In this document: positions 1 through 64,000 of the stretch, piece after piece
Layout of the letters: each line of letters starts with the position of its first letter
How positions within the stretch are numbered: the stretch's first letter is position 1
Origin: Streptomyces sindenensis
GTDB lineage: Bacteria; Actinomycetota; Actinomycetes; Streptomycetales; Streptomycetaceae
DNA: 64,000 nt
Assembly (NCBI RefSeq): GCF_014649035.1
Contig: NZ_BMSG01000001.1
Span: forward strand, 1 to 64,000
Direction: 5' to 3'
Position numbers and translations under genes: made by a program
Notes under the pieces: model-generated
Database searches by the model: none
What the model saw: the letters and a program-made list of their open reading frames with translations, nothing else
What the model was told of the DNA's origin: nothing

Positions 1-24
1 TGCGTCCGTACTGGTCATGGTCAC
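1..24 (-). CDS. 5' end of a gene downstream of eshA (partial)
   Basis: A GTG at 24 is preceded on the minus strand by AGGGAG with 6 nt spacing. It opens a frame reading MTMTSTDA before the window ends; an ATG at 18 is an in-frame alternative. The gene would be the next one transcribed after eshA. In Streptomyces the gene beside an EshA/encapsulin shell is often its cargo (2-methylisoborneol synthase or a polyprenyl transferase), but eight codons cannot show this. Confidence 0.35.
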
Positions 25-58
25 GGTCAACTCCCTGGGGCGAGGCGATGGGTGCGGA

Positions 59-98
59 CCCGGGGGTCCGGGCGGCGACTGCCGCCCGGACCCCCGGG
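59..98. terminator. Perfect 18-bp hairpin after eshA
   Basis: The arms at 59-76 and 81-98 are exactly complementary (18 bp) around a 4-nt loop. It lies 11 nt past the eshA stop and about 35 nt before the next start, so it could terminate or attenuate transcription and lower the level of the downstream gene relative to the shell protein. It has no T tract, as is common in Streptomyces. Confidence 0.7.
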
Positions 99-108
99 GT
101 GACTGGGA

Positions 109-1515
109 TCAGCGCCAGCGGCTGACCTCGACGTTCTCCAGCACTCCGAGGGCGTCCGGTACCAGGATGGCGGCGGAGTAGTACGCCGTCACGAGGTAGG
201 AGATGATCGCCTGCTCGTCGATCCCCATGAAGCGCACCGAGAGGCTCGGTTCGATCTCGTCGGGGATGCCGGTCTGCTGGAGGCCGATGACGCCCTGCTC
301 GGCCTCGCCGGTCCTCATGCAGATGATGGAGGTGGTACGGGCGTCGGTGACGGGGATCTTGTTGGACGGGAAGATCGGCACCCCGCGCCAGGCGGGCACG
401 TGGTGACCTCCGATGTCAACGCTCTCCGGGACGAGCCCCCGCCGGCTGCACTCACGGCCGAAGGCGGCGATGGCCTTCGGGTGGGCGAGGAAGAGCTTCG
501 ATCCGCGGCGGCGGGAGAGCAGTTCGTCCATGTCGTCCGGGCTGGGCACCCCGTCGTGCGGCTGGATCCGCTGCCCGTAGTCGCAGTTGTTGAGAAGTCC
601 GAACTCCCTGTTGTTGATCAGCTCGTGCTCCTGGCGCTCGCGCAGCGCCTCGACCGTGAGCCGCAACTGCTGCTCGGTCTGGTTCATCGGCTGGTTGTAG
701 AGGTCGGCGACCCTGCTGTGGACCTTCAGCACGGTCTGGGCGACGCTCAGTTCGTACTCGCGGGGCGCCGCGTCGTAGTCGACGAAGGTGTGCGGGACGA
801 CCGCCTCGCCGACGTGACCGGCGGAGAGGTCGATCGCCGCCTCGCCGTAGTGGTTGGTCCGCTGTTCGGGGATCGAGAGCAGTCCGGCGAGATGGCCCCG
901 CAGGGATTCGGCGCGCTCCGCGAGGTTGTACACATCGGCCCGGCTCAGGGTGAGGAGCGTGCACGGGGTGAGCGCGCGGGCCGTGTACTCCCAGACGGCA
1001 TCGCCGTCGATCAGGCTCTGGTCGCCGAAGTACGCGCCGTCGGCGAGGACGCCGAGCTCCGTCTCGTCCCCGTAGAGGCCGGAGCCGATCTTCTCGATCT
1101 TGCCGTGCGCCAGGAAATAGACCCGGTCCGCCGCTTCCCCCGAGGCGGCGAGCACCTCCCCCGCGTCCACGTCCCGCTGCTCGCACCTGCGGGCGAGCTC
1201 GGCGAGGACCTCCTCGTCCCCGAAGTTGCGCAGAGCGGGCAGCTCCCCCAGCTCCGCGGGGATCACGGCCACCCGGTCCCCGGTCTGGACGAAGGTCACC
1301 CGGCCGTCACCGACCGCATAGCTGAGCCGACGGTTCACCCGGTACGTACCGCCCTGTACCTGCACCCACGGCAGCATCTTCAGCAGCCACCGCGAGGTGA
1401 TCTCCTGCATCTGCGGCGCGGATTTGGTGGTCGTCGCGAGGTTCCGCGCAGCTGCCGTCCCCAGACTCTGCTGCGGCGGTGCCTGCGTGTCGCGAACCTC
1501 TTCACCAACGGACAT
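109..1515 (-). CDS. eshA: EshA-type family 2B encapsulin shell protein with cyclic-nucleotide-binding domain
   Basis: 468 aa, the usual length of EshA. Residues about 90-210 form a cyclic-nucleotide-binding domain ([20 protein letters not shown], then [11 protein letters not shown]). The flanking parts carry the HK97-like fold of family 2B encapsulins (N-terminal arm with [17 protein letters not shown]-terminal [17 protein letters not shown] and [23 protein letters not shown]). Family knowledge: EshA was found as a developmentally regulated 52-kDa multimer in S. griseus and S. coelicolor, and 2B encapsulins package terpenoid enzymes. The start at 1515 has GAGAGGAC upstream. It is divergent from nsrR and followed by a strong hairpin. 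Whether the CNB insert still binds nucleotide cannot be told here. Confidence 0.93.
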
Positions 1516-1654
1516 CTGACGTCCTCTCGATCATGGGCTGACCTGCGAGGAAAAGACTTTCAGCAGGAGGGGCGGGACCGCCATTACACAAAAGAGTGTG
1601 ACTAATCCACCTTCAGGCGGGGCACGTTGAGCCCCGCCGCCGAACCACCTCTTT
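1516..1654. promoter_or_regulatory. eshA upstream region (divergent from nsrR)
   Basis: A relatively AT-rich spacer that must hold the eshA promoter. Around 1586-1600 a CACA...TGTG imperfect dyad is visible. No consensus promoter could be assigned. Confidence 0.4.
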
Positions 1655-1692
1655 AATTTGCATCTGCTGTGCAATTTATCTACGCTGCCCCC
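1655..1692 (+). promoter_or_regulatory. nsrR leaderless promoter with overlapping NsrR-like operator
   Basis: The -35 TTGCAT (1658-1663), a 17-nt spacer and the -10 TACGCT (1681-1686) put the start of transcription at the ATG (1693). A 23-nt dyad at 1655-1677 (AATTTGCA, 7 nt, TGCAATTT; 7 of 8 arm positions symmetric) covers the -35 and most of the spacer. That length is the size of S. coelicolor NsrR sites, so autorepression is likely. Confidence 0.75.
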
Positions 1693-2139
1693 ATGCGGTT
1701 GACGAGATTCACGGACGTGGCACTCCGCGTCCTCATGCGGCTCGCCGTGGCCGAGGACTCGGAGGCGCCGACCACCCGCGAGGTGGCGGCCGCCATGCGG
1801 GTCCCGTACACCCATGCCGCGAAGGTCGTCGCCCGCCTCCAGCACCTCGGCCTGCTCGACGCCCGGCGCGGCCGGGGCGGCGGACTCACCCTGACCCCGG
1901 CCGGCCGCTCCGCGTCGATCGGCTCGCTGGTGCGGGAGCTGGAGGGTCCGGAGGAGGTCGTCGAGTGCGAGGGCGACACCCCCTGCCCCCTCCGCTCCGC
2001 CTGCCGGCTGCGCGGGGCCCTGCGGGGAGCCCAGGAGGCCTTCTACGCCGCACTGGACCCGATCACCGTTCCCGACCTCGTCGCCTCCCCCACCGGCCCG
2101 CTCCTGCTCGGCATCGGCAGCGGGCCGCCACCCGACTGA
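1693..2139 (+). CDS. nsrR: Rrf2-family NO-sensing repressor NsrR
   Basis: 148 aa, winged-helix Rrf2 protein. It begins MRLTRFTDVALRVLMRLAVA, has the recognition-helix region REVAAAMRVPYTHAAKVV, and has three cysteines, C92, C98 and C104, in ECEGDTPCPLRSAC, the ligands of the [4Fe-4S] cluster in NsrR. The cluster is destroyed by nitric oxide, which relieves repression. It sits immediately upstream of hmp, the classic NsrR target. A longer frame from 1669 exists, but the Rrf2 start motif, the missing Shine-Dalgarno and a -10 six bases before 1693 favour the leaderless ATG. Confidence 0.93.
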   Translation: MRLTRFTDVALRVLMRLAVAEDSEAPTTREVAAAMRVPYTHAAKVVARLQHLGLLDARRGRGGGLTLTPAGRSASIGSLVRELEGPEEVVECEGDTPCPLRSACRLRGALRGAQEAFYAALDPITVPDLVASPTGPLLLGIGSGPPPD

Positions 2140-2201
2140 CCCACCCCGGACCCACCCCCTCGGACACGTCCGCCCGCCGGGGCCGATTCCTCCTGCCCTT
2201 A

Positions 2202-2224
2202 AATACGCATCCAACATTCCAATA
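2202..2224 (+). promoter_or_regulatory. Candidate NsrR site upstream of hmp
   Basis: This 23-nt sequence shares AAT..GCATC and other positions (about 12 of 23) with the nsrR operator when aligned on GCAT. It ends 12 bp before the hmp start, next to the AAGGAG ribosome binding site. Its dyad symmetry is weak, so the call rests on the pairing with nsrR. Confidence 0.5.
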
Positions 2225-2236
2225 CAAGGAGCCTCC

Positions 2237-3433
2237 ATGCTCTCCGACCGGTCCACCGCCACCGTCCGCGCCACCCTTCCCGCCGTCGGCGCGGCCATCG
2301 GGGACATCGCCGACCTCTTCTACGAGAAGCTCTTCGCCGCCCACCCCGAGCTGCTGCGGGACCTGTTCAACCGCGGCAACCAGGCCTCCGGCGATCAGCG
2401 CAGAGCCCTGGCCGGATCCATCGCCGCGTTCGCGACCGCGCTGGTCGAGCAGCCCGGCACCCGGCCCGACGTGATGCTGGACCGGATCGCCCACAAGCAC
2501 GCCTCGCTCGGGGTGACCCCGGAGCAGTACGAGGTGGTGCACACCCATCTGTTCGCGGCCATCGCCGACGTCCTGGGCGACGCGGTCACCCCGGAGGTCG
2601 CCGCCGCCTGGGACGAGGTCTACTGGCTGATGGCGAACGCCCTCATCGCCATCGAGGAACGCCTCTACGCCCAGCAGGGAGTCGCGGCGGGAGACGTGTG
2701 GCGGGAATGGGAGGTCGCCGCCCGGGCCGAGGAGACCGAGGACGTCGCCACGTTCCTGCTGCGTCCCGCCGAGGACACTCCCGCGCCCGCCTTCCGGCCC
2801 GGCCAGTACGTCTCCGTCCAGGTCGAACTCGCGGACGGTGCCCGCCAGGTGCGCCAGTACAGCCTCTCCGGCGCCCCCGGCTCCGGGCTCCGGTCGATCA
2901 CCGTGAAGCGCGTGCGCGGCCAGGGTTCGCCCGACGGCGAGGTCTCCCGGCACCTGCACGAGCACACCCGCGTGGGCGACGTGCTGCGCGTCTCCGCCCC
3001 CTACGGGGACCTGGTGCTCGACCACCTGGACGCGCCCTTGCTGCTGGCCTCGGCGGGCATCGGCTGCACCCCGATGCTGTCGATGCTGGAGCACCTCGCC
3101 CAGGAGGGCCACCAGGGCCCGGTCACCGTCGTGCACGGCGACCGCTCACCGGCCGACCACGCCCTGCGCACCGACCACATACGGCTGACGGAGAAGCTCC
3201 CGGACGCCGAGGCGCACTTCTGGTACGAGGTCCCGGAGGCCGGACATCCGGCGAACCGCACCGGCCTCGTCGACCTGGCCGGCATCACCGTACGACCGGG
3301 AACGCACGCCTATCTGTGCGGCCCGCTCCCCTTCATGCGGGCCGTCCGGGCCCAGCTGCTGGAGGCGGGGGTCCGGCCGGCCGACGTCCACTACGAGGTG
3401 TTCGGCCCGGACCTCTGGCTGGCCGCTTCCTGA
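2237..3433 (+). CDS. hmp: Flavohemoprotein (nitric oxide dioxygenase)
   Basis: 398 aa, full-length Hmp. An N-terminal globin domain (1-140) has Tyr29 (B10) and the proximal His88 in AHKHASLG. It is followed by an FAD-binding ferredoxin-reductase domain (RQYSLS, FRPGQYV) and an NAD-binding domain (GIGCTPMLSML; C-terminal YEVFGP). It converts NO plus O2 to nitrate using NAD(P)H and is cytoplasmic. The start has AAGGAG 6-7 nt upstream. With nsrR it forms a compact NO sensing and detoxification pair. Confidence 0.96.
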   Translation: MLSDRSTATVRATLPAVGAAIGDIADLFYEKLFAAHPELLRDLFNRGNQASGDQRRALAGSIAAFATALVEQPGTRPDVMLDRIAHKHASLGVTPEQYEVVHTHLFAAIADVLGDAVTPEVAAAWDEVYWLMANALIAIEERLYAQQGVAAGDVWREWEVAARAEETEDVATFLLRPAEDTPAPAFRPGQYVSVQVELADGARQVRQYSLSGAPGSGLRSITVKRVRGQGSPDGEVSRHLHEHTRVGDVLRVSAPYGDLVLDHLDAPLLLASAGIGCTPMLSMLEHLAQEGHQGPVTVVHGDRSPADHALRTDHIRLTEKLPDAEAHFWYEVPEAGHPANRTGLVDLAGITVRPGTHAYLCGPLPFMRAVRAQLLEAGVRPADVHYEVFGPDLWLAAS

Positions 3434-3470
3434 AACGCGGCGGACACGGCGGGCGGGCGACAATGGCGGG

Positions 3471-4409
3471 GTGACCAGCCCGCCCCCCGGCCCGCCCCGC
3501 CTCGACGCCCTCCTCCGCCCCCGGCTCCCCTCCCCCTTGCAGGAGGTCCACGACGAGGGCTTCGCCCGCCACGGGGTGCGGCTCTTCCTGAAGCGGGACG
3601 ATCTGGTCCACCCCGATCTGCCGGGCAACAAGTGGCGCAAACTCGCCCTCAATCTGGAGGCCGCCGCCGGGCGGACCGTGCTCACGTTCGGCGGCGCGTA
3701 CTCCAACCACCTCCGGGCCACCGCGGCGGCCGGGCGGCTGCTGGGCTTCGGGACCGTCGGTGTCGTCCGCGGCGACGAGCTGGCGCACCGGCCGCTCAAC
3801 CCCTCGCTGTCCCGGTGCGCGGCCGACGGGATGCGGCTGCACTTCGTGGACCGTACGACGTACCGGGCGAAGGCCTCCCCCGAGGTCCTGGAGGGGCTGC
3901 TGAGCCGGTTCGGGGATGTGGTGGTCGTCCCGGAGGGCGGCAGCAACGCCCTGGCCGCACAGGGCTGTACGGCGCTGGGGCGCGAGTTGGCCGGAGAGGT
4001 CGATGTGGCGGCCGTGGCCTGTGGGACCGGCGGCACCCTGGCCGGGCTCGCCGCCGGGCTGGATCCCGGGCAGCGGGCGCTGGGCGTGCCGGTGGTCGGC
4101 GGGGGCTTCCTGGCCGGGGAGGTGGCGCGGCTCCAGCACGAGGCGTTCGGCGGCCCGGCCGGGGACTGGTCGCTGGAGGAGCGCTTCACCTTCGGCGGCT
4201 ACGCCCGTACGACCCCGGAGCTGGACGCCTTCGCCGACGGCTTCGAGGAGCGGCACGGGCTGCCCGTGGAGCGCGTCTACGTCGCCAAGCTGCTGTTCGC
4301 GCTGACCGCACTGGCCGGCGAGGGGGCGTTCGCGCGGGGCAGCCGGGTGGCCGCCGTGATCACCGGCACCCCGGACGTGCCGCTTCAGGAACCGTCCGGC
4401 TCCCGGTAG
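3471..4409 (+). CDS. PLP-dependent ACC deaminase / D-cysteine desulfhydrase family enzyme
   Basis: 312 aa, fold-type II PLP enzyme. The internal-aldimine lysine is Lys54 in PGNKWRKL. FGGAYSNHLRATAAAG is the substrate/carboxylate loop and CGTGGTLAGLAAGL binds the PLP phosphate. Family members deaminate 1-aminocyclopropane-1-carboxylate or desulfhydrate D-cysteine, and the substrate cannot be assigned from sequence alone. The GTG at 3471 lies 37 bp after hmp. Its 3' end overlaps the convergent antiporter gene by 25 bp, so there is no room for a terminator between them. Confidence 0.85.
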   Translation: MTSPPPGPPRLDALLRPRLPSPLQEVHDEGFARHGVRLFLKRDDLVHPDLPGNKWRKLALNLEAAAGRTVLTFGGAYSNHLRATAAAGRLLGFGTVGVVRGDELAHRPLNPSLSRCAADGMRLHFVDRTTYRAKASPEVLEGLLSRFGDVVVVPEGGSNALAAQGCTALGRELAGEVDVAAVACGTGGTLAGLAAGLDPGQRALGVPVVGGGFLAGEVARLQHEAFGGPAGDWSLEERFTFGGYARTTPELDAFADGFEERHGLPVERVYVAKLLFALTALAGEGAFARGSRVAAVITGTPDVPLQEPSGSR

Positions 4410-5986
4410 GCGGCCGCTTCTTCCAGGTCCAGTCGGCGCAGCAGCGTACGCATCATCTCGTCGTCGATCCGCCGCTCGTCCCGGAGCCGGACGAAGACCG
4501 CGCGTTCGGCCCCGATCATCTCCCGTGAGAGCCGCCGGTAGGTGTCGTCCGCCGATTCCCCGGTGACCGGGTCGGCGACGCCCAGCCGCTCCCAGACGGC
4601 GTTGCGGCGGCGCTCCAGCACACTGCGCAGCCGGTCGGCCAGCGGTGGCGGGAGACGGTTGTGCGGGTCGTCGAGCAGTTCCCGCAGCCGGGCCTCCGCC
4701 GCCTCTGACGCCTCACTCTGCGCCTGCGCCTCGATGAGCGTGACGGCCTGCGGGTCGCGGTGCGGCAGCTTCAGCACGCGGACGAGCACGGGCAGGGTCA
4801 GGCCCTGGATCACCAGCGTCCCGATGACGGTGGTGAAGGTCAGGAACAGCACCAGGCTGCGGGCCGGGAACGGTTCGCCGTCCTGCGTGACCAGCGGGAT
4901 GGAGAAGGCGACGGCGAGCGAGACGACCCCGCGCATCCCGGCCCAGCCCACGATGAGCGGTGCCGTCCAGTCCGTGCCGGGCTCGCGCTCCCGAACGCGC
5001 CGGGAGAGCCACCGGGGCAGATAGGTGGCCGGGTAGACCCAGACGAAGCGGACCACGACGACGGCCACGAAGACCGCGACCGCGTAGCCGATGGCTTCCT
5101 GGACACCGAACGGGCCGAGCTCCTTCAGGACGAACGGCAACTGGAGGCCGATCAGGGCGAACACCGCGGACTCCAGGATGAACGCCACCATCTTCCAGAC
5201 GGCCGCTTCCTGAAGACGCGTGGCGAAGTCGACCTGCCACAAACGGTGGCCCAGATAGAGGGCGACGACGACCACGGCCAGGACACCGGAGGCGTGCACC
5301 CGCTCGGCCGCCGCGTACGCCACGAAGGGGATCAGGAGAGACAGCGTGTTCTGGAGGAGCGCCTCCTTGAGGTGGGTGCGCAGCCAGTGCAGCGGGACCA
5401 TCAGCACCAGCCCGACGCCGACCCCGCCGATCGCGGCGAGCAGGAACTCGCCGATTCCGGCGCCCCAGCTCATCCCCTCCCCCACCGCCGCGGCCAGCGC
5501 CACCCGGAAGGCGGTGATCGCCGTGGCGTCGTTCACCAGGGACTCGCCCTGGAGGATCGTGGTCACCCGGGCGGGCAGCCCGACCCGGCGGGCGATCGCG
5601 GCGGCCGTCACGGCGTCCGGCGGGGCGACGACCGCCCCCAGGACCAGCGCGGCGGTCAGCGGCAGGTCCGGGATGATCCGGTGTGCCAGCCAGCCCACCG
5701 CCACGGTGGCGAAGAGGGTGTAGCCCACGGAGAGCAGGGCGACCGGCCGGATGTTGGCCCGCAGATCCAGGTAGGAGCTGTCCAGGGCCGCGGTGTGGAG
5801 CAGCGGCGGAAGCAGCAACGGGAGGACGACATGGGCGTCCAGGTGGTACGTCGGAACGCCCGGCAGATAGCCGGCCACCAGCCCCGCGGCGACGAGCACG
5901 AGCGGGGCGGGCACCGGGGTGCGGCGGGCGACGCCGGCCACCGCGGCACTCGCGGCGACCAGGGCGATCAGCGGCAGCGCGTCCAT
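4385..5986 (-). CDS. Na+/H+ antiporter, CPA1/NhaP family
   Basis: 533 aa from the ATG at 5986, which has GGAGG 8 nt upstream; an ATG at 6001 is possible. About 12 hydrophobic segments cover residues 1-410. The family signature VVAPPDAVTAAAIARRVGLP is present, as is ILQGESLVNDATA, the core with the ion-binding aspartate. WAGMRGVVSLAVAFSIP is the conserved late helix. A cytoplasmic tail of about 120 charged residues follows. It exchanges Na+ (or K+) for protons across the membrane. It is divergent from the UBP zinc finger gene and overlaps the deaminase gene tail to tail. Confidence 0.92.
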   Translation of the reverse strand: MDALPLIALVAASAAVAGVARRTPVPAPLVLVAAGLVAGYLPGVPTYHLDAHVVLPLLLPPLLHTAALDSSYLDLRANIRPVALLSVGYTLFATVAVGWLAHRIIPDLPLTAALVLGAVVAPPDAVTAAAIARRVGLPARVTTILQGESLVNDATAITAFRVALAAAVGEGMSWGAGIGEFLLAAIGGVGVGLVLMVPLHWLRTHLKEALLQNTLSLLIPFVAYAAAERVHASGVLAVVVVALYLGHRLWQVDFATRLQEAAVWKMVAFILESAVFALIGLQLPFVLKELGPFGVQEAIGYAVAVFVAVVVVRFVWVYPATYLPRWLSRRVREREPGTDWTAPLIVGWAGMRGVVSLAVAFSIPLVTQDGEPFPARSLVLFLTFTTVIGTLVIQGLTLPVLVRVLKLPHRDPQAVTLIEAQAQSEASEAAEARLRELLDDPHNRLPPPLADRLRSVLERRRNAVWERLGVADPVTGESADDTYRRLSREMIGAERAVFVRLRDERRIDDEMMRTLLRRLDLEEAAAYREPDGS

Positions 5987-6007
5987 CCCACCGGCCTCCA
6001 TCCGTCG

Positions 6008-6013
6008 TAACCT
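6008..6013 (+). promoter_or_regulatory. -10 hexamer TAACCT, leaderless start of the zinc-finger gene
   Basis: TAACCT is followed by 7 nt and then ATG 6021, with no Shine-Dalgarno in between. No convincing -35 was found. Confidence 0.5.
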
Positions 6014-6020
6014 GCCCAGC

Positions 6021-6281
6021 ATGAGCCAGTGTGCGCACGTAGCGGAACTGCCACGCCCCGAGCCCGTGCCGCTCGGTGAGACGTGTCCCGAGTGCCTGGA
6101 GGCGGGCACCCACCCGGTGCATCTGCGGCTCTGTCTGACCTGCGGGCACGTCGGCTGCTGCGATTCGTCGCCGCTGCGGCACGCCACCGGACACTTCCGG
6201 GCGACCGGTCACCCCGTGATGCGGAGCTTCGAACCGGGCGAGAGCTGGCGCTGGTGCTTCGAGGACGGTTCGATCGTCTGA
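6021..6281 (+). CDS. UBP-type zinc finger domain protein
   Basis: 86 aa. The whole protein is one ZnF-UBP domain: Cys4 and His6 near the start, CPEC, LCLTCGHVGCCD, then HATGHFRATGHPV, with a conserved WRWCFEDG end. In eukaryotes this fold binds the ubiquitin C-terminus. Actinobacterial single-domain versions often lie next to Na+/H+ antiporters, as here (34 bp, divergent), but their ligand is unknown. Mycobacteria and Streptomyces have several. A frame from 5919 runs into the antiporter gene and is not credible. Confidence 0.88.
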   Translation: MSQCAHVAELPRPEPVPLGETCPECLEAGTHPVHLRLCLTCGHVGCCDSSPLRHATGHFRATGHPVMRSFEPGESWRWCFEDGSIV

Positions 6282-6292
6282 CGCCTGGGTAC
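6267..6292 (+). promoter_or_regulatory. SigB/SigH-type promoter upstream of the sigH operon
   Basis: GGTTCG (6267-6272), 14 nt, then GGGTAC (6287-6292), matching the group 3 sigma-B-like consensus of Streptomyces. It overlaps the end of the UBP gene. If it is a SigH-family promoter, the operon would be autoregulated. Confidence 0.5.
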
Positions 6293-6350
6293 GTCAATGC
6301 GGCGCCGGTTCTTCGTAATTGGACGCCGCAGACCCCTAGCCACTTTCCGT

Positions 6351-6374
6351 ACTCATGGAGTTACCATGAGTGAC
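6351..6374 (+). promoter_or_regulatory. BldD-box-like site and perfect dyad before rshA-sigH
   Basis: A perfect inverted repeat, ACTCATGG-5 nt-CCATGAGT, lies at 6351-6371. The 15-mer at 6360-6374 fits the BldD box nTnACnC(A/T)GnGTnAn with a single mismatch. BldD is known to repress the developmental promoter of sigH in S. coelicolor, so the location is expected. Confidence 0.6.
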
Positions 6375-6509
6375 GGACGCGGTGTGGGGTCCGTACGACA
6401 CGGCATCATGGATCCGATAACGTCGCCGAGCCGAAGAACCGTCGACGGACCGCATGGCTCCGGGCCCTTTCCCGGAACCTCGAAAGAGTTTGTGCCACCT
6501 TGGAGGTGA
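6366..6509 (+). CDS. 47-codon ORF upstream of and abutting rshA (possible leader peptide)
   Basis: The ATG at 6366 has GGAG five bases upstream and encodes 47 aa beginning MSDGRGVGSVRHGIMDP and ending EFVPPWR. Its TGA (6507-6509) is two bases from the rshA GTG, and the rshA Shine-Dalgarno (GGAGG, 6502-6506) lies inside its last codons. That geometry suggests translational coupling. There is no recognisable domain. It could instead be non-coding leader. Confidence 0.45.
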   Translation: MSDGRGVGSVRHGIMDPITSPSRRTVDGPHGSGPFPGTSKEFVPPWR

Positions 6510-6511
6510 GG

Positions 6512-6925
6512 GTGTCCCAGATCGCAGGCGAGCCCGGGAATCAGGACTTCGTGGAAGTCCGGCTGCCCGCTGCGGGTGCCTACCTGTCGGTGCTGCGAAC
6601 GGCCACGGCCGGTCTCGCAGCGCGTTTGGACTTCACTCTCGACGAGATCGAGGACCTTCGCATCGCGGTCGACGAGGCCTGCGCGATCCTGCTCCAGCAG
6701 GCCGTGCCGGGCTCCGTCCTCAGCTGCGTCTTCCGTCTCGTCGACGACTCCCTCGAAGTGACGGTGTCGGCGCCCACCACCGACGGCCGGGCGCCCGAGC
6801 GCGACACCTTCGCCTGGACGGTGCTCTCCGCACTGGCCGGCAAGGTCGACTCCACGGTCGCGGACGACCGTACGGTCAGCATCAGCCTCTACAAACAGCG
6901 CGGCGCGGGCCCCGGGCCGGCGTGA
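6512..6925 (+). CDS. rshA: Anti-sigma factor of SigH (RsbW-like)
   Basis: 137 aa from GTG 6512 (GGAGG, 5 nt spacing). It is a GHKL/HATPase anti-sigma factor: DEIEDLRIAVDEACAILLQQ is the N-box helix and the protein ends VADDRTVSISLYKQRG. In S. coelicolor the equivalent (UshX/PrsH/RshA) binds and inhibits SigH, normally under control of BldG-type anti-anti-sigma factors. The stop overlaps the sigH start in GTGA. In-frame starts at 6500 (TTG) and 6506 (GTG) are less well placed. Confidence 0.9.
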   Translation: MSQIAGEPGNQDFVEVRLPAAGAYLSVLRTATAGLAARLDFTLDEIEDLRIAVDEACAILLQQAVPGSVLSCVFRLVDDSLEVTVSAPTTDGRAPERDTFAWTVLSALAGKVDSTVADDRTVSISLYKQRGAGPGPA

Positions 6926-7878
6926 GCGACGGGAACGGGGACGGTCCTGTGCGGGACGAGACGATCCGATCCGGGGTGGTGCGCCCAGCAGGCATCCCGG
7001 AGCAACAGGCCCGGCCGCATCCGGAGCACGGAGCGGACGGGCCCGAGGGCTTCGACGTCGCGGTGGAGCAGCAGTCGCAGGCAGAGCGGGCGGGCCAGAT
7101 GAGCGAGCACGGGCACCACGATCCACACGACCGCAGCGGGGCCCGGGCCCTGTTCTTCGAGCTGCGGGAGCTGCCCGACGGTTCCCCGGAGAAGGCCGAG
7201 CTGCGCAACCGGCTGGTGCGCATGCATCTGCCGCTGGTGGAGCATCTGGCCCGCCGGTTCCGCAATCGCGGCGAGCCGCTGGACGACCTGACGCAGGTCG
7301 CGACGATCGGGCTGATCAAGTCCGTGGACCGGTTCGACCCGGACCGGGGGGTGGAGTTCTCGACGTACGCCACCCCCACGGTCGTCGGCGAGATCAAGCG
7401 TCACTTCCGGGACAAGGGCTGGGCGGTGCGGGTGCCGCGCCGCCTCCAGGAGCTGCGTCTTTCGCTCACCACGGCCACCGCGGAGCTCTCCCAACAGCAC
7501 GGCCGTTCGCCGACCGTGCACGAGCTGGCGGAGCGGCTCGGCATCTCCGAGGAGGAGGTGCTGGAGGGCCTGGAGTCGGCCAACGCGTACAGCACGCTCT
7601 CGCTGGACGTGCCGGACACGGACGACGAGTCGCCGGCCGTGGCGGACACGCTGGGCTCGGAGGACGAGGCGCTGGAGGGCGTGGAGTACCGGGAGTCGCT
7701 CAAGCCGCTCCTGGAGGACCTGCCGCCGCGCGAGAAGCGGATCCTGCTGCTGCGCTTCTTCGGGAACATGACCCAGTCGCAGATCGCCCAGGAGGTCGGC
7801 ATCTCCCAGATGCACGTCTCGCGGCTGCTGGCCCGCACCCTGGCGCAGCTCCGCGAGCGACTGCTCGTCGAGGAGTGA
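6922..7878 (+). CDS. sigH: Stress/developmental sigma factor SigH (SigB/F/G subfamily)
   Basis: 318 aa from the GTG at 6922 that overlaps rshA; GTG 6949 and ATG 7099 are alternatives. Regions in order: a variable N-terminus (1-65), sigma 1.2/2 (ELRNRLVRMHLPLVEHLARRF, LTQVATIGLIKSVDRFDP), region 3 (TVHELAERLGISEEEVLEGL) and 4.2 HTH (SQIAQEVGISQMHVSRLLAR). In S. coelicolor SigH answers osmotic stress and development and is made as several isoforms. Here the frame stays open upstream across all of rshA to 6454, which would allow a 474-codon product (see findings). Confidence 0.92.
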   Translation: MSDGNGDGPVRDETIRSGVVRPAGIPEQQARPHPEHGADGPEGFDVAVEQQSQAERAGQMSEHGHHDPHDRSGARALFFELRELPDGSPEKAELRNRLVRMHLPLVEHLARRFRNRGEPLDDLTQVATIGLIKSVDRFDPDRGVEFSTYATPTVVGEIKRHFRDKGWAVRVPRRLQELRLSLTTATAELSQQHGRSPTVHELAERLGISEEEVLEGLESANAYSTLSLDVPDTDDESPAVADTLGSEDEALEGVEYRESLKPLLEDLPPREKRILLLRFFGNMTQSQIAQEVGISQMHVSRLLARTLAQLRERLLVEE

Positions 7879-7908
7879 GCCGAGCGGTGACGAGCGGGGC
7901 CGGGAGGC

Positions 7909-8358
7909 TCAGGCGTCGGGGGTCACCCTCGGCCCCCGACGGATGCCCAGGTCCTGGGTGGTCGCCGGGTTCAGGACGAGCACGAGGCCGGTGACGGCGA
8001 CCACCGCGAGCACGATCCCGGTGGGGATCAGCGCGCCCTGCGAGCGCAGCAGCGTCCAGGCCACCGGCAGCGCCATGATCTGGGTGATCAGCGCGGGTCC
8101 CCGGCTCCAGCTGCGCAGCAGCAGCAGCCCGCGGGCGGCGATCAGCGGGATGGCGCCGAGCGCGACCAGGGTGATCCCGACCGTCTCCGCCTGCTGCGTG
8201 CTCTCCAGCTTCCCGAGCAGCCCCATGACCAGCAGGTAGATCCCGCCGACGGCGAGAGCCACGCCTTCGAGGGCGTTGACCCCGGCGAGGACGGTGATCC
8301 TGGTCGGGCGCTCCGCGGTGGAGGAGGGCGGCGTGGACGGTGTCTGCTGAGTGCTCAC
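7909..8358 (-). CDS. Small four-helix membrane protein
   Basis: 149 aa from GTG 8358 (VSTQQTPSTPPSS...). A hydrophilic Thr/Pro-rich N-terminus of about 20 residues is followed by four hydrophobic segments (ITVLAGVNALEGVALAVGGIYLLVMG onward). The tail is short and basic. No enzymatic motif is visible. It is convergent with sigH and divergent from the lipid kinase gene. Starting at 8460 would add a Pro/Arg-rich stretch that looks non-coding. Function unknown. Confidence 0.75.
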   Translation of the reverse strand: MSTQQTPSTPPSSTAERPTRITVLAGVNALEGVALAVGGIYLLVMGLLGKLESTQQAETVGITLVALGAIPLIAARGLLLLRSWSRGPALITQIMALPVAWTLLRSQGALIPTGIVLAVVAVTGLVLVLNPATTQDLGIRRGPRVTPDA

Positions 8359-8509
8359 GCCTTTCAGGTTGGCATCCCCGGCGCCCGGAAGTGAAGCCGG
8401 GGTGTGCGGGGGCCGTACCCGTTCGGCGGTGGACCGGGGCGGGGCGTCACGCTCCGTCACCGCCCCGGAGCGCAGTGAACCGGGCTTCGGTCTCGAACCG
8501 CCCGGTAGG

Positions 8510-8515
8510 TAGGCT
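8510..8515 (+). promoter_or_regulatory. -10 hexamer TAGGCT, leaderless start of the kinase gene at 8523
   Basis: TAGGCT, then 7 nt, then ATG 8523; no Shine-Dalgarno intervenes. Confidence 0.5.
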
Positions 8516-8522
8516 GGCCGTC

Positions 8523-9491
8523 ATGCGCGCACTCCTCGTGGTCAATCCAGCTGCTACCACCACCAGTGCCCGCACCCGTGACGTGCTCATCCACGCGCTG
8601 GCCAGCGAGATGAAGCTGGAGGCGGTGACCACGGAGTACCGGGGGCACGCACGGGATCTGGGACGGCGGGCCGCGGACAGCGACGACATCGATCTGGTGG
8701 TCGCCCTCGGCGGCGACGGCACGGTGAACGAGGTCGTGAACGGGCTGCTGCACCAGGGTCCGGACGTGGACAACCTCCCGAAGCTCGCCGTGGTCCCCGG
8801 CGGGTCCACGAACGTCTTCGCGCGTGCCCTGGGGCTGCCGAACGACGCGGTGGAGGCGACCGGCGCGATCCTGGACGCCCTGGAGAACCGGACCGAACGC
8901 ACGGTTGGTCTGGGCCTGGCCGCCGGCACCCCGGGGACCGAGGACGAATCCGTTCCCGAACGCTGGTTCACCTTCTGCGCCGGGCTCGGGTTCGATGCCG
9001 GAGTCGTCGGCCGGGTCGAACAGAAACGCGAGGGCGGCAAGCGTTCGACGCACGCCCTGTACGTACGCCAGGTGGTGCGGCAGTTCCTGAACGAGGCCCA
9101 CCGCAGACACGGGACGATCACGCTCGACGTGCCCGGCCAGGACCCGGTGACCGACCTCGCGCTCTCCATAATCTGCAACACCGCCCCCTGGACCTACCTG
9201 GGCAATCGTCCGGTCTACGCCTCGCCGAAGGCCTCCTTCGACACCGCGCTGGACGTCCTCGGACTGAAGCGTCTGTCCACTCCGGCGGTGGCCCTGTACG
9301 GCACCCAGCTGCTCACTTCGAGCCCCGAGAAGGGGCCCCGCGGGAAGCATGCCGTTTCACGCCATGACCTCACGGACTTCACCTTGCATTCAAAGGTCCC
9401 ACTGCCCTTCCAGATGGACGGTGACCACCTGGGACTGCGTACGAGCGTGACGTTCACAGGCGTACGCCGTGCACTGCGTGTGATTGTGTGA
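8523..9491 (+). CDS. Diacylglycerol kinase-family lipid kinase
   Basis: 322 aa. The DAGK catalytic domain at the N-terminus has VVNPAA, the nucleotide loop VVALGGDGTVNEVVNGL (residues about 60-76) and VVPGGSTNVFARALGLP. The C-terminal half is the beta-sandwich lipid-binding domain (CAGLGFDAGVV, FQMDGDHLG). The family phosphorylates diacylglycerol or related lipids with ATP at the membrane face and feeds phosphatidic acid back to phospholipid synthesis. The ATG at 8523 looks leaderless. Confidence 0.92.
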   Translation: MRALLVVNPAATTTSARTRDVLIHALASEMKLEAVTTEYRGHARDLGRRAADSDDIDLVVALGGDGTVNEVVNGLLHQGPDVDNLPKLAVVPGGSTNVFARALGLPNDAVEATGAILDALENRTERTVGLGLAAGTPGTEDESVPERWFTFCAGLGFDAGVVGRVEQKREGGKRSTHALYVRQVVRQFLNEAHRRHGTITLDVPGQDPVTDLALSIICNTAPWTYLGNRPVYASPKASFDTALDVLGLKRLSTPAVALYGTQLLTSSPEKGPRGKHAVSRHDLTDFTLHSKVPLPFQMDGDHLGLRTSVTFTGVRRALRVIV

Positions 9492-9810
9492 GTGGAAGGG
9501 CCGAAAGTCCTTTAACTCGAACGTTTGGACTGGGTCCCACCCCCAAGAAGTGCGCCTGTGACCTAGTCGACACCGAGGAATCAAAAAAAACTTTCCAGAA
9601 GGGGTTGTATCCGTCGCCGAGGTTTGGGAATCTCTTCATGGCGATCGGGACGGCCCGCAACACCGGCCTCCACTGAGAGCCAGAACCCCTCCTCACCATC
9701 ACAGACCACACCCAGTTCATCTGGGGGTCGGCCCGTCATCTGCGGGGGGATTCGTGAAAGCGTTCACATTCACAAGCACCAGCGTGTAATACCAAGGAGA
9801 GGTAGCAGCC
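9492..9810 (+). promoter_or_regulatory. 319-bp wblE leader/promoter region
   Basis: No gene. It is less GC-rich than the surroundings and contains an A8 tract (9583-9590). A perfect dyad GTGAA-4 nt-TTCAC lies at 9754-9767. TTCACA (9764) with 17 nt to TAATAC (9787) is promoter-like, but it would start transcription inside the AAGGAGAGG ribosome binding site (9794). A 62-codon frame (9488-9676) is open but uses rare codons, including TTA. Confidence 0.6.
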
Positions 9811-10068
9811 ATGGACTGGCGTCACAACGCCGTTTGTCGTGAGGAAGACCCCGAGCTGTTCTTCCCCATCGGCAACACCGGTCCTGCGCTGCTGCAGATC
9901 GAGGAAGCCAAGGCTGTCTGCCGCCGCTGCCCCGTCATGGAGCAGTGCCTGCAGTGGGCGCTCGAGTCCGGTCAGGACTCCGGCGTCTGGGGTGGCCTCA
10001 GCGAGGACGAGCGCCGCGCGATGAAGCGCCGCGCCGCTCGCAACCGGGCGCGTAACGCCAGCGCCTGA
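9811..10068 (+). CDS. wblE: WhiB-like iron-sulfur transcription factor WblE
   Basis: 85 aa. Four cluster cysteines, C9, C37, C40 and C46 (C-X27-C-X2-C-X5-C), are followed by the G(V)WGG turn at 58-62 and a basic C-terminal tail (RRAMKRRAARNRARN) for DNA contact. From memory the sequence is nearly identical to S. coelicolor WblE (SCO5240). Wbl proteins act with the principal sigma factor; WblE is the most conserved paralogue and its targets are poorly known. Strong AAGGAGAGG site. Confidence 0.95.
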   Translation: MDWRHNAVCREEDPELFFPIGNTGPALLQIEEAKAVCRRCPVMEQCLQWALESGQDSGVWGGLSEDERRAMKRRAARNRARNASA

Positions 10069-10181
10069 GCGACCCCCCGCACCAAGCCTCAGCCCGGCGG
10101 CGCGTACAGAGCGTACGCACAGCCCCGCCTTCGAGTCGCAGCGCGCAGTATCCCGAAGCGCATCGCAACGTGAGCATCACG

Positions 10182-10219
10182 GAGCGGGCCCGGACCGTCA
10201 CCACGGTCCGGGCCCGCTC
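10182..10219. terminator. Bidirectional terminator between wblE and the sensor kinase
   Basis: A perfect 17-bp stem (10182-10198 with 10203-10219) and a 4-nt loop lie between two convergent genes. Confidence 0.88.
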
Positions 10220-10267
10220 TGCTGTGTGCGCCCGGCGTCGCGCGTGTTCGGCGTTGCGCGTACGCGG

Positions 10268-11734
10268 CTACTTGAGGCCCTGCACCGGAAGGTCCAGCAC
10301 CACCTGGGTGCCGCGCTCGGGGGCCGGGACCATACCGAACGTGCCGCCCAACTCCCCCTCCACCAGGGTCCGTACGATCTGGAGCCCGAGGTTGCCGGCC
10401 TGCTTCGGGTCGAACCCCTCGGGCAGGCCGCGCCCGTCGTCGGTGACGGTGATCAGCAACCGCCCCTCGGTGGGCGATCCGCCGCGCACGGCGGAGACCT
10501 CGACCGTGCCGTGGTCGGCCAGGGCGAAGGCGTGCTCCAGGGCGTTCTGGAGCACCTCGGTCAGGACCATGGACAGCGGGGTGGCGACCTCGGCGTCGAG
10601 GATGCCGAAGCGCCCGGTGCGGCGGCAGGTCACCTTGCCCGGGGAGATCTCCGACACCATCGCGATGACCCGGTCGGCGATCTCGTCGAACTCCACCCGC
10701 TCGTCCAGATTCTGGGACAGCGTCTCATGGACGATGGCGATCGAACCGACGCGCCGGACCGCCTCGTTGAGGGCCTCGCGGCCCTGCGCGGAGTCCATCC
10801 GGCGGGACTGGAGACGCAACAGGGCGGCCACCGTCTGGAGGTTGTTCTTCACCCGGTGGTGAATCTCCCGGATGGTCGCGTCCTTGGTGATCAACTCGCG
10901 CTCGCGGCGGCGCAGTTCGGTGACGTCCCGGAGGAGGACCAGGGACCCGATCCGGACGCCCTTGGGCTTGAGCGGGATGGCCCGCAGCTGGATCACCCCG
11001 CCCGCGCACTCCACCTCGAACTCGCGGGGCGCGTAACCGCTGGCCACCTTGACCAGGGCCTCGTCCACCGGCCCCCGCGACGGGGCCAGTTCGGCGGTGA
11101 CGGTGCCGAGGTGCTGGCCGACCAGGTCGGAGGCGAGGCCGAGGCGGTGGTAGGCGGAGAGGCCGTTGGGGCTGGCGTACTGGACGATCCCGTCGGCGTC
11201 GAGCCGGATCAGGCCGTCGCCCACGCGCGGGGAGGCGTCCATGTCGACCTGCTGGCCGGGGAAGGGGAAGGACCCGGCGGCGATCATCTGGGCCAGGTCG
11301 GAGGCGGACTGGAGGTAGGTGAGCTCCAGCCGGGAGGGGGTGCGCACGGTGAGCAGGTTGGTGTTCCGGGCGATCACGCCGAGGACCCGGCCGTCACGGC
11401 GTACGGGGATGGACTCGACCCGTACGGGCACCTCCTCACGCCACTCCGGGTCACCCTCGCGCACGATCCGGCCCTCGTCCAGGGCCGCGTCGAGCAGCGG
11501 GCGGCGACCGCGCGGCACCAGGTGGCCGACCATGTCGTCCTGGTAGGAGGTGGGCCCGGTGTTGGGCCGCATCTGGGCGACGGAGACGTACCGCGTGCCG
11601 TCGCGGGTGGGCACCCACAGCACGAGGTCGGCGAAGGACAGGTCGGAGAGCAGCTGCCACTCCGAGACCAGCAGATGGAGCCACTCGAGGTCGGTGTCGC
11701 TCAGAGCGGTGTGCTGGCGGACGAGGTCGTTCAT
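10268..11734 (-). CDS. PdtaS-like sensor histidine kinase (HisKA_2 type)
   Basis: 488 aa from ATG 11734; GTG 11743 is possible. Order: N-terminal GAF-like region (about 1-140), a PAS domain (about 170-275, LDADGIVQYASPNGLSAYHRLG), an HWE/HisKA_2 dimerisation helix with the phospho-acceptor His near 292 (IREIHHRVKNNLQTVAALLRLQSRR), and a HATPase domain (NALEHAF, DDGRGLPEGF, GNLGLQIV). It has no transmembrane segment. This architecture matches mycobacterial PdtaS, which signals to an RNA-binding ANTAR regulator (PdtaR); no such partner is adjacent here. Confidence 0.92.
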   Translation of the reverse strand: MNDLVRQHTALSDTDLEWLHLLVSEWQLLSDLSFADLVLWVPTRDGTRYVSVAQMRPNTGPTSYQDDMVGHLVPRGRRPLLDAALDEGRIVREGDPEWREEVPVRVESIPVRRDGRVLGVIARNTNLLTVRTPSRLELTYLQSASDLAQMIAAGSFPFPGQQVDMDASPRVGDGLIRLDADGIVQYASPNGLSAYHRLGLASDLVGQHLGTVTAELAPSRGPVDEALVKVASGYAPREFEVECAGGVIQLRAIPLKPKGVRIGSLVLLRDVTELRRRERELITKDATIREIHHRVKNNLQTVAALLRLQSRRMDSAQGREALNEAVRRVGSIAIVHETLSQNLDERVEFDEIADRVIAMVSEISPGKVTCRRTGRFGILDAEVATPLSMVLTEVLQNALEHAFALADHGTVEVSAVRGGSPTEGRLLITVTDDGRGLPEGFDPKQAGNLGLQIVRTLVEGELGGTFGMVPAPERGTQVVLDLPVQGLK

Positions 11735-12101
11735 GGAGGGCACGTGGGGAGCGTACCCGGGGATACCGCAGGCGTTCGAACCGCCGGGGCCGGTGAGCCG
11801 TGCAGGTCTACGGGGTATGGCGATGGACAGGGGCGGCGGCCGGGCCGAGAATGTCGTGCACACGGATGGACACGGGTATTGGTCTAGTCCACAATGTTCA
11901 TCAAGACCTCCGCTCTCCCCGCACAGGAGAGCGGACCGAGGCACCCGGCGCTCTCTGCCCTGACCGCGCCGGTGCCTCCAGTGGCCGGGGGCACCGCACA
12001 CCGCCGGCCAGGTAGCTCCGGGCTGCGGTGCCGGATGGGCTGAGGGTCCCATCCCGGCGCCGCGGCCCGCGGGTGTTTCCGGGGCCGCACCGGCACGGCC
12101 C
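11735..12101. other. 367-bp intergenic region with hairpin and dre-like site
   Basis: No credible gene. It holds a perfect hairpin at 11910-11934 (9-bp stem, 7-nt loop), a likely terminator for the SIS gene, and a DasR-type site at 11878-11893 about 145 bp upstream of the kinase start. A GAGGCACC / GGTGCCTC pair (from 11938) can form a second structure. Confidence 0.6.
11878..11893. promoter_or_regulatory. dre-like DasR site upstream of the sensor kinase
   Basis: ATTGGTCTAGTCCACA keeps TGGTCTAG.CCA of the dre consensus, with one mismatch in the 12-bp core. Confidence 0.65.
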
Positions 12102-13193
12102 TCAGCGGGTCTCGGTGACCTTCGCCAGGGCGCGGGGCGCGTCCGGGTCCTGGCCCCGGGCGATCGTCACCTCGTACGCCAGCATCTGCAGCGGCAGGAT
12201 CTCCAGGACCGGCTGCAACTCCTCCGGGACGCCCGCCGTGGGCAGCGAGAAGCCGGCCGACGCCGCCTCCACCTGGGCCTTCGGGCCGACCACGAAGAGA
12301 TCCGCGCCGCGCCCGCGCAGCCGGTCCAGCACCGGCTGGAGCGCCTCGCCGCCCCGGCCGTCGGTGACCACGGCGATCACCGGGGAGATGTTGTCGACCA
12401 TCGCCAGCGGTCCGTGCAGCAGATCCGCGCCGGAGTAGGAGAGAGCGGGGATGTAGCTGGTCTCCATGAGCTTCAGGGCCGCTTCCTTGGCCGTCGGATA
12501 GCCGTAGCCGCGCGAGGTGATCACCATGCGTTCGGCGAAGCGGTAGCGGGCGGCCAGCGCCCTGACCTCGGCCCGGCGGCCCAGGATCGCGCCCGCGAGG
12601 TCGGGCAGCCCCGCGGCGGCGTCGGTGCCGTCGCGGCCGCCCAGGCCCTCCACGAAGAGGTACAGGGAGAGCAGGGAGGCGGTGTACGTCTTGGTGGCCG
12701 GGAGCGCCTTCTCCGGGCCCGCCAGGATGTCGATGTGGTACTCGGAGACGGCGGCGAGCGCGGAGTCCGGGTTGTTGGTGACGGCGAGGGTGACGGCCCC
12801 GGCCTCCCGGGCGGCCCTCGTGGAGGCCACCAGGTCCGGTGAGCCGCCCGACTGGCTGACGGTGACCACCAGGACGTCCCGCAGGTCCGGCTTGGCCCCG
12901 TACGCCGTCGTGGTGGACATCGAGGCGAGGCCGCAGGGCAGGCCGAGGCGGATCTCCAGCAGGTACTTCGCGTACAGGGCCGCGTTGTCGGAGGTCCCGC
13001 GCGCGGTGAGCAGCACGAACCGGGGCTTGCGGGCGGCGATCTCCGCGGCGACCTCGCGGATGCGGGGCGCGCCCCGGTCGAGGATGCGGCGCAGCATCGC
13101 GGGCTGCTCGGCCATCTCGCCGGACATGATGCGGCCGGGCCGGTCGCCCTGGCCGCCCGGGTCGGCCGGGTCGGCCGGAAAGGTGGCGGACAT
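12102..13193 (-). CDS. SIS-domain sugar-phosphate isomerase/deaminase-like protein
   Basis: 363 aa from ATG 13193 (GGAGG, 7 nt spacing). It has two SIS domains: the first around VLLTARGTSDNAALYAKYLLE with VVTVSQSGGSPDLV, the second around ITSRGYGYPTAKEAALKLMETSY and SGADLLHGPLAMVD. It resembles the isomerase half of GlmS without the glutaminase domain. It is divergent from nagB over a 200-bp region that carries a dre site, so it probably acts on amino-sugar phosphates under DasR control. The exact reaction is not evident. Confidence 0.88.
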   Translation of the reverse strand: MSATFPADPADPGGQGDRPGRIMSGEMAEQPAMLRRILDRGAPRIREVAAEIAARKPRFVLLTARGTSDNAALYAKYLLEIRLGLPCGLASMSTTTAYGAKPDLRDVLVVTVSQSGGSPDLVASTRAAREAGAVTLAVTNNPDSALAAVSEYHIDILAGPEKALPATKTYTASLLSLYLFVEGLGGRDGTDAAAGLPDLAGAILGRRAEVRALAARYRFAERMVITSRGYGYPTAKEAALKLMETSYIPALSYSGADLLHGPLAMVDNISPVIAVVTDGRGGEALQPVLDRLRGRGADLFVVGPKAQVEAASAGFSLPTAGVPEELQPVLEILPLQMLAYEVTIARGQDPDAPRALAKVTETR

Positions 13194-13347
13194 GTGGAGA
13201 CCTCCCTGTGCTGTCGGCTGCGGTGTCGCCGTACCGGACAAGTCGACCAGGCAATTCCGCGGGCCGCCAGCGGGCCGGGACGGGAGGGGGCGCCGGTGCG
13301 TGGACTCTTCTCCGTACGGCTGCCCGATTCTGCTAAATTGGAGTTTG

Positions 13348-13363
13348 ATTGGTCTATACCACC
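13348..13363. promoter_or_regulatory. dre site of nagB / SIS gene (DasR operator)
   Basis: ATTGGTCTATACCACC has one mismatch to the core TGGTCTAGACCA. It is 30 bp before the nagB start and overlaps TTGATT, a possible -35. Confidence 0.88.
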
Positions 13364-13393
13364 TCCTCCCCTAGTCAGATCGGCAGGCACAGC

Positions 13394-14179
13394 GTGGAAG
13401 TTGTCATCGTCCCGGACGCCACGGCAGGCGGCGAACTGATCGCGGAGGCCATCGCCGCGCTGCTCCGCCGCAAGCCCGACGCCCTGCTCGGCGTTGCCAC
13501 CGGCTCGACCCCGCTGCCCATCTACCGCGCGCTCGCCTCGAAGGTCGCCTCCGGCGCGGTCGACGCCTCGCGCGCCCGGATCTGCCAGCTCGACGAGTAC
13601 GTCGGGCTGCCCGCGGGCCACCCGGAGTCGTACCGCTCCGTGGTGCTGCGCGAGGTCGTCGAGCCGCTCGGGCTCTCCGAGGCGTCCTTCATGGGCCCCG
13701 ACGGCTCGGCCGAGGACGTCCAGGCGGCCTGCGAGGCGTACGACCGGGCGCTGGCGGAGGCGGGCGGCGTCGACCTCCAGCTGCTGGGCATCGGCACGGA
13801 CGGGCACATCGGCTTCAACGAGCCGTGCTCCTCGCTCGCCTCGCGCACCCGGATCAAGACGCTGACCGAGCAGACGCGGGTGGACAACGCGCGCTTCTTC
13901 GACGACGACATCGAGCAGGTGCCGCACCACGTGATCACCCAGGGCATCGGGACGATCCTGGACGCCCGGCATCCGATCCTGCTGGCCACCGGCGAGGGCA
14001 AGGCGGAGGCCGTCGCCCAGACGGTGGAGGGGCCGGTCGCCTCGATCGTGCCGGCGTCGGCACTCCAGCTGCACCCGCACGCGACGGTGGTGGTGGACGA
14101 GGCGGCGGCGTCGAAGCTGAAGCTGGCGGACTACTTCCGGGCCACGTATGCGGCGAAGCCGGGGTGGCAGGGGCTGTAG
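13394..14179 (+). CDS. nagB: Glucosamine-6-phosphate deaminase
   Basis: 261 aa from GTG 13394 (VEVVIVPDATAGGELIAEAI), the usual NagB length. Motifs: GVATGSTPLPIY (phosphate loop), QLDEYVGL, GIGTDGHIGFNEP (catalytic His) and TRVDNARFF. It converts glucosamine-6-phosphate to fructose-6-phosphate and ammonia, the last step of GlcNAc catabolism. Family knowledge: GlcN-6-P, its substrate, is the allosteric inducer that releases DasR from dre sites, so this enzyme also sets the inducer level. Confidence 0.96.
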   Translation: MEVVIVPDATAGGELIAEAIAALLRRKPDALLGVATGSTPLPIYRALASKVASGAVDASRARICQLDEYVGLPAGHPESYRSVVLREVVEPLGLSEASFMGPDGSAEDVQAACEAYDRALAEAGGVDLQLLGIGTDGHIGFNEPCSSLASRTRIKTLTEQTRVDNARFFDDDIEQVPHHVITQGIGTILDARHPILLATGEGKAEAVAQTVEGPVASIVPASALQLHPHATVVVDEAAASKLKLADYFRATYAAKPGWQGL

Positions 14180-14216
14180 GGCTTCGCCCCCCGCCCCCTT
14201 GCTCCTGTACGGCTCA

Positions 14217-14250
14217 GGGCCGGGACGCCGTTGCGGTGTCCCGGCCCTTT
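14217..14250 (+). terminator. nagB terminator
   Basis: A 10-bp perfect stem (14217-14226 / 14238-14247), an 11-nt loop and a short T run. Confidence 0.82.
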
Positions 14251-14285
14251 GCCGTGTGGTGCGGTGTGCGGTGTGCTGAAGGGTG

Positions 14286-14331
14286 CAGCCCGTCCGGCGG
14301 GAGGCTCTGTCCTCAATCGCCGGACGGGCTG
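14286..14331. terminator. dasD terminator containing a common Streptomyces intergenic repeat
   Basis: A 14-bp perfect stem (14286-14299 / 14318-14331) with an 18-nt loop, beginning 14 nt past the dasD stop. The arm plus loop contains the CCGTCCGGCG / CAATCGCCGGACGGGC motif that recurs between genes in many Streptomyces genomes. Confidence 0.8.
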
Positions 14332-14344
14332 GACAGGGCCGGTG

Positions 14345-15874
14345 TCAGGACTTCGTGCCGGTCAGCGCTTCCGCCGCTGCCTGGCCGCAGACCCTCGCCG
14401 CGCCGTGGGTGGCCACGTACAGGGCGCCCCTCGGGTCCGACTGGGGCAGGCCCATCTCGACCACCACCGTGTCCGGGCGGGCCGCCAGCAGGGCGTCGAG
14501 CGCCGCGCCCATCCAGGCGTACCGGTGCTCGTCGCGGACCACGGCGACGATGCGCCGCTCCCCCGCCGCCGCCAGGATCGCGTCCGCCGGTGCGGAGGCG
14601 TCGGCTGTGTAGGCGTCCGTGCCGGTACCGGGCAGGATCCGCTCCAGCTCGGCGGCGATGCCCCACGGGGTCTCGTCGCCGACCGCGATGTTGGCCTCCG
14701 CGCTGAACGAGGCCACGTACGCCGCCTCGGTCAGCCGGTCGCCGGAGCCGGTCACCCGGACCGCGCGGCGGGCGGCGATCAGACCGATGTCGGAACTGAC
14801 TCCGGTGCCGGGCGCGGTCCCCTCCTGCACTGCCGCGCCCGACTCCCGGATGTCCCCCCGAACCCTCTGCGTCCAGGACGCCAGGGCTCGTACACGGGCG
14901 GCCGCGTCGGCGAGCCGCTCCTCGGTCAGTTCCCCGGCGCGCACGGCTGCGACGAGGGCGTCGCGCAGCCGCAGCACCGTCTCCTCGTCGGCCAGGCCGC
15001 CGCCCACACAGATGGCGTCGGCACCCGCCGCGAGGGCGAGGACGGACCCGCGCTCGATTCCGTACGCACCGGCGATGGCGTCCATCTCCACGGCGTCCGT
15101 GACGATCAGGCCGTCGTAGCCCAGCTCCTGGCGCAGCAGACCGGTCAGGATCTGCGGGCTCAGGGTCGCCGGGCGGTCCGGATCGAGTGCGGGAAGCAGG
15201 ATATGCGCGCTCATCACCGATTTGGAACCCGCGGCGATGGCCGCCCGGAAAGGCACCAGCTCACGGGCGTGCAGGGTGTCGAGGTCCACATCGATGCGGG
15301 GCATCGCGAGGTGCGAGTCGACCGCGGTGTCGCCGTGTCCGGGGAAGTGCTTGGTGCAGGCGGCGACGCCGGCGGCCTGGAGCCCCTCGATGTACGCGGC
15401 GGTGTGCCGGGCGGCGAGCCGGGTGTCGGCGCCGAAGGAGCGTACGCCGATGACCGGGTTGCCCGGGTTGGAGTTGACGTCGGCGGACGGCGCCCAGTTG
15501 AGGTTGACGCCGCACTCGGCGAGCCGGCGGCCGAGCTCCTGGGCGACGGACCGGGTGAGGTGGACGTCGTCCACCGAGCCCAGTGCGAAGTTGCCGGGGA
15601 ACGAGGAACCGTGCGTGACCTCCAGCCGGGTCACGTCACCGCCCTCCTCGTCGATGGCGACGAGGACGTCGTCCCGCTCGGCGCGCAGCCGCGCGGTGAG
15701 GGCGGTGAGCTGCTCGGGCGAGGTGATGTTGCGGCCGAACAGGCCCACGGAGGCGAGGCCCTCACCGACGCGGCGCAGCAGCCAGTCCGGTGCGGTGGTA
15801 CCGGTGAATCCGGGCTGGAGCACGGCGAGCGCGTCGCGCGTCACGGTGTCGGTGGTGGAAACGAGGGTGGTCAT
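14345..15874 (-). CDS. dasD: Beta-N-acetylglucosaminidase, GH3 family
   Basis: 509 aa. It is a GH3 (NagZ-like) catalytic barrel with DEEGGD at 75-80, the acid/base loop KHFPGHGDT at 175-183 and the nucleophile Asp260 in VTDAVEMDAI. A C-terminal domain follows from about 350. No signal peptide is visible, so it probably acts inside the cell on imported (GlcNAc)n. The start is 9 bp after dasC, so it is co-transcribed with the importer. Confidence 0.93.
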   Translation of the reverse strand: MTTLVSTTDTVTRDALAVLQPGFTGTTAPDWLLRRVGEGLASVGLFGRNITSPEQLTALTARLRAERDDVLVAIDEEGGDVTRLEVTHGSSFPGNFALGSVDDVHLTRSVAQELGRRLAECGVNLNWAPSADVNSNPGNPVIGVRSFGADTRLAARHTAAYIEGLQAAGVAACTKHFPGHGDTAVDSHLAMPRIDVDLDTLHARELVPFRAAIAAGSKSVMSAHILLPALDPDRPATLSPQILTGLLRQELGYDGLIVTDAVEMDAIAGAYGIERGSVLALAAGADAICVGGGLADEETVLRLRDALVAAVRAGELTEERLADAAARVRALASWTQRVRGDIRESGAAVQEGTAPGTGVSSDIGLIAARRAVRVTGSGDRLTEAAYVASFSAEANIAVGDETPWGIAAELERILPGTGTDAYTADASAPADAILAAAGERRIVAVVRDEHRYAWMGAALDALLAARPDTVVVEMGLPQSDPRGALYVATHGAARVCGQAAAEALTGTKS

Positions 15875-15883
15875 GGGCCCGCA

Positions 15884-16747
15884 CTATCCCTTCACGGCGC
15901 CGGAAGTCAGGCCTGCGGCCATCTTCTTCTGGATGATCATGAAGAACACGACGACGGGGATGGCGATCATGGTCGATGCGGCCATGAGGGCGCCGTAGTC
16001 CGTTCCGCGCTCGGTCGTGAACGTCATCAGCCAGACGTTCAGCGTGTACTTGGAGTTGTCGTTGATCAGGATGTACGCGAAGAGGTACTCGTTCCACGCG
16101 TTCACGAGGGCGAAGATCGACGCGGCGGCGAGCCCGGGGGCGAGCAGCGGGAAGATCACCCGGCGGAAGGCCTGGAAGCGGGTGCAGCCGTCCACCATCG
16201 CGGACTCCTCCAGCTCCACCGGGATGTTCACGACGAAGCCGCGGATCATGATGGTGGCGAAGGGCAGCGTGGAGACGAGGTAGACGACGATCAGGCCCCA
16301 GTACTCGTCGACGCCGCCCATCGCGTTGAGCTGGGCGTAGATGGGGATGAGCATCGCCGTCGGCGGCAGCATCTGGACCAGGATCATGATCAGGACCAGG
16401 GCCTTGCGGCCGAAGAACCGGAACCGGCCGATCGCCAGGGCCGCCAGGGTCGCGATGATCATGCCGCCGACCACCGCGGTGACCGCGACGATCAGGCTGG
16501 ACTGGATGGCGGTGGTGAAGTTCGGCTGCTCGGTGGCCCGGACGAAGTTGTCGAAGGTGATCGACGTGGGCCAGAGCGTCTGGTCGTAGCTGCGGATCTC
16601 CCGGTTGGGCCGCAGGGCGCTGATGACCAGCCAGTAGACCGGGAAGACCATGACCAGGGCGATGCCGAGGCCGAGCAGGTCGAAGTGGAGCCGGGTCTTC
16701 TTGCGGTCGGGCCGCAGCGCCTGTGTCGTCTGGGTCGTGCTGCTCAT
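15884..16747 (-). CDS. dasC: Chitobiose ABC transporter permease DasC
   Basis: 287 aa, six predicted helices, carbohydrate-type (MalG-like) permease. The EAA loop reads ELEESAMVDGCTRFQAFRRVIFPLLAPG and the N-terminal tail is short and hydrophilic. The start overlaps the dasB stop by 4 bp (ATGA). No ATPase gene is present; DasABC is known to share the multi-use ATPase MsiK encoded elsewhere. Confidence 0.95.
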   Translation of the reverse strand: MSSTTQTTQALRPDRKKTRLHFDLLGLGIALVMVFPVYWLVISALRPNREIRSYDQTLWPTSITFDNFVRATEQPNFTTAIQSSLIVAVTAVVGGMIIATLAALAIGRFRFFGRKALVLIMILVQMLPPTAMLIPIYAQLNAMGGVDEYWGLIVVYLVSTLPFATIMIRGFVVNIPVELEESAMVDGCTRFQAFRRVIFPLLAPGLAAASIFALVNAWNEYLFAYILINDNSKYTLNVWLMTFTTERGTDYGALMAASTMIAIPVVVFFMIIQKKMAAGLTSGAVKG

Positions 16748-17751
16748 TCGACCTCTCCCGTCTTCATGAGCTGGCGCAGGTAGTACACGGCCACGCCGGA
16801 CAGCAGCAGCACCGTGATCAGAGCGATGGCGGAGCCCTGGCTGAAGGATGTGGACTCGAACGCCTTGGAGTAGGAGTAGAGGCCGAGGGTCTCGTACTCC
16901 GGCTCGGGCTTGTTGCCGCGCAGCAGCCAGATCTGGCCGAAGACGTTGAAGTCCCAGATCACCGAGAGGGTGGTGACCATGACGAAGACCGGCTTGATGA
17001 CCGGCCAGGTGACGAACTTGTAGATGCCGTAGGCGCTGGCACCGTCGAGGGCGGCGGCCTCCTCCAGCTCCTGGGGGACCTGGGTGAGGGCGGCGTACAG
17101 GGTGACGACGACGAACGGGATGGCGCCCCAGACGACCAGCAGCGTGATGATGCCGAAGCCCTGGACGGGGTTGAGGTACCAGTTGTGTCCGAGCCAGTCC
17201 TCGCCGGCCACCTTGGCGATCAGGGTGTTGATGAGGCCGTAGTCGGAGTCGGCCATGAAGCGGAAGATCGAGGCGGCGACCATCAGCGGCATCGACCAGG
17301 CGGCGATGAGGCAGGCGGTGAGCACCAGCCGGACCCAGGTGGTGAGCTTGCGCATGAGCAGGGCGACCAACAGCCCGATGCCCATCGTCAGCGTCACGCA
17401 GATCGCCATGAAGACGACCGTGCGGAAGGTCACCCACCAGAACTCGGGGTCGCCGAGGATGTTGGTGAACTGCTCGAAACCGACCCAGGGGGCCGGCTCT
17501 CCGGACCACAGTTCGCGGCGGCCCATGTCCTGGAAGGACATGACCACGGTCTTGCCGAGGGGGTAGAGGTAGACGGCGGCGATCGCCACGATCGCCGGGA
17601 GGATCAGGAAGTAGGGAAGGAGCTCGCCCTTCTTCCGCTTCCTCTTCTGTACCCGGGGCGCGTCGTCGTCGGGGGACGACTTGCCGATCGCCTGCGGGTC
17701 GGGTGGTACGGGGACCGGCGGCCCGGCGGCCTTGGTATCAGCGGCAGACAC
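16744..17751 (-). CDS. dasB: Chitobiose ABC transporter permease DasB
   Basis: 335 aa from GTG 17751 (GGAAGG, 8 nt). A Pro-rich then Lys/Arg-rich cytoplasmic N-terminus (RVQKRKRKKGE) precedes six helices. The EAA loop is ELEEAAALDGASAYGIYKFVTWPVIKP (MalF-like). It pairs with DasC to form the membrane channel. It is separated from dasA by a strong hairpin, so dasBCD transcription is probably lower than dasA. Confidence 0.95.
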   Translation of the reverse strand: MSAADTKAAGPPVPVPPDPQAIGKSSPDDDAPRVQKRKRKKGELLPYFLILPAIVAIAAVYLYPLGKTVVMSFQDMGRRELWSGEPAPWVGFEQFTNILGDPEFWWVTFRTVVFMAICVTLTMGIGLLVALLMRKLTTWVRLVLTACLIAAWSMPLMVAASIFRFMADSDYGLINTLIAKVAGEDWLGHNWYLNPVQGFGIITLLVVWGAIPFVVVTLYAALTQVPQELEEAAALDGASAYGIYKFVTWPVIKPVFVMVTTLSVIWDFNVFGQIWLLRGNKPEPEYETLGLYSYSKAFESTSFSQGSAIALITVLLLSGVAVYYLRQLMKTGEVE

Positions 17752-17819
17752 GTGGCTGACCTTCCATCGCGGGTCCGGGGCGGGCCCCGGAATTCACGGC
17801 GTACTTTTGCGGGAAAGGC

Positions 17820-17850
17820 GCGGGGGCCCGGCACAGTGCCGGGCCCCCGC
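17820..17850 (-). terminator. Attenuating hairpin between dasA and dasB
   Basis: An almost loopless palindrome, 15 nt arms around a single base (effectively 13 bp with a 5-nt loop), 15 nt after the dasA stop. It fits partial termination, giving excess binding protein over permease. Confidence 0.8.
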
Positions 17851-17865
17851 CTGGCGATCGGAAGG

Positions 17866-19164
17866 TCAGGATTCCTTGTTGATCAGCTCGTTGATCTTCT
17901 CGTCGGCCTTCTTGCTGGCGTCGGCGACGGAGGCGCCCTTGACGATCTCCAGGAGCATGTTCTGGAGGATCTCCTCCTTCTCCACGGAGGCCCAGCCCGG
18001 CGCGATCGGCGTGAACCAGGCGTCCGGCACCGCGTTGGCGATGGCGGCGGTCTCCGGCTTGGCCTTCAGCGGCTCAAGCTGCTTCTCGTTGTTGGGGAGG
18101 ATGTTCTTCGACGCGAGGACCTCCATGGACTTCGCGTTGGTGAAGAGGGAGATCCACTCCTCGCCGAGGTCCTGGATCTTGGACTTGGAGATGGTCGCGA
18201 GGTCCGAGCCGCCGATGAAGGACGGGAGGGCCTTGCCCTCGGGGCCGGGCATACCGGCCGTGGCGATCTTGCCCTCGAGCTTCGGGTTGCCGTTCTCGCC
18301 CGTGGTGACGCTGCCGGCCTCCCAGGCCTGGCCGTAGATCACGGCGGCCTTCTCGTTGGCCATGACGTTGGCGTGGTCCTGCTCGTCCTTCGTCACGTCG
18401 GCCTTGTTGTACTTCTTGACCAGGTCGACAAAGTGCTGGAGGCCCTTCTGCGCCTCCGGGGTGGACAGGGCGGCCTTCCACTCCTTGCTGCCCTCGTCGT
18501 ACGTGGCTATCTGGCCACCGTAGGCGGCGACGTAGGACATCGCGGCGTACCAGTAGCGGCCCGGGTAGTAGAGGGAGGAGGCGCGCTTGTCCTTCTTGCC
18601 CAGCTCGGCGTCGACCTTGTCCATCGCGGCGAGGAACTCGTCCTCGGTCTGCGGGAGGACGTCGCTGCCGGTGCCGGCCTTCAGCATGTCCTTGTTGTAC
18701 ACGGCCAGACGGGCGCTGGCGTAGTAAGGAACGCAGTAGGTCTTGCCCTCGAAGGAGCACGTGTCCTTCAGACCCTTGATCCAGGTGTCCGAGTTCTCGT
18801 ACTTCTTGGGGTCGATTTCTCCGAGCGCACCGTTGAGGATGTACTGCATGGTCTCGGTGTTGCCGAGTTCGACGACGTCCGGGAATTTGTCGCCACCGAG
18901 GGAGGTGTCCAGCTTCTTGACCTTGTCGGCCCACTGCTGGTACTGAACCTGGACCTTGACGCCCGGGTACTTCTTGTTGAACTCGGCGTTGACGTCCTTG
19001 ACCAGCTCCGGCCAGGTGGACTGGGCCTCGCCCATGAGCCAGACGGTCAGGGTTTCCTTGCGGTCCTTCGGGTCGGCGGACGAATTCTTGTCGTCCGAAC
19101 CACACGCCGCGACCGAAACCAACATGCCCGCGACACCGATCGCCGCGATGAGCTTGCGCTTCAC
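17866..19164 (-). CDS. dasA: Chitobiose-binding lipoprotein DasA
   Basis: 432 aa from GTG 19164 (GAGGAGGG, 6 nt). A lipoprotein signal with lipobox VAAC puts the acylated Cys at 21, followed by a short Asp/Ser linker. The body is an SBP type 1 fold (ETLTVWLMGEAQSTWPELVKDV..., GGSDLATISKSKIQDLGEEWISLF). DasA binds (GlcNAc)2 at the outer membrane face and delivers it to DasBC. Its promoter region carries two dre sites and it is divergent from its repressor gene dasR. Confidence 0.96.
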   Translation of the reverse strand: MKRKLIAAIGVAGMLVSVAACGSDDKNSSADPKDRKETLTVWLMGEAQSTWPELVKDVNAEFNKKYPGVKVQVQYQQWADKVKKLDTSLGGDKFPDVVELGNTETMQYILNGALGEIDPKKYENSDTWIKGLKDTCSFEGKTYCVPYYASARLAVYNKDMLKAGTGSDVLPQTEDEFLAAMDKVDAELGKKDKRASSLYYPGRYWYAAMSYVAAYGGQIATYDEGSKEWKAALSTPEAQKGLQHFVDLVKKYNKADVTKDEQDHANVMANEKAAVIYGQAWEAGSVTTGENGNPKLEGKIATAGMPGPEGKALPSFIGGSDLATISKSKIQDLGEEWISLFTNAKSMEVLASKNILPNNEKQLEPLKAKPETAAIANAVPDAWFTPIAPGWASVEKEEILQNMLLEIVKGASVADASKKADEKINELINKES

Positions 19165-19246
19165 GTCAAACCCTCCTCAGGGATGCTGCAACCCCACCCA
19201 CCGCGAAGACATTCGACGAGTTCTGCTGGGGCTGGACCTGGTCTTT

Positions 19247-19262
19247 AATGGTTTAGACCAGT
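19247..19262. promoter_or_regulatory. dre site 1 (dasA-dasR)
   Basis: AATGGTTTAGACCAGT; the core TGGTTTAGACCA has one mismatch to the consensus. It is 83 bp upstream of the dasA start. A partial third copy (CCTGGTCTTTAATGG) overlaps its left side at about 19236. Confidence 0.9.
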
Positions 19263-19270
19263 ACCGGGAG

Positions 19271-19286
19271 CTTGGCCTAGACCTTT
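19271..19286. promoter_or_regulatory. dre site 2 (dasA-dasR)
   Basis: CTTGGCCTAGACCTTT; the core has two mismatches (TGGCCTAGACCT). It is 24 bp centre to centre from site 1, between dasA and dasR. Confidence 0.85.
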
Positions 19287-19443
19287 AGGGGTGTCAAGGG
19301 TGTATAAGAAGTGCACTCGCGTCCGTTATAGGACCGACACCTAAGGGAGGGCGACGACCCGTGACCGGACCGTGCCACCATGTGAGCCGCGACAGACGGA
19401 GGAGCCGGTGACGGCAGCAACGCAAGCGTCGGGAAGGCGGGCC

Positions 19444-20208
19444 ATGAGTGCCGACGGGGGCAGTACGGGGAGCGAGACCGGTACGGGTACGCGCACGGCG
19501 CGCGTACCGAAGTACTACCGGCTCAAGCGGCATCTCCTCGATATGACGGACACCTTGCCGCCGGGCACCCCGGTGCCGCCCGAACGCACCCTGGCCGCCG
19601 AGTTCGACACCTCGCGCACCACCGTGCGCCAGGCCCTCCAGGAACTGGTCGTCGAGGGCCGGCTGGAACGCATCCAGGGCAAGGGCACCTTCGTCGCCAA
19701 GCCGAAGGTCTCCCAGGCCCTCCAGCTCACCTCGTACACCGAGGACATGCGCGCCCAGGGGCTGGAACCGACATCCCAGCTACTGGACATCGGCTATGTC
19801 ACGGCGGACGACACCCTCGCCGGTCTGCTGGACATCTCGACGGGCGGCCGGGTGCTGCGCATCGAGCGGCTCCGGCTCGCCAGCGGCGAACCGATGGCGA
19901 TCGAGACCACGCACCTTTCGGCCAAACGCTTCCCCGCGCTGCGCCGTTCGCTGGTGAAGTACACCTCGCTCTACACCGCGCTCGCCGAGGTGTACGACGT
20001 CCGCCTCGCCGAGGCGGAGGAGACCATCGAGACCTCGCTCGCCACGCCCCGGGAAGCGGGGCTGCTGGGCACCGATGTGGGCCTGCCGATGCTCATGCTG
20101 TCCCGCCATTCGGTGGACGGCCGGGGCGAACCGGTGGAGTGGGTGCGCTCGGTGTACCGGGGCGACCGCTACAAGTTCGTGGCGCGCCTGAAGCGTCCGA
20201 CGGACTGA
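19444..20208 (+). CDS. dasR: GntR/HutC-family global repressor DasR
   Basis: 254 aa from ATG 19444; a GTG at 19408 would add 12 residues. The N-terminal winged HTH spans about 20-85 ([45 protein letters not shown] and GKGTFVAKP). The C-terminal UTRA effector domain ([21 protein letters not shown] ... [15 protein letters not shown]) binds amino-sugar phosphates. DasR represses the GlcNAc/chitin genes and links nutrient state to development and antibiotics. It is divergent from dasA over a 279-bp region. Confidence 0.97.
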
Positions 20209-20240
20209 GCGCCGAAGGCGACGGCAGCACGGACACAAGG

Positions 20241-20278
20241 CGGTGGCCCGGGGATCGACTCCCCGGGCCACCGCCCGT
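20241..20278. terminator. Terminator between dasR and the aldo/keto reductase gene
   Basis: A perfect 13-bp stem (20241-20253 / 20261-20273), 7-nt loop, then CCCGTTTT. It lies between convergent genes. Confidence 0.88.
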
Positions 20279-20298
20279 TTTCGGTCACACGAGGAGCG

Positions 20299-21309
20299 TC
20301 AGCGCAGTTCGGGGTCCATCTCGATCACGCTGTACGGGTACGGGAGCGCCTGGTCGCTCGCCGCGGTGAGCAGGGCCGCGTCGGCCGGGTCCAGGTCCAG
20401 GTCCGCGGCTCCCAGGTTGGTCTCCAGCTGCTCCAGGGTGCGCGCGCCCACGATGGGGGCGGTGACGCCGGGCCGGCCGAGCAGCCAGGCGAGGGCCAGC
20501 ACCGGCACCGCCAGGCCCGTGCGCCCCGCGACCTCGTGCAGGGCGTCCAGCACCCGCCAGGTGCGCTCGTCGCCCTCGTACGCGCTCCAGGACTCGCCCC
20601 AGCCGAGCCGCTCGGCGGTCTCCACGCGGGTGCCCGTGGGCGGCCGCTGTGCACCGCGCCGGATCGCGCCGCTCAGCCAGCCGCCGCGCAGCGGGCTCCA
20701 CGGGATGACGCCGAGGCCCTCGTTGCGGCTGACCTCCAGCAGTTCCCACTCGGCGGAGCGGTCCAGCAGGTTGTAGAGCGGCTGGAGGGCGGTGAAGGGC
20801 TCCCAGCCGTTCGCACGGCTGAGGTCGACGGCCTTCTGGAGCTGCCAGCCGGAGAAGTTGCTGGCCCCGATGTAGCGCACCTTGCCGGAGGTGACCAGGG
20901 CGTCCAGCGTCGAGAGGGTCTCCTCCAGCGGGGTGCCGGGGTCCCAGGCGTGCACCTGGTAGAGGTCGATGTGGTCGGTGCCCAGCCGTCGCAGGCTCGA
21001 CTCGACCCCGGCGATCAGGTGCGCCCGGCCCAGCCCCCGGTCGTTCTGGCCTTCCCCGGTGCCGTACCGGACCTTGGTGGCGATCACCACGTCGTCACGG
21101 CGCTGTCTCTTCAGCCAGCGGCCGAGGATCTCCTCGGAGGCTCCGGCGGAGTAGATGTCGGCGGTGTCCACGAAGGTGCCGCCCGCCTCGGTGAAGCGGT
21201 CCAGCAGGGCGTGGCTGGTGGACTCGTCGGCCTCCCGGCCGAACGTCATGGCGCCCAGGCAGAGTTCACTGACCCGCAGGCCGGTCTTGCCGAGGTAGCG
21301 GTAACGCAT
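20299..21309 (-). CDS. Aldo/keto reductase
   Basis: 336 aa. AKR barrel with Asp and Tyr of the tetrad in [18 protein letters not shown], Lys in ATKVRYG, His in DLYQVHAWD, and the NADPH-binding end [14 protein letters not shown]. It reduces carbonyls or sugars with NADPH. It is the last gene of the leftward 12-gene operon and its start lies 44 bp inside the preceding gene, so it is probably translated with it. In the proposed sugar pathway it could reduce a keto-sugar; that is inference, since AKRs of this type are promiscuous. Confidence 0.9.
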
Positions 21310-22408
21310 GGTGGGTTCCTTCGTCGTGGTGGTGGACACGGAGGGCGGCCGGGGGCCGTTCGTCCGGTTCGGCGAGCGAGACGGACACTTCCTGGACGCA
21401 GTGGTCGGACAGTCCGCGCGGATCGCGGAAGCGGTAGCTGTGCACGCGGGCGCCCGGTGTGCTGAGCACCCAGTCCAGCCGCCACCAGCGCAGGCCCGGG
21501 CGAGGCTGCCAGGAGACGGGGCAGACCTTCCCGGCCAGGGCGACGGCATCGGCGCCCAGGCGGGCGATGCGGCGGGCGTCCCCGATCGCGGGGGTGGTGT
21601 TGAAGTCCCCGGCGATCAGGGCCGGGTGGGGGCAGCCGGCGACGTCCGCGAGGAGTCCCCGGTACTCCTGCCGCCGGTCGGCGGCCCGGGAGCGGACCGC
21701 GCGGTAGAAGTCTGCGCGCAACGGGCTGATCAGCCGCAGCTGTACCGGGATGTGGACGTTGAACGTGGCGAGAATCCGACCGTCGCCGGGCATCTCCAGA
21801 TCCACCCGCAGGGTCCGGCGAGCGGCCGTCTCGACGGTCGCGGCGACCGGCAGGCGGGACAGGGTGATCAGGCCGCGGGCGATGACGGCCTCGTGATCGG
21901 GGAAGGCCGCGCGCAGCCGCCACTCGTCGTCGATCAGCCGGTAGGTGCCGTCGAACCGGTCGTGGTGGTACTCCTGGAGGAGGTAGACGTCAGCGTCGAG
22001 CTCGCGCAGGAAGGCGTAGAACGCCTCGGGGTCGGTGCTCTGGCACCAGTGCTGGGTGTTCCAGGAGACGATGCGCACGGCCCCGTCCGGCGGTGGGCGG
22101 CGCGCTCCCCTGACCAGTGCGCCGGGCACCAGACCGGACTGCCGGACCCCCAGCAGCAGAGCCGCGGCCGCCACCGCTCCGGCCGCGAGGTCCCCCGTCA
22201 CCCCGGCGAGCGCCAGGAGCAGGGCGGGCACCACGGCGAAGAGGGGCGGCGGCAGCAGCGAGGGCAGCAGCCAGAACCACCAGCGGCCGTTGAGGGCGAG
22301 GTGGGCGGCGAGGAATCCGGCCCAGGCCAGCGCGGCCCACAGCGGCGGGCCCGGCTCCCCCGCAGCCGCGTTCGTGAGGGCCCCGCCGAGGGCGACGGCT
22401 GCCATCAC
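21266..22408 (-). CDS. VanJ-like membrane-anchored EEP-family phosphatase (copy 1)
   Basis: 380 aa. Three hydrophobic helices (about 20-95) come first. An endonuclease/exonuclease/phosphatase domain with an intact active site follows: VSWNTQHW (Asn), LLQEYHHD (Glu), AGDFNTTP (Asp, Asn), RLDWVLS and GLSDHC (His). The order matches VanJ, the teicoplanin-resistance protein thought to act on polyprenyl pyrophosphate outside the membrane. Start GTG 22408 overlaps the GT4 stop (GTGA); ATG 22405 also fits. It is paralogous to the gene at 23568. A lipid-phosphate substrate is inferred, not shown. Confidence 0.82.
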
Positions 22409-23571
22409 GCGGGGGCTCCCTGGACGCCCCGCCGTGCCCCGGCCTCCCGGAACAGGGCGTCGTAGGCGTCCAGGCAGTGGTCCGTCCCGTACCGGGCACG
22501 GGCATCGCGGCCTCCCTCGGCGCGGCGCTCCGGCGGGTAGGCGGCCACCTCGCGCAGGGCCGCGGCCAGGGCGTGGGCGTCGCCGGGCGGGAAAAGACGG
22601 CCGAAACCCGTCTCCGTCACCGGGACGCGCATCCCGGGGGCATCGCTCGCGACCGAGGGGACGCCGAGCATCATCGCCTCCGCCTGCGAGATGCCGAAGG
22701 ACTCCTCGGCGACGGACGGGAGGGCGAAGGCGTCCAACGAGGCGTAGAACCCGGCCACCTGGTCGTCGGGGAGGAAGCCGGTGAAGCGGATGCGGGCGTC
22801 GTCCCCGGCGCGGGCGCGCAGCGCCCCGACGACGCTGCCGCCGGCGACCTTGGAGTAGTCCCCCGCGATCAGCAGCCGGGCCTCGGGGTCCGGGAAGGCC
22901 CGGAAGGCGTCGACCAGGTGGTGCAGCCCCTTCTCCGGGGCGATCCGCCCGAGGAAGCCGATGTGCGGGCCCGTCGTCTCGCGGAAGGCGGCGGGCGCGG
23001 GCGCGCGCTCCCGGCAGGGCGGTGCGATGGAGAGCAGACGGCGCTCGCGCATCAGGGGCCAGTGGCGTGAATGCTCCGCGTGGTCCACGTTGTTGACGAC
23101 GACGGCCGCCGAGCGGCGCAGCGCCCCGGCGACCGAGGCGTCGACCACCCTGACCTGGAGCGGGGCGAGCACGCCGCCGGGCAGCCAGACGTCGTCGTGG
23201 TGGGTGGCGACGACCGGGGTGTCCTGGGCGAGCCGGGCGACGATCCCGGCCTCCAGCATCGGCAGATGGAGGTTGACGACCCGGGAGGCGCGGGCGACCC
23301 GTCCGGCGAGCGGGGCGAAGGCGGGGCTGACCACGCCGCGTCCGACGCGGGCGACGACCGGGGCGCGGAACACCTCCACGCCGTTCACGGTCTCCCGCGC
23401 GGGGTGTCCGGGTTCGTGCCGGCAGGCGACGACGGCGACCCGGCGGCCCCGCGCGGCCAGCCCTTCGGCGACCGTGCGGGCCACTTCGGTGAGCCCGCTG
23501 GTGTACGGGAGGTAGTAGGTGAGCACGATCGTCGCGTCGAAGCGGGGCGAGCGCGCGGAGCGCCGGGTCAT
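22405..23571 (-). CDS. GT4-family glycosyltransferase
   Basis: 388 aa, GT-B fold. The N-terminal acceptor domain begins TIVLTYYLPYTSGLTEVARTVAEGL. The C-terminal donor domain has GFLGRIAPEKGLHHLVDAF and the nucleotide-sugar motif EESFGISQAEAMMLGVPSVAS. It has no membrane segment. It uses an NDP-sugar on a lipid-linked or small-molecule acceptor. It overlaps both neighbours by 4 bp, so it is tightly coupled in the operon between the two VanJ-like genes. Confidence 0.9.
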   Translation of the reverse strand: MTRRSARSPRFDATIVLTYYLPYTSGLTEVARTVAEGLAARGRRVAVVACRHEPGHPARETVNGVEVFRAPVVARVGRGVVSPAFAPLAGRVARASRVVNLHLPMLEAGIVARLAQDTPVVATHHDDVWLPGGVLAPLQVRVVDASVAGALRRSAAVVVNNVDHAEHSRHWPLMRERRLLSIAPPCRERAPAPAAFRETTGPHIGFLGRIAPEKGLHHLVDAFRAFPDPEARLLIAGDYSKVAGGSVVGALRARAGDDARIRFTGFLPDDQVAGFYASLDAFALPSVAEESFGISQAEAMMLGVPSVASDAPGMRVPVTETGFGRLFPPGDAHALAAALREVAAYPPERRAEGGRDARARYGTDHCLDAYDALFREAGARRGVQGAPA

Positions 23572-24740
23572 GACCGGTCCTTCTCGGTGGCCGGGGCGGT
23601 GGTGGCCCCGGAGGCGGGCAGGGAGAGGTCCAGCTCGATCAGCCGGTGGGTGGAGAGCGCGGCGGGCGGGTCCTGGACGGACTGCCGGTGCAGGTCCACG
23701 CGGGGCGACACGAACGCCCAGTCGAGCCGCCAGAGGGCCGGGCCGCTCACCGGGAACGTCGCCGGGTACACCGAGTCCCCGGCGTCGGCGGCGTCCCGCA
23801 GTCCGTCGAACCAGCGCAGGTCCCCGGTGCCCGGCAGCACGTTGAGGTCCCCGGCGAGGACCACCGGGTTCTCGTTGGCGTCGAGGTCGTCGCGCAGAGC
23901 CCGGAAGTGGCGGTCGCGGCGGTCGGAGAGCTGCCGTACGGAGCGGTGGTAGGAGGCGGTCAAGGGGTTGCGGTCGACGTTCAGCAGATCGGGCAGGTGC
24001 GTGTTGTAGAGGGACAGGGTCTCGCCGTCCACCACGATGTCGGTGCGCAGGACGCGGATGTTCCAGTAGTCGGCCCAGGAGGTGTCGGGCGGGGCGAGGC
24101 CGTCGGGCCGCAGCGCCCGCACCGAGGTGATCGGGAAGCGGGACAGGGTGAGGAACTCCCCCTCGGTGGCGATGTGGAAGCCGGGGAACTCCCTTCGGAT
24201 CCGGGCCAGATCATCGATCGGGGCGGGTTCGTCGCCCCGGGCGTTCTGGTACTCCTGCAGGAGGTAGACGTCGGCGGAGCGGGACTTCAGGTAGCCGTAG
24301 AAGGCGTCGGTGTCGCTGTCCTGGTCCCAGAAGAAGGTGTTCCAGTTGACCACCTTCAGGGCGCCCGGGGGCACGGCCGGCTGTCCGCGCAGCAGCGCCC
24401 CGGGGTGCAGTCCGGTCTGCCAGGAGCCCAGCAGCAGCGAGACCAGGACGACGCCCACGGCCGCCCGCCGCCGGTGGCGGATCAGCGCGGCCGGGATCAA
24501 CAGGACCAGCGGGAAGAGGAGATGGAGGACGGGCGGGGCGAGGCCGAGCCCGTTCCACACCCACCACCGGCCGCTGAGGAGCGCGCGGGCGGCGACGAAC
24601 AGGGCCCACAGCACGGCCACGGCGAGCAGCAGCCGGCCGGGCCACCGGCGGACGTCCCTCTCCCGCTCTCCCGGCCGGGGGGCGTCGGCCGCGTCCGGGT
24701 CCGCGGGGGCGGCGCTGGCCGCCGTCAGGCCCCCCGTCAT
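23568..24740 (-). CDS. VanJ-like membrane-anchored EEP-family phosphatase (copy 2)
   Basis: 390 aa from ATG 24740 (ATGA overlap with the GT2 stop); the longer frame to 24812 runs into GT2. A 40-residue hydrophilic N-terminus precedes three helices (about 57-140). The EEP domain then shows VVNWNTFFW, YLLQEYQN, AGDLNVLPG and RLDWAFVS, but the final motif is LSTHR where copy 1 has SDHC; the His is kept. Same architecture as copy 1 and probably an old duplication. The catalytic domain should face outside, as in VanJ. Confidence 0.82.
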   Translation of the reverse strand: MTGGLTAASAAPADPDAADAPRPGERERDVRRWPGRLLLAVAVLWALFVAARALLSGRWWVWNGLGLAPPVLHLLFPLVLLIPAALIRHRRRAAVGVVLVSLLLGSWQTGLHPGALLRGQPAVPPGALKVVNWNTFFWDQDSDTDAFYGYLKSRSADVYLLQEYQNARGDEPAPIDDLARIRREFPGFHIATEGEFLTLSRFPITSVRALRPDGLAPPDTSWADYWNIRVLRTDIVVDGETLSLYNTHLPDLLNVDRNPLTASYHRSVRQLSDRRDRHFRALRDDLDANENPVVLAGDLNVLPGTGDLRWFDGLRDAADAGDSVYPATFPVSGPALWRLDWAFVSPRVDLHRQSVQDPPAALSTHRLIELDLSLPASGATTAPATEKDRS

Positions 24741-25768
24741 GGCGTGGCCCGTACCGTGTCGAGGTGCGCCCCCGGCTCGTACAGGCGCCGGAAGCGGCGG
24801 GAGGCCAGCCACTGGAGGACACCGACGCCCGCGCCCACCGCGATGACCGCGTTGACGACAGTGTGCGCGAAGGCGAAGTAGGCGGCGAACAGGGGGCCCC
24901 TGCGGCCCAGCACGAAGCGGTACAGGGCGGTGTCGGCGAGCAGGGCGAGGGCGAGCAGGGCGGCGGGGACCAGCAGCCAGGGCGCGGCGAGCAGGCCGAG
25001 CGGCAGGGTGGTCAGGGCGAGCAGGGCCGCGACGCTGGCCCCGGCCCGGGGTCCGGTGGCGATGCCGCCGGGAAGGTCGCCCCGGCGCACGTACAGCGGG
25101 ATGTGCAGCCGGGTGCGGTGGAAGACCTTGCGCAGCACGACCCGCCAGGTGTCGTCGTGGTCGTGCCGTCCCCGGACGGCGGTGGAGCTGTGGACCTCGT
25201 AGCTCCGGCAGATGCGGGCGGCGTAGTCGCCGTCCTCGGTGTGGCGCAGCCGGGGGTTGAAGGGGCCGATCTCGGCGAAGACACGGGCGGGCATGGCGCA
25301 GATCGCGGTGTGCAGGGTGCCGATGCGGCCCTCGGTTTCGGCCAGCCAGTAGAACTGGTGCAGGCAGCGGTACTCCTCGATCAGGCTGTCGCGGATGAGG
25401 GGTTCGGCGTCGTAGGTGCCGCAGACCGCGCCGATGCGGGGGTCCGAGTCGAGCAGGGCGACGGCGTTGGCGATCGCGTCCGGTTCCATCGCCACGTCGG
25501 AGTCGACGAACACGACGATCTCGCCCCGGGCGTGGGCCGCCCCCGTGTTGCGGGTGGTGGCGACCCCGCTGTTGACGCCGGTGCTGATCACCCGCACCCC
25601 GCAGGCCTCGGCGACGGCGACGGAGTCGTCGGTGGAGCAGTCGTCGACGAGCAGCACCTCCAGGGGCTCGTAGGTCTGGGCGAGGGCGGCGCGCAGGCAG
25701 AGTTCCAGGGCGCGGCCGTAGTTGTAGTTGGGGATGACGATGGAGACGAGGGGGTGCTTCCGGTTCAT
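24737..25768 (-). CDS. GT2-family glycosyltransferase with C-terminal membrane helices (copy 1)
   Basis: 343 aa. GT-A domain: VSIVIPNYNYGRALELCLRAAL, VDDCSTDDSV and the DxD-type motif FVDSDVAMEPDA; the acceptor/catalytic region is RLRHTEDGDYAARI. Two to three hydrophobic segments follow from about residue 235 (LLALTTLPLGLLAAPWLLVPAALLALALLA). It probably transfers a sugar to a polyprenyl phosphate or lipid-linked acceptor at the inner membrane face. It is 52 bp downstream of the UbiA gene and paralogous to the gene at 30482. Confidence 0.88.
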   Translation of the reverse strand: MNRKHPLVSIVIPNYNYGRALELCLRAALAQTYEPLEVLLVDDCSTDDSVAVAEACGVRVISTGVNSGVATTRNTGAAHARGEIVVFVDSDVAMEPDAIANAVALLDSDPRIGAVCGTYDAEPLIRDSLIEEYRCLHQFYWLAETEGRIGTLHTAICAMPARVFAEIGPFNPRLRHTEDGDYAARICRSYEVHSSTAVRGRHDHDDTWRVVLRKVFHRTRLHIPLYVRRGDLPGGIATGPRAGASVAALLALTTLPLGLLAAPWLLVPAALLALALLADTALYRFVLGRRGPLFAAYFAFAHTVVNAVIAVGAGVGVLQWLASRRFRRLYEPGAHLDTVRATP

Positions 25769-25820
25769 GGGACGCCTTCGGGCGGTCGGAGGGGCGGACG
25801 GGCGGGCCGGACGGAGACCG

Positions 25821-26906
25821 TCAGCCGGAGGGGCGCGTGAGGAGGGCGAGGACGACGAGGACCGCCCACAGGCCGGCGTTGACGAGGGTCACGCGGTCCC
25901 GGAGGAGGACGTGGACGGGGTTGCCGCCGCCCTCCTCGACCAGGAGGAGCTGGAGGTAGCGGGCGAGGCCGAAGACGGCGCAGGGGGCGGAGAGCAGGAT
26001 GACGAAGGAGGCCCCGGCGGCGAGCGCCGCGTCGTCGCGGAGGTAGAGGACGTAACTGACGGCGGTCAGCGCGGCGACCAGGACGACCAGGTGGTCGAGG
26101 AAGGCGGGCGTGTAGCCGCGCAGGGCGGGGCGGTGGGCGCGGCCCGCCGCCGTCATCTCGTGCCGCCGTTTGCCGAGGGACAGCATCAGGCAGAGCGAGA
26201 AGACGCAGAGCGCCAGCCATTCGGAGAGCCGGCCTCCGATGAGCAGCGCCCCCTGGAGGAGCCGGAGGACGAAGCCGGTCGCCACGATGAAGGCGTCCAC
26301 CAGCGGTACGTGCTTGAGCCCCTGGGAGTACGCGAGGCTCAGCGCCAGGTAGAGGGCGGTGGGCCACCACTGCCAGGCGGGACCGGCCACCGCCCAGCCG
26401 GTCAGCGACAGGGCGAGGAGCCCGGTCAGGACGGTGGCGGCGGCCGGGGAGACGCGGCCGGAGGCGATCGGGCGGTGGCGTTTGACCGGGTGCAGGCGGT
26501 CCCGCTCCCGGTCTGCGAGGTCGTTGACGACGTAGACGACGGCGGAGGCGAGGGTGAAACCGAGGATCGCCCAGCCGGTGCGCAGGAGTTCGGCGGCCCC
26601 CCAGGGGTGGGTGTCGAGGAGTGCGAGCGGGACGACGGCCAGGTTCTTCACCCACTGGCCGGGGCGCACCAGCGCGAGCAGGTCACGGGGACGGCTGCGG
26701 CGGCGGCGTTCCTCCGGTACGGCGGTGGGGGCGACGGCCGTCTCCGGCCGGTCGTGGGCGGACCCGGGCCGCACGGTGAGGTCGGTGGGCTCGGGCAGGG
26801 ACGTCAGGTGGGCGGGCTCGGACAGAGCCGTGAGGTCGACGGGTTCGGGGTCGGGCGGGACTGCCACCACGCGCGGGGGCGCGGGGGACGACCGGGTGAT
26901 GTCCAC
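25821..26906 (-). CDS. UbiA prenyltransferase, decaprenyl-phosphate phosphoribosyltransferase type
   Basis: 361 aa from GTG 26906. The first 70 residues are a Pro/Glu-rich cytoplasmic tail with degenerate DLTxLxEP repeats. Then come about eight helices. The signature VVNDLADRERDRLHPVKRHRP (from about 127) matches the N-D-x2-D ... H-P-x-K-x2-RPIA motif of mycobacterial Rv3806c, which transfers phosphoribose from PRPP to decaprenyl phosphate. YSQGLKHVPLVDAFIVA is the second motif. It is therefore predicted to make polyprenyl-phosphoryl-5-phosphoribose, the likely first lipid intermediate of this operon. The specificity is inferred from motif only. Confidence 0.87.
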   Translation of the reverse strand: MDITRSSPAPPRVVAVPPDPEPVDLTALSEPAHLTSLPEPTDLTVRPGSAHDRPETAVAPTAVPEERRRRSRPRDLLALVRPGQWVKNLAVVPLALLDTHPWGAAELLRTGWAILGFTLASAVVYVVNDLADRERDRLHPVKRHRPIASGRVSPAAATVLTGLLALSLTGWAVAGPAWQWWPTALYLALSLAYSQGLKHVPLVDAFIVATGFVLRLLQGALLIGGRLSEWLALCVFSLCLMLSLGKRRHEMTAAGRAHRPALRGYTPAFLDHLVVLVAALTAVSYVLYLRDDAALAAGASFVILLSAPCAVFGLARYLQLLLVEEGGGNPVHVLLRDRVTLVNAGLWAVLVVLALLTRPSG

Positions 26907-26923
26907 GGCAGGGCTCCAGGGGA

Positions 26924-27970
26924 TCAGAAGAAGACCTTGGCCAGGCCGAGCGCCCCTTGGCGCCACGGGTCCCGGCTGGTCCGGCCGGCTCCGGGAGCGG
27001 GGGCGCCGCCCCGCCGCTGCGTCCGCCACCACGCGTAGGTGGAGAGGATGGCGTCCTGGTTGGAGAGCGCGGGACGGAAGCCGAGGCGCTCGGTGGCCCG
27101 GGCGATGTCCACGTAGCTGTCGTCGAGGAGCTTGAACAGCAGCCTCCCGTAGACCGGGGAGAGCTTGGTGCGCTCCAGTGCGCGCAGGACCGCCAGAGCC
27201 GGTGCTGCCGGCAGCGGGACCACGCGTTTGCCGTGCCCGGCCGCGTCCAGCACGGCCTGGAAGTCCTCGCGCAGGGTGCCGAATTCGGCGGCGCCCAGGT
27301 TGTAGACGTCGTTCGCGACCTCGGGCGGGGCGTGCAGGGCGAGCACCACGGCGTCGACCAGGTCGGCCATGCCGAACATCTGGATGCGGACGTCGCCACG
27401 GCCCAGGACCGGGAAGTTGCGCCGTTCCTCGGCCCATTCGAAGAGCATCGAGAAGAGGCCCATCCGGCCGGGTCCGAGGAAGGTCTTGGGGCGCAGGACC
27501 GGCAGGCACATCCCGCGCCCCCGGAACTCCTCGCAGACCTCCTCGGCCTCGGCCTTGGCGCTGCTGTACGGGTCGACGGGTTCGCGGGGGTGGTCCTCCG
27601 GGGTGGGGACCCGCTTCGGCAGCCCGTAGACGGCGGTGGAGGAGATGTGCACGACCCGTTCGACACGGGCCCGTCGAGCGGCGGTCAGGACGGCCCGGGT
27701 GCCGTCGACGGTGATCGAGCGGATCTGGTCGACGGGGTAGGAGGGCAGGGCGGCGGCACAGTGCACCAGCGCGTGGGCCCCGTCGAAGGCGCGGGCGAGC
27801 GCGGCCCCGTCCCGGATGTCGGCGACGACGTGCCGGGCGCCGGCGGGCGGGTGGGGGTCCTCGCGCAGGTCGATCCCGACGACGTCGTGGCCGTCGGCGG
27901 CGAGCCGGGCGACGAGGTGGGAACCGAGCATGCCCGCGGCGCCGGTCACGGCGATGGTCAGGCCGCCCAT
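26924..27970 (-). CDS. NAD-dependent epimerase/dehydratase (extended SDR)
   Basis: 348 aa from ATG 27970. A Rossmann motif TIAVTGAAGMLGSHLVARL starts the protein. The active-site triad is visible as Ser-Ser (ISSTAVYG) and YSSAK (Tyr and Lys), with Arg-rich VLRPKTFLGPG after it. Extended SDRs oxidise, epimerise or dehydrate nucleotide- or lipid-linked sugars using bound NAD. The gene overlaps the aminotransferase by 13 bp. A keto-sugar produced here would suit the adjacent aminotransferase; this link is inference. Confidence 0.9.
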   Translation of the reverse strand: MGGLTIAVTGAAGMLGSHLVARLAADGHDVVGIDLREDPHPPAGARHVVADIRDGAALARAFDGAHALVHCAAALPSYPVDQIRSITVDGTRAVLTAARRARVERVVHISSTAVYGLPKRVPTPEDHPREPVDPYSSAKAEAEEVCEEFRGRGMCLPVLRPKTFLGPGRMGLFSMLFEWAEERRNFPVLGRGDVRIQMFGMADLVDAVVLALHAPPEVANDVYNLGAAEFGTLREDFQAVLDAAGHGKRVVPLPAAPALAVLRALERTKLSPVYGRLLFKLLDDSYVDIARATERLGFRPALSNQDAILSTYAWWRTQRRGGAPAPGAGRTSRDPWRQGALGLAKVFF

Positions 27971-29406
27971 CGGGACACCGCCTTGTCCTTGAAGAAGGCG
28001 GCGAGAAGGCGGTTCATGCCTTTGGCCAGGGTCCGGTCGAAGGCGTCGAGGAAGATCTCCACCTCGTCGGGGCCCGCGACCAGGCAGGGGGCGGCCACCA
28101 GGGGGCTGCGGCCGTTGAGCGTGTAGTACATGTACACGTCGTGGTCGTGGTACATCGCGTTGACGACCGCGCAGGTGATGACCTTGGTGCGCAGCAGCGG
28201 GTCGCGGGCGAGGCCGCCGGGGGCGATCTTCGCGGCGAGGTCCAGGAGGCGGGGGCCGCCGTCGAGGAAGATCCCGTACAGCGCACCGGCGCCCCGGACG
28301 TCGGCGATGAGGTCGGGGTACTGCTTGCGCAGCCTCTCCAGGCCCGGCTTCAGGACGCGTTCGATGGCGCGGGCGCGGGCCGGGTAGTCGTCCTCGACCG
28401 CGATGTTGACGGCTTCCAGCGCGGTGGCGGTCTCTTCGCCGAAGCCGTAGTAGGTGGTGCTGGTGGACTGGAGCATGGCGTCGCCGAGGCTGTCGTAGGC
28501 CGCACGGAAGACGGGCTCGCGGGCGACGAAGGCGGAGATGGAGGACTTGCCGCCGCCGAAGGACTTCGAGGTGGTCACGACGTCCGGGACGAGGTCCGGG
28601 TAGCGCATGAAGTGGAAGAGGCTGCCCGTCTTGCCCCACCCGGTGTATATCTCGTCGAAGATCAGCACGATCTTCTCGGCGGTGCACAACTCCCGCAGCC
28701 CGCGCAGGAACTCCTCGGAGCACTCGGTCATGGTGGAGGCCGAGAAGGGCTCGATGAGGATCGCGTAGACGTCGCAGCGCCCCTTTGCGTCGCGGGCCCC
28801 GGCGACGGCCTGCCGTACGGAGTCGAGGTCGCCGTACCGGAAGGCGGAGACACCGGGGATGCCGGGGAAGGCGAAGGCGTTCTGGGCGCTGCCGGTGAGG
28901 CTGCCCGAGCCGAGGAGCTTGCCGTGGAAGCTGATGTCGGCGTGCAGGATCTGCCGGCGGCGGCCTCCGTGGAACTTGTACGCGAGTTTCACCGCGCCCT
29001 CGACGGCTTCCGCCCCGGAGTTGGGGAAGAAGGAGAGGTTCAGGTCGCCGGGGAGGAGCCGGGCGAGGTTGTGGCCGAGGGCGGCGATGTAGGGCGAGAA
29101 GTAGGTCTTGTGGACCTCCATCCGGCGCCGTTCCTGGAAGCGGCGGCGGGCGGCGAGGACGCGCGGGTGGTTGTGGCCGTGGTTGAGGACGCCGACGCCG
29201 CCGGTGAAGTCGAGGATCCGGCGGCCGTCCCGGGTGTGGATCCAGGACCCTTCGGCGTGGTCGACGAGTTCGCGGCCGAAGCCGAAGGAGGTCATCAGGG
29301 AGACCTGGCTCTTGTTGACGTGGGACCGGTACAGCTCGTGCACCTGGCTCGTCGACAGTCGTTCGCAGTCGTCCACGGTGAGCAGGGGGGTGGCGTCGGA
29401 GGTCAT
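27958..29406 (-). CDS. Class III PLP aminotransferase
   Basis: 482 aa from ATG 29406 (ATGA overlap). Fold-type I: LDFTGGVGVLNHGHNHPRVL, PNSGAEAVEGAVKLAYKFHG (phosphate binding), the IFDEIYTGWGKTGSLF Asp251 that pairs with the pyridine nitrogen, and Lys281 in TTSKSFGGGK as the Schiff-base residue. It is slightly longer than ornithine/acetylornithine-type enzymes. Its place in an operon of glycosyltransferases and an epimerase suggests it aminates a sugar or makes an amino-acid-derived substituent; the amino acceptor is unknown. Confidence 0.9.
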   Translation of the reverse strand: MTSDATPLLTVDDCERLSTSQVHELYRSHVNKSQVSLMTSFGFGRELVDHAEGSWIHTRDGRRILDFTGGVGVLNHGHNHPRVLAARRRFQERRRMEVHKTYFSPYIAALGHNLARLLPGDLNLSFFPNSGAEAVEGAVKLAYKFHGGRRRQILHADISFHGKLLGSGSLTGSAQNAFAFPGIPGVSAFRYGDLDSVRQAVAGARDAKGRCDVYAILIEPFSASTMTECSEEFLRGLRELCTAEKIVLIFDEIYTGWGKTGSLFHFMRYPDLVPDVVTTSKSFGGGKSSISAFVAREPVFRAAYDSLGDAMLQSTSTTYYGFGEETATALEAVNIAVEDDYPARARAIERVLKPGLERLRKQYPDLIADVRGAGALYGIFLDGGPRLLDLAAKIAPGGLARDPLLRTKVITCAVVNAMYHDHDVYMYYTLNGRSPLVAAPCLVAGPDEVEIFLDAFDRTLAKGMNRLLAAFFKDKAVSRWAA

Positions 29407-30485
29407 GCGGCTCCTTCCCGGAGCGCGGGTCGTGGGGCGGGCAGGGGTCCGGCGGCGCGGGCCCAGGCGAGAGCGGCACCGGTGACGGCGACCTCGCTGA
29501 GCACGCAGACGAGCCGGCTGGCGATGACGGCGGCGGTGGCGGCGGAGAGCGGCATGACCGCGCCCAGGGGGACGAGGAGGACGAGCTCGCGCGCTCCCCA
29601 GCCGTCGGGCAGGACGAAGGCGAGGCTCCCGGCGACGGTGGCCAGGGCGAAGCCGCCGACGCAGACGGGCAGGGAGAGCAGCGGCGGGGCGCCGAGCAGG
29701 ACGGCGATGACCCACAGGTGGAGTCCGGAGACCGCCCAGGAGGCGCACGCCCAGCCGATGGAGAGCCGCAGGGCGCGGGGCGAGCTGTCGGCGGCCCCGG
29801 CGGGTCGGCGGGCCAGCCGCATCGTCCAGGCGACGAGCCGGCCCACCCAGCCGGGCCGGGCCACGGCGGCCGCGGCGACCAGCACGAGCGGGGCGAAGAC
29901 CCAGGCGCCCGCGCCGAACACGGCCGGGGCGACGAGGAGTCCGGCGGCGGCCCCGGTGGTCATCCCGATGACGAGGCCGAGTCCGAAGGCGGCGATCATC
30001 CGCTCGGGGGTGATGCCGACGGCCTTGCCGAGCTGGACGTGGGCGAGGACGCCCCAGATCCGGCCGGGGACGAACTTGGCTATGACGCCGATGAAGAAGA
30101 TGCGGGCGGTGTCGCTGGTACGGGCGGGGGAACCGCCGTCCACGACCAGGACCCGCCAGGAGAGCATCGACAGGACGAGTCCGGCGGCGTTGGCGGCCAC
30201 GGCCGCGCTCAGCAGGAGCACTCCCCCGGGCCGGCCGGCGGCGTCGGCCAGCTCCGTCCCGGCCGCGCGGAGCGAACCGCCGACGGCGAAGCAGGTGGCC
30301 GCGACGAGGACGAGCGCGGCGGCGGGACGCAGCACCCGGGCCCACCGGGAGGGACGGGACGCGGTTTCTGGCGCCGCCCGGTCCACGGGTGCGGCGTCCT
30401 GCGCCACCCCGTCCCCGGGTGCGGCGTCCTGCAACGGTCCTCGGGCCCGTACGGCTTCCGGCTCCCGGTTCCGTCCGGCGCTCAC
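29403..30485 (-). CDS. UPF0104/MprF-flippase-like integral membrane protein
   Basis: 360 aa from GTG 30485 (GTGA overlap). A 50-residue hydrophilic N-terminus includes a repeated DAAP motif encoded by a 30-bp direct repeat (30387-30432). Seven to eight helices follow. Family motifs are present: LSMLSWRVLV, FFIGVIAKFVPGRIWGVLAHVQLGKAVG and VLPDGWGARELVLL. Relatives include the flippase half of MprF and lipid-linked sugar translocators. It is a good candidate to move the operon's lipid-linked product across the membrane. Confidence 0.85.
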   Translation of the reverse strand: MSAGRNREPEAVRARGPLQDAAPGDGVAQDAAPVDRAAPETASRPSRWARVLRPAAALVLVAATCFAVGGSLRAAGTELADAAGRPGGVLLLSAAVAANAAGLVLSMLSWRVLVVDGGSPARTSDTARIFFIGVIAKFVPGRIWGVLAHVQLGKAVGITPERMIAAFGLGLVIGMTTGAAAGLLVAPAVFGAGAWVFAPLVLVAAAAVARPGWVGRLVAWTMRLARRPAGAADSSPRALRLSIGWACASWAVSGLHLWVIAVLLGAPPLLSLPVCVGGFALATVAGSLAFVLPDGWGARELVLLVPLGAVMPLSAATAAVIASRLVCVLSEVAVTGAALAWARAAGPLPAPRPALREGAA

Positions 30486-31519
30486 GGTGCCGCCGCCGGG
30501 GCCGGATCGTCGCTGCGGGCGCGGCGTCCCCGCACCGAGGGGCCGAAGCGCGGGTCCACCAGCCAGCGCACGCCGCCGGCCACCGCGCCGAGCACGAGGG
30601 CCAGGTGCACCGCGAAGTGCAGCGCGGTGAAGCGGAGCAGGAAGGGCCACCCCTTGCGGCGCGCCACGAAACGGGACAGGCCCACGTCCGCCAGGGCGAA
30701 GGCGGCCGCGCAGGCGAGCGGCACCGCGAGGAGCCAGGGGGTGAGCAGGACGAGCGGCAGCGTGAGCGGGACCAGGCCGGCGGCGAGCACGCCGCCCGTA
30801 CGGTTGGCCCGCAGTCCGCCGCCGCGCCGGCGTTCCACGGCGGCGACGGGGACGAGGAGCTGGGAGCGGCGGTACTGCTCGGCGAGCATCGGCAGCAGCC
30901 GGTCCACGTCGTCGTGGCGGCCGGTCACCCGTTCGCTGAGCCGGATGCGGTGGGTGGCGGCGAGGCGGTCGCTGTACTCGACGTCCTCGGAGTCGCGGAG
31001 GTTCTCGTCGAAGGGCCCGGTGGCCTCGAAGACGGAGCGCTCGATCGCGGCGAGCGCGAAGAAGGCGGTGCCGACGACTCCGGCGCTGCGGCGCCGCCAG
31101 AAGTGCGCGTGCAGGCAGTGGTAGACCTCCACCGGGCCGTCGTCGAAGAGCGGTTCGGGGTCGAGGACGCCGTGGACGCAGCCGGTCTCCGGATCGTCCA
31201 TGAGCAGGTCGACGGCGTTCTCGATCGCGTCGGGGGCCAGGGCTATGTCGGAGTCGAGGAAGAACAGCACCTGCCCGGAGGAGGCGGCGACGCCCAGGTT
31301 GCGGGCGGCGGAGACCCCGCCGTTCTCCGGGCGGGCCACCAGGACGCACGGGAAGGCGCGGGCGATGTCGCGGGAGCCGTCGGTGCTGGCGTCGTCCACG
31401 ACGACCACGTCCAGCGGGCGCAGGGTCTGGGCGTAGACGGACTCCAGGCAGGCCCGCAGGGTCTTCTCGTAGTTGTGGTTGGGGATGATCACTGACACGG
31501 AGGGGCGCTCCCGTGGCAT
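30482..31519 (-). CDS. GT2-family glycosyltransferase with C-terminal membrane helices (copy 2)
   Basis: 345 aa. Same layout as the gene at 24737: VSVIIPNHNYEKTLRACLESV, VVDDASTDGS, FFLDSDIALAPDA, NLRDSEDVEYSDRL, then hydrophobic segments from about 240 (LAAGLVPLTLPLVLLTPWLLAVPLACAAAFAL). The two share order, length and a catalytic [TS]ED motif, so they are paralogues probably adding different residues to related lipid acceptors. The start overlaps the preceding 126-aa gene by 31 bp. Confidence 0.88.
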   Translation of the reverse strand: MPRERPSVSVIIPNHNYEKTLRACLESVYAQTLRPLDVVVVDDASTDGSRDIARAFPCVLVARPENGGVSAARNLGVAASSGQVLFFLDSDIALAPDAIENAVDLLMDDPETGCVHGVLDPEPLFDDGPVEVYHCLHAHFWRRRSAGVVGTAFFALAAIERSVFEATGPFDENLRDSEDVEYSDRLAATHRIRLSERVTGRHDDVDRLLPMLAEQYRRSQLLVPVAAVERRRGGGLRANRTGGVLAAGLVPLTLPLVLLTPWLLAVPLACAAAFALADVGLSRFVARRKGWPFLLRFTALHFAVHLALVLGAVAGGVRWLVDPRFGPSVRGRRARSDDPAPAAAP

Positions 31520-31869
31520 GGCGGGTCCGGTCCTTTCGGGTCGGGGGATCGGTGCGGGACCGGGCGGGCGAAGACGCCGCCGAGTGCGGCGGGCCGCCAG
31601 TCGAGGGAGGAGGGCCCGGCGGCGCACAGGGCCGCCAGAAGGTGCTCCAGGGCGGCCAGTTCGGCCTGGAGGGGGTCGGGGCTCTCCATGTAGAGCGCGG
31701 CGCGGACCGTGCCGTCCGGGCCCTCGACGACGTACACATGGACCGGTCCGGGCGTGGGCGGTCCGGCCCGGACGCGGTGGGAGCGCAGCCAGCGTGCCAG
31801 GTCGCGGGCGGTCCACCGGTCGGTGCGCGGGGGCCCGGTGCACACGAGGAGCGCGGTCACCAGGAACAC
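31489..31869 (-). CDS. Unknown protein, 126 aa
   Basis: GTG start at 31869 (VFLVTALLVCTG). Codon use is typical of the neighbours (nearly every third base G or C) until the last 30 bp, which overlap the GT2 gene. A central segment, PVHVYVVEGPDGTVRAALYMESPDP, looks like a small alpha/beta fold, followed by a Leu/Ala-rich helix (LQAELAALEHLLAALCAAG). The tail is Pro-rich. I recognise no family. It is the second gene of the operon, 22 bp after the 36-aa peptide gene. Confidence 0.65.
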   Translation of the reverse strand: MFLVTALLVCTGPPRTDRWTARDLARWLRSHRVRAGPPTPGPVHVYVVEGPDGTVRAALYMESPDPLQAELAALEHLLAALCAAGPSSLDWRPAALGGVFARPVPHRSPDPKGPDPPCHGSAPPCQ

Positions 31870-31891
31870 GGAGGCGTCCCGTTCCCCCGGG

Positions 31892-32002
31892 TCACCCCCA
31901 GGAGAAGCCGTCCCGGGCCGGGGCGGCGCACAGGGCCGCCCCGCGGGCGGGAGAGCCGGCGGTCGACGCGCGGCGGAAGGCAGGGAGGGGAAACGCCCGC
32001 AT
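31892..32002 (-). CDS. 36-aa peptide gene, first in the 12-gene operon
   Basis: The ATG at 32002 follows GAGGAG by 7 nt, one of the best ribosome binding sites of the operon. The product starts MRAFPLPAFRRAS and ends PARDGFSWG, with one Cys and no membrane segment. It is too short to be enzymatic. It could be a regulatory leader peptide, a small accessory protein or a precursor peptide; no classical RiPP-modifying gene is nearby. The longer frame to 32236 looks non-coding. Confidence 0.5.
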   Translation of the reverse strand: MRAFPLPAFRRASTAGSPARGAALCAAPARDGFSWG

Positions 32003-32402
32003 GGGAAGACTCCTCGGAACGTAGCGGTGTGTGAATGACTTGTGACGGCCAGATCCTGTCGCCATCGCCGCGCCGGGGGCCACGGTTACCGGGTGGCCGA
32101 AAGCTGCGGGGCAGCAGAGTGCCAGCCGGGGGAACGGCCTTACGGGGCCCGCTGCCTGGGACGATGGGGTGGTGGCAGCGGACTGCCAGGCACCTTGCGG
32201 CCATCCGCCGCCGCCTTCGGGGCACCGTGCGGTCATCGCCGGGGGCCGCCGTTTTCGGCCCTGAACGCCCCGCTGGGCCCATCCATCCCGTGGACCTGGT
32301 CTATACCTTCACAACGCACCGCCCCTACACTCGCGCCCGGTGCTGAAGGGGCGTCCCGCACCGGCGTGCGGGGGCAGCGTGACATCTGCGGGGGAGCCAG
32401 GG
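32003..32402. promoter_or_regulatory. 400-bp divergent control region (operon / TrmB-LuxR regulator)
   Basis: No gene supported. It must hold promoters in both directions. On the minus strand TACGTT (about 32017-32022) is -10-like. GGCCAC-9 nt-GTGGCC near 32078-32098 is a dyad. A dre-like DasR site lies at 32295. A moderately GC-poor stretch, 32300-32335, precedes the regulator. Confidence 0.5.
32295..32310. promoter_or_regulatory. dre-like site upstream of the TrmB/LuxR regulator
   Basis: CCTGGTCTATACCTTC: the core TGGTCTATACCT differs from dre at two positions. It is 93 bp before the regulator start and about 290 bp before the operon. Confidence 0.5.
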
Positions 32403-33395
32403 ATGTTAGAGGTACTGGGGCTGGACGAGCGGACGGAGCTGGTCTACCGGCTCGTCCTGGAGGAACCGGAACTGCGGCTCGACGAGATCGTGGCCCGGCT
32501 GGGGCGGAGCGAGGACGATGTGCGCCGGGCCCTGGACCAGTTGGCGGAGCTGTGCCTGCTGGACGACGGCCCCCACGGGGCGGAGCAGGGCCCGCCGGTC
32601 TTCCGGGCCCTGGACCCGGCGACCAGCCTGCCGTTCCTCCTCTCCCGCCGGGAGGCCGAACTGGCGCGGCAGCAGCGGGGGCTCGAAGTCGCCCGGGACG
32701 CGATGTCGGCCCTCACCACGGACCGGGGGCGGCGGGCCGGCGGCGGATTCGACGCCGTCAAGCGGCTGGAGGGGCTCGACGCGGTACGCGAGCGGCTGAC
32801 CGAACTGGCCGAGCTGGCCAGGGCGGAATGCCTCTCGCTGCTGCCCGGCGGCGCGCAGTCCCCGGACACGCTGGAGGCGAGCTGGCCTCTCGACCGGCGG
32901 GCGCTGGAGCGCGGGGTGCGGCTGCGCAGCATCTACCAGGACAGCTTCCGCAACGACCCGCTGACCCTGCGCTACGTGAACCGGCTGGGGTCGCTCGGCG
33001 CGGAGAACCGGACGCTGCCGACGCTGCCCCTGGTCATGGTGGTGGTGGACGGTGAGGTCGCGCTGGTGCCGCTGGACCCCGACGACGGGCGGGCGGGCGC
33101 CCTGGAGTTGCGCAGCAAGGGGGCGGTCGCGGTGGCCCGGACGCTGTTCGAGCAGCTGTGGGTGAACGCCACCCCGCTCGGCTCCGCTCCGGCCCGCGAC
33201 GACAACGGGCTGACCCCGCAGGAGGACGAGCTGCTGTCGCTGCTGGCGAAGGGGCACACGGACGCGACTGCGGCCCGCCGCCTGGGGGTCTCGCTGCGTA
33301 CCGTGCGCCGGATGAACGCGGAGCTGACGGCCCGGATGCAGGTCCGCAGCAGGTTCCAGGCGGGTGCGGAGGCGGCCCGGCGGGGCTGGGTCTGA
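32403..33395 (+). CDS. TrmB/LuxR-type transcriptional regulator
   Basis: 330 aa from ATG 32403 (GGGGAG upstream). The N-terminal TrmB-like winged helix (about 1-60: MLEVLGLDERTELVYRLVLEEP, RLDEIVARLGRSEDDVRRAL) is followed by a middle PLD-like sensor region with LRSIYQDSFRND and a C-terminal LuxR HTH (LTPQEDELLSLLAKGHTDATAARRLGVSLRTVRRM). Such regulators often sit beside specialised gene clusters in Streptomyces. It is divergent from the 12-gene operon and is its most likely local controller. The ligand is unknown. Confidence 0.85.
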   Translation: MLEVLGLDERTELVYRLVLEEPELRLDEIVARLGRSEDDVRRALDQLAELCLLDDGPHGAEQGPPVFRALDPATSLPFLLSRREAELARQQRGLEVARDAMSALTTDRGRRAGGGFDAVKRLEGLDAVRERLTELAELARAECLSLLPGGAQSPDTLEASWPLDRRALERGVRLRSIYQDSFRNDPLTLRYVNRLGSLGAENRTLPTLPLVMVVVDGEVALVPLDPDDGRAGALELRSKGAVAVARTLFEQLWVNATPLGSAPARDDNGLTPQEDELLSLLAKGHTDATAARRLGVSLRTVRRMNAELTARMQVRSRFQAGAEAARRGWV

Positions 33396-33483
33396 GCGGC
33401 CCGCGCCCGGTGAACCGGGCCGGCGTGCCGCCCGTGTCCTGTTGCGACACATCACCGTTGCCGGACCGCAATGCGGACAGGGG

Positions 33484-33513
33484 GTGACGCTGGTCGGACG
33501 CGTCCCCTAGATT
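33484..33513 (+). promoter_or_regulatory. Probable cstA promoter
   Basis: GTGACG (33484-33489), 18 nt, TAGATT (33508-33513). It predicts a leader of about 38 nt ahead of cstA. Confidence 0.5.
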
Positions 33514-33557
33514 TCCTGCCCATCGCACCGGTGATCAGCGAGGGGACGGAGCACCAC

Positions 33558-35783
33558 ATGGCGAAATCACCCACACCAGCACCACCTGTCTCACCCGCAG
33601 CAGGGCGGCGCGGGCCGACCCCGAAGTCCCTGGCCGTATGGAGCCTGGTGGCCCTGGTCGGCGCCATCGGCTGGGCCACCCTCGCGCTCTCACGGGGTGA
33701 GGAGGTCTCCGCCGCCTGGATGCTGGCGGCGGCCCTCGGTTCGTACGCCATCGCGTACCGCTTCTACTCCCGGTTCATCGCCAACCGGGTCCTGAAAGCC
33801 GACAAGAACCGCGCGACCCCGGCCGAACGGCTGGACAACGGTGTCGACTTCCATCCCACCGACCGCCGGGTGCTGTTCGGCCACCACTTCGCCGCCATCG
33901 CCGGGGCGGGCCCCCTGGTCGGCCCCGTGCTCGCCGCGCAGATGGGATATCTGCCCGGCACGATCTGGCTGGTCGTCGGCGTCATCTTCGCCGGCGCCGT
34001 CCAGGACATGGTGACGCTCTTCTTCTCGACCCGCCGGAACGGCCGTTCGCTCGGCCAGATGGCGCGTGACGAGATCGGGCCGGTCGGCGGGATCGCTGCC
34101 CTGGTCGCGGTCTTCATCATCATGATCATCCTGCTGGCGGTCCTCGCGCTGGTCATCGTGAACGCGCTCGCGCACTCGCCGTGGGGCGTCTTCTCCATCG
34201 GCATGACGATCCCGATCGCCCTCTTCATGGGTGTCTATCTGCGCATCCTGCGGCCCGGCAGGGTCAGCGAGGTCTCCGTCATCGGCGTCGCCCTGCTGCT
34301 CCTCGCGATCGTCGCGGGCGGCTGGGTCGCCGAGTCGTCCTGGGCGGACTTCTTCACGCTGGAGCCGGGCACGCTGGTCATCTGGATGGTCGTGTACGGG
34401 TTCCTCGCCTCCGTGCTCCCCGTGTGGCTGCTGCTGGCCCCGCGCGACTACCTCTCCACCTTCATGAAGGTCGGCACGATCGCGCTGCTCGCCGTCGGCG
34501 TGGTCGTCGCGCTGCCGACCCTGAAGATGCCCTCGGTCACCGACTTCGCCACCAACGGCCAGGGGCCGGTCTTCGCCGGCTCGATGTTCCCGTTCGTCTT
34601 CATCACCATCGCCTGCGGCGCCCTCTCCGGTTTCCACTCCCTGGTCTCCTCCGGCACCACGCCGAAGATGGTCCAGAAGGAGACGCAGATCCGGATGATC
34701 GGCTACGGCGCCATGCTGACCGAGTCGTTCGTGGCGATCATGGCGATGATCACCGCCTGCATCATCGACCCCGGCCTCTACTTCGCCATCAACGCGCCCG
34801 TCGGCGTGATCGGCGACAGCGTCCAGTCCGCTTCCCAGGCCGTGGCCGGCTTCGGCTTCACCATCACCCCGGACGCCCTGGCCCAGGCCGCCAAGGACGT
34901 CGAGGAGGCGAGCCTGCTCTCCCGGACCGGTGGCGCGCCCACGTTCGCGCTCGGTATGTCGGAGATCTTCTCCGCGGTGATCGGCGGGACCGCGATGAAG
35001 GCGTTCTGGTACCACTTCGCCATCATGTTCGAGGCGCTCTTCATCCTCACCACCGTGGACGCCGGGACCCGGGTCGGGCGCTTCATGCTCCAGGACATGC
35101 TGGGCAACGCCTACAAGCCGTTCCGCGAGGTCAGCTGGAAGCCGGGCGTCTGGTTCGCCAGTGCCGTCGTGGTCGGCGGCTGGGGCTACTTCCTCTGGGT
35201 CGGTGTGCACGACCCGCTGGGCGGCATCAACCAGCTCTTCCCGCTCTTCGGCATCGCCAACCAGCTGCTGGCCGCCGTCGCCCTGGCCGTCTGCACCGTC
35301 CTGCTCGTCAAGTCCGGCCGGCTGAAGTGGGCGTGGGTCACCGCGGTCCCGCTCGCCTGGGACGTGGCGGTCACGCTCACCGCGAGCTGGCAGAAGATCT
35401 TCTCCGACGACGTGAAGGTCGGCTTCTTCGCCCAGCGCGACAAGTACCAGGCGGGCATCGACGCGGGCGAGGTGCTGGCCCCCGCGAAGTCCATGGACGA
35501 CATGCGGACCGTCGTCACCAACTCCACGGTCGACGGGGTGCTCAGCGCGCTCTTCGCCCTCCTCATCATCGTGGTGCTCGTGGACGCCGGCCGGGTCTGC
35601 TACAAGGCCATCCGCGACCCGGAGAGCGTCAAGCTCCACGAGGCGCCGTACGTCGAGTCCAGGCTCGTCGCCCCGGCGTCGCTCTTCGCCACCAAGGAGG
35701 AGAAGGCCGAACTGCGCGCCGCCGGTGTCGGCCCCGAGGGCGGCATCCGCAAGGAGCCGGTGGAGACGGGGAGCCGGACATGA
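33558..35783 (+). CDS. cstA: Carbon starvation protein CstA (peptide/pyruvate transporter)
   Basis: 741 aa from ATG 33558 (ACGGAGCACCAC upstream). About 16-18 helices. CstA hallmarks: GVDFHPTDRRVLFGHHFAAIAGAGPLVGPVLAAQMGYLPG, QDMVTLFFSTRRNGRSLGQMARDEIG, SGFHSLVSSGTTPKM, and TVDAGTRVGRFMLQDMLG. Family members import peptides or pyruvate during carbon limitation. The start of the longer frame (33471) has no ribosome binding site. It is followed by ybdD in a 4-bp overlap, as in E. coli. Confidence 0.94.
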   Translation: MAKSPTPAPPVSPAAGRRGPTPKSLAVWSLVALVGAIGWATLALSRGEEVSAAWMLAAALGSYAIAYRFYSRFIANRVLKADKNRATPAERLDNGVDFHPTDRRVLFGHHFAAIAGAGPLVGPVLAAQMGYLPGTIWLVVGVIFAGAVQDMVTLFFSTRRNGRSLGQMARDEIGPVGGIAALVAVFIIMIILLAVLALVIVNALAHSPWGVFSIGMTIPIALFMGVYLRILRPGRVSEVSVIGVALLLLAIVAGGWVAESSWADFFTLEPGTLVIWMVVYGFLASVLPVWLLLAPRDYLSTFMKVGTIALLAVGVVVALPTLKMPSVTDFATNGQGPVFAGSMFPFVFITIACGALSGFHSLVSSGTTPKMVQKETQIRMIGYGAMLTESFVAIMAMITACIIDPGLYFAINAPVGVIGDSVQSASQAVAGFGFTITPDALAQAAKDVEEASLLSRTGGAPTFALGMSEIFSAVIGGTAMKAFWYHFAIMFEALFILTTVDAGTRVGRFMLQDMLGNAYKPFREVSWKPGVWFASAVVVGGWGYFLWVGVHDPLGGINQLFPLFGIANQLLAAVALAVCTVLLVKSGRLKWAWVTAVPLAWDVAVTLTASWQKIFSDDVKVGFFAQRDKYQAGIDAGEVLAPAKSMDDMRTVVTNSTVDGVLSALFALLIIVVLVDAGRVCYKAIRDPESVKLHEAPYVESRLVAPASLFATKEEKAELRAAGVGPEGGIRKEPVETGSRT

Positions 35784-35983
35784 CGGTCGCGGACGTACGA
35801 CGGGTGGCCGGGCGGATCCGCTGGTACGTCCGTGAGCTGACCGGCGAGTCCACGTACGACCGCTATGTGGCGCACGCGAGGGCGCACGATCCGGAGGCCC
35901 GGGTGATGACCCGCCGCGCCTTCGAACGCAGCCGCACGGACGCCCGCGAGGCGGATCCCCGCGAGGGCTTCCGCTGCTGCTGA
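35780..35983 (+). CDS. YbdD/YjiX family small protein
   Basis: 67 aa, the normal family size. Conserved motif: Y-V-R-E-L-T-G-E-S-T-YDRYVAHARAHDPEA, then MTRRAFERSR and a C-terminal FRCC. It overlaps cstA (ATGA). The partner of CstA in many bacteria; needed for transport activity in the E. coli relatives, mechanism unclear. Confidence 0.92.
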   Translation: MTVADVRRVAGRIRWYVRELTGESTYDRYVAHARAHDPEARVMTRRAFERSRTDAREADPREGFRCC

Positions 35984-36000
35984 GCACCGCCGGCCGAACC

Positions 36001-36040
36001 GGGGCCGCCGCATCCCGTCCAGGGGCACGGCGGCCCCTTT
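36001..36040 (+). terminator. Terminator of cstA-ybdD
   Basis: A 10-bp perfect stem (36001-36010 / 36028-36037), a 17-nt loop, then TTT. Confidence 0.75.
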
Positions 36041-36066
36041 CCGTCTCCCCGTCCGGCCTCGGGCGG

Positions 36067-36121
36067 GCGGGACGCGGCGCCCTCACCGTACGGGCGCGGG
36101 ACGCGGCGCCCTCACCGTACG
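36067..36121. repeat. Exact 26-bp direct repeat before the lipoprotein gene
   Basis: Two identical 26-bp copies (36067-36092 and 36096-36121) are separated by 3 bp. The second ends next to the AAAGGA ribosome binding site. Each contains GGCGCC and TCACCGTACG. Confidence 0.9.
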
Positions 36122-36134
36122 AAAGGATGTGCCC

Positions 36135-36836
36135 ATGACATCGCGCTCCCGATCGCCCCGGCTCCGGCCCCTCCGCCTGACCACGACGCTGACCATGACG
36201 CTGGCCCTGGCCCTGACGGCGACGGGCTGCGGCACCGAGCCGGCGCCCGGCACCCGGGCGGCGGGCCCGAGCGGTTCGGCCGGTCCAGCACCCGACCGGG
36301 CGGAGTTGGAGGCACGGGCGAGCGCCGCCCAGCTCGTCGCGGAGCACGTGTGGGTGACCGAGGCCGCCGGCTACGCCCTGGCCCGCCAGTCGGTCGGGGT
36401 GCTCGGCGACGACGGATTCGGCAGCGTCTACACCGAGCCGGACGGCGGGCAGATCAAGCTGTCGGTGGAACGCCTCCCGCACGCCGACGCCGACTGCACG
36501 GACGGACCCGCGACGGGCAGCGAGCAGGAGCCCCTGGTGACGTGCGAGCGGGACGGCGAACAGTGGTACCGGGCCACGGAGTCGGGTCATGCGTACGCCC
36601 GGGAACAGGGCGATCTGGTGGTGACGTTGAGCGGAAAGCGCCAGGAGGTGGACCGGGCGACGCTGCGGTCGGCGGCCCTCGCCGCCCATCGCGCCGACGA
36701 CTACGAGCTGGACCGGGTCCTGCCGCCCGCCGGGGAGCCCGCCGGGGAGCCCGCCGAGCGGCAGCCGGTCGAGCGCGGCGATCTGCCGCCGGTCGGCGAC
36801 GGCGCGCCGAACAACGAGGTGGGAGCGAGCGGCTGA
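36135..36836 (+). CDS. Small secreted lipoprotein of unknown function
   Basis: 233 aa from ATG 36135 (AAAGGA, 7 nt). A twin-arginine-free basic start is followed by a hydrophobic segment and lipobox TATGC (Cys near 32), then a Gly/Ser/Pro linker. The globular part (about 60-200) has a probable disulfide pair in DADCTDG ... VTCERD. The tail contains a duplicated PAGE. It overlaps the GNAT gene by one base (TGATG), so the two are co-translated. No family recognised. Confidence 0.82.
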   Translation: MTSRSRSPRLRPLRLTTTLTMTLALALTATGCGTEPAPGTRAAGPSGSAGPAPDRAELEARASAAQLVAEHVWVTEAAGYALARQSVGVLGDDGFGSVYTEPDGGQIKLSVERLPHADADCTDGPATGSEQEPLVTCERDGEQWYRATESGHAYAREQGDLVVTLSGKRQEVDRATLRSAALAAHRADDYELDRVLPPAGEPAGEPAERQPVERGDLPPVGDGAPNNEVGASG

Positions 36837-37345
36837 TGGACCTGACGATCAGAGTGGCGGAGCCCGCCGAGTACGGCGTGCTCGGCGAGATCGTCGCCGA
36901 GGCGTATCTGGGCGACGGTCTGCTGGACGGGCCCCAGGACCCGTATCTCGTCAGACTGCGGGCGGTGGAGCAGCGGGCCGCCGAGGCGGAGGTGCTGGTC
37001 GCGCTCGACGCGGACGGGGTGGTGCTCGGCGGTGTGACGTATGCCGCTCCCGGCACGCCGTGGCGTGACATCGCCGGTCCGGGCGAGGCCGAATTCCGGA
37101 TGCTGGCCGTGGCCCGTGCGGGGCGCGGACGGGGTGTGGGGGAGGCTCTCGTACGGGCGTGCGTCGACCGGGCCCGGTCGACGGAAGGTGTCCGGGCGCT
37201 GGTGCTGTCGACGCAGCCGGCCATGCTCTCGGCCCATAGGATCTACCGTCGGCTCGGCTTTCTGCGGACCCCCGAACGGGACTGGGAGCCGGTGCCGGGC
37301 CTGCGGCTCATGGCCTTCCGGCTGCCGCTGGAGGCGGTGTCCTGA
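36836..37345 (+). CDS. GNAT-family N-acetyltransferase
   Basis: 169 aa. GNAT fold with the acetyl-CoA motif A EFRMLAVARAGRGRGVGEALVRACVDRA (R/Q-x2-G-x-G/A) and motif B AHRIYRRLGF. The start is inside the stop of the lipoprotein gene. The substrate is unknown; many such enzymes acetylate small amines or protein N-termini. Confidence 0.9.
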   Translation: MDLTIRVAEPAEYGVLGEIVAEAYLGDGLLDGPQDPYLVRLRAVEQRAAEAEVLVALDADGVVLGGVTYAAPGTPWRDIAGPGEAEFRMLAVARAGRGRGVGEALVRACVDRARSTEGVRALVLSTQPAMLSAHRIYRRLGFLRTPERDWEPVPGLRLMAFRLPLEAVS

Positions 37346-37371
37346 GGGGCACCGGAAATCGACGCGACACA

Positions 37372-37409
37372 ACATGTGGGGGCCGCAGCTTCTGGCGGCC
37401 CCCACATGT
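37372..37409. terminator. Hairpin after the GNAT gene, before the B12 riboswitch
   Basis: A 15-bp perfect stem with an 8-nt loop (AGCTTCTG). It would terminate the upstream unit. TATGCT at 37409-37414 begins at its last base and is a -10 candidate for nrdA. Confidence 0.75.
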
Positions 37410-37414
37410 ATGCT

Positions 37415-37560
37415 CGACCTCGCTGTCGCCGCAGGGGAATCCGGTGTGAATCCGGAACTGTCCCGCAACGGTGTGATCAGTGCGCTTTTGCGCACCTGCA
37501 AGTCCGAAGACCTGTCGACAGCGCGTCCGGCTCGACCGAACCGGACGCCAGACGTCCGGG
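37415..37560 (+). promoter_or_regulatory. Adenosylcobalamin (B12) riboswitch of nrdAB
   Basis: The conserved core is readable: AGGGGAATCCGGTG (37432-37445), the CCCGCAAC element at 37462-37469, and AGTCCGAAGACCTG at 37501-37514. In the platform, CCGGACG (37541-37547) can pair either with GCGTCCGG (37523-37530) or with CGTCCGG (37553-37559), giving two mutually exclusive stems. Known biology: the Streptomyces class Ia nrd operon is shut off by B12 when the B12-dependent class II enzyme can work. Confidence 0.93.
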
Positions 37561-37670
37561 CCTCGCGGATAGGCCGGTGGACGCCGTCAGCAGTGCCGCC
37601 CCGACCCGGGTTTCACGCTGCCCGGCTCCCCCTCCTTCCGCCGGCCCCCTGCCGAGCGAGGGAAAGCCCC

Positions 37671-40094
37671 GTGACCATCGCGCCCGCCGATCCGGTTTCA
37701 GCCACCGAATCCGCCGTGTCCGCAGCGTCCACCACGGCCGGGAAGGCCTCCGACGACGGACCCGGGACCGCCCTGCTGCGGACCCTGACCGACCTCACCG
37801 TCGACCTTCCCGACACCGACCCCGGACGGGTCGCCGCCGCGGCCCTGCGCGGGCGCAACGCCCGTTCCGACGAGGCCGAGCTGCGCTCGCTGGCCACCGA
37901 GGCGGCGGCGGGGCTGATCTCCGAGGACCCGGCGTACTCCCGGCTGGCCGCCCGGCTGCTGACCCTCTCGATCGCCGACGAGGCGGCCGGCCAGGGCGCG
38001 ACGTCCTTCTCCGCCTCGGTCGCCGTGGGCCACCGCGAGGGCCTGATCGCCGACCGCACCGCCGCCTTCGTCGAGCTGCACGCGAAGGCGCTGGACGAGC
38101 TGGTCGAGCGGACGCTGGCCGAGGGCGCGGACGACCGCTTCGGCTACTTCGGTCTCCGTACGCTGCACAGCCGTTACCTGCTGCGCCACCCGATCACCCG
38201 GCAGGTCATCGAGACCCCGCAGCACTTCATGCTGCGCGTGGCCGCGGGCCTGGCCGAGGACGAGTCGGTGCGGGCACTGGACGAGGTCGCCGCGCTCTAC
38301 GGGCTGATGAGCAAGCTGGACTACCTCCCCTCCTCCCCCACCCTCTTCAACTCCGGCACCCGGCACCCGCAGATGTCCTCGTGCTACCTGCTGGACTCGC
38401 CGAAGGACGAGCTGGACTCGATCTACGACCGCTACCACCAGGTGGCGCGGCTCTCGAAGCACGCGGGCGGCATCGGTCTGTCGTACTCCCGCATCCGCGC
38501 CCGGGGTTCGCTGATCCGGGGCACCAACGGGCACTCCAACGGCATCGTGCCGTTCCTCAAGACGCTGGACGCCTCGGTGGCGGCGGTGAACCAGGGCGGC
38601 CGGCGCAAGGGCGCCGCAGCGGTCTACCTGGAGACCTGGCACGCGGACATCGAGGAGTTCCTGGAGCTCCGCGACAACACCGGTGAGGACCAGCGGCGTA
38701 CGCACAACCTGAACCTGGCGCACTGGATCCCGGACGAGTTCATGCGCCGGGTCGAGGCGGACACCGAGTGGTCGCTGTTCTCCCCGGCGGACGTGCCCGA
38801 GCTGGTCGACCTGTGGGGCGACGCGTTCGACGCGGCCTACCGGGCGGCCGAGGCCAAGGGGCTGGCCCGCAAGACGATCCCGGCGCGTGAGCTGTACGGC
38901 CGGATGATGCGGACCCTCGCGCAGACCGGCCAGGGCTGGATGACGTTCAAGGACGCCTCCAACCGGACCGCGAACCAGACCGCCGAGCCGGGCCGGGTCG
39001 TGCACTCGTCGAACCTGTGCACGGAGATCCTGGAGGTCACCGACGACGGCGAGACGGCCGTCTGCAACCTGGGCTCGGTCAACCTGGGCGCGTTCGTGGC
39101 CGACGGCTCGATCGACTGGGACCGCCTGGACTCCACGGTCCGTACGGCCGTGACCTTCCTGGACCGGGTCGTCGACATCAACTTCTACCCGACCGAGCAG
39201 GCCGGGAACTCCAACTCCCGCTGGCGGCCGGTGGGCCTGGGCGCGATGGGCCTCCAGGACGTCTTCTTCCAGCTGCGGCTGCCCTTCGACTCGCCCGAGG
39301 CGCGCGCGCTCTCCACGAAGATCTCCGAGCGGATCATGCTGGCCGCGTACGAGGCGTCCTGCGACCTCGCCGAGCGGTCGGGTCCCCTGCCCGCCTGGTC
39401 CGAGACCCGGGCCGCGCGCGGAGTGCTGCACCCCGACCACTACGACACCGAGCTGAACTGGCCGGAGCGCTGGGACGCCCTGCGGGCCCGGGTCGCGAAG
39501 ACCGGTATGCGCAACTCGCTGCTGCTGGCCATCGCACCGACCGCGACGATCGCCTCGATCGCCGGTGTGTACGAGTGCATCGAGCCGCAGGTCTCCAACC
39601 TGTTCAAGCGCGAGACGCTCAGCGGTGAGTTCCTCCAGGTCAACGCCTACCTGGTGGACGAGCTGAAGAAGCTCGGCGTGTGGGACGCCCGGACCCGTGA
39701 GGCGCTGCGCGAGGCCAGCGGCTCGGTGCAGGGCTTCGCGTGGATCCCCGATGACGTCCGGGCGCTGTACCGCACGGCGTGGGAGATCCCGCAGCGCGGT
39801 CTGATCGACATGGCGGCGGCCCGTACGCCGTTCCTGGACCAGAGCCAGTCGCTCAACCTGTTCCTGGAGACGCCGACGATCGGCAAGCTCTCCTCGATGT
39901 ACGCGTACGCCTGGAAGCAGGGGCTCAAGACGACGTACTACCTGCGTTCGCGCCCGGCGACCCGGATCGCCCGTGCCGCGTCCGGCCAGGCGTCGGCCGC
40001 CGCCCCCATTCCCGTACAGCAGGCGCAGGCGCCCGACGCGGACGCCATCGCCTGCTCTCTCGAAAACCCCGAGTCCTGCGAGGCCTGCCAGTGA
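37671..40094 (+). CDS. nrdA: Class I ribonucleotide reductase, alpha subunit
   Basis: 807 aa from GTG 37671 (GAGGGAAA upstream). Active-site features: SSCYLLDSP (first redox Cys), NLCTEIL (Asn, thiyl Cys, Glu), VCNLGSVNLG (second redox Cys), the tyrosine pair in TTYYLRSR and a C-terminal SCEACQ for reduction by thioredoxin. It makes dNDPs from NDPs in a radical reaction with NrdB. The N-terminal 90 residues show no ATP-cone motif, so the usual dATP activity switch appears absent. It sits 3' of a B12 riboswitch. Confidence 0.96.
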   Translation: MTIAPADPVSATESAVSAASTTAGKASDDGPGTALLRTLTDLTVDLPDTDPGRVAAAALRGRNARSDEAELRSLATEAAAGLISEDPAYSRLAARLLTLSIADEAAGQGATSFSASVAVGHREGLIADRTAAFVELHAKALDELVERTLAEGADDRFGYFGLRTLHSRYLLRHPITRQVIETPQHFMLRVAAGLAEDESVRALDEVAALYGLMSKLDYLPSSPTLFNSGTRHPQMSSCYLLDSPKDELDSIYDRYHQVARLSKHAGGIGLSYSRIRARGSLIRGTNGHSNGIVPFLKTLDASVAAVNQGGRRKGAAAVYLETWHADIEEFLELRDNTGEDQRRTHNLNLAHWIPDEFMRRVEADTEWSLFSPADVPELVDLWGDAFDAAYRAAEAKGLARKTIPARELYGRMMRTLAQTGQGWMTFKDASNRTANQTAEPGRVVHSSNLCTEILEVTDDGETAVCNLGSVNLGAFVADGSIDWDRLDSTVRTAVTFLDRVVDINFYPTEQAGNSNSRWRPVGLGAMGLQDVFFQLRLPFDSPEARALSTKISERIMLAAYEASCDLAERSGPLPAWSETRAARGVLHPDHYDTELNWPERWDALRARVAKTGMRNSLLLAIAPTATIASIAGVYECIEPQVSNLFKRETLSGEFLQVNAYLVDELKKLGVWDARTREALREASGSVQGFAWIPDDVRALYRTAWEIPQRGLIDMAAARTPFLDQSQSLNLFLETPTIGKLSSMYAYAWKQGLKTTYYLRSRPATRIARAASGQASAAAPIPVQQAQAPDADAIACSLENPESCEACQ

Positions 40095-41113
40095 TGAGCA
40101 CCACCAACGAAGAGAAGAACCTGCTCGACCCGGGATTCGAGCTGACCCTGCGTCCCATGCGCTACCCGGACTTCTACGAGCGCTACCGGGACGCGATCAA
40201 GAACACCTGGACCGTGGAGGAGGTCGACCTCCACTCGGACGTCGCCGACCTCGCGAAGCTGTCGCCGGGCGAGCAGCACATGATCGGCCGGCTGGTGGCG
40301 TTCTTCGCGACCGGTGACTCGATCGTCTCGAACAACCTGGTCCTGACGCTGTACAAGCACATCAACTCCCCCGAGGCGCGGCTGTACCTGTCGCGGCAGC
40401 TCTTCGAGGAGGCCGTGCACGTCCAGTTCTATCTGACGCTGCTGGACACCTATCTGCCCGACCCGGACGACCGGGCGGCGGCGTTCGACGCGGTCGAGGA
40501 GATCCCGTCGATCCGCGAGAAGGCGCAGTTCTGCTTCAAGTGGATGGACTCGGTCGAGAAGATCGAGCGGCTGGAGACGAAGGCGGACCGCCGGCGCTTC
40601 CTGCTGAACCTGATCTGCTTCGCGGCCTGCATCGAGGGGCTGTTCTTCTACGGTGCGTTCGCGTACGTGTACTGGTTCCGCTCCCGGGGTCTGCTGCACG
40701 GTCTCGCCACGGGCACCAACTGGGTGTTCCGTGACGAGACGATGCACATGAACTTCGCGTTCGAGGTCGTGGACACGGTCCGCAAGGAGGAGCCGGACCT
40801 CTTCGACGACGAGCTCCAGCAGCAGGTCACCGACATGCTGAAGGAGGCCGTCGACGCGGAACTGCAGTTCGGCCGCGACCTGTGCGGCGACGGGCTGCCG
40901 GGCATGAACACCGAGTCGATGCGCGAGTACCTCCAGTGCGTCGCCGACCAGCGGCTCGCCCGCCTCGGCTTCCCGACGGTGTACGGCTCACAGAACCCGT
41001 TCTCCTTCATGGAGCTCCAGGGCGTCCAGGAGCTGACGAACTTCTTCGAGCGCCGTCCGTCCGCCTACCAGGTGGCCGTCGAGGGCTCGGTCGGGTTCGA
41101 CGACGACTTCTAG
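40094..41113 (+). CDS. nrdB: Class I ribonucleotide reductase, beta subunit
   Basis: 339 aa, start fused to the nrdA stop (TGATG). Metal ligands and radical site align with E. coli NrdB: Asp75, Glu106 and His109 with Tyr113 (E-x2-H-x3-Y in FEEAVHVQFY), Glu in AACIEGLFF, Glu and His in RDETMHMNFA. So a tyrosyl radical enzyme (class Ia/b type) is expected. It is followed by a strong terminator; the third gene of the S. coelicolor operon (nrdS) is not directly downstream. Confidence 0.96.
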   Translation: MSTTNEEKNLLDPGFELTLRPMRYPDFYERYRDAIKNTWTVEEVDLHSDVADLAKLSPGEQHMIGRLVAFFATGDSIVSNNLVLTLYKHINSPEARLYLSRQLFEEAVHVQFYLTLLDTYLPDPDDRAAAFDAVEEIPSIREKAQFCFKWMDSVEKIERLETKADRRRFLLNLICFAACIEGLFFYGAFAYVYWFRSRGLLHGLATGTNWVFRDETMHMNFAFEVVDTVRKEEPDLFDDELQQQVTDMLKEAVDAELQFGRDLCGDGLPGMNTESMREYLQCVADQRLARLGFPTVYGSQNPFSFMELQGVQELTNFFERRPSAYQVAVEGSVGFDDDF

Positions 41114-41136
41114 GACCTGTCGTCAAACTGCCGTCT

Positions 41137-41167
41137 GCCCCACCGTGCTGCTGAGCACGGTGGGGCC
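41137..41167 (+). terminator. nrdAB terminator
   Basis: A 13-bp perfect stem (41137-41149 / 41154-41166) with a 4-nt loop, 24 nt after nrdB. Confidence 0.88.
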
Positions 41168-41215
41168 GTCCGCGTCCCCGTCACGGCATGACGAGGACCG
41201 GCCCACCGGTAAATG

Positions 41216-41231
41216 GTTGGACTAGACTAAG
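41216..41231. promoter_or_regulatory. dre-like site upstream of the ABC exporter
   Basis: The core TGGACTAGACTA (41218-41229) has two mismatches to TGGTCTAGACCA and lies 69 bp before the first gene of the exporter operon. Confidence 0.5.
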
Positions 41232-41297
41232 TCTCCCCGTGCACACTCTCGGCTGGACTTCGCCCCGCAGGGCCGACTCGCTCCAGGAGAGGCGCAC

Positions 41298-42269
41298 ATG
41301 CCCGTCATAGAAGTGGCAGACCTCGTCAAGGAGTTCAGCCGACCGACCCGGCAGGAGGGCCGCTTCGCGGGCCTCCGTACGCTGCTGACGCGTGAGCAGA
41401 CCGTCAAGCGCGCCGTCGACGGCGTGAACTTCACGGTGCGGCAGGGCGAGATGGTCGGCTATCTCGGCCCCAACGGCGCGGGGAAGTCCACCACCATCAA
41501 GATGCTCACCGGCATCCTCGTCCCGACCTCCGGCACGGTCACGGTCGCCGGCGCCACGCCCTGGCGGGACCGGTCCCGCAACGCCCGCCGGATAGGCGTG
41601 GTCTTCGGCCAGCGCAGCCAGCTCTGGTGGGACCTGCCGCTGCGCGACTCGCTCTGGCTGATCAGCCGCCTCTACGACGTTCCAGAGGCCCGGTTCCGCG
41701 AGAGGCAGCGGCAGTTCAGTGAGGTGCTCGACCTCGGTCCGTTCCTCGACACTCCCGTCCGCCAGCTCTCCCTGGGCCAGCGGATGCGCGGCGACCTCGC
41801 CGCCGCGATGCTCTACGACCCGGACATCCTGTATCTGGACGAGCCGACCGTCGGGCTCGACGTCATCGCCAAGGAGCGGATACGCACCTTCGTCGGGGAG
41901 CTGAACCGCGCGTCGGGCACCACGGTCGTCCTCACCACCCACGATCTCGACGACGTCGAGGAACTCTGCGACCGGATCATCCTCATCGACCACGGCAGGG
42001 TCGCCTACGACGGCGCGGTGGACGAGCTCAAGACCCGCTACGCGCCGCACCGCGAACTCGTGGTGCAGACCGACCGGCTGGAGAGCGTCGAAGGAGCGGA
42101 GGTCGTCCGCCGCGAGGACGGCAAGGTGTGGCTGCGCTTCGACCCCGTCCGCACCCCGCCCGCCGAGCTGGTGGCCGCGGTGCTGGCGCGGCACCGGGTG
42201 ACCGACCTCTCGATCGTGGAACCCGAACTGGAGAGCGTCATCCACCGGATCTACGCGGACCGCGGATGA
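41298..42269 (+). CDS. ABC exporter ATPase (COG4586 type)
   Basis: 323 aa (AGGAGAGG upstream). Walker A GPNGAGKST, Q-loop VVFGQRSQLWWDLP, signature LSLGQRMRGDLAAAM (variant of LSGGQ), Walker B ILYLDEPTVGLD and switch His in LTTHDLDD. The C-terminal extension of about 80 residues is typical of this subfamily. It powers export with the two following permeases. Substrate unknown. Confidence 0.92.
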   Translation: MPVIEVADLVKEFSRPTRQEGRFAGLRTLLTREQTVKRAVDGVNFTVRQGEMVGYLGPNGAGKSTTIKMLTGILVPTSGTVTVAGATPWRDRSRNARRIGVVFGQRSQLWWDLPLRDSLWLISRLYDVPEARFRERQRQFSEVLDLGPFLDTPVRQLSLGQRMRGDLAAAMLYDPDILYLDEPTVGLDVIAKERIRTFVGELNRASGTTVVLTTHDLDDVEELCDRIILIDHGRVAYDGAVDELKTRYAPHRELVVQTDRLESVEGAEVVRREDGKVWLRFDPVRTPPAELVAAVLARHRVTDLSIVEPELESVIHRIYADRG

Positions 42270-43123
42270 ACGCCCCGACGGCCTCCGCCACCATGACGGC
42301 CCCCACCTCCGCGAAGCGGCCGGCCGGGACACTGCTGCGGGCCTGTCTCGCCTGCGCGCGGATGGAGTTCCGGGCCGCCCTCACCTACCGCACGGCCTAT
42401 CTGTCGTCCTTCGCCATGATGCTCCTCCAGATCTGGCTGCTGACGGTGGTCTGGAAGGCCCTCTACGACGGCCGCGCGGAGGTGGACGGGCTCAGCCTCA
42501 CCACCATGACGGCGTACGCGACGCTGACGACGCTCCAATACCAGCTCGTCAGCCCGTGGCGGTCCTCCCCCATCGACCAGCGGGTACGGGAGGGCAAGGT
42601 CGCCGTGGACCTGCTGCGGCCCGTCGGATTCCCCGCACAGATGCTCTCCGGCCAGCTCGGGTGGGCATCGGCCGCCGTCCCGGTCCTGCTGGTGGCACTG
42701 CCGTTCGCGCTGCTGATCGGCGCGGGCCGGGCGCCCGCCTCGGCGGCCGCGGGGTTCGCCTACCCGGTGGCGCTGATCGGCGCGCTGCTCGTGAACCAGC
42801 TGCTCGGGCTGCTGCTCGGCATGGTCTCCTTCTGGACCTTGGAGGTGAGCGGCGCCCTGATGGCCTACCGCTTCGTCGCGCAGTTCTTCTCCGGGGCCCT
42901 GGTCCCGTTGTGGTTCATGCCGGGACCCGTGCGGGCGGCCGCGGAATGGCTGCCCTTCCAGGCCACCGCGTACACCCCCGCGGCCGTCTACCTCGGCCGG
43001 GTCGAGGGGCTGGGCATCATAGCCGCTCTCGGGGTCCAGCTCGCCTGGATCTGCGCGCTCGGCGCGCTGGCCGCGTTCGTCTGGTCGCGCGCCCGGCGCC
43101 GCGTCATGTCGCAGGGAGGATAA
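42266..43123 (+). CDS. ABC-2-type exporter permease 1 (COG4587 type)
   Basis: 285 aa, start overlapping the ATPase stop (ATGA). A 30-residue hydrophilic N-terminus precedes six helices; conserved motifs are MEFRAALTYRTAYLSSFAMMLLQIWL and PIDQRVREGKVAVDLLRPVGF. One half of a heterodimeric membrane unit. Confidence 0.88.
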   Translation: MNAPTASATMTAPTSAKRPAGTLLRACLACARMEFRAALTYRTAYLSSFAMMLLQIWLLTVVWKALYDGRAEVDGLSLTTMTAYATLTTLQYQLVSPWRSSPIDQRVREGKVAVDLLRPVGFPAQMLSGQLGWASAAVPVLLVALPFALLIGAGRAPASAAAGFAYPVALIGALLVNQLLGLLLGMVSFWTLEVSGALMAYRFVAQFFSGALVPLWFMPGPVRAAAEWLPFQATAYTPAAVYLGRVEGLGIIAALGVQLAWICALGALAAFVWSRARRRVMSQGG

Positions 43124-43128
43124 GGGCG

Positions 43129-43929
43129 ATGCGGGGTGCGCGCGTCTATCTGCTGCTGGCCGGTGCGGCGTTCCGGGCCGAGTTCCAGTACCGGGGGAAC
43201 CTGTTCATCAACATCATCGGCGGCCTGTTCTACCAGGGCGTCGGGCTGGCGTTCATCTGGGCGGTGCTGGACCGCTTCGGGCAGGTCGGCGGCTGGGGAC
43301 TGGCGGAGATCGCCTTCCTCTACGGAATCAGGCTCACCGCCCACGGCCTGTGGCTGCTCCCCGGCCACCAGCTGATCCACGTCGACGAGGTCGTCGTCGA
43401 GGGCGACTACGACCGCTATCTCGTCCGTCCGGTGCCACCGCTTGTCCAGCTCCTCACCCGCAGGGTCCGGCTGAGCTCGCTCGGCGACCTGGCGGGCGGC
43501 GTGGTCCTCCTGTCCATCGCCTCGGCCTCCGCACCGGTCGACTGGTCACCGGGAGCCGTCTGCTTCCTCCTGCTCGCCGTGGCGGGTGGTGCGCTGGTGG
43601 AAGGCTCTCTGCAACTGGCCGCCTCCGCGCTGGTCTTCAGGATGAAGCGGGTCTCTCCCATCAAGTTCGCCATCGACATGATCTTCAGCGACTTCGGGAA
43701 CTACCCGCTGAAGATCTTCGGCCCGGTGGCCGGCTTCGGGCTGACCTTCGTCTTCCCCCTGGCCTTCGTCGCCTATCTGCCGGCGACCGTGCTGATGGAC
43801 CGGGGGGAGGAACTCGCCGTGCCGGAATGGCTCGCCTGGGGCGCTCCGGCCATCGGCGTCGTGCTCATGTACGCCGCGTACCGCTTCTGGGAGCGGCAGT
43901 CCCGCCATTACGAGAGCAGCGGGCACTGA
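43129..43929 (+). CDS. ABC-2-type exporter permease 2 (COG3694 type)
   Basis: 266 aa (GGGAGGA, 8 nt). Six helices; it starts AAFRAEFQYRGNLFINIIGGLFYQG and contains EVVVEGDYDRYLVRPVPPL, the equivalent of the motif in permease 1, and FGNYPLKIF. It completes the three-gene exporter. No substrate gene lies beside it. Confidence 0.88.
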   Translation: MRGARVYLLLAGAAFRAEFQYRGNLFINIIGGLFYQGVGLAFIWAVLDRFGQVGGWGLAEIAFLYGIRLTAHGLWLLPGHQLIHVDEVVVEGDYDRYLVRPVPPLVQLLTRRVRLSSLGDLAGGVVLLSIASASAPVDWSPGAVCFLLLAVAGGALVEGSLQLAASALVFRMKRVSPIKFAIDMIFSDFGNYPLKIFGPVAGFGLTFVFPLAFVAYLPATVLMDRGEELAVPEWLAWGAPAIGVVLMYAAYRFWERQSRHYESSGH

Positions 43930-44016
43930 GCCGGACCGGCCCCGCAAACCTCTGGGGAGAACGCGCCCGGAGACCGGGTTCCGGCCGATGCGGAAGGCCG
44001 GGCCCGCCCTCACGTC

Positions 44017-44286
44017 CTACTGCGAGGTGCTGGACCGGATCGGCCCCGGCCTCAGGTACGACCCGAGCGAGCCGACCGAGGCCCTCGCCCCGCTCGTCGG
44101 GGAGGAGCGCCGCGTGGCCGCGACCGGCCGCGCGGCCCTTTCCGTTTCCGTGGGCTCCGCCTCCCCCCGTGCGGCGTCGCGCAGCTGGCGGTCGATGCGG
44201 CGCTCACGGGCGATGCCGAGGCCCGCGGGGAGGAGGACGAGGGCGAACAGGGCGGTCACGACGAGGTAGTCCAGGAAGAGGTTCAT
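44017..44286 (-). CDS. Small membrane-anchored protein, unknown
   Basis: 89 aa from ATG 44286. One N-terminal helix (MNLFLDYLVVTALFALVLLPAGLG), then a basic segment (ARERRIDRQLRDA) and an Arg/Ser-rich tail. It is divergent from the AraC-type regulator. The frame above 44286 has no ribosome binding site. No function suggested. Confidence 0.55.
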   Translation of the reverse strand: MNLFLDYLVVTALFALVLLPAGLGIARERRIDRQLRDAARGEAEPTETERAARPVAATRRSSPTSGARASVGSLGSYLRPGPIRSSTSQ

Positions 44287-44321
44287 GCCTCTACCTTCGT
44301 CCGCCCGGGGGATTCTGGTCA

Positions 44322-44360
44322 GTGGCAGCACTGCCACACAGCATCAAATTACTGCCACAC
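44322..44360. promoter_or_regulatory. Operator of the GlxA-type regulator
   Basis: Two copies of ACTGCCACAC (44330-44339 and 44351-44360) are spaced exactly 21 bp, two helical turns. The first is part of the dyad GTGGCAG-CA-CTGCCAC (44322-44337). They end 7 bp before the start codon, a position suited to autorepression. Confidence 0.75.
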
Positions 44361-44367
44361 TGACTCC

Positions 44368-45348
44368 ATGCTGAAAAATGTCGCCGTTCTGCTGCTGGAC
44401 GATGTCCACCCCTTCGAACTCGGCGTGTTGTGCGAGGTGTTCGGCCTCGACCGCAGCGAAGAGGGCCTTCCGGTGCACGATTTCGCGGTGGTCTCCGCCG
44501 AGGGGCCCCACCTGCGCACCCACGCGGGCTTCACCATCAGTACGCCCCATGGCCTGGACCGGCTGGAGGAGGCCGACCTCATCGCTGTCCCCGCGAGCGG
44601 CGACGCCATGGCCAGGACGTATCCGGAGGCGGCCTTGTCGGCGCTCCGCCGGGCCGTGGGGCGCGGTGCGCGGGTGCTGAGCGTCTGCTCGGGAGCGTAC
44701 GTCCTGGGCGCGGCCGGGCTGCTGGACGGCCGCCGCTGCACGACGCACTGGCGGCACGCGGCGGATCTGGCCCGCCGCTACCCGACGGCGATCGTGGAGC
44801 CGGACGTGCTGTACGTCGACGAGGGCCCGGTCATCACCTCCGCCGGGACCGCCGCCGGGATCGACGCCTGCCTGCATCTGGTCCGCCAGGAGTACGGGCA
44901 GGACGCGGCCAACACCATCGCCCGGCGGATGGTGGTCCCGCCGCACCGGGACGGCGGGCAGGCGCAGTACATCAGCCGCCCGCTGCCCCGGAACGCCTGC
45001 GACACGGTCGGCGGGACCCTGGTGTGGATGGAGCAGCACCTCGACCAGGAGATGACGGTGGAGCAGTTGGCCGCGCAGGCGCACATGTCGCCGCGCACCT
45101 TCGCCCGGCGGTTCCAGCAGGAGACCGGGACCACCCCGTACCGCTGGCTGCTGCGGCAACGGGTACTGCTGGCCCAGCATCTGCTGGAGACCTCCGACCG
45201 CACGATCGACACGATCGCGGGGCAGACGGGCTTCGGTACGGCGGCGACACTGCGACACCAGTTCGTGCGGTCACTGGGCACCACGCCGAACGCCTACCGC
45301 CGTACGTTCCGGGGCCCGGCGGCCACGGCCGTGCCCGACGTCGCCTGA
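44368..45348 (+). CDS. GlxA-family regulator (DJ-1/PfpI domain plus AraC HTH)
   Basis: 326 aa. The N-terminal class I glutamine-amidotransferase-like domain (1-190) has VCSGAYVLGAAGLLDG with the nucleophile-elbow Cys, and THWRHA. The C-terminal AraC domain (about 215-315) has two HTHs: MTVEQLAAQAHMSPRTFARRF and DTIAGQTGFGTAATLRHQF. From memory, S. coelicolor nrdS, third gene of nrdABS, encodes an AraC-like regulator; this gene may be its displaced counterpart, separated from nrdB by the exporter operon. That link is inferred. Confidence 0.88.
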   Translation: MLKNVAVLLLDDVHPFELGVLCEVFGLDRSEEGLPVHDFAVVSAEGPHLRTHAGFTISTPHGLDRLEEADLIAVPASGDAMARTYPEAALSALRRAVGRGARVLSVCSGAYVLGAAGLLDGRRCTTHWRHAADLARRYPTAIVEPDVLYVDEGPVITSAGTAAGIDACLHLVRQEYGQDAANTIARRMVVPPHRDGGQAQYISRPLPRNACDTVGGTLVWMEQHLDQEMTVEQLAAQAHMSPRTFARRFQQETGTTPYRWLLRQRVLLAQHLLETSDRTIDTIAGQTGFGTAATLRHQFVRSLGTTPNAYRRTFRGPAATAVPDVA

Positions 45349-45364
45349 GCGCGGCGCGGAAGGG

Positions 45365-46102
45365 TCAGACGCCGCAACTGGGCGCGGACCAGTGGCGGTT
45401 GGGGCCCTGGTTGACGTGCACGTGGTCGTTGTGGCCGACGTAGCCCGGGCCGAGGATCCCGCGGAAGCCGTGGTAGCGGGCCTGCTTGGCCAGCGTGCAC
45501 AGGGAGTGGGGCGAGGCGCCGAGGTCGACCGCGTCGCCGTACAGGTGACGGCTGTTGCTCGCTCCGCCGACGGCCGAGTTGCAGGGGTAGGAGCGGAATC
45601 CGCTGGTGACCCGGATCGACTTGTCACCCAGCGCGTGGCGCAGCGCCTCCAGCTTCCACATGCTGCTCAGCGCGTTGGCCCTGGCCGTGCCCGCCGCGAC
45701 CGCGCCGCCGGCCCAGGTGCTGTTGCACTTGTTGAGCTCGGGGTACGTGAAGTGGATCGGCGTGCAGTCGGCGTCCTGGAGCGCGTAGAGCTTGGCCTGG
45801 GTCGCGGGTCCGGCGATCCCGTCGGCGGCCAGGCCGTAGGCCGCCTGGAACCGCTTGACGGCGGCGGTGGTGGCGGGGCCGTACGAGCCGTCGATGGCGA
45901 GCACCGCGTTGTAGCCCGGATATCCGGCCACCCGGATCTGGAGCTGGGTGACGTCGCTGCCGGTGGCACCGGGCCTCAGGGTGCGGGTCCAGGTGTAGCA
46001 GCCGTCGGCCTGCGCGGTGCCGGCGGTCAGCGCCACACCACCCAAGGCGAATGCAATGGTCATGACAAATCCGAGCAGAACGCGTGCGGTGCGTTTCAGC
46101 AC
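45365..46102 (-). CDS. Secreted zinc D-Ala-D-Ala carboxypeptidase (M15) with peptidoglycan-binding domain
   Basis: 245 aa from GTG 46102 (GGGAGG, 5 nt). A Sec signal peptide ends at about TAQA-D (33). The PG_binding_1 domain (about 40-110) has LRPGATGSDVTQLQIRVAGYPG and VKRFQAAYGLAADGIAGPATQ. The M15 domain has SRHLYGDAVDLG (zinc His and Asp) and HNDHVHV (zinc His). The arrangement equals the Streptomyces albus G carboxypeptidase. It cleaves terminal D-Ala in peptidoglycan outside the cell. Confidence 0.93.
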   Translation of the reverse strand: MLKRTARVLLGFVMTIAFALGGVALTAGTAQADGCYTWTRTLRPGATGSDVTQLQIRVAGYPGYNAVLAIDGSYGPATTAAVKRFQAAYGLAADGIAGPATQAKLYALQDADCTPIHFTYPELNKCNSTWAGGAVAAGTARANALSSMWKLEALRHALGDKSIRVTSGFRSYPCNSAVGGASNSRHLYGDAVDLGASPHSLCTLAKQARYHGFRGILGPGYVGHNDHVHVNQGPNRHWSAPSCGV

Positions 46103-46216
46103 GGGGGCCTCCCTCTGAACGTCACGGTCAATTGAGAGCGAGCCTGGCCCAGTCAGCTACGCGCGTCAACTACCCGTGGGTAAACTGCAGTTAGCTGCCA
46201 GGGGGTTCCACGGAAC

Positions 46217-46262
46217 GTGGCGGGGGCCCGGTGCCGGCGAACCGGCACCGGGCCCCCGCCAC
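46217..46262. terminator. Very strong 21-bp hairpin after def
   Basis: The arms 46217-46237 and 46242-46262 are perfectly complementary with a CGAA tetraloop, starting 8 nt past the def stop. Confidence 0.9.
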
Positions 46263-46269
46263 GGCGTAC

Positions 46270-46908
46270 TCAGCTGTTCGGGACGGTCTCGTAGCGCGGC
46301 GTGCCTTCTTCCATCTGCCGCAGTGCGTCCTTGCGCTCCCGCTTGGAGAGCCGGTCGATGTACAGGTATCCGTACAGGTGGTCCGTCTCGTGCTGGAGGC
46401 AGCGCGCGAAGTAGCCGGTGCCCTTGACCCGGATCGGGTTGCCCTGGGCGTCCTGGCCGCGCACCACCGCGTAGTCGGGGCGGGCGAGGGAGGCATACGC
46501 GGTCGGGACCGAGAGGCAGCCCTCGTTGGAGTCGTCGAGCACCCGCATCTCGGGGGCCAGCTCCTCCAGGACCGGGTTGCAGACGACGCCGGTGTGGCGC
46601 TTGCCGTCGTCGTCCGGGCAGTCGTAGACGAAGACCTTCAGGTCCACGCCGATCTGGTTGGCCGCGAGACCGACGCCCTCGGCCGTCTTCTGGCTGGCGA
46701 ACATGTCGTCGATCAGCTGGGCCAGCTCGTCGTCGAACGCGGTGACGTCCTTGCACTCCTTGTGCAGCACCGGGTTGCCCACGACCGTGATCGGACGCGA
46801 GGTGCCGCGCGCACGGTAGGCCGCCTCACGCTCCTCGCAGTCCTCGGTGTCGACGACGAACCCCTCGTCGTCCACGTCGATCCGCCCGTCCGTCTCCTGC
46901 TGCGACAT
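46270..46908 (-). CDS. def: Peptide deformylase
   Basis: 212 aa. All three deformylase motifs are intact: [17 protein letters not shown] (metal Cys) and QHETDHLYG (two metal His and catalytic Glu). A 35-residue acidic N-terminal extension precedes the domain. It removes the formyl group from nascent proteins. The M15 gene follows downstream beyond a strong terminator. Confidence 0.96.
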
Positions 46909-46982
46909 GTCCGCCGTACGCCTTCCTGCAAAACCTGGGGAACCGCACCGCGACCGGTGCGCCTACAGCCTACGGGCAGCGG

Positions 46983-47978
46983 TCAGCAGACTTCTTCGAG
47001 ATCCCGCCACTCGCGGCTGTCCGGGCTGTCGGCGACCCAGCCGTCCAGCAGCCCGCGCACCAGTCCGGCGGGGGCTGCGAGACCGCACTCGCGCTCCGGC
47101 ACCCAGAGGTCGCCGGCCCCGGCGGTGCGGTGGCCCAGCGGCCCCGGGTGGCCCGGTTCGCTGTGATCGTGCGGGTCCAGGTGCTCCCCGTCGCCCTCGT
47201 CGCTCTCCATCCGGCTCTCCGAACACGCCCGGCACAGCAGGCGCACGGACGAGGACCAGTCCTCGGCGGCGAACCCGGCGTCGGAGGCCAGCTTCTCCAG
47301 CGCGTCCCGGTCCTCCTCGGTGGCCGCCTCGAGGAGCACCACCCAGGTCGGCACCGGGGAGGGCGCCCACAGCTCGATCTCGTCGAACACCGGATACGCG
47401 GGCCCGGCCGCGGTGACCCGCTCGCCGTTGGGCACCCCGTCGTGCAGGACGACCTCGCCCCAGCGCCGCCCCGAGGACGGCAGCGGGATCGAGAGCACCT
47501 CGATCCGGGCCGGGTCGAGCCGGCGGCCCCAGACCACCTCGGCCTCGCCCTCCGGCGAGAGCCGCACGGCCGCGCTGCCCAGCTCCATGCCGGTCGGCTC
47601 GGTGGTGGCCGCGCTGTGCTGGCCGCCGCCGGGAACCTTCAGTCCGTACGCCTGCCAGGCCCGCCGCGCCAGCGGCCAGTCCTGCAGCGCGGTGGCCGCG
47701 ATCCCCACGTTCCACCAGTCCGGGGCGCCCGACTCGCGGTCCAGCAGCGCGACGGCCCGCAGGCCCGCCGCGCGCGCCTGCTCCCAGTCGTGCCGGAACT
47801 TGTGCAGCAGCGCCAGATTGAACCAGGACTCCGAGAGCCAGGGCTCCAGATCCGCCGCACGCGTCAGCAGCGCCCCCGCGTCCTCGTACCGGCCGTCGCC
47901 GATCAGCGTGAACGCGCGGTCCGTGGCCTGCCGCCAAGAGGCGGACGGGCGATGCCGTACCTTCCCGAAGATCCTCAC
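46983..47978 (-). CDS. TPR-containing protein, unknown
   Basis: 331 aa from GTG 47978 (GGCGGGAATC upstream). The N-terminal 130 residues hold TPR-like helices (ATDRAFTLIGDGRYEDAGALLTRAADLEP, WFNLALLHKFRHDWEQARAAGLRAV). The rest is an unknown alpha/beta region (LWAPSPVPTWVVLLEAATEEDRDALEKLASDAGF), then an acidic His/Asp-rich patch near a CRAC motif that may bind metal. Cytoplasmic. Probably a core actinobacterial gene; no function known to me. Confidence 0.82.
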   Translation of the reverse strand: MRIFGKVRHRPSASWRQATDRAFTLIGDGRYEDAGALLTRAADLEPWLSESWFNLALLHKFRHDWEQARAAGLRAVALLDRESGAPDWWNVGIAATALQDWPLARRAWQAYGLKVPGGGQHSAATTEPTGMELGSAAVRLSPEGEAEVVWGRRLDPARIEVLSIPLPSSGRRWGEVVLHDGVPNGERVTAAGPAYPVFDEIELWAPSPVPTWVVLLEAATEEDRDALEKLASDAGFAAEDWSSSVRLLCRACSESRMESDEGDGEHLDPHDHSEPGHPGPLGHRTAGAGDLWVPERECGLAAPAGLVRGLLDGWVADSPDSREWRDLEEVC

Positions 47979-48070
47979 GATTCCCGCCTGTCCCGACTGG
48001 GCACCCTCGTCATCCACTCTGCTTTCGCATCCAACCATGCCCGGCCGGACGCCCGCTCATTACCCATGGG

Positions 48071-49360
48071 TTACCCAGCTCCGGCCCGGGCCAGACCGCC
48101 CCGCGCGAGGACGCGTCCCAGCGCCTCGACCACCTGTGGCTGGTGGTCGTGCCCGGTGCCGAGCCTGAGGTGCTCCAGCGCGCCGAGCGGCCCGCCGACG
48201 CCTTCCCCGCACAGGTCGTCGTATGCGTTGACCGTCCTGACGATCCTGGCGGCGAGCGGTTGCTCCCGGTAGGGATCGGCCTGCCGCTCCACCACCGCCG
48301 CGACCTCCGGACCGGCCCCGGTACGGCGGACCACCGCCCCGCCGAGGAGGGCGATCCGGCGCTGCTCGGCGGCGGGCAGCAGGGCGGTCGCACCCCCGGC
48401 GACCGGGTCGACGAGGGAGAGCTGGCCGGTGTCGTGCATCAGGGCGGCGTGCTCCAGCACGGTCAGCCGGGGCCCGGTCAGCCCCAGCTCCCGGCCCACG
48501 GCGGTGGCGAGCGCGGCGACCCGGCGGGCGTGGCCGGGCGGGGTGTACCCGGCGATCTCGGTGGCGCGGGCGAGCGAGGCCATCGTCTGCCGGCAGGTCG
48601 TGCGGACGGCTGCGTACCGGCGGGCGGAGACCTGGGTGAGCAGCAGCGGGCCGCACAGCACGGCGGGCGCCCACGGCCCGGCGACCGCGACACCCAGCGC
48701 CGTCACGACCCCGGTCACCCCGATCGCGGTGCCGGTCCCGGCGAGCGCGCGCACCTCGTCGGCCAGGAGCGATCCGTACGGGGGCAGGGCGCCGGGCCCC
48801 TCCTCGGCACGGGCCGCCGAACGCGCCAGGAGGGCGGCGAGCACGGCGTCGCACAGGGCGGTCAGCGCCAGGACCGCGAGCGGGAACAGCGGGAAGTACG
48901 GCCCGTCGCCGAACCAGCGCTCGGCCTGCCCGGAGTCGTACAGAGGCTGGAAGCAGACCGCCGTGAAGCCCACGGTCAGGGTCCGGCGGGCGGCCCGGTC
49001 GGCGTCCGTGCGACGGCCCCGCGCTCTGCGCGGCGCGGCGGCGAGCGCCTGCGCGACGACCACCACGGCGATCACCTGGAGCGCCCCGTGCGTGGTCGGC
49101 CGCCCGGCGCTCTCCCCGAGCAGGGCGTACGCGAGGGCCCCGGCCGCGGCGAGCGGCGCGGGCTCCCGCTCCCCGGCGGCGGAGTCCCGGCGGATCAGCT
49201 CCCCGGCGGCGACGAGGAGCCCGAAGACCAGGGCGAGGCCCGGCTCGGCGAGTCCGTGCACCAGGGTGTGGGCGAGCGCGACGAGGGCGAGGAGCAGGGC
49301 GGCCCCGCGCACCGCGAGGACGGCCGGGGCGAGTGGGCCGCTGCCGTACGGGGCCCTCAC
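48071..49360 (-). CDS. Membrane HD-domain protein, degenerate HD-GYP partner
   Basis: 429 aa from GTG 49360 (GTGA overlap with the next gene). Up to eight helices cover residues 10-245. The HD domain (from about 260) keeps HARRVAALATAVGRELGL and MHDTGQLSLV but lacks the HHE...DGSGYP block, which is replaced by VVERQADPYREQPL. Activity on c-di-GMP is therefore doubtful. It is co-translated with an intact HD-GYP protein of the same architecture. Confidence 0.82.
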   Translation of the reverse strand: MRAPYGSGPLAPAVLAVRGAALLLALVALAHTLVHGLAEPGLALVFGLLVAAGELIRRDSAAGEREPAPLAAAGALAYALLGESAGRPTTHGALQVIAVVVVAQALAAAPRRARGRRTDADRAARRTLTVGFTAVCFQPLYDSGQAERWFGDGPYFPLFPLAVLALTALCDAVLAALLARSAARAEEGPGALPPYGSLLADEVRALAGTGTAIGVTGVVTALGVAVAGPWAPAVLCGPLLLTQVSARRYAAVRTTCRQTMASLARATEIAGYTPPGHARRVAALATAVGRELGLTGPRLTVLEHAALMHDTGQLSLVDPVAGGATALLPAAEQRRIALLGGAVVRRTGAGPEVAAVVERQADPYREQPLAARIVRTVNAYDDLCGEGVGGPLGALEHLRLGTGHDHQPQVVEALGRVLARGGLARAGAG

Positions 49361-50829
49361 CGGCGACGGTCCCGGGACGGCCCGGACAGCGGAGCGGCGC
49401 TCCGGGCGGGCGGGGCGGGAGGCGTGTCCCGGCGGGCGGCGGGCACCACGCCTCGGGGCTCACGGGCCCCGTGGGGCCCCTGCGGCTCAGGCGTCTTAAG
49501 CGATACGAACGGCTCGCGCGGTTCGTCGGCCGTGACGGCGGTGTCGGCCTCGCTCCAGCCGTGCCGGCGCAGGGCGCGGTCCAGCGCCCCCACCATCCGG
49601 GGGTCGAATTGGCTGCCCGCGCACCGCTTCAGCTCGGCGAGCGCGGCGTGGACCGGGCGGGCACGGCGGTAGGAGCGGGTGGAGGTCATCGCGTCGAAGG
49701 CGTCGGCGACGGCCACGACCCGGGCGAACTCGGGGATGCGCGAGCCGCTCAGCCCGTACGGATAGCCGCTGCCGTCGAGCCGTTCGTGGTGGTGCAGGAT
49801 CGCGTCGCGGGCCTCGTCCAGGAAGCCGATGCCCCGGACGATCTCGTGCCCGTACTCCGGGTGCAGCTCCATGATCCGCCGTTCCTCGGGGGTGAGCGGC
49901 CCGTCCTTGCGCAGCACCCGGGTGGGGACGCCGAGCTTGCCGATGTCGTGCAGGATCCCGGCGAACCGGAGCCCCTCCACCCGGTGGTCGTCCATGCCGA
50001 GTTCACGGGCGATCAGAACGGAGGCGCGGCCGACGCGTTCGCTGTGGCCCCGGGTGTAGGTGTCCTTGATGTCGACGGCGTGCACCAGGGCGCGGATGGT
50101 GGCGCGGTGGGCGGCCTGTTCGCGGTGGTACTGCGCGAAGACCCAGCAGGAGAGGTACATCGGGAGCAGCACGAGGAGCGCGGAGAGCGGGCCGTACGGG
50201 CTCCGCCACAGGACGGCCGTCATCAGCCCGGCGAGCGCGTGCACCACATGCGGACCGAGCGCGAGCGGCAGGATGCTGTACACGCTGCGGTGCACGGGCC
50301 TGCGTTCCGCCGCGGCGAGGACGATGCCGTCGAGCGCGGTCAGCACCAGGCTGAAGGCGACCGCTGCGGCGCAGGCGGGCGGCAGGGCGAGAGGGAAGTC
50401 CGGGGCCGCTCCCGCACCGCCGAGGGTCGCGGGCCCGTCGAGCGCCGCATACGTCCAGGAGGCGGCGGCGCAGGTGAGGGCGAGCTGCGCGGCCCGCCAG
50501 ATCCGACGGGCCGCGTACGGCGGTTGCTCCACCCGTCCGGCCAGAGAACCGCTCGCCGCCACCAGCGCGGCGGCCGAAGGCGGCAGCAGGAAGGCGGCGG
50601 CGAGGAGGATCGGGAGGAACGCTCCGGCGGCGACCGGTCCGGGGCCTCCGGGCGGCGACCGCCGGCCGGCCGCCTCGCAGCCGAGCCCGAGGGCGGTCAG
50701 CAGGGTCGCAGTGCCCCACGGGACCGGGGCGTCGGCGGCGTACGCCGGAAGCGTGCACCAGCCCGCACCGAGGACGGCGGCCAGGACGCAGACCCGCGCC
50801 GCCGCCGGTGTGCCGCTCACGGCCCGCAC
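49357..50829 (-). CDS. Membrane HD-GYP domain c-di-GMP phosphodiesterase-type protein
   Basis: 490 aa from GTG 50829. Seven or more helices make an N-terminal sensor-like region (1-230). The HD-GYP domain (about 240-420) is complete: YTRGHSERVGRASVLIARELGM, GILHDIGKLGVP, HPEYGHEIV, HHHERLDGSGYPYGL and VVAVADAFDAMTSTRSY. Such domains hydrolyse c-di-GMP to GMP, the nucleotide that controls BldD and the switch to sporulation in Streptomyces. The tail is Pro/Arg-rich. It is downstream of sigR-rsrA. Confidence 0.92.
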   Translation of the reverse strand: MRAVSGTPAAARVCVLAAVLGAGWCTLPAYAADAPVPWGTATLLTALGLGCEAAGRRSPPGGPGPVAAGAFLPILLAAAFLLPPSAAALVAASGSLAGRVEQPPYAARRIWRAAQLALTCAAASWTYAALDGPATLGGAGAAPDFPLALPPACAAAVAFSLVLTALDGIVLAAAERRPVHRSVYSILPLALGPHVVHALAGLMTAVLWRSPYGPLSALLVLLPMYLSCWVFAQYHREQAAHRATIRALVHAVDIKDTYTRGHSERVGRASVLIARELGMDDHRVEGLRFAGILHDIGKLGVPTRVLRKDGPLTPEERRIMELHPEYGHEIVRGIGFLDEARDAILHHHERLDGSGYPYGLSGSRIPEFARVVAVADAFDAMTSTRSYRRARPVHAALAELKRCAGSQFDPRMVGALDRALRRHGWSEADTAVTADEPREPFVSLKTPEPQGPHGAREPRGVVPAARRDTPPAPPARSAAPLSGPSRDRRR

Positions 50830-50919
50830 TCGCCCCCCAGCATGGTCGATGGACGCGCCACGCTAGCGAGTTGCGCGGCTCACCGAGCCGCTACGGGTCC
50901 GATTAGCACATTCGGGTGA

Positions 50920-51240
50920 CTATTCGGCGGCGGTCGCCGACCGGTCCGTGCCCTGCACGGTCACGTCCTGATCGGGCACGGCCTCGCCGGCCCGGATCAG
51001 ATCGATCCGGCCCATCACCTTGGAGCGCAGGTCGGTCGGGACGTCGTCCTGTCCGCAGCAGCGCTTGACCAGCTTCTTCACGGCCTGTTCCAGACCGTAC
51101 TTCTCCAGGCACGGGGAGCACTCCTCGAAGTGCACCTCGAACTTGGTGCAGTCGCCCTCGGGCATCTCCCGGTCGAGAAACTCGTAGAGGTGGTCGAGGA
51201 CCTCCGAGCAATCCGTCTCGTGCGGCTCTCCGCAGCTCAT
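50920..51240 (-). CDS. rsrA: Redox-sensing zinc anti-sigma factor RsrA
   Basis: 106 aa. The ZAS motif H37-x3-C41-x2-C44 is present with C3, C11, C31, C61 and C62; all seven cysteines fall at the S. coelicolor RsrA positions. In the reduced form it holds SigR; disulfide stress forms an intramolecular disulfide, expels zinc and frees SigR. The start overlaps the sigR stop (ATGA). Confidence 0.97.
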
Positions 51241-51893
51241 GAGGCCGAGCCCTTCCGATCGTCCGAGTCACCGGCACCGGCCGCGACGAGCCCGCGCTCA
51301 CGGGCGTAGTCCTCCAGCATGCCGCGCAGCTGGCGACGGCCGCGGTGCAGCCGGGACATCACCGTACCGATGGGAGTCCCCATGATGTCCGCGATCTCCT
51401 TGTAGGCAAAGCCCTCGACATCGGCGAGATACACCGCGATGCGGAACTCCTCGGGGATCGCCTGGAGCGCCGACTTCACGTCGGAGTCGGGGAGATGGTC
51501 GAGGGCCTGGGACTCCGCCGAGCGCAGACCGGTCGACATGTGCGACTCGGCCCGGGCCAGCTGCCAGTCCTCGATCTCCTCGGCGGCGCTGCGCTGGGGC
51601 TCCCGCTGCTTCTTGCGGTACGAGTTGATGAAGGTGTTGGTGAGGATGCGGTACATCCACGCCTTGAGGTTGGTGCCCTCACGGAACTGGTGGAAGGAGC
51701 CGTACGCCTTCGCGTAGGTCTCCTGGACCAGGTCCTCGGCATCGGCGGGGTTGCGCGTCATGCGCAGCGCGGCCGAGTACATCTGGTCGAGAAAGCCGAG
51801 CGCGTCCCGCTCGAAGCGCGCGTTGCGCTCGGCGGGCGTCTCGGGTGCGCGGCCGTCGTCGGTCCCTGTGTCGGTCCCAGTGACCGGACCCAC
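51237..51893 (-). CDS. sigR: ECF sigma factor SigR
   Basis: 218 aa from GTG 51893. Region 2: [37 protein letters not shown], with [20 protein letters not shown]. Region 4: [41 protein letters not shown]. It directs the thiol-oxidative stress response. The Shine-Dalgarno (GGAGGAG) abuts this GTG, which is close spacing, and an upstream in-frame start at 52079 gives the longer isoform described separately. Confidence 0.96.
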
Positions 51894-52079
51894 CTCCTCC
51901 AACGATGTGGCGGAGCCGAAACCGGACCCGCTCGCCTCGGAGAATAGTCGACCTTGCTCGGTGGCGGCCTGTCGATTACCCCCGCCCAGGGGCCGCTCGG
52001 AGGTGGTCCTCGCCGCGGGCAGCACGGTCCACTCCAGGTCAGCGGCGTTCGAGCGGCTGGGGCAGATGGTCGAACCCAT
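51894..52079 (-). other. sigR: 62-codon N-terminal extension of sigR (SigR' isoform)
   Basis: ATG 52079 follows GAGAGGGAG by 8 nt and is in frame with sigR, adding 62 residues ([17 protein letters not shown]...). In S. coelicolor a 55-residue extension produced from the induced promoter makes SigR', an active but unstable isoform. The sigma-R promoter just upstream (52130-52155) would yield mRNA covering this start. Confidence 0.8.
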
Positions 52080-52129
52080 GCGACGGACTCCCTCTCCACG
52101 TACGACGTTGTTGTACCGACGTCCCGAAC

Positions 52130-52155
52130 AACAGCGCCCCGGCGCGGAGCATTCC
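52130..52155 (-). promoter_or_regulatory. SigR-dependent promoter of sigR-rsrA
   Basis: On the minus strand GGAAT, exactly 18 nt, GTT: a perfect match to the sigma-R consensus GGAAT-N18-GTT. It gives positive autoregulation. Transcription would begin about 45 nt before the SigR' ATG. Confidence 0.9.
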
Positions 52156-52204
52156 CGGGGCCGGTGACACGGGTGCGACGGCCGTGCCGACCGGCCGCCG
52201 GGGG

Positions 52205-52849
52205 TCATCCGAGTGATGTGAGCCACCCGGTGACCGCTTCGGTGAGGATGCCCATCGCCTGTTCCTCGGTGAGTCCGGACCGCTTCGGCACCGCGAACCC
52301 GTGGTCGCCGTGGGGCACTTCGGCCAGCGTGTACGAGCCGGGCGGGAACTCGTCGGGCCTGCCGAACGGGTCGTTGCCGCCCTGCACCACCAGGGTGGGC
52401 ACGCCGGTGCCGAGCAGTTCGTCGGCGCGGGACTTCTCCGGCTTGCCCGGCGGGTGCAGCGGAAAGCTGAGCGCGAGGACGGCCGCCGCGCCCAGTTCGG
52501 TGGCGGTCCGGCAGGCCACGCGGGCCCCGGCGCTGCGGCCTCCGGCGATGACGGGGAGCCCGGGGGCGGCGAGGGCGGGCCACAGTCCGCGCCAGCCGGT
52601 GTCCAGGGTCTTCGGGGCGGGCGCCACCTTCTTGCCGGCCACCCGCCAGGGCTGCTCCACCAGGGCGACGGTGACGCCGTGTCCGGGCAGGGCGGCGGCC
52701 AGGGCCTTCAGGTCGCGGGCCTCGATCCCGCCGCCCGCCCCGTGGCTCACGGCGAGGACGCGGCGGGGTGCGGCGGCGGGGACCCAGGTGATCCGGGCCT
52801 CACCGGCGTCGGTGGTGACGTTCTGCGTACGTGGTTGACGGCTCACCAC
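52205..52849 (-). CDS. Alpha/beta hydrolase (dienelactone-hydrolase/KANL3-Tex30-like)
   Basis: 214 aa from GTG 52849 (GGAGG, 5 nt; a second GTG follows). [11 protein letters not shown] is the oxyanion strand, the Ser nucleophile is in [10 protein letters not shown], Asp in QGGNDPFG and His in HGDHGF. A compact cytoplasmic serine hydrolase; substrate unknown. Confidence 0.88.
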
Positions 52850-52860
52850 GCCATCCTCCC

Positions 52861-53014
52861 CCGCGCACGCCTCGGAACGGCGCGGACTCCCCCGCGCACG
52901 CCTCGGAACGGCGCGGACTCCCCCGCGTACGCCTCGGAACGGCGTGGACTCCCCGTGCGCGCCCAGGAGCGGCGTGGACTCCCCCGCGTACGCCTCAGAA
53001 CAGCGTCGATTCCT
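52861..53014. repeat. Five-copy 31-bp tandem repeat covering the SRAP gene 3' end
   Basis: Units begin at 52861, 52892, 52923, 52953 and 52984 (period 31, once 30). Units 1 and 2 are identical over 30 bp, 3 differs by two bases, 4 is divergent, and 5 holds the last codons and stop of the SRAP gene. Core: CGCCTCGGAACGGCG. Confidence 0.92.
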
Positions 53015-53810
53015 CCGGTGCCGCCAGCTCCTCCAGAAGTTCGGGCCCGTTGTTGCGGACGTTGCTGACGGCGGTGGCGACCGGGTAGGCGCGCATCAGC
53101 CCGCCCGGTGGCGGCTCCAGCAGGGCCCGCAGTTCGTCCTCGCCGGTGCGCGAGGGGTCCAGCCAGGCGTCCCAGCGGTCCGGGGTGAGCATCAGCGGCA
53201 TCCGGGGGTGGATGTCGGCGAGCGCGGCGGGCCCCTCGGCGGGGGCGACGGCCAGCGGTGTGGTCTCCGCCTCGGTGGTGATCACCGAACACGTCACCCA
53301 CCAGGCGCTCTCATGGTCGCCGGGCAGGGTCGTATCGCGCCAGAACTCGTACAGTCCGGCCATCGCGAAGACGGAACCGTCGGCGGGGGTGACGAAGTAC
53401 GGCTGCTTGCGGGGGCGTTTCTTGCCCTTCTTCTCCTCCAGCTGCCGTTCCTCCGCGCCGGTGACCCACTCGTAGTAGCCGTCGGCGGGCAGGATGCAGC
53501 GGCGCTGGGCGAAGGCACGGCGGAAGGAGGGCTTCTCGTGCACGGTCTCCGCGCGGGCGTTGATCATCCGGGCGGCGCCGTCGGGAGTCTTGGACCAGGA
53601 CGGCACGAGTCCCCATTTCAGGGCGCGCAGCTGGCGAACCGGACGCCGGTCGTCCGCGTCTTTCACAGGACGCTCCAGAACCGCGTAGACCTCTTTGGTC
53701 GGCGCCACGTTCCAGTCCGGCTCCAGGGTCTCGGTGGGCTCCCACTTCTCGACGCCGAAGAGGCCGGTCAGGTCCTCGGGCTTCCGACTCGCTGCATACC
53801 GTCCGCACAT
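52995..53810 (-). CDS. SRAP-family (YedK/HMCES) abasic-site protease-like protein
   Basis: 271 aa. Cys2 is the catalytic residue after Met removal (MCGRYA). Family motifs: WNVAPTKEV (Asn), RAETVHEKPSFR, RRCILPADGYYEW (Glu) and HPRMPLML (His). The protein forms a covalent crosslink with abasic sites in single-stranded DNA and so shields them. Its last codons and stop lie within the 31-bp repeat array. Confidence 0.95.
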   Translation of the reverse strand: MCGRYAASRKPEDLTGLFGVEKWEPTETLEPDWNVAPTKEVYAVLERPVKDADDRRPVRQLRALKWGLVPSWSKTPDGAARMINARAETVHEKPSFRRAFAQRRCILPADGYYEWVTGAEERQLEEKKGKKRPRKQPYFVTPADGSVFAMAGLYEFWRDTTLPGDHESAWWVTCSVITTEAETTPLAVAPAEGPAALADIHPRMPLMLTPDRWDAWLDPSRTGEDELRALLEPPPGGLMRAYPVATAVSNVRNNGPELLEELAAPEESTLF

Positions 53811-53863
53811 AAGTGCCAGACTGCCACGACCGCCCGCCCCGACCGCAAGGAGTCGCCCGGCCG

Positions 53864-54577
53864 ATGAACAGCACCGAATTGGGCGATCTGTGGGATCGCG
53901 TGACCGGCACCCAACCCGCCCCCGAGCAGTGGCTGGTGGTGGTGACGGCGACGCTCGCCCTCATCGCGGTCGTACCGAATCCGCTGTGGCGGCTCGCCCG
54001 CAACACGATCACCATCGCCCACGAGGGCGGCCACGGGCTGGTGGCCCTGCTCACCGGACGGCAGCTCTCCGGCATCCGGCTGCACTCGGACACCAGCGGG
54101 CTGACCGTGAGCCGCGGCAAGCCGACGGGGATCGGCATGATCCTCACGGCGGCGGCGGGCTACACGGCCCCGTCCCTGCTGGGCCTGGGCGGCGCCTGGC
54201 TGCTGACGAACGGCAGGATCACCCTCCTGCTGTGGGTGGCGACGGCTCTGCTCGCGGTGATGCTGGTGATGATCCGCAATGTGTACGGGGCCCTCACCGT
54301 CATCCTGACCGGCACCACCTTCCTGCTGGTGTCCTGGCTGGCCTCCTTTGACGTGCAGTCGGCGTTCGCATACGTGGTGGTGTGGTTCCTGCTGCTGGGC
54401 GGGGTGCGGCCGCCGTTCGAGCTCCAGTCCAAGCGGCGGCACGGCGGCGCCCCGGACTCCGACGCGGACCAGCTGGCCCGGCTCACGCACGCCCCGGCGG
54501 TGCTGTGGCTGTTCCTCTTCCACGCGGTGTCGCTGTGCTCGCTGATCGGCGGCGGCCGGTGGCTGCTGGGCTGGTGA
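53864..54577 (+). CDS. M50-like site-2 zinc metalloprotease family membrane protein
   Basis: 237 aa from ATG 53864 (AAGGAG about 10 nt upstream). The zinc motif is HEGGH in [19 protein letters not shown]. About six helices, and a late polar loop ([23 protein letters not shown]). The family (M50B-like) contains many uncharacterised actinobacterial members; cleavage of a membrane substrate is possible. Confidence 0.87.
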
Positions 54578-54667
54578 GGCCGGGTCGGCCGCTCCGGTCC
54601 GTACCACTCCCTGGTTACGGGACGGTTTCCGCCCTTTTGGACCGGATCCGGGTCGGCGTGGAGCCAC

Positions 54668-54673
54668 TAAAGT
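54668..54673 (+). promoter_or_regulatory. -10 hexamer TAAAGT, leaderless aroA start
   Basis: TAAAGT, 7 nt, then ATG 54681. TTGGAC at 54637-54642 is too far upstream (25-nt spacer) to be a normal -35. Confidence 0.5.
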
Positions 54674-54680
54674 AAAGGCC

Positions 54681-56033
54681 ATGACCGAGAGTTCCGTGCA
54701 GCCCGCCCTCTGGCCCGCCCCCCACGCGAGCGGGGCCGTCGACGCCACCGTCACCGTGCCCGGATCGAAATCGGTCACCAACCGCGCGCTCGTGCTGGCC
54801 TCCCTTGCCGCCGAGCCGGGCTGGCTGCGCCGCCCGTTGCGCTCCCGCGACACCCTGCTCATGGCCGAGGCGCTGCGTGCCATGGGCGTCGGCATCGAGG
54901 AGACCATCTCCTCCTCGTCCGCGAGCAGCCCCTCCGCCGCCGCCTCCCCGGACAGCTCGGGCGAGGCCTGGCGGGTCATCCCGGCGGGGCTGCACGGCCC
55001 GGCCACGGTCGACGTCGGCAACGCGGGCACGGTCATGCGCTTCCTGCCGCCCGTCGCCACGCTCGCCGACGGCCCGATCCGCTTCGACGGCGACCCCCGC
55101 TCCTACGAGCGCCCGCTGACCGGGGTGATCGAGGGCCTGCGGGCGCTCGGCGCGCGGATCGACGACGACGGGCGCGGCGCGCTGCCGCTGACCGTGCACG
55201 GCGGCGGGGCGCTGGAGGGCGGCCCGGTCTCGATCGACGCCTCGTCGTCCTCGCAGTTCGTCTCGGCGCTGCTGCTGTCGGGGCCCCGGTTCAACCAGGG
55301 CGTGGAGGTCCGGCACACCGGGGCCGTGCTCCCCTCGATGCCGCACATCCGGATGACGGTCGACATGCTGCGGGCCGTCGGCGCCCAGGTGGACGAGCCG
55401 GAGACGGGCGGTGAGCCCAACGTGTGGCGGGTCTCCCCCTCCGCCCTGCTCGGCCGGGACCTGACGATCGAGCCGGATCTGTCCAACGCCCAGCCGTTCC
55501 TGGCGGCGGCCCTGGTGACCGGCGGCCGGGTCACGATCCCGGACTGGCCCGAGCGCACCACCCAGCCGGGTGACGCGCTGCGCGAGATCTTCACCGCGAT
55601 GGGTGGCTCCTGCGAGCTGACCGAGCGCGGACTGACCTTCACGGGTACGGGCCGGATCCACGGCATCGACGTGGACCTGGGCGAGGTCGGTGAGCTGACC
55701 CCGGGCATCGCGGCGGTCGCCGCCCTGGCCGACTCCCCCTCCACGCTGAGCGGCGTCGCGCATCTGCGGCTGCACGAGACGGACCGGCTGGCCGCGCTGA
55801 CCAAGGAGATCAACGAGCTGGGCGGCGATGTCACCGAGACGGCCGACGGACTGCACATCCGCCCGCGCCCGCTGCACGGCGGCGTCTTCCACACATACGA
55901 CGACCACCGCATGGCCACGGCCGGGGCGGTCATCGGCCTGGCGGTGAAGGGCGTGGAGATCGAGAACGTGGGGACGACCGCCAAGACGCTGCCGGACTTC
56001 CCGGACATGTGGACCGGGATGCTCGGGATCTAG
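54681..56033 (+). CDS. aroA: 3-phosphoshikimate 1-carboxyvinyltransferase (EPSP synthase)
   Basis: 450 aa. [17 protein letters not shown] (S3P/PEP loop), [43 protein letters not shown] and [15 protein letters not shown] are all in place. A Ser/Ala-rich insert ([20 protein letters not shown]) sits at about 74-93, a low-complexity loop. It makes EPSP from shikimate-3-P and PEP, the sixth step of the shikimate pathway. rsgA follows after 3 bp. Confidence 0.95.
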
Positions 56034-56036
56034 ATC

Positions 56037-57053
56037 ATGCGCCGCTACGGGAAGAACCCCGACGAGGACGACATCCGCGTCCGCCCCAACCGCAAGGGCA
56101 ACCGGCCGCGTACGCACATCCGGCCCAAGCACGAGGACGCCGAGGACGGCATGGTCCTCACCGTCGACCGGGGACGGCTCACCTGCCTCGTCGACGGCCG
56201 GACCGTGGTCGCGATGAAGGCTCGCGAACTGGGGCGCAAGGCCGCCGTGGTGGGCGACACCGTCTCCATCGTCGGCGACCTCTCCGGCGAGAAGGACACC
56301 CTGGCCCGGATCGTGCGGATCGCCCCGCGCCGTACGGTGCTGCGCCGCACGGCCGACGACGACGATCCGTACGAGCGCGTGGTGGTCGCCAACGCCGACC
56401 AGCTGGCGATCGTCACCGCGCTGGCCGACCCGGAGCCCCGCCCGCGCATGATCGACCGCTGTCTGGTGGCGGCGTACGACGGCGGGCTCACCCCGCTCCT
56501 CGTGCTGACCAAGTCCGACCTGGCGTCGCCGGACAAGCTGCTGGAGGCGTACACGCCGCTCGGCGTCCCGTACATCGTGACCAGCCGCGAGGAGCTGGAG
56601 AACGGGGACGCGGCAGAGCGGGTGCGCGAGCTGCTGGACGGCAAGGTCACCGCCTTCGTCGGGCACTCCGGGGTCGGCAAGACGACGCTGGTCAACGCCC
56701 TGGTCCCGGAGGACCGGCGGCGGACCACGGGCATCGTCAACGCGGTCACCGGCCGGGGCCGGCACACCACCACCTCGGCCCTCGCGCTGCCGCTGCCCGG
56801 CGACCGGGGCTGGGTGGTCGACACCCCGGGCGTGCGCTCCTTCGGGCTGCACCACGTCGACCCGTCGCGTGTCATCCACGCCTTCCCGGACCTGGAGCCG
56901 GGCACCGAGAACTGCCCGCGCGGCTGCACCCACGACGGGAACCAGCCCGAGTGCGCGCTGGACGCCTGGGTCACCGAGGGGCACGCCGACCCGGCCCGCC
57001 TGGACTCGCTGCGCCGGCTGCTCGCCACCCGCGAGCGGCGCGAGGGCGACTGA
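56037..57053 (+). CDS. rsgA: Ribosome small-subunit GTPase RsgA (YjeQ)
   Basis: 338 aa. N-terminal OB-fold (about 35-105), then a circularly permuted GTPase: TKSDL (G4) before GHSGVGKTTLVNAL (G1), GIVNAVTGRGRHTTT (G2) and VVDTPGVRSFGL (G3). The C-terminal zinc finger is C-x4-C-x-H-x5-C (NCPRGCTHDGNQPEC). It assists late 30S subunit maturation. It begins 3 bp after aroA. Confidence 0.95.
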   Translation: MRRYGKNPDEDDIRVRPNRKGNRPRTHIRPKHEDAEDGMVLTVDRGRLTCLVDGRTVVAMKARELGRKAAVVGDTVSIVGDLSGEKDTLARIVRIAPRRTVLRRTADDDDPYERVVVANADQLAIVTALADPEPRPRMIDRCLVAAYDGGLTPLLVLTKSDLASPDKLLEAYTPLGVPYIVTSREELENGDAAERVRELLDGKVTAFVGHSGVGKTTLVNALVPEDRRRTTGIVNAVTGRGRHTTTSALALPLPGDRGWVVDTPGVRSFGLHHVDPSRVIHAFPDLEPGTENCPRGCTHDGNQPECALDAWVTEGHADPARLDSLRRLLATRERREGD

Positions 57054-57231
57054 CGGCGCCAAGACCTCTTGTACGGATCGTTCCGGCGGGAATCAGCCGC
57101 GTCGCCCCGGGCATGTTTGCGAGCTTCAACGACCGGTAAAGGCATAATCGCACCGAGTGAGCGGTGCCTGACGCCGCCCACCGGTCCGTTCCCGAACCGG
57201 AGCCGGTCACCTACGCGGGAGGCAACTGACG
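57054..57231 (+). promoter_or_regulatory. Promoter/leader of the SMR gene
   Basis: CATAAT (57143-57148) is -10-like; TTGCGA (57117) is 20 nt away, longer than ideal. A short hairpin GCACC-8 nt-GGTGC lies at 57150-57167. I looked for a guanidine riboswitch here and could not recognise one. Confidence 0.4.
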
Positions 57232-57555
57232 ATGGCGTGGCTGCTGGTCGTGGTCGCGGGACTGCTGGAGACCGGCTTCGCCGTGTGTCTGAAGCTCTCC
57301 CACGGATTCACCCGGCTCTGGCCGACGATCGCCTTCGCCGCTTTCGCGCTCGGCAGCTTCGGTCTGCTGACCCTGGCGCTGAAGAAGCTGGACGTCGGAC
57401 CGGCCTACGCGGTGTGGACCGGGATCGGGGCCGCCGGGACCGCGATCTACGGCATGGTCTTCCTCGGCGACGTGGTCTCCACCCTGAAGCTGGTGTCGAT
57501 CTCCCTGGTGATCATCGGAGTGATCGGCCTCCAGCTGTCCGGCTCGGCCCACTGA
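57232..57555 (+). CDS. SMR-family (SugE/Gdx-type) multidrug or guanidinium exporter
   Basis: 107 aa, four helices. The essential Glu13 lies in VVAGLLETGFAV. SugE/Gdx-type features: KLSHGFTRLWPT and AYAVWTGIGAAGTAIYGMVFLGD. Dual-topology dimers export guanidinium or quaternary ammonium compounds in exchange for protons. The last 7 codons with the stop are repeated twice more immediately downstream. Confidence 0.92.
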   Translation: MAWLLVVVAGLLETGFAVCLKLSHGFTRLWPTIAFAAFALGSFGLLTLALKKLDVGPAYAVWTGIGAAGTAIYGMVFLGDVVSTLKLVSISLVIIGVIGLQLSGSAH

Positions 57556-57612
57556 GCGCCGCTGTCCGGCTCGGCCCACTGAGCGCCGCTGTCCGGTTCG
57601 GCCCACTGAGCC
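57535..57612. repeat. Three tandem 27-bp copies of the SMR gene 3' end
   Basis: Units at 57535-57561, 57562-57588 and 57589-57612 (last shortened). Units 1 and 2 are identical; unit 3 has one C to T change. Each encodes LSGSAH plus TGA, so each is a copy of the gene's last six codons and stop. Confidence 0.95.
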
Positions 57613-57615
57613 CCG

Positions 57616-58200
57616 CTACACCCTCTCCCGTACCACCGGCCTCGTCGCCTCCCGGAGGAGGCGGAGCGCGCGGCTGTCCGTCGCGTCGTCGCCCGGCACC
57701 GGCGCGATGACACAGGACAGCGCGAGGCGCAGGACGATCTCGCAGCGCCCGGCGGTGACCCCGGGCGACGCCGCCGCCGTCCGGTCCCGTACCAGCGCGA
57801 GCAGCTCCTCGGGGCGCGGCGGCGGCATCCCGCCCGGGCGGCCCCGGGAGCCCGGCCGCCGGTCCGGCCGGGGCAGCCCCTCCACCCAGTGCCCGGTGAG
57901 CAGCGCCCTGACCAGCGCGTCCTGACGGGCGGCCCGGAGGGTCCAGAGCGCGACGGCGGCCGGACGGTCGGGCACGGGGGCGGTCAGAGCCCGGTCGACC
58001 CCGGCGAGATAGCCGTCGGCGGCGCGCCGCAGGAGCGCCTCGGCCAGTCCGTTCCTGGTACCGAACTCGTTGTAGAGCGTCTGGCGCGAGACATCGGCCA
58101 GGGCGGCGACGTCGACCATGCGCACGGCGTGCCAGGGGCGGCCGGCCAGGGCCCGGAGGGCGGCGTCCAGCAGGGCCTCTCGCGCTGTCGGCATCGTCAC
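57616..58200 (-). CDS. TetR-family transcriptional regulator
   Basis: 194 aa from GTG 58200; ATG 58194 is an alternative. The N-terminal HTH is typical: AREALLDAALRALAGRPWHAVRMVDVAALADVSRQTLYNEFGTRNGLAEALL. The C-terminal ligand domain is variable and Pro/Arg-rich in the middle (RPDRRPGSRGRPGGMPPPRP). Convergent with the SMR gene and 3 bp from its repeat array; it may regulate that exporter, though the genes are not divergent. Confidence 0.9.
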   Translation of the reverse strand: MTMPTAREALLDAALRALAGRPWHAVRMVDVAALADVSRQTLYNEFGTRNGLAEALLRRAADGYLAGVDRALTAPVPDRPAAVALWTLRAARQDALVRALLTGHWVEGLPRPDRRPGSRGRPGGMPPPRPEELLALVRDRTAAASPGVTAGRCEIVLRLALSCVIAPVPGDDATDSRALRLLREATRPVVRERV

Positions 58201-58301
58201 CCCCCGCCCCGGGATCCTGCGTTCAGCGTTGAGGCGCTCCCGGGTGCTGTCAAGGGTTCCGGGCGACAGGGGCGCTGTAGCCCGCGTCCGGCGGCGCTGG
58301 A

Positions 58302-58307
58302 TACTGT
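58302..58307 (+). promoter_or_regulatory. -10 hexamer TACTGT, leaderless hisN start
   Basis: TACTGT, 6 nt, ATG 58314; no Shine-Dalgarno. Confidence 0.5.
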
Positions 58308-58313
58308 GGCGGC

Positions 58314-59114
58314 ATGCCCGACTACCACGATGATCTGCGCCTCGCCCACGTACTGGCGGACGCCGCCGACGCCGCGACGATGGACCGGTTCAAGGCTCTC
58401 GACCTGAAGGTGGAGACCAAGCCGGACATGACGCCGGTGAGCGAGGCCGACAAGGCCGCCGAGGAGCTGATCCGGGGCCATCTGCATCGGGCCCGCCCGC
58501 GGGACGCGATCCTGGGCGAGGAGTACGGGGTCGAGGGCTCCGGTCCGCGGCGCTGGGTGATCGACCCGATCGACGGCACCAAGAACTATGTGCGCGGTGT
58601 GCCGGTGTGGGCGACGCTGATCGCGCTGATGGAGGCGGGCGAGGAGGGCTTCCGGCCGGTGGTGGGCGTGGTCTCCGCGCCCGCGCTGAACCGGCGCTGG
58701 TGGGCGGCGAAGGGCGCGGGCGCGTTCACCGGCCGCAGCCTCACCTCGGCGACCCGGATGCACGTGTCGAAGGTGGGGCGGATCGCCGACGCCTCGTTCG
58801 CGTTCTCGTCCCTGGCGGGCTGGGAGGCGCAGAGCCGCCTCGACGGTCTCCTGGACCTCACCCGGGCCTGCTGGCGGACGCGGGGGTACGGGGACTTCTG
58901 GCCGTACATGATGGTCGCCGAGGGTTCCGTGGACATCTGCGCGGAGCCCGAGCTCTCGCTGTGGGACATGGCGGCGCCCGCGATCGTCGTCCAGGAGGCG
59001 GGCGGCCGGTACACCTCGCTGGACGGGGAGGACGGTCCGGGCGGCGGAAACGCGGCGGCCTCGAACGGCCTCCTCCACGACGAGCTGCTGGGCTATCTCA
59101 ACCAGCGCTACTGA
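58314..59114 (+). CDS. hisN: Histidinol-phosphatase, inositol-monophosphatase family
   Basis: 266 aa. Metal-binding motifs of the IMPase fold: GEEYG (Glu), [14 protein letters not shown] (Asp-x-Ile-Asp-Gly-Thr) and the late WDMAAP. Actinobacterial members of this clade dephosphorylate L-histidinol phosphate in histidine synthesis; S. coelicolor SCO5208 is the equivalent by position. Inositol phosphatase activity cannot be excluded from sequence. Confidence 0.9.
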
Positions 59115-59277
59115 AACCGGGCCGGGCCGGCCCCGCTGGGCCGTGCCCGGTCAGCGGCGCCGAGCCGTGCCGCCCCGGCGGTGCCCGCCGTCGTGCGCGT
59201 GCTCGCGCACTCCCCCGGCGCGCGCCCGCCCACCCCTTGTCGACCCGCCCCAAGGGTGCAACTCTGAGAGTCCCCCC

Positions 59278-59310
59278 ACTTGTGAACTTGTGAATCGACT
59301 CACAGAGTCG
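59278..59310 (+). promoter_or_regulatory. Direct repeat and dyad upstream of the CBS gene
   Basis: ACTTGTGA is tandemly duplicated (59278-59285, 59286-59293) and immediately followed by CGACTC-ACA-GAGTCG (59296-59310), about 25 bp before the start codon. A likely regulator-binding region. Confidence 0.5.
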
Positions 59311-59335
59311 GCTCATCGAGGAGGTGGCTCGTTTC

Positions 59336-59740
59336 ATGCTCGTCCGTGACGCCATGACCACGGTGGTCCTCACCATCGGCCCCACCCATACGCTCCGCCA
59401 GGCGGCCCGGCTGATGTCGGCCCGCCGCATCGGGGCAGCTGTCGTCCACGACCCGGACACCTGCGGGCTCGGCATCATCACCGAGCGCGACATCCTCGAC
59501 GCGGTCGGATCGGGGCTGGACCCCGACCGGGAGACCGCGTCCGCCCACACCACCACCGACGTGGTGTTCGCCGCCCCGGCCTGGACGCTGGAGGAGGCCG
59601 CGGAAGCCATGACGCACGGAGGGTTCCGGCACCTGATCGTGCTGGACGGCGACGGCCCGGTGGGCGTCGTGTCGGTGCGCGACATCATCCGCTGCTGGGC
59701 GCCCGCCCGCCGTCGTCAGCCCGCGGCGGCGGCCGGCTGA
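59336..59740 (+). CDS. CBS-domain pair protein
   Basis: 134 aa from ATG 59336; GTG 59324 would add four residues but overlaps the AGGAGG. Two CBS motifs make one Bateman module: VRDAMTTVVLTIGPTHTLRQAARLMSARRIGAAVVHD...GIITERDILDAV, then TTDVVFAAPAWTLEEAAEAMTHGGFRHLIVLDGDGPVGVVSVRDIIR. Such stand-alone proteins bind adenine nucleotides and sense energy state; target unknown. Confidence 0.9.
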   Translation: MLVRDAMTTVVLTIGPTHTLRQAARLMSARRIGAAVVHDPDTCGLGIITERDILDAVGSGLDPDRETASAHTTTDVVFAAPAWTLEEAAEAMTHGGFRHLIVLDGDGPVGVVSVRDIIRCWAPARRRQPAAAAG

Positions 59741-59826
59741 CCGCCGCCGGGGCCGGAGGACCGGAACGGCCGGTGGGCCGGACCCCCGCGAGGGGATCCG
59801 GCCCACCGTCGACGACAAGCGTCCGG

Positions 59827-61278
59827 TCAGCCGCGAAGGGCCTGGACCGCGGCCTCCAGCCGCTTGCCGAAGTCGCCGTCCGCCTGGCGGAAGTTGTTGA
59901 TCGCGCGTTCGGCGATGTCGTCGCGCGAGACCTTGGCGATGAACCCGGCGAGGTTCTCGATCAGGCGGCCCTTTTCGTCCTGAGACATCAGCCGGTAGAG
60001 GTCGCCCGCCTGGACGAAGTCGTTGTCCTCGGCGTGGCCGGGCGCCTCGGTGTTGCCGGTGGCGCCGGTGACCGGAAGCGGCTGCCACAGCGGCCGGTCC
60101 GTCTGGGCGGGGCCGCCGAAGCTGTTGGGCTCGTAGTTCTTGGCGCCCTTGTGACGGCCGTCGTAGAGGTAGCCGTCCCGGCTGTTGGTGCGCGCCTCGG
60201 TGGCGTGCGGGCGGTTCACCGGCAGGTGGTCGGCGTTGATGCCGACGCGGTAGCGGTGGGCGTCGCCGTACGCGAAGAGGCGGCCCTGGAGCATCTTGTC
60301 CGGGGACGGGCCGATGCCCGGCACGAAGTGCGCGGGGCTGAAGATCGACTGCTCGACCTCGGCGAAGATGTTCTCCGGGTTGCGGTTGAGCTCCAGCTTG
60401 CCGATCTCGATCGGCGGGTAGTCCGCGTGCGGCCACACCTTGGTCAGGTCGAACGGGTTGAAGCGGTACGTCGCCGCGTCCGCCGCGGGCATGATCTGGA
60501 CCTGCACGGTCCAGGACGGGAAGTCGCCGCGCTCGATCGCCTCGCGCAGATCGCGCTGGTGGCTGTCGGGGTCCTCACCGGCGAGCTTGTTGGCCTCGTC
60601 CTGGGTGAGGTTCTTGATGCCCTGGTCGGTCTTGAAGTGGTACTTGACCCAGAAGACCTCGCCGGCCTCGTTGTTCCACTGGTAGGTGTGTGAGCCGTAC
60701 CCGTTCATGTGGCGCAGCGTGGCCGGGATGCCTCGGTCGCCGAAGAGCCAGGTCACCTGGTGCGTCGACTCGGGCGACAGGCCCCAGAAGTCCCAGACGT
60801 TGTCCGCCTCCTGCGATCCGGTGTACGGGTCGCGCTTCTGGGTGTGGATGAAGTCGGGGAACTTGATGGCGTCCTTGATGAAGAACACCGGCGTGTTGTT
60901 GCCGACGAGGTCGTAGTTGCCCTCCTCGGTGTAGAACTTCAGCGCGAAACCGCGGGGGTCGCGCACGGCGTCGGCGGAGCCGAGGTTGCCCGCGACGGTC
61001 GAGAAGCGCAGGAAGGTCTCGGTCTGCTTGCCGACCTCGGAGAGGAACTTCGCCCGGGTCCACTGCGAGACGTCGCGGGTCAGCGTGAAGGTGCCGTACG
61101 CGCCGGCGCCGCGGGCGTGCACGACGCGCTCCGGGACGCGCTCGCGGTTGAAGTGGGCGAGCTTCTCCAGAAGCGCCTGGTCCTGGACGAGAACGGGACC
61201 GCTGGGGCCCGCGGTCTCACTGTTCTGGTTGTCGGCGACCGGCGCGCCGGCCTCCGTCGTCAGCGGTCCCTGCGTCAC
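59827..61278 (-). CDS. katA: Monofunctional haem catalase
   Basis: 483 aa from GTG 61278 (GGAGG, 5 nt). Clade of small-subunit catalases: distal His in [15 protein letters not shown], Asn in [25 protein letters not shown], and the proximal haem-ligand Tyr in [15 protein letters not shown]. It dismutates H2O2 in the cytoplasm. Divergent from a Fur-family gene, with a dyad inside its promoter. Confidence 0.96.
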
Positions 61279-61354
61279 GTGCGCCTCCTGCGTCGTATCC
61301 CTGCACAGCGGTCAAATCCTGTACAGCCCTGTCCCTTGGCCAATGCCGTTCCCG

Positions 61355-61382
61355 ATCCTACAATGGACAATGTCTAAGTCAA
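61355..61382 (-). promoter_or_regulatory. katA promoter with dyad in the spacer (candidate CatR operator)
   Basis: Minus strand: TTGACT (61382-61377), 16 nt, TAGGAT (61360-61355). The palindrome GACA-A-TGTC (61366-61374) lies wholly in the spacer, ideal for a repressor. It is 78 bp upstream of the katA start. Confidence 0.75.
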
Positions 61383-61429
61383 GTGAGCATCCAAAGTCAC
61401 ACCCGATCGGGACTCGATCCCTCCACTGT

Positions 61430-61435
61430 TAGGCT
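61430..61435 (+). promoter_or_regulatory. -10 hexamer TAGGCT, leaderless catR start
   Basis: TAGGCT, 7 nt, ATG 61443; same hexamer and spacing as at 8510. Confidence 0.5.
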
Positions 61436-61442
61436 GGGCTGC

Positions 61443-61862
61443 ATGAGCGACCTGCTGGAACGACTTCGCGGACGCGGCTGGCGCATGACGGCGCAGCGGC
61501 GTGTCGTGGCCGAGGTCCTCGACGGGGACCACGTACACCTGACGGCGGACGAGGTCCACGCGAGGGCCGTTTCCCGACTGCCCGAGATCTCGCGCGCCAC
61601 CGTCTACAACACCCTCGGCGAGATGGTGTCCCTCGGCGAGGTGCTGGAGGTCTCCACCGACCGCCGGGCCAAGCGCTACGACCCGAACGCGCACCGCCCC
61701 CACCACCACCTGGTGTGCGCGCGGTGCGGCGCGATCCGGGACGTCCACCCGGCGGGCAACCCGCTGGCGGACCTGCCGGCGGACGAGCGCTACGGCTTCA
61801 CGGTCTCCGACGTCGAGGTGACGTACCGCGGCATCTGCCCGACCTGCGCCGCCACCGCCTGA
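61443..61862 (+). CDS. catR: Fur-family peroxide-responsive repressor
   Basis: 139 aa. Winged helix: LRGRGWRMTAQRRVVAEVL and LPEISRATVYNTLGEMVSLGEV. Metal site HRPHHHLVCARCGAIRDV, with structural zinc CxxC pairs (CARC and CPTC). The PerR/CatR subgroup represses catalase genes and is inactivated by oxidation of metal-bound residues. Divergent position next to katA supports that role. The ATG appears leaderless. Confidence 0.9.
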   Translation: MSDLLERLRGRGWRMTAQRRVVAEVLDGDHVHLTADEVHARAVSRLPEISRATVYNTLGEMVSLGEVLEVSTDRRAKRYDPNAHRPHHHLVCARCGAIRDVHPAGNPLADLPADERYGFTVSDVEVTYRGICPTCAATA

Positions 61863-61886
61863 GCCGGTCGCCCAGCGAACACTTCC

Positions 61887-61916
61887 GGGGCCCGCCTGTC
61901 ACGACAGGCGGGCCCC
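61887..61916 (+). terminator. catR terminator
   Basis: A 14-bp perfect palindrome (61887-61900 / 61903-61916; about 13 bp with a 4-nt loop), 25 nt past the stop. Confidence 0.85.
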
Positions 61917-61980
61917 AGCTCTTGTGTTGCGGATCGGCTCGTTGCCGCACGCCCGGACATGAGGAAGGCCCGGACATGAC

Positions 61981-62013
61981 GAAGGCCCGGATCTCGATGA
62001 GATCCGGGCCTTC
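61981..62013 (-). terminator. Terminator downstream of the tRNA
   Basis: A 15-bp perfect stem (61981-61995 / 61999-62013) with a 3-nt loop, 8 nt after the tRNA 3' end. Confidence 0.85.
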
Positions 62014-62021
62014 GTCTTCAG

Positions 62022-62095
62022 TAGCGGGGACAGGATTTGAACCTGCGACCTCTGGGTTATGAGCCCAGCGAGCTACCGAGCTGCTCCACCCCGCG
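62022..62095 (-). tRNA. tRNA-Met, initiator (anticodon CAU)
   Basis: 74 nt, no encoded CCA. Acceptor CGCGGGG pairs with CCCCGC, leaving a C1/T72 mismatch; the anticodon arm is CTGGG-CTCATAA-CCCAG with the three G:C pairs typical of initiator tRNA; the T arm contains GGTTCAAATCC. The unpaired 1-72 position and GGG/CCC stem mark it as fMet rather than elongator. Confidence 0.95.
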
Positions 62096-62188
62096 TCGGT
62101 GAATGCAACATTACGTCAGCGGGTCGGGCAGCGCAAATTCATTCACGCGGCCCCGGGACCGGAGGCCCGGCGCCAAGCGGTCACCGCG

Positions 62189-64000
62189 TCACGCGGTGAG
62201 CTCCTGGTGCAGCGCCTCGCGCAGCCGCGCGGCCCGCTCGGCCACCTCGGCCGGGCCCAGCTCCATCGCCCGCGCGCACCAGCGCTGCCCCTCGGTGAGC
62301 TCACCCCGGCGGGCGGCGAGGAGTGCCAGGCGCAGCGCGGCACGGCCGTGACCGGCGCCGGCCGCGCGGGTCCACCACAGGGCGGCCTCGCGCTCGCTGC
62401 CCTCGCGGGCCAGCAGCAGCCCGAGGTTGAAGGCCCCGTTGCGGCTGCCCGCCTCGGCGGCCTCCCGGTACCAGTGGGCGGCGCTCTCCACGTCCCCGCG
62501 GGCGGCGGCGAGCATGCCGACCCGGACCTGGGCGCGGCGGTGGCCCTGCTGGGCGGCCCGCTCGTACCACTCCTCGCACTCGGTCTTCTCCGGCATCGGC
62601 TCACCCAGCGCGGGCGGGCCCGGCGGCGGCTGGCGCGCGTCCAGCACCCCGGCCAGCCGGAACGCGGCCTCGGCACTGCCGCCGCCCGCGGCGCAGCGCA
62701 GGTGCCGCTCGGCCTCCTGGTCATCGCCGTCGCGCAGCAGCGCCATGGCGACCTGGAGCGCCGCGTCGGTGTGCCCGGCCGCCGCCGCGCGCTCGTACCA
62801 GCCCCGCGCCGTGCGGTCCTCGTCGCGCCCGGCGTGCAGGATGCCGAGGTTGAAGGCCGCGTCGACGCTGCCCGCCTCGGCCGCCTTGGAGAACCAGGGC
62901 TCGGCCCCGGCGTGGTCGCCCGCCTGGAGGAGGAGCACGGCGAGCGCGTTGGCGGCCTCCCGGTGTCCGGCGTACGCGGCGCGGCGGTACCACTGCTCGG
63001 CCTGCGGGATGCGGTCCTGGGCGGCGCAGAGCAGCCCGAGGTTGTACGCCCCGTTGACGTCGCCGGCGTCCATGGCGGCCCGGTACCAGCGCTCGGCGGT
63101 CTGCTGCTCACCGCGTGCGGCGTGCAGCGCGCCGAGCGCGTTGGCGGCGTTGCCGTCGCCGTCCTGGGCGGCGCGCAGCCACCAGACGGCGGCGCTCTCC
63201 TCGTCGCCCGCGTCGCGCAGCAGGAAGCCCAGGGCGCAGGCGGCGCGGGGCTCGCCGTCCTTGGCGGAGGTGAGGTACCAGCGGCCGGCCTCCTTGAGCT
63301 CGCCGCGCTGCTCCAGGATCGCGCCGAGGTGCAGGGCCGCGCGCCGGTGGCCCCGGGCGGCGGCCTGGCGGTACCACTGCTCGGCCTCGCCGACCCGGCC
63401 GGCGGCAGGGCCCGCCACGGGGCTGTCGCCGTCGGCCGCGCGCCGCTCCCCCGCGGGGCCCGTCGGCCGGGCGTTCCGTGCGGGCGCGGGTGTGGCGCCG
63501 GGGAGGCCCAGGCCCGTTCCGGTTTCGCCGGAAGCGGCACTCCGGCCCAGGCCGAAGGCCTCGTGCGGATCTTCGACGGCCTTCCGCTCCAGGGCGAGGG
63601 CCAGCCGGTAGGCGGCCTCCCGGTGCCCCTGCTCGGCGGCGGCGCGCAGCCAGCGCTCGGCGCCGACGTCGCTGCGGTGCTCCAGGAGATCGGCCAGCGC
63701 GTACGCGCCCAGCGCGTGCCCCTGCTCGGCGGACTGGCGCAGCCAGTACTCCGCGCCGGGCTCGTCGCCGCGCTCGCGGAAGTGCCGGCCGAGCGCGTGG
63801 GCGGCCGCGGCGGAACCGGCCACGGCGGCGATGCGCCACCAGCCGGCGGCCTCGTCCGGGTAGCCGCGCTGGTGCAGCAGGACGCCCAGGTTGTTCGCGG
63901 CGGCCCGGTCCCCGTCGGCGGTGGCGGCGCGCAGATACCGCTCCGCGCCGTCCAGCTCGCCGCGGCGCAGCAGCAGCGCGCCCAGAACGCTCATGGACGC
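62189..64000 (-). CDS. Sel1/TPR-repeat protein (5' end probably outside the window)
   Basis: The visible frame, 601 codons from ATG 63994, is open to the window edge and its first residues (GELDGAERYLRAATADGDRAAANNLG) are already mid-repeat, so the true start is probably upstream. It has about 13 Sel1-like repeats of 36 residues (A-x-Y-L-G... W-Y-R-x-A-A-x-x-G), with a disordered Gly/Pro-rich insert at about 155-200. Such arrays are protein-protein scaffolds. Function unknown. Confidence 0.85.
   Translation of the reverse strand, partial: ASMSVLGALLLRRGELDGAERYLRAATADGDRAAANNLGVLLHQRGYPDEAAGWWRIAAVAGSAAAAHALGRHFRERGDEPGAEYWLRQSAEQGHALGAYALADLLEHRSDVGAERWLRAAAEQGHREAAYRLALALERKAVEDPHEAFGLGRSAASGETGTGLGLPGATPAPARNARPTGPAGERRAADGDSPVAGPAAGRVGEAEQWYRQAAARGHRRAALHLGAILEQRGELKEAGRWYLTSAKDGEPRAACALGFLLRDAGDEESAAVWWLRAAQDGDGNAANALGALHAARGEQQTAERWYRAAMDAGDVNGAYNLGLLCAAQDRIPQAEQWYRRAAYAGHREAANALAVLLLQAGDHAGAEPWFSKAAEAGSVDAAFNLGILHAGRDEDRTARGWYERAAAAGHTDAALQVAMALLRDGDDQEAERHLRCAAGGGSAEAAFRLAGVLDARQPPPGPPALGEPMPEKTECEEWYERAAQQGHRRAQVRVGMLAAARGDVESAAHWYREAAEAGSRNGAFNLGLLLAREGSEREAALWWTRAAGAGHGRAALRLALLAARRGELTEGQRWCARAMELGPAEVAERAARLREALHQELTA

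Follow-up and report, generated by a model that had tools for sequence, protein, structure and literature searches.

A twelve-gene Streptomyces operon as a candidate pathway to a lipid-linked, probably aminated, pentofuranose

Twelve genes of the minus strand, running from a peptide gene to an aldo/keto reductase gene (32002-20299), form one tight operon in the window, a stretch of 64,000 nucleotides from a Streptomyces genome. The operon and its neighbouring features are as follows.

31892-32002, minus: peptide of 36 aa ending in RDGFSWG, operon gene 1, C-terminus conserved across loci
31489-31869, minus: small conserved protein, 126 aa, relatives found by HMM and tblastn
30482-31519, minus: GT2a glycosyltransferase with C-terminal hydrophobic segments (Pfam)
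29403-30485, minus: LPG_synthase_TM / UPF0104-like membrane protein, predicted flippase (PF03706, 43.6 bits, cut-off 33.4)
27958-29406, minus: class III PLP aminotransferase (Pfam, PDB search, motifs)
26924-27970, minus: extended GalE-like SDR, epimerase/dehydrogenase (Pfam)
25821-26906, minus: UbiA-fold polyprenyl-phosphate phosphoribosyltransferase-like enzyme (PF01040, 83 bits, cut-off 34.2)
24737-25768, minus: GT2b glycosyltransferase (Pfam)
23568-24740, minus: EEP1, membrane-anchored endonuclease/exonuclease/phosphatase-fold hydrolase (Pfam, PF03372)
22405-23571, minus: GT4 glycosyltransferase (Pfam)
21266-22405, minus: EEP2, second membrane EEP hydrolase (Pfam; SDH motif intact; 40% identity with EEP1)
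20299-21309, minus: AKR, aldo/keto reductase (PF00248, 253 bits)
32403-33395, plus: regulator of LuxR type (family c8), TrmB-like at its N-terminus, diverging from the peptide gene
20239-20275, unstranded: 16-bp inverted repeat (hairpin) between the AKR stop and a convergent GntR gene

The first-pass annotation had described twelve leftward genes with gaps of no more than 52 bp, and all twelve were indeed found on the minus strand where it placed them; its gene families also held, the ten larger genes being confirmed by Pfam. Its description of the junctions as mostly ATGA/GTGA overlaps was somewhat overstated: 8 of the 11 junctions overlap, exact four-base overlaps number four (a fifth arises if EEP2 starts with GTG at 22408), and with the starts chosen here the widest gap, 52 bp, separates UbiA from GT2b. 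The GTG start of UbiA was set by homologue P0001, which begins MDITRSSP. GC3 ranges from 0.89 to 0.96 across the eleven longer genes. No promoter was found by a sigma-70 scan, and the hairpin is a possible terminator. Membrane helices were judged from a plain hydropathy window and one model.

Conservation of the set was followed in 80 actinobacterial loci picked by 69–92% identity to one relative of the window aminotransferase, so that conservation together with this enzyme is partly selected for. The aminotransferase and the SDR are both present in all 80, and the SDR directly follows in every one. Of 64 loci with full flanks, 59 hold the complete core of six families (aminotransferase, SDR, UbiA, UPF0104-like protein, GT2 and membrane EEP), in varying gene orders. 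The gene-order counts take in loci cut by contig ends, which makes the figure of 31 too high. UbiA lies no more than 7.0 kb from the aminotransferase in 63 of these 64; the remaining one, L054, lacks it in the locus, and its genome holds only a 34% relative. The UPF0104-like protein was registered in 73/80 loci. AKR (48/80) and GT4 (21/80) are too infrequent to be counted as core. Genes of the related loci were called by our own codon-score script, which makes starts and small genes approximate; neither EEP2 in the window nor the small gene in two loci, L056 and L069, was called by it. In 394 Actinomycetes genomes the aminotransferase (at least 72% identity) and UbiA (at least 51%) co-occur in the same 5 genomes. 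The spread is patchy and includes Streptomyces, Micromonospora, Salinispora, Herbidospora, Actinokineospora and others. Since homologues of the set sit together in many genera, the grouping is not due to chance, and the set is a real module shared by several actinobacterial genera; the dispersal of these genes in other genomes, which would have spoken against the first reading, was not observed. A search of titles and the beginnings of abstracts, with most subscription papers outside its reach, returned no description of this gene set.

The firmest functional assignment is that of UbiA. A PDB search with the window protein matched 8j8j (E 5.7e-28), and 9 of the 12 PRPP-contact residues of Rv3806c, as given in PMC10994848, are kept: R22, K28, Y70, N73, D77, K87, R90, Y138 and K143. 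In 75 UbiA proteins of the clusters these nine are identical wherever aligned (a letter is present in 69–75 of the 75, the rest being gaps, which probably come from miscalled starts), while Q135 is replaced by N or S, Y157 by F and K208 by P or R. None of the five other UbiA proteins of the window genome has K28, Y70 or K87. Against the two decaprenyl-phosphate phosphoribosyltransferase models of NCBIfam the protein scores 198 bits where 234 are required and 173.9 where 207 are, so it is not filed as an equivalog. A tree of 53 rows took in the window UbiA, 24 cluster proteins picked at random from the longer ones, those from 3 out of 10 orthologue loci, 19 DprE-linked paralogues, the five other UbiA of the genome and Rv3806c. 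In the best tree 48 rows (28 window-type, 19 DprE-linked, Rv3806c) stand apart from the five others with support 61/87; this split recurs in 60% of bootstrap trees, the five lie on very long branches, and the window-type proteins do not form a single clade. A quinone- or heme-type UbiA is rejected by the contact residues and, weakly, by the tree; the grouping with other prenyltransferases that would have contradicted the first-pass annotation is not seen in the best tree, and its DPPR-synthase assignment survived the comparison with Rv3806c. Judged from sequence, the enzyme is likely to be of the PRPP-dependent polyprenyl-phosphate phosphoribosyltransferase type.

Catalytic motifs are intact in most EEP proteins; in EEP1 Thr replaces the last catalytic Asp, as in 22/107 of them. 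EEP1, putatively VanJ-like in the first-pass annotation, had no match in NCBIfam at 0.01 and nothing below E 0.45 in a PDB sequence search, and its fold matches are to generic EEP proteins only. A role as 5-phosphatase of a lipid-linked sugar is plausible, as is that of the UPF0104-like protein as flippase. The latter is fused to a GT2a-type GT2 in six loci (cluster c33; verified by Pfam in L054), and a GT2-EEP fusion occurs in two (L090, verified by Pfam, and L093). GT87, the members of which use polyprenyl-phosphate donors, accompanies 7 related loci.

On this basis one can assume, with slightly better than even confidence, that the operon makes a PRPP-derived, polyprenyl-phosphate-linked pentofuranose, which is aminated by the class III aminotransferase, exported and extended to a sugar-lipid or glycan. 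Beyond the UbiA assignment, we infer the steps as follows. UbiA would turn PRPP into polyprenyl-P-ribose-5-P, and a membrane EEP hydrolase, standing for the mycobacterial PAP2 or the Citrobacter HAD phosphatase, would strip the 5-phosphate. The SDR, replacing DprE1/DprE2, would then oxidise or epimerise the lipid-linked ribose; precedent for a single GalE-like SDR with this substrate is Citrobacter ORF13, which alone converts lipid-linked ribose to xylose (PMC11127046). The aminotransferase, coupled to the SDR, would aminate the resulting carbonyl, at C3 if the SDR works as ORF13 does, or at C5 if the primary-amine chemistry of class III enzymes decides. Finally, the UPF0104-like protein, fused to GT2 in some loci, would flip the lipid sugar, and the GT2/GT4 enzymes would extend it. 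The product is likely a sugar-lipid or surface glycan.

The amination step meets its main competitor in a plain lipid-linked ribo-, xylo- or arabinofuranose of the Citrobacter kind, for which the aminotransferase supplies a separate amino block (an NDP-sugar or small amine) to the glycosyltransferases; we consider this rather unlikely. The true substrate of the aminotransferase may be a soluble compound outside this pathway: class III enzymes usually use soluble amines, and the best-scoring solved structure is a putrescine aminotransferase. Moreover, loci L147–L149 lack the aminotransferase and retain UbiA, SDR, EEP, GT2, UPF0104 and AKR, and three family genomes (G137, G053, G099) keep UbiA, SDR, EEP and GT2 without it, which means that the role of the SDR is not amination alone. 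The SDR, with its catalytic motif intact, may act on an NDP-sugar, because its closest solved relatives are nucleotide-sugar epimerases. Against the plain-pentose reading stand the invariable adjacency of aminotransferase and SDR described above and the correlation of their pairwise identities (0.85, a comparison internal to the set, in which other pairs give 0.82–0.89). The Lys (TTSKxFGGGK) and Asp (FDE) motifs of the aminotransferase are present in 81/81 proteins. Also against that reading, a related aminotransferase (61–64%) was found in 11 places, and its neighbours in 8/8 of the loci retrieved from them include a GMC oxidoreductase and a GT2 of PgfS/ArnC type. There it is associated with a different set of lipid-sugar enzymes plus FAD oxidoreductases, which would fit a lipid-linked sugar being oxidised first and aminated afterwards. 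Joint action of SDR and aminotransferase on the lipid-linked sugar is plausible.

It is improbable that UbiA phosphoribosylates some acceptor other than polyprenyl phosphate, in a natural-product pathway apart from lipid carriers. Y157 of Rv3806c, a lipid-phosphate contact (PMC10994848), corresponds to F in 75/75 cluster UbiA (K191 was left out of scoring), and regulators of secondary-metabolism type lie nearby, NB-ARC family c7 in 32/81 loci and c8 in 28/81. However, K28, common to donor and lipid-phosphate binding in the same source, is kept, and lipid carriers are what the partner proteins (membrane GT2, UPF0104, GT87) suggest.

Very improbable is the replacement by UbiA and EEP of a DPPR synthase and phosphatase lost from the genome, so as to feed DprE1/DprE2 and yield decaprenyl-P-arabinose. 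The window genome does retain DprE1 (62%) and DprE2, with no UbiA, PAP2 or GtrA called there, and the window UbiA is its sole PRTase-type UbiA. The window type occurs in 3/12 family genomes having DprE1 without a DprE-type PRTase against 8/188 (Fisher p 0.02), and another PRTase in 1/11 window-type genomes against 89/189 others (p 0.014), p values inflated since the three positive genomes appear closely related. Nevertheless, 9 of those 12 genomes have no PRTase-type UbiA at all at E 1e-15, and 7/11 family genomes with window-type UbiA have no DprE1 at E 1e-80; the latter is counted as self-sufficiency of the operon pathway, and we reject on this ground the view that the operon itself yields an arabinose donor dependent on DprE1/DprE2.

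The peptide, listed at first without weight, turned out to belong to a conserved family with the fixed C-terminus GFSWG. A scan of 103 loci found such peptides in 24. Where the small partner gene is present (25 loci), one lies a short way upstream of it in 23, and 59/62 database matches end in GFSWG. Aminotransferase-type loci carry it in 21/81 cases, the window included and some others being cut by contig ends; since, in addition, the degenerate copy of L056 ends in GFSRA, the peptide as obligate pathway substrate is rejected. SWG-ending antisense ORFs within GT2 genes were discarded as artefact. The window peptide had no match in NCBIfam, the WGxxGxxG family NF041742 included; two relatives match this model below threshold (17.4 and 12.7 of 35 bits), whereas the peptides described here end exactly in GFSWG, and three scanned fell under every family cut-off. 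The partner protein had no family match at cut-off; an HMM built from its 23 relatives among called genes finds only these, and tblastn adds matches in L056 and L069. The LuxR/TrmB-like family c8 is present in 24/24 loci with the peptide. Most likely, peptide, partner protein and regulator would control expression in one part of the clusters. A broader proposal is more doubtful than not: a class of clusters for PRPP-derived lipid-linked aminopentofuranoses, in which all arabinose-route steps other than UbiA were swapped, and which is switched on or decorated via a new secreted or cytosolic GFSWG peptide family read by the LuxR/TrmB-like regulator.

Lipid-linked pentofuranoses are familiar as arabinose donors of mycobacterial walls and, since 2024, as ribose and xylose donors of Gram-negative glycans (PMC11127046). 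The three-component route of Citrobacter youngae O1/O2 (ORF12-15; PMC11127046) shares with the operon a UbiA-type polyprenyl phosphoribose synthase using PRPP, a single GalE-like SDR for the lipid-linked pentose (ORF13 being likened by its description, from sequence and model) and a separate flippase. It differs in having a HAD phosphatase domain and a MATE-type flippase, instead of which the operon has membrane EEP (PF03372) and UPF0104-like (PF03706) proteins, and in a GT-C (GT136) transferase, no GT-C enzyme being among the Pfam results for the window operon. Beyond the Citrobacter set the operon has the aminotransferase, GT2, GT4, AKR and peptide. With the decaprenyl-P-arabinose route (Rv3806c, Rv3807c, DprE1, DprE2, GtrA type) it shares the UbiA subfamily with conserved PRPP contacts, but it lacks PAP2, DprE1, DprE2 and GtrA, all four of which canonical loci have. 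The Ara4N (arn) pathway of lipid A embodies a similar idea, in which polyprenyl phosphate carries an amino-pentose across the membrane for transfer; its sugar comes from UDP-glucuronate, that of the operon would come from PRPP through UbiA, and the window aminotransferase is of class III. The likeness extends to a NodB-like deacetylase (c22), found in 10/81 loci, one of which was scanned. If our reading is true, the GFSWG peptides may be a new signal or acceptor, an EEP sugar-lipid phosphatase, a UPF0104 pentose-lipid flippase and an aminotransferase of lipid-linked sugar would be new enzymes, with a family of products yet to be discovered, and the operon would represent, beside the two pentofuranose routes, a third assembly extending this chemistry to amino-pentoses.

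The operon belongs to a griseus/anulatus-type Streptomyces genome of 7.56 Mb in 101 contigs and consists of 12 leftward genes, with overlaps at 8 of the 11 junctions and a maximum gap of 52 bp. Its outermost genes are:

31892–32002, leftward, first gene of the operon, 36-aa peptide
20299–21309, leftward, last gene of the operon, aldo/keto reductase (AKR)

Pfam families follow one another in the gene order GT2, LPG_synthase_TM (UPF0104-like), class III aminotransferase, NAD epimerase (SDR), UbiA, GT2, EEP, GT4, EEP and AKR; in the family profile searches neither the peptide nor the 126-aa small protein (31489–31869, minus strand) reached any family at cut-off. Adjoining the operon, positions 14345–20208 of the window encode a GH3 enzyme, two ABC permeases, a solute-binding protein and a GntR/UTRA regulator (assigned by Pfam on the window's own GH3 and GntR proteins and on locus relatives for the remaining genes), an arrangement reminiscent of the DasR–DasABC locus. 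The GntR/UTRA regulator family was registered in 23/81 loci and the binding-protein family in 25/81, so the site often holds different operon variants.

Formation of polyprenyl-P-ribose from PRPP would be the first step of the pathway, and comparison of UbiA sequences supports this well. The window's UbiA shares 93% identity with a multispecies Streptomyces protein, matches the structure of M. tuberculosis DPPR synthase (8j8j, E 5.7e-28) and also matches, below cut-off, the NCBIfam decaprenyl-phosphate phosphoribosyltransferases. Among the PRPP contacts of this synthase, Rv3806c, listed in its structure paper (PMC10994848), nine (R22, K28, Y70, N73, D77, K87, R90, Y138 and K143) are identical in all cluster UbiA proteins aligning there (69–75 of 75, the others being gaps). 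Y157 is replaced by F in 75/75, and that paper mentions Phe at this position in some mycobacteria; at Q135, 59 of the 75 proteins have N and 16 have S, and at K208, 74 have P and one has R. Residue alignment found K28, Y70 and K87 in none of the five further UbiA proteins that this genome encodes. A tree of 53 rows sets the window type, the DprE-linked enzymes and Rv3806c apart from these five, but the five lie on very long branches and the split has a support of only 61/87, being found in 60% of bootstrap trees. Rv3806c is nested within the DprE-linked group (100/98), and the window-type proteins form an assemblage outside it, not one clade, with rows of the L147–L149 type (a variant locus described below) and of loci L064 and L108 branching nearer to the DprE-linked group.

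UbiA relatives at 32–43% are accompanied by DprE1 and DprE2 in 10/10 loci fetched, by PAP2 in 8 and by GtrA in 6, gene names being assigned from scanned representatives. Since DprE1 is absent at E 1e-80 from 7/11 genomes with the window-type UbiA, it is not needed. DprE1 without a DprE-type PRTase was registered in 12/200 genomes of the family. In the window's own genome the DprE locus (L165, G000:C1:486500–505500) retains DprE1 (62%) and DprE2 beside a YihY-like gene (identified by reading), and the PAP2–UbiA–GtrA block present at that place in other Streptomyces is missing.

Conservation of the gene set was estimated in 80 actinobacterial loci fetched with a relative of the window's aminotransferase as query, their aminotransferases being 69–92% identical to that query (best 80 of 109). 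Judged by best-hit label, aminotransferase and SDR are present in 80/80, UbiA in 75, UPF0104-like protein in 73, EEP1-like in 69, GT2a-like in 66, GT2b-like in 65, AKR in 48, EEP2-like in 33 and GT4 in 21. Four of the five loci without UbiA (L048, L089, L106, L110) are cut by contig ends; L054 is uncut. All six core families (aminotransferase, SDR, UbiA, UPF0104-like protein, GT2 and membrane EEP) are kept in 59 of the 64 loci of 21 kb or more, the exceptions being L054, three loci without a GT2 match and one without GT2 and UPF0104 matches. Gene order is variable, with 31 arrangements counted over the 80 loci, contig-end-cut ones included. In whole-genome searches, where only a few candidates were scored per genome, an aminotransferase at ≥72% and UbiA at ≥51% were found in the same 5 of 394 Actinomycetes, a sixth aminotransferase (63% identical) occurring in a genome without UbiA at ≥51%; among 200 Streptomycetaceae all 8 genomes with the aminotransferase at ≥71% are among 11 with UbiA at ≥49%. 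By these counts the genes co-occur, as an accessory module of patchy distribution.

From neighbouring genes and precedent we infer the further steps: polyprenyl-P-ribose would be dephosphorylated, the lipid sugar oxidised or epimerised and then aminated, and the product flipped and finally extended. The EEP1 model (pLDDT 91) combines hydrophobic helices with an EEP domain, and its 50 listed matches include many nucleases, neutral sphingomyelinase and mannosyl-6-phosphatase (query-normalised TM-scores 0.41–0.47). Counting EEP1 itself, 107 relatives were compared: N134 is conserved in 92, E163 and H248 in 106 each, D298 in 98, N300 in 107 and H365 in 105, the latter preceded by Asp in 79 and by Thr, as in EEP1, in 22. 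The SDR has TGxxGxLG in 77/81 and YxxAK in 81/81 proteins, and the structures nearest to its predicted model (pLDDT 86.9) are UDP-sugar epimerases. Its closest functional precedent, likened by description, is ORF13 of Citrobacter youngae O2, a lone GalE-like SDR that sets ribofuranose versus xylofuranose according to PMC11127046. Action of the aminotransferase on a lipid-linked sugar is the main doubt of this scheme.

The aminotransferase is not indispensable to the core, as loci L147–L149 of three Streptomycetaceae genomes demonstrate: SDR, UbiA, EEP, GT2, UPF0104, AKR, regulator, small protein and peptide are present, and a beta-lactamase-fold, Rv3818-like SCP2 and Rieske protein replaces the aminotransferase (L147 scanned). 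An aminotransferase relative at 61–64% was found in 11 places by the searches of 394 Actinomycetes and 200 Streptomycetaceae. The eight fetched (L139–L146; one representative of each family scanned) all contain a PgfS/ArnC-like GT2, an FAD amine-oxidoreductase-like protein and a GMC oxidoreductase, and six an MFS-like protein (by reading); a small protein is also part of this cluster, which is conserved and distinct from that of the window. Elsewhere GT2 forms fusions with the UPF0104-like protein (6 loci), EEP (2) or an acyltransferase domain (2), and GT87 (7 loci), NodB-like deacetylase (10) and methyltransferase (10) genes are added, one of each being scanned. Downstream of AKR in 12 loci (L073, L074, L080, L084, L089, L091, L094, L096, L097, L101, L102, L106) lies an MMPL-family protein (cluster c19; one scanned), a possible lipid exporter of its variant. 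In Micromonospora loci L046–L050 the cluster adjoins a two-component system and, identified by reading only, a second UbiA-like protein and an AMP-ligase-like protein.

Peptides were scanned in 103 loci (81 aminotransferase-type, window included; 12 of the variant set with L139–L149; 10 DprE-type). Short ORFs with an exact GFSWG end were found in 24, namely 21/81 and 3/12 (L147–L149), and the ORF scan gave none in the 10 DprE-type loci. All 23 loci with a called small protein have the peptide about 20–75 nt upstream; tblastn adds small-protein matches in L056 and L069, both without the motif (23/25), the L056 copy ending in GFSRA and L069 showing no clear copy. L077, in which no small gene was called, also has the peptide. 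Peptide lengths, with starts chosen in the analysis, vary from 23 to 84 aa; many combine a hydrophobic N-terminal stretch with a Thr/Pro/Ala-rich spacer, and both elements are missing from others. When a database was searched with 18 of the peptides, 62 proteins were listed, 46 of them with an E of 1e-3 or below; 59 of the 62 have the GFSWG end, the candidates being chosen by shared words and thus biased toward this motif. The LuxR/TrmB-like regulator family, encoded divergently in the window (32403–33395, plus strand), occurs in 24/24 peptide loci, related loci not being independent, and in seven without the exact motif (L056, L069, L064, L067, L070, L089, L106), of which L089 and L106 are cut upstream. 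Since most clusters are devoid of the peptide, yet it is always accompanied by this regulator, a regulatory role is favoured over that of a substrate.

A UbiA-based lipid-linked pentofuranose donor of the same kind is already known in mycobacteria and, since 2024, in Gram-negative glycans. Unlike these routes, the operon has an aminotransferase, EEP and UPF0104, but neither GT-C nor DprE1/E2, and no description of this assembly was found in the literature searched, most subscription papers being outside its coverage. The operon would hence be a variant of the UbiA-based pentofuranose-donor kind, to which an as yet uncharacterised family of peptides is joined.
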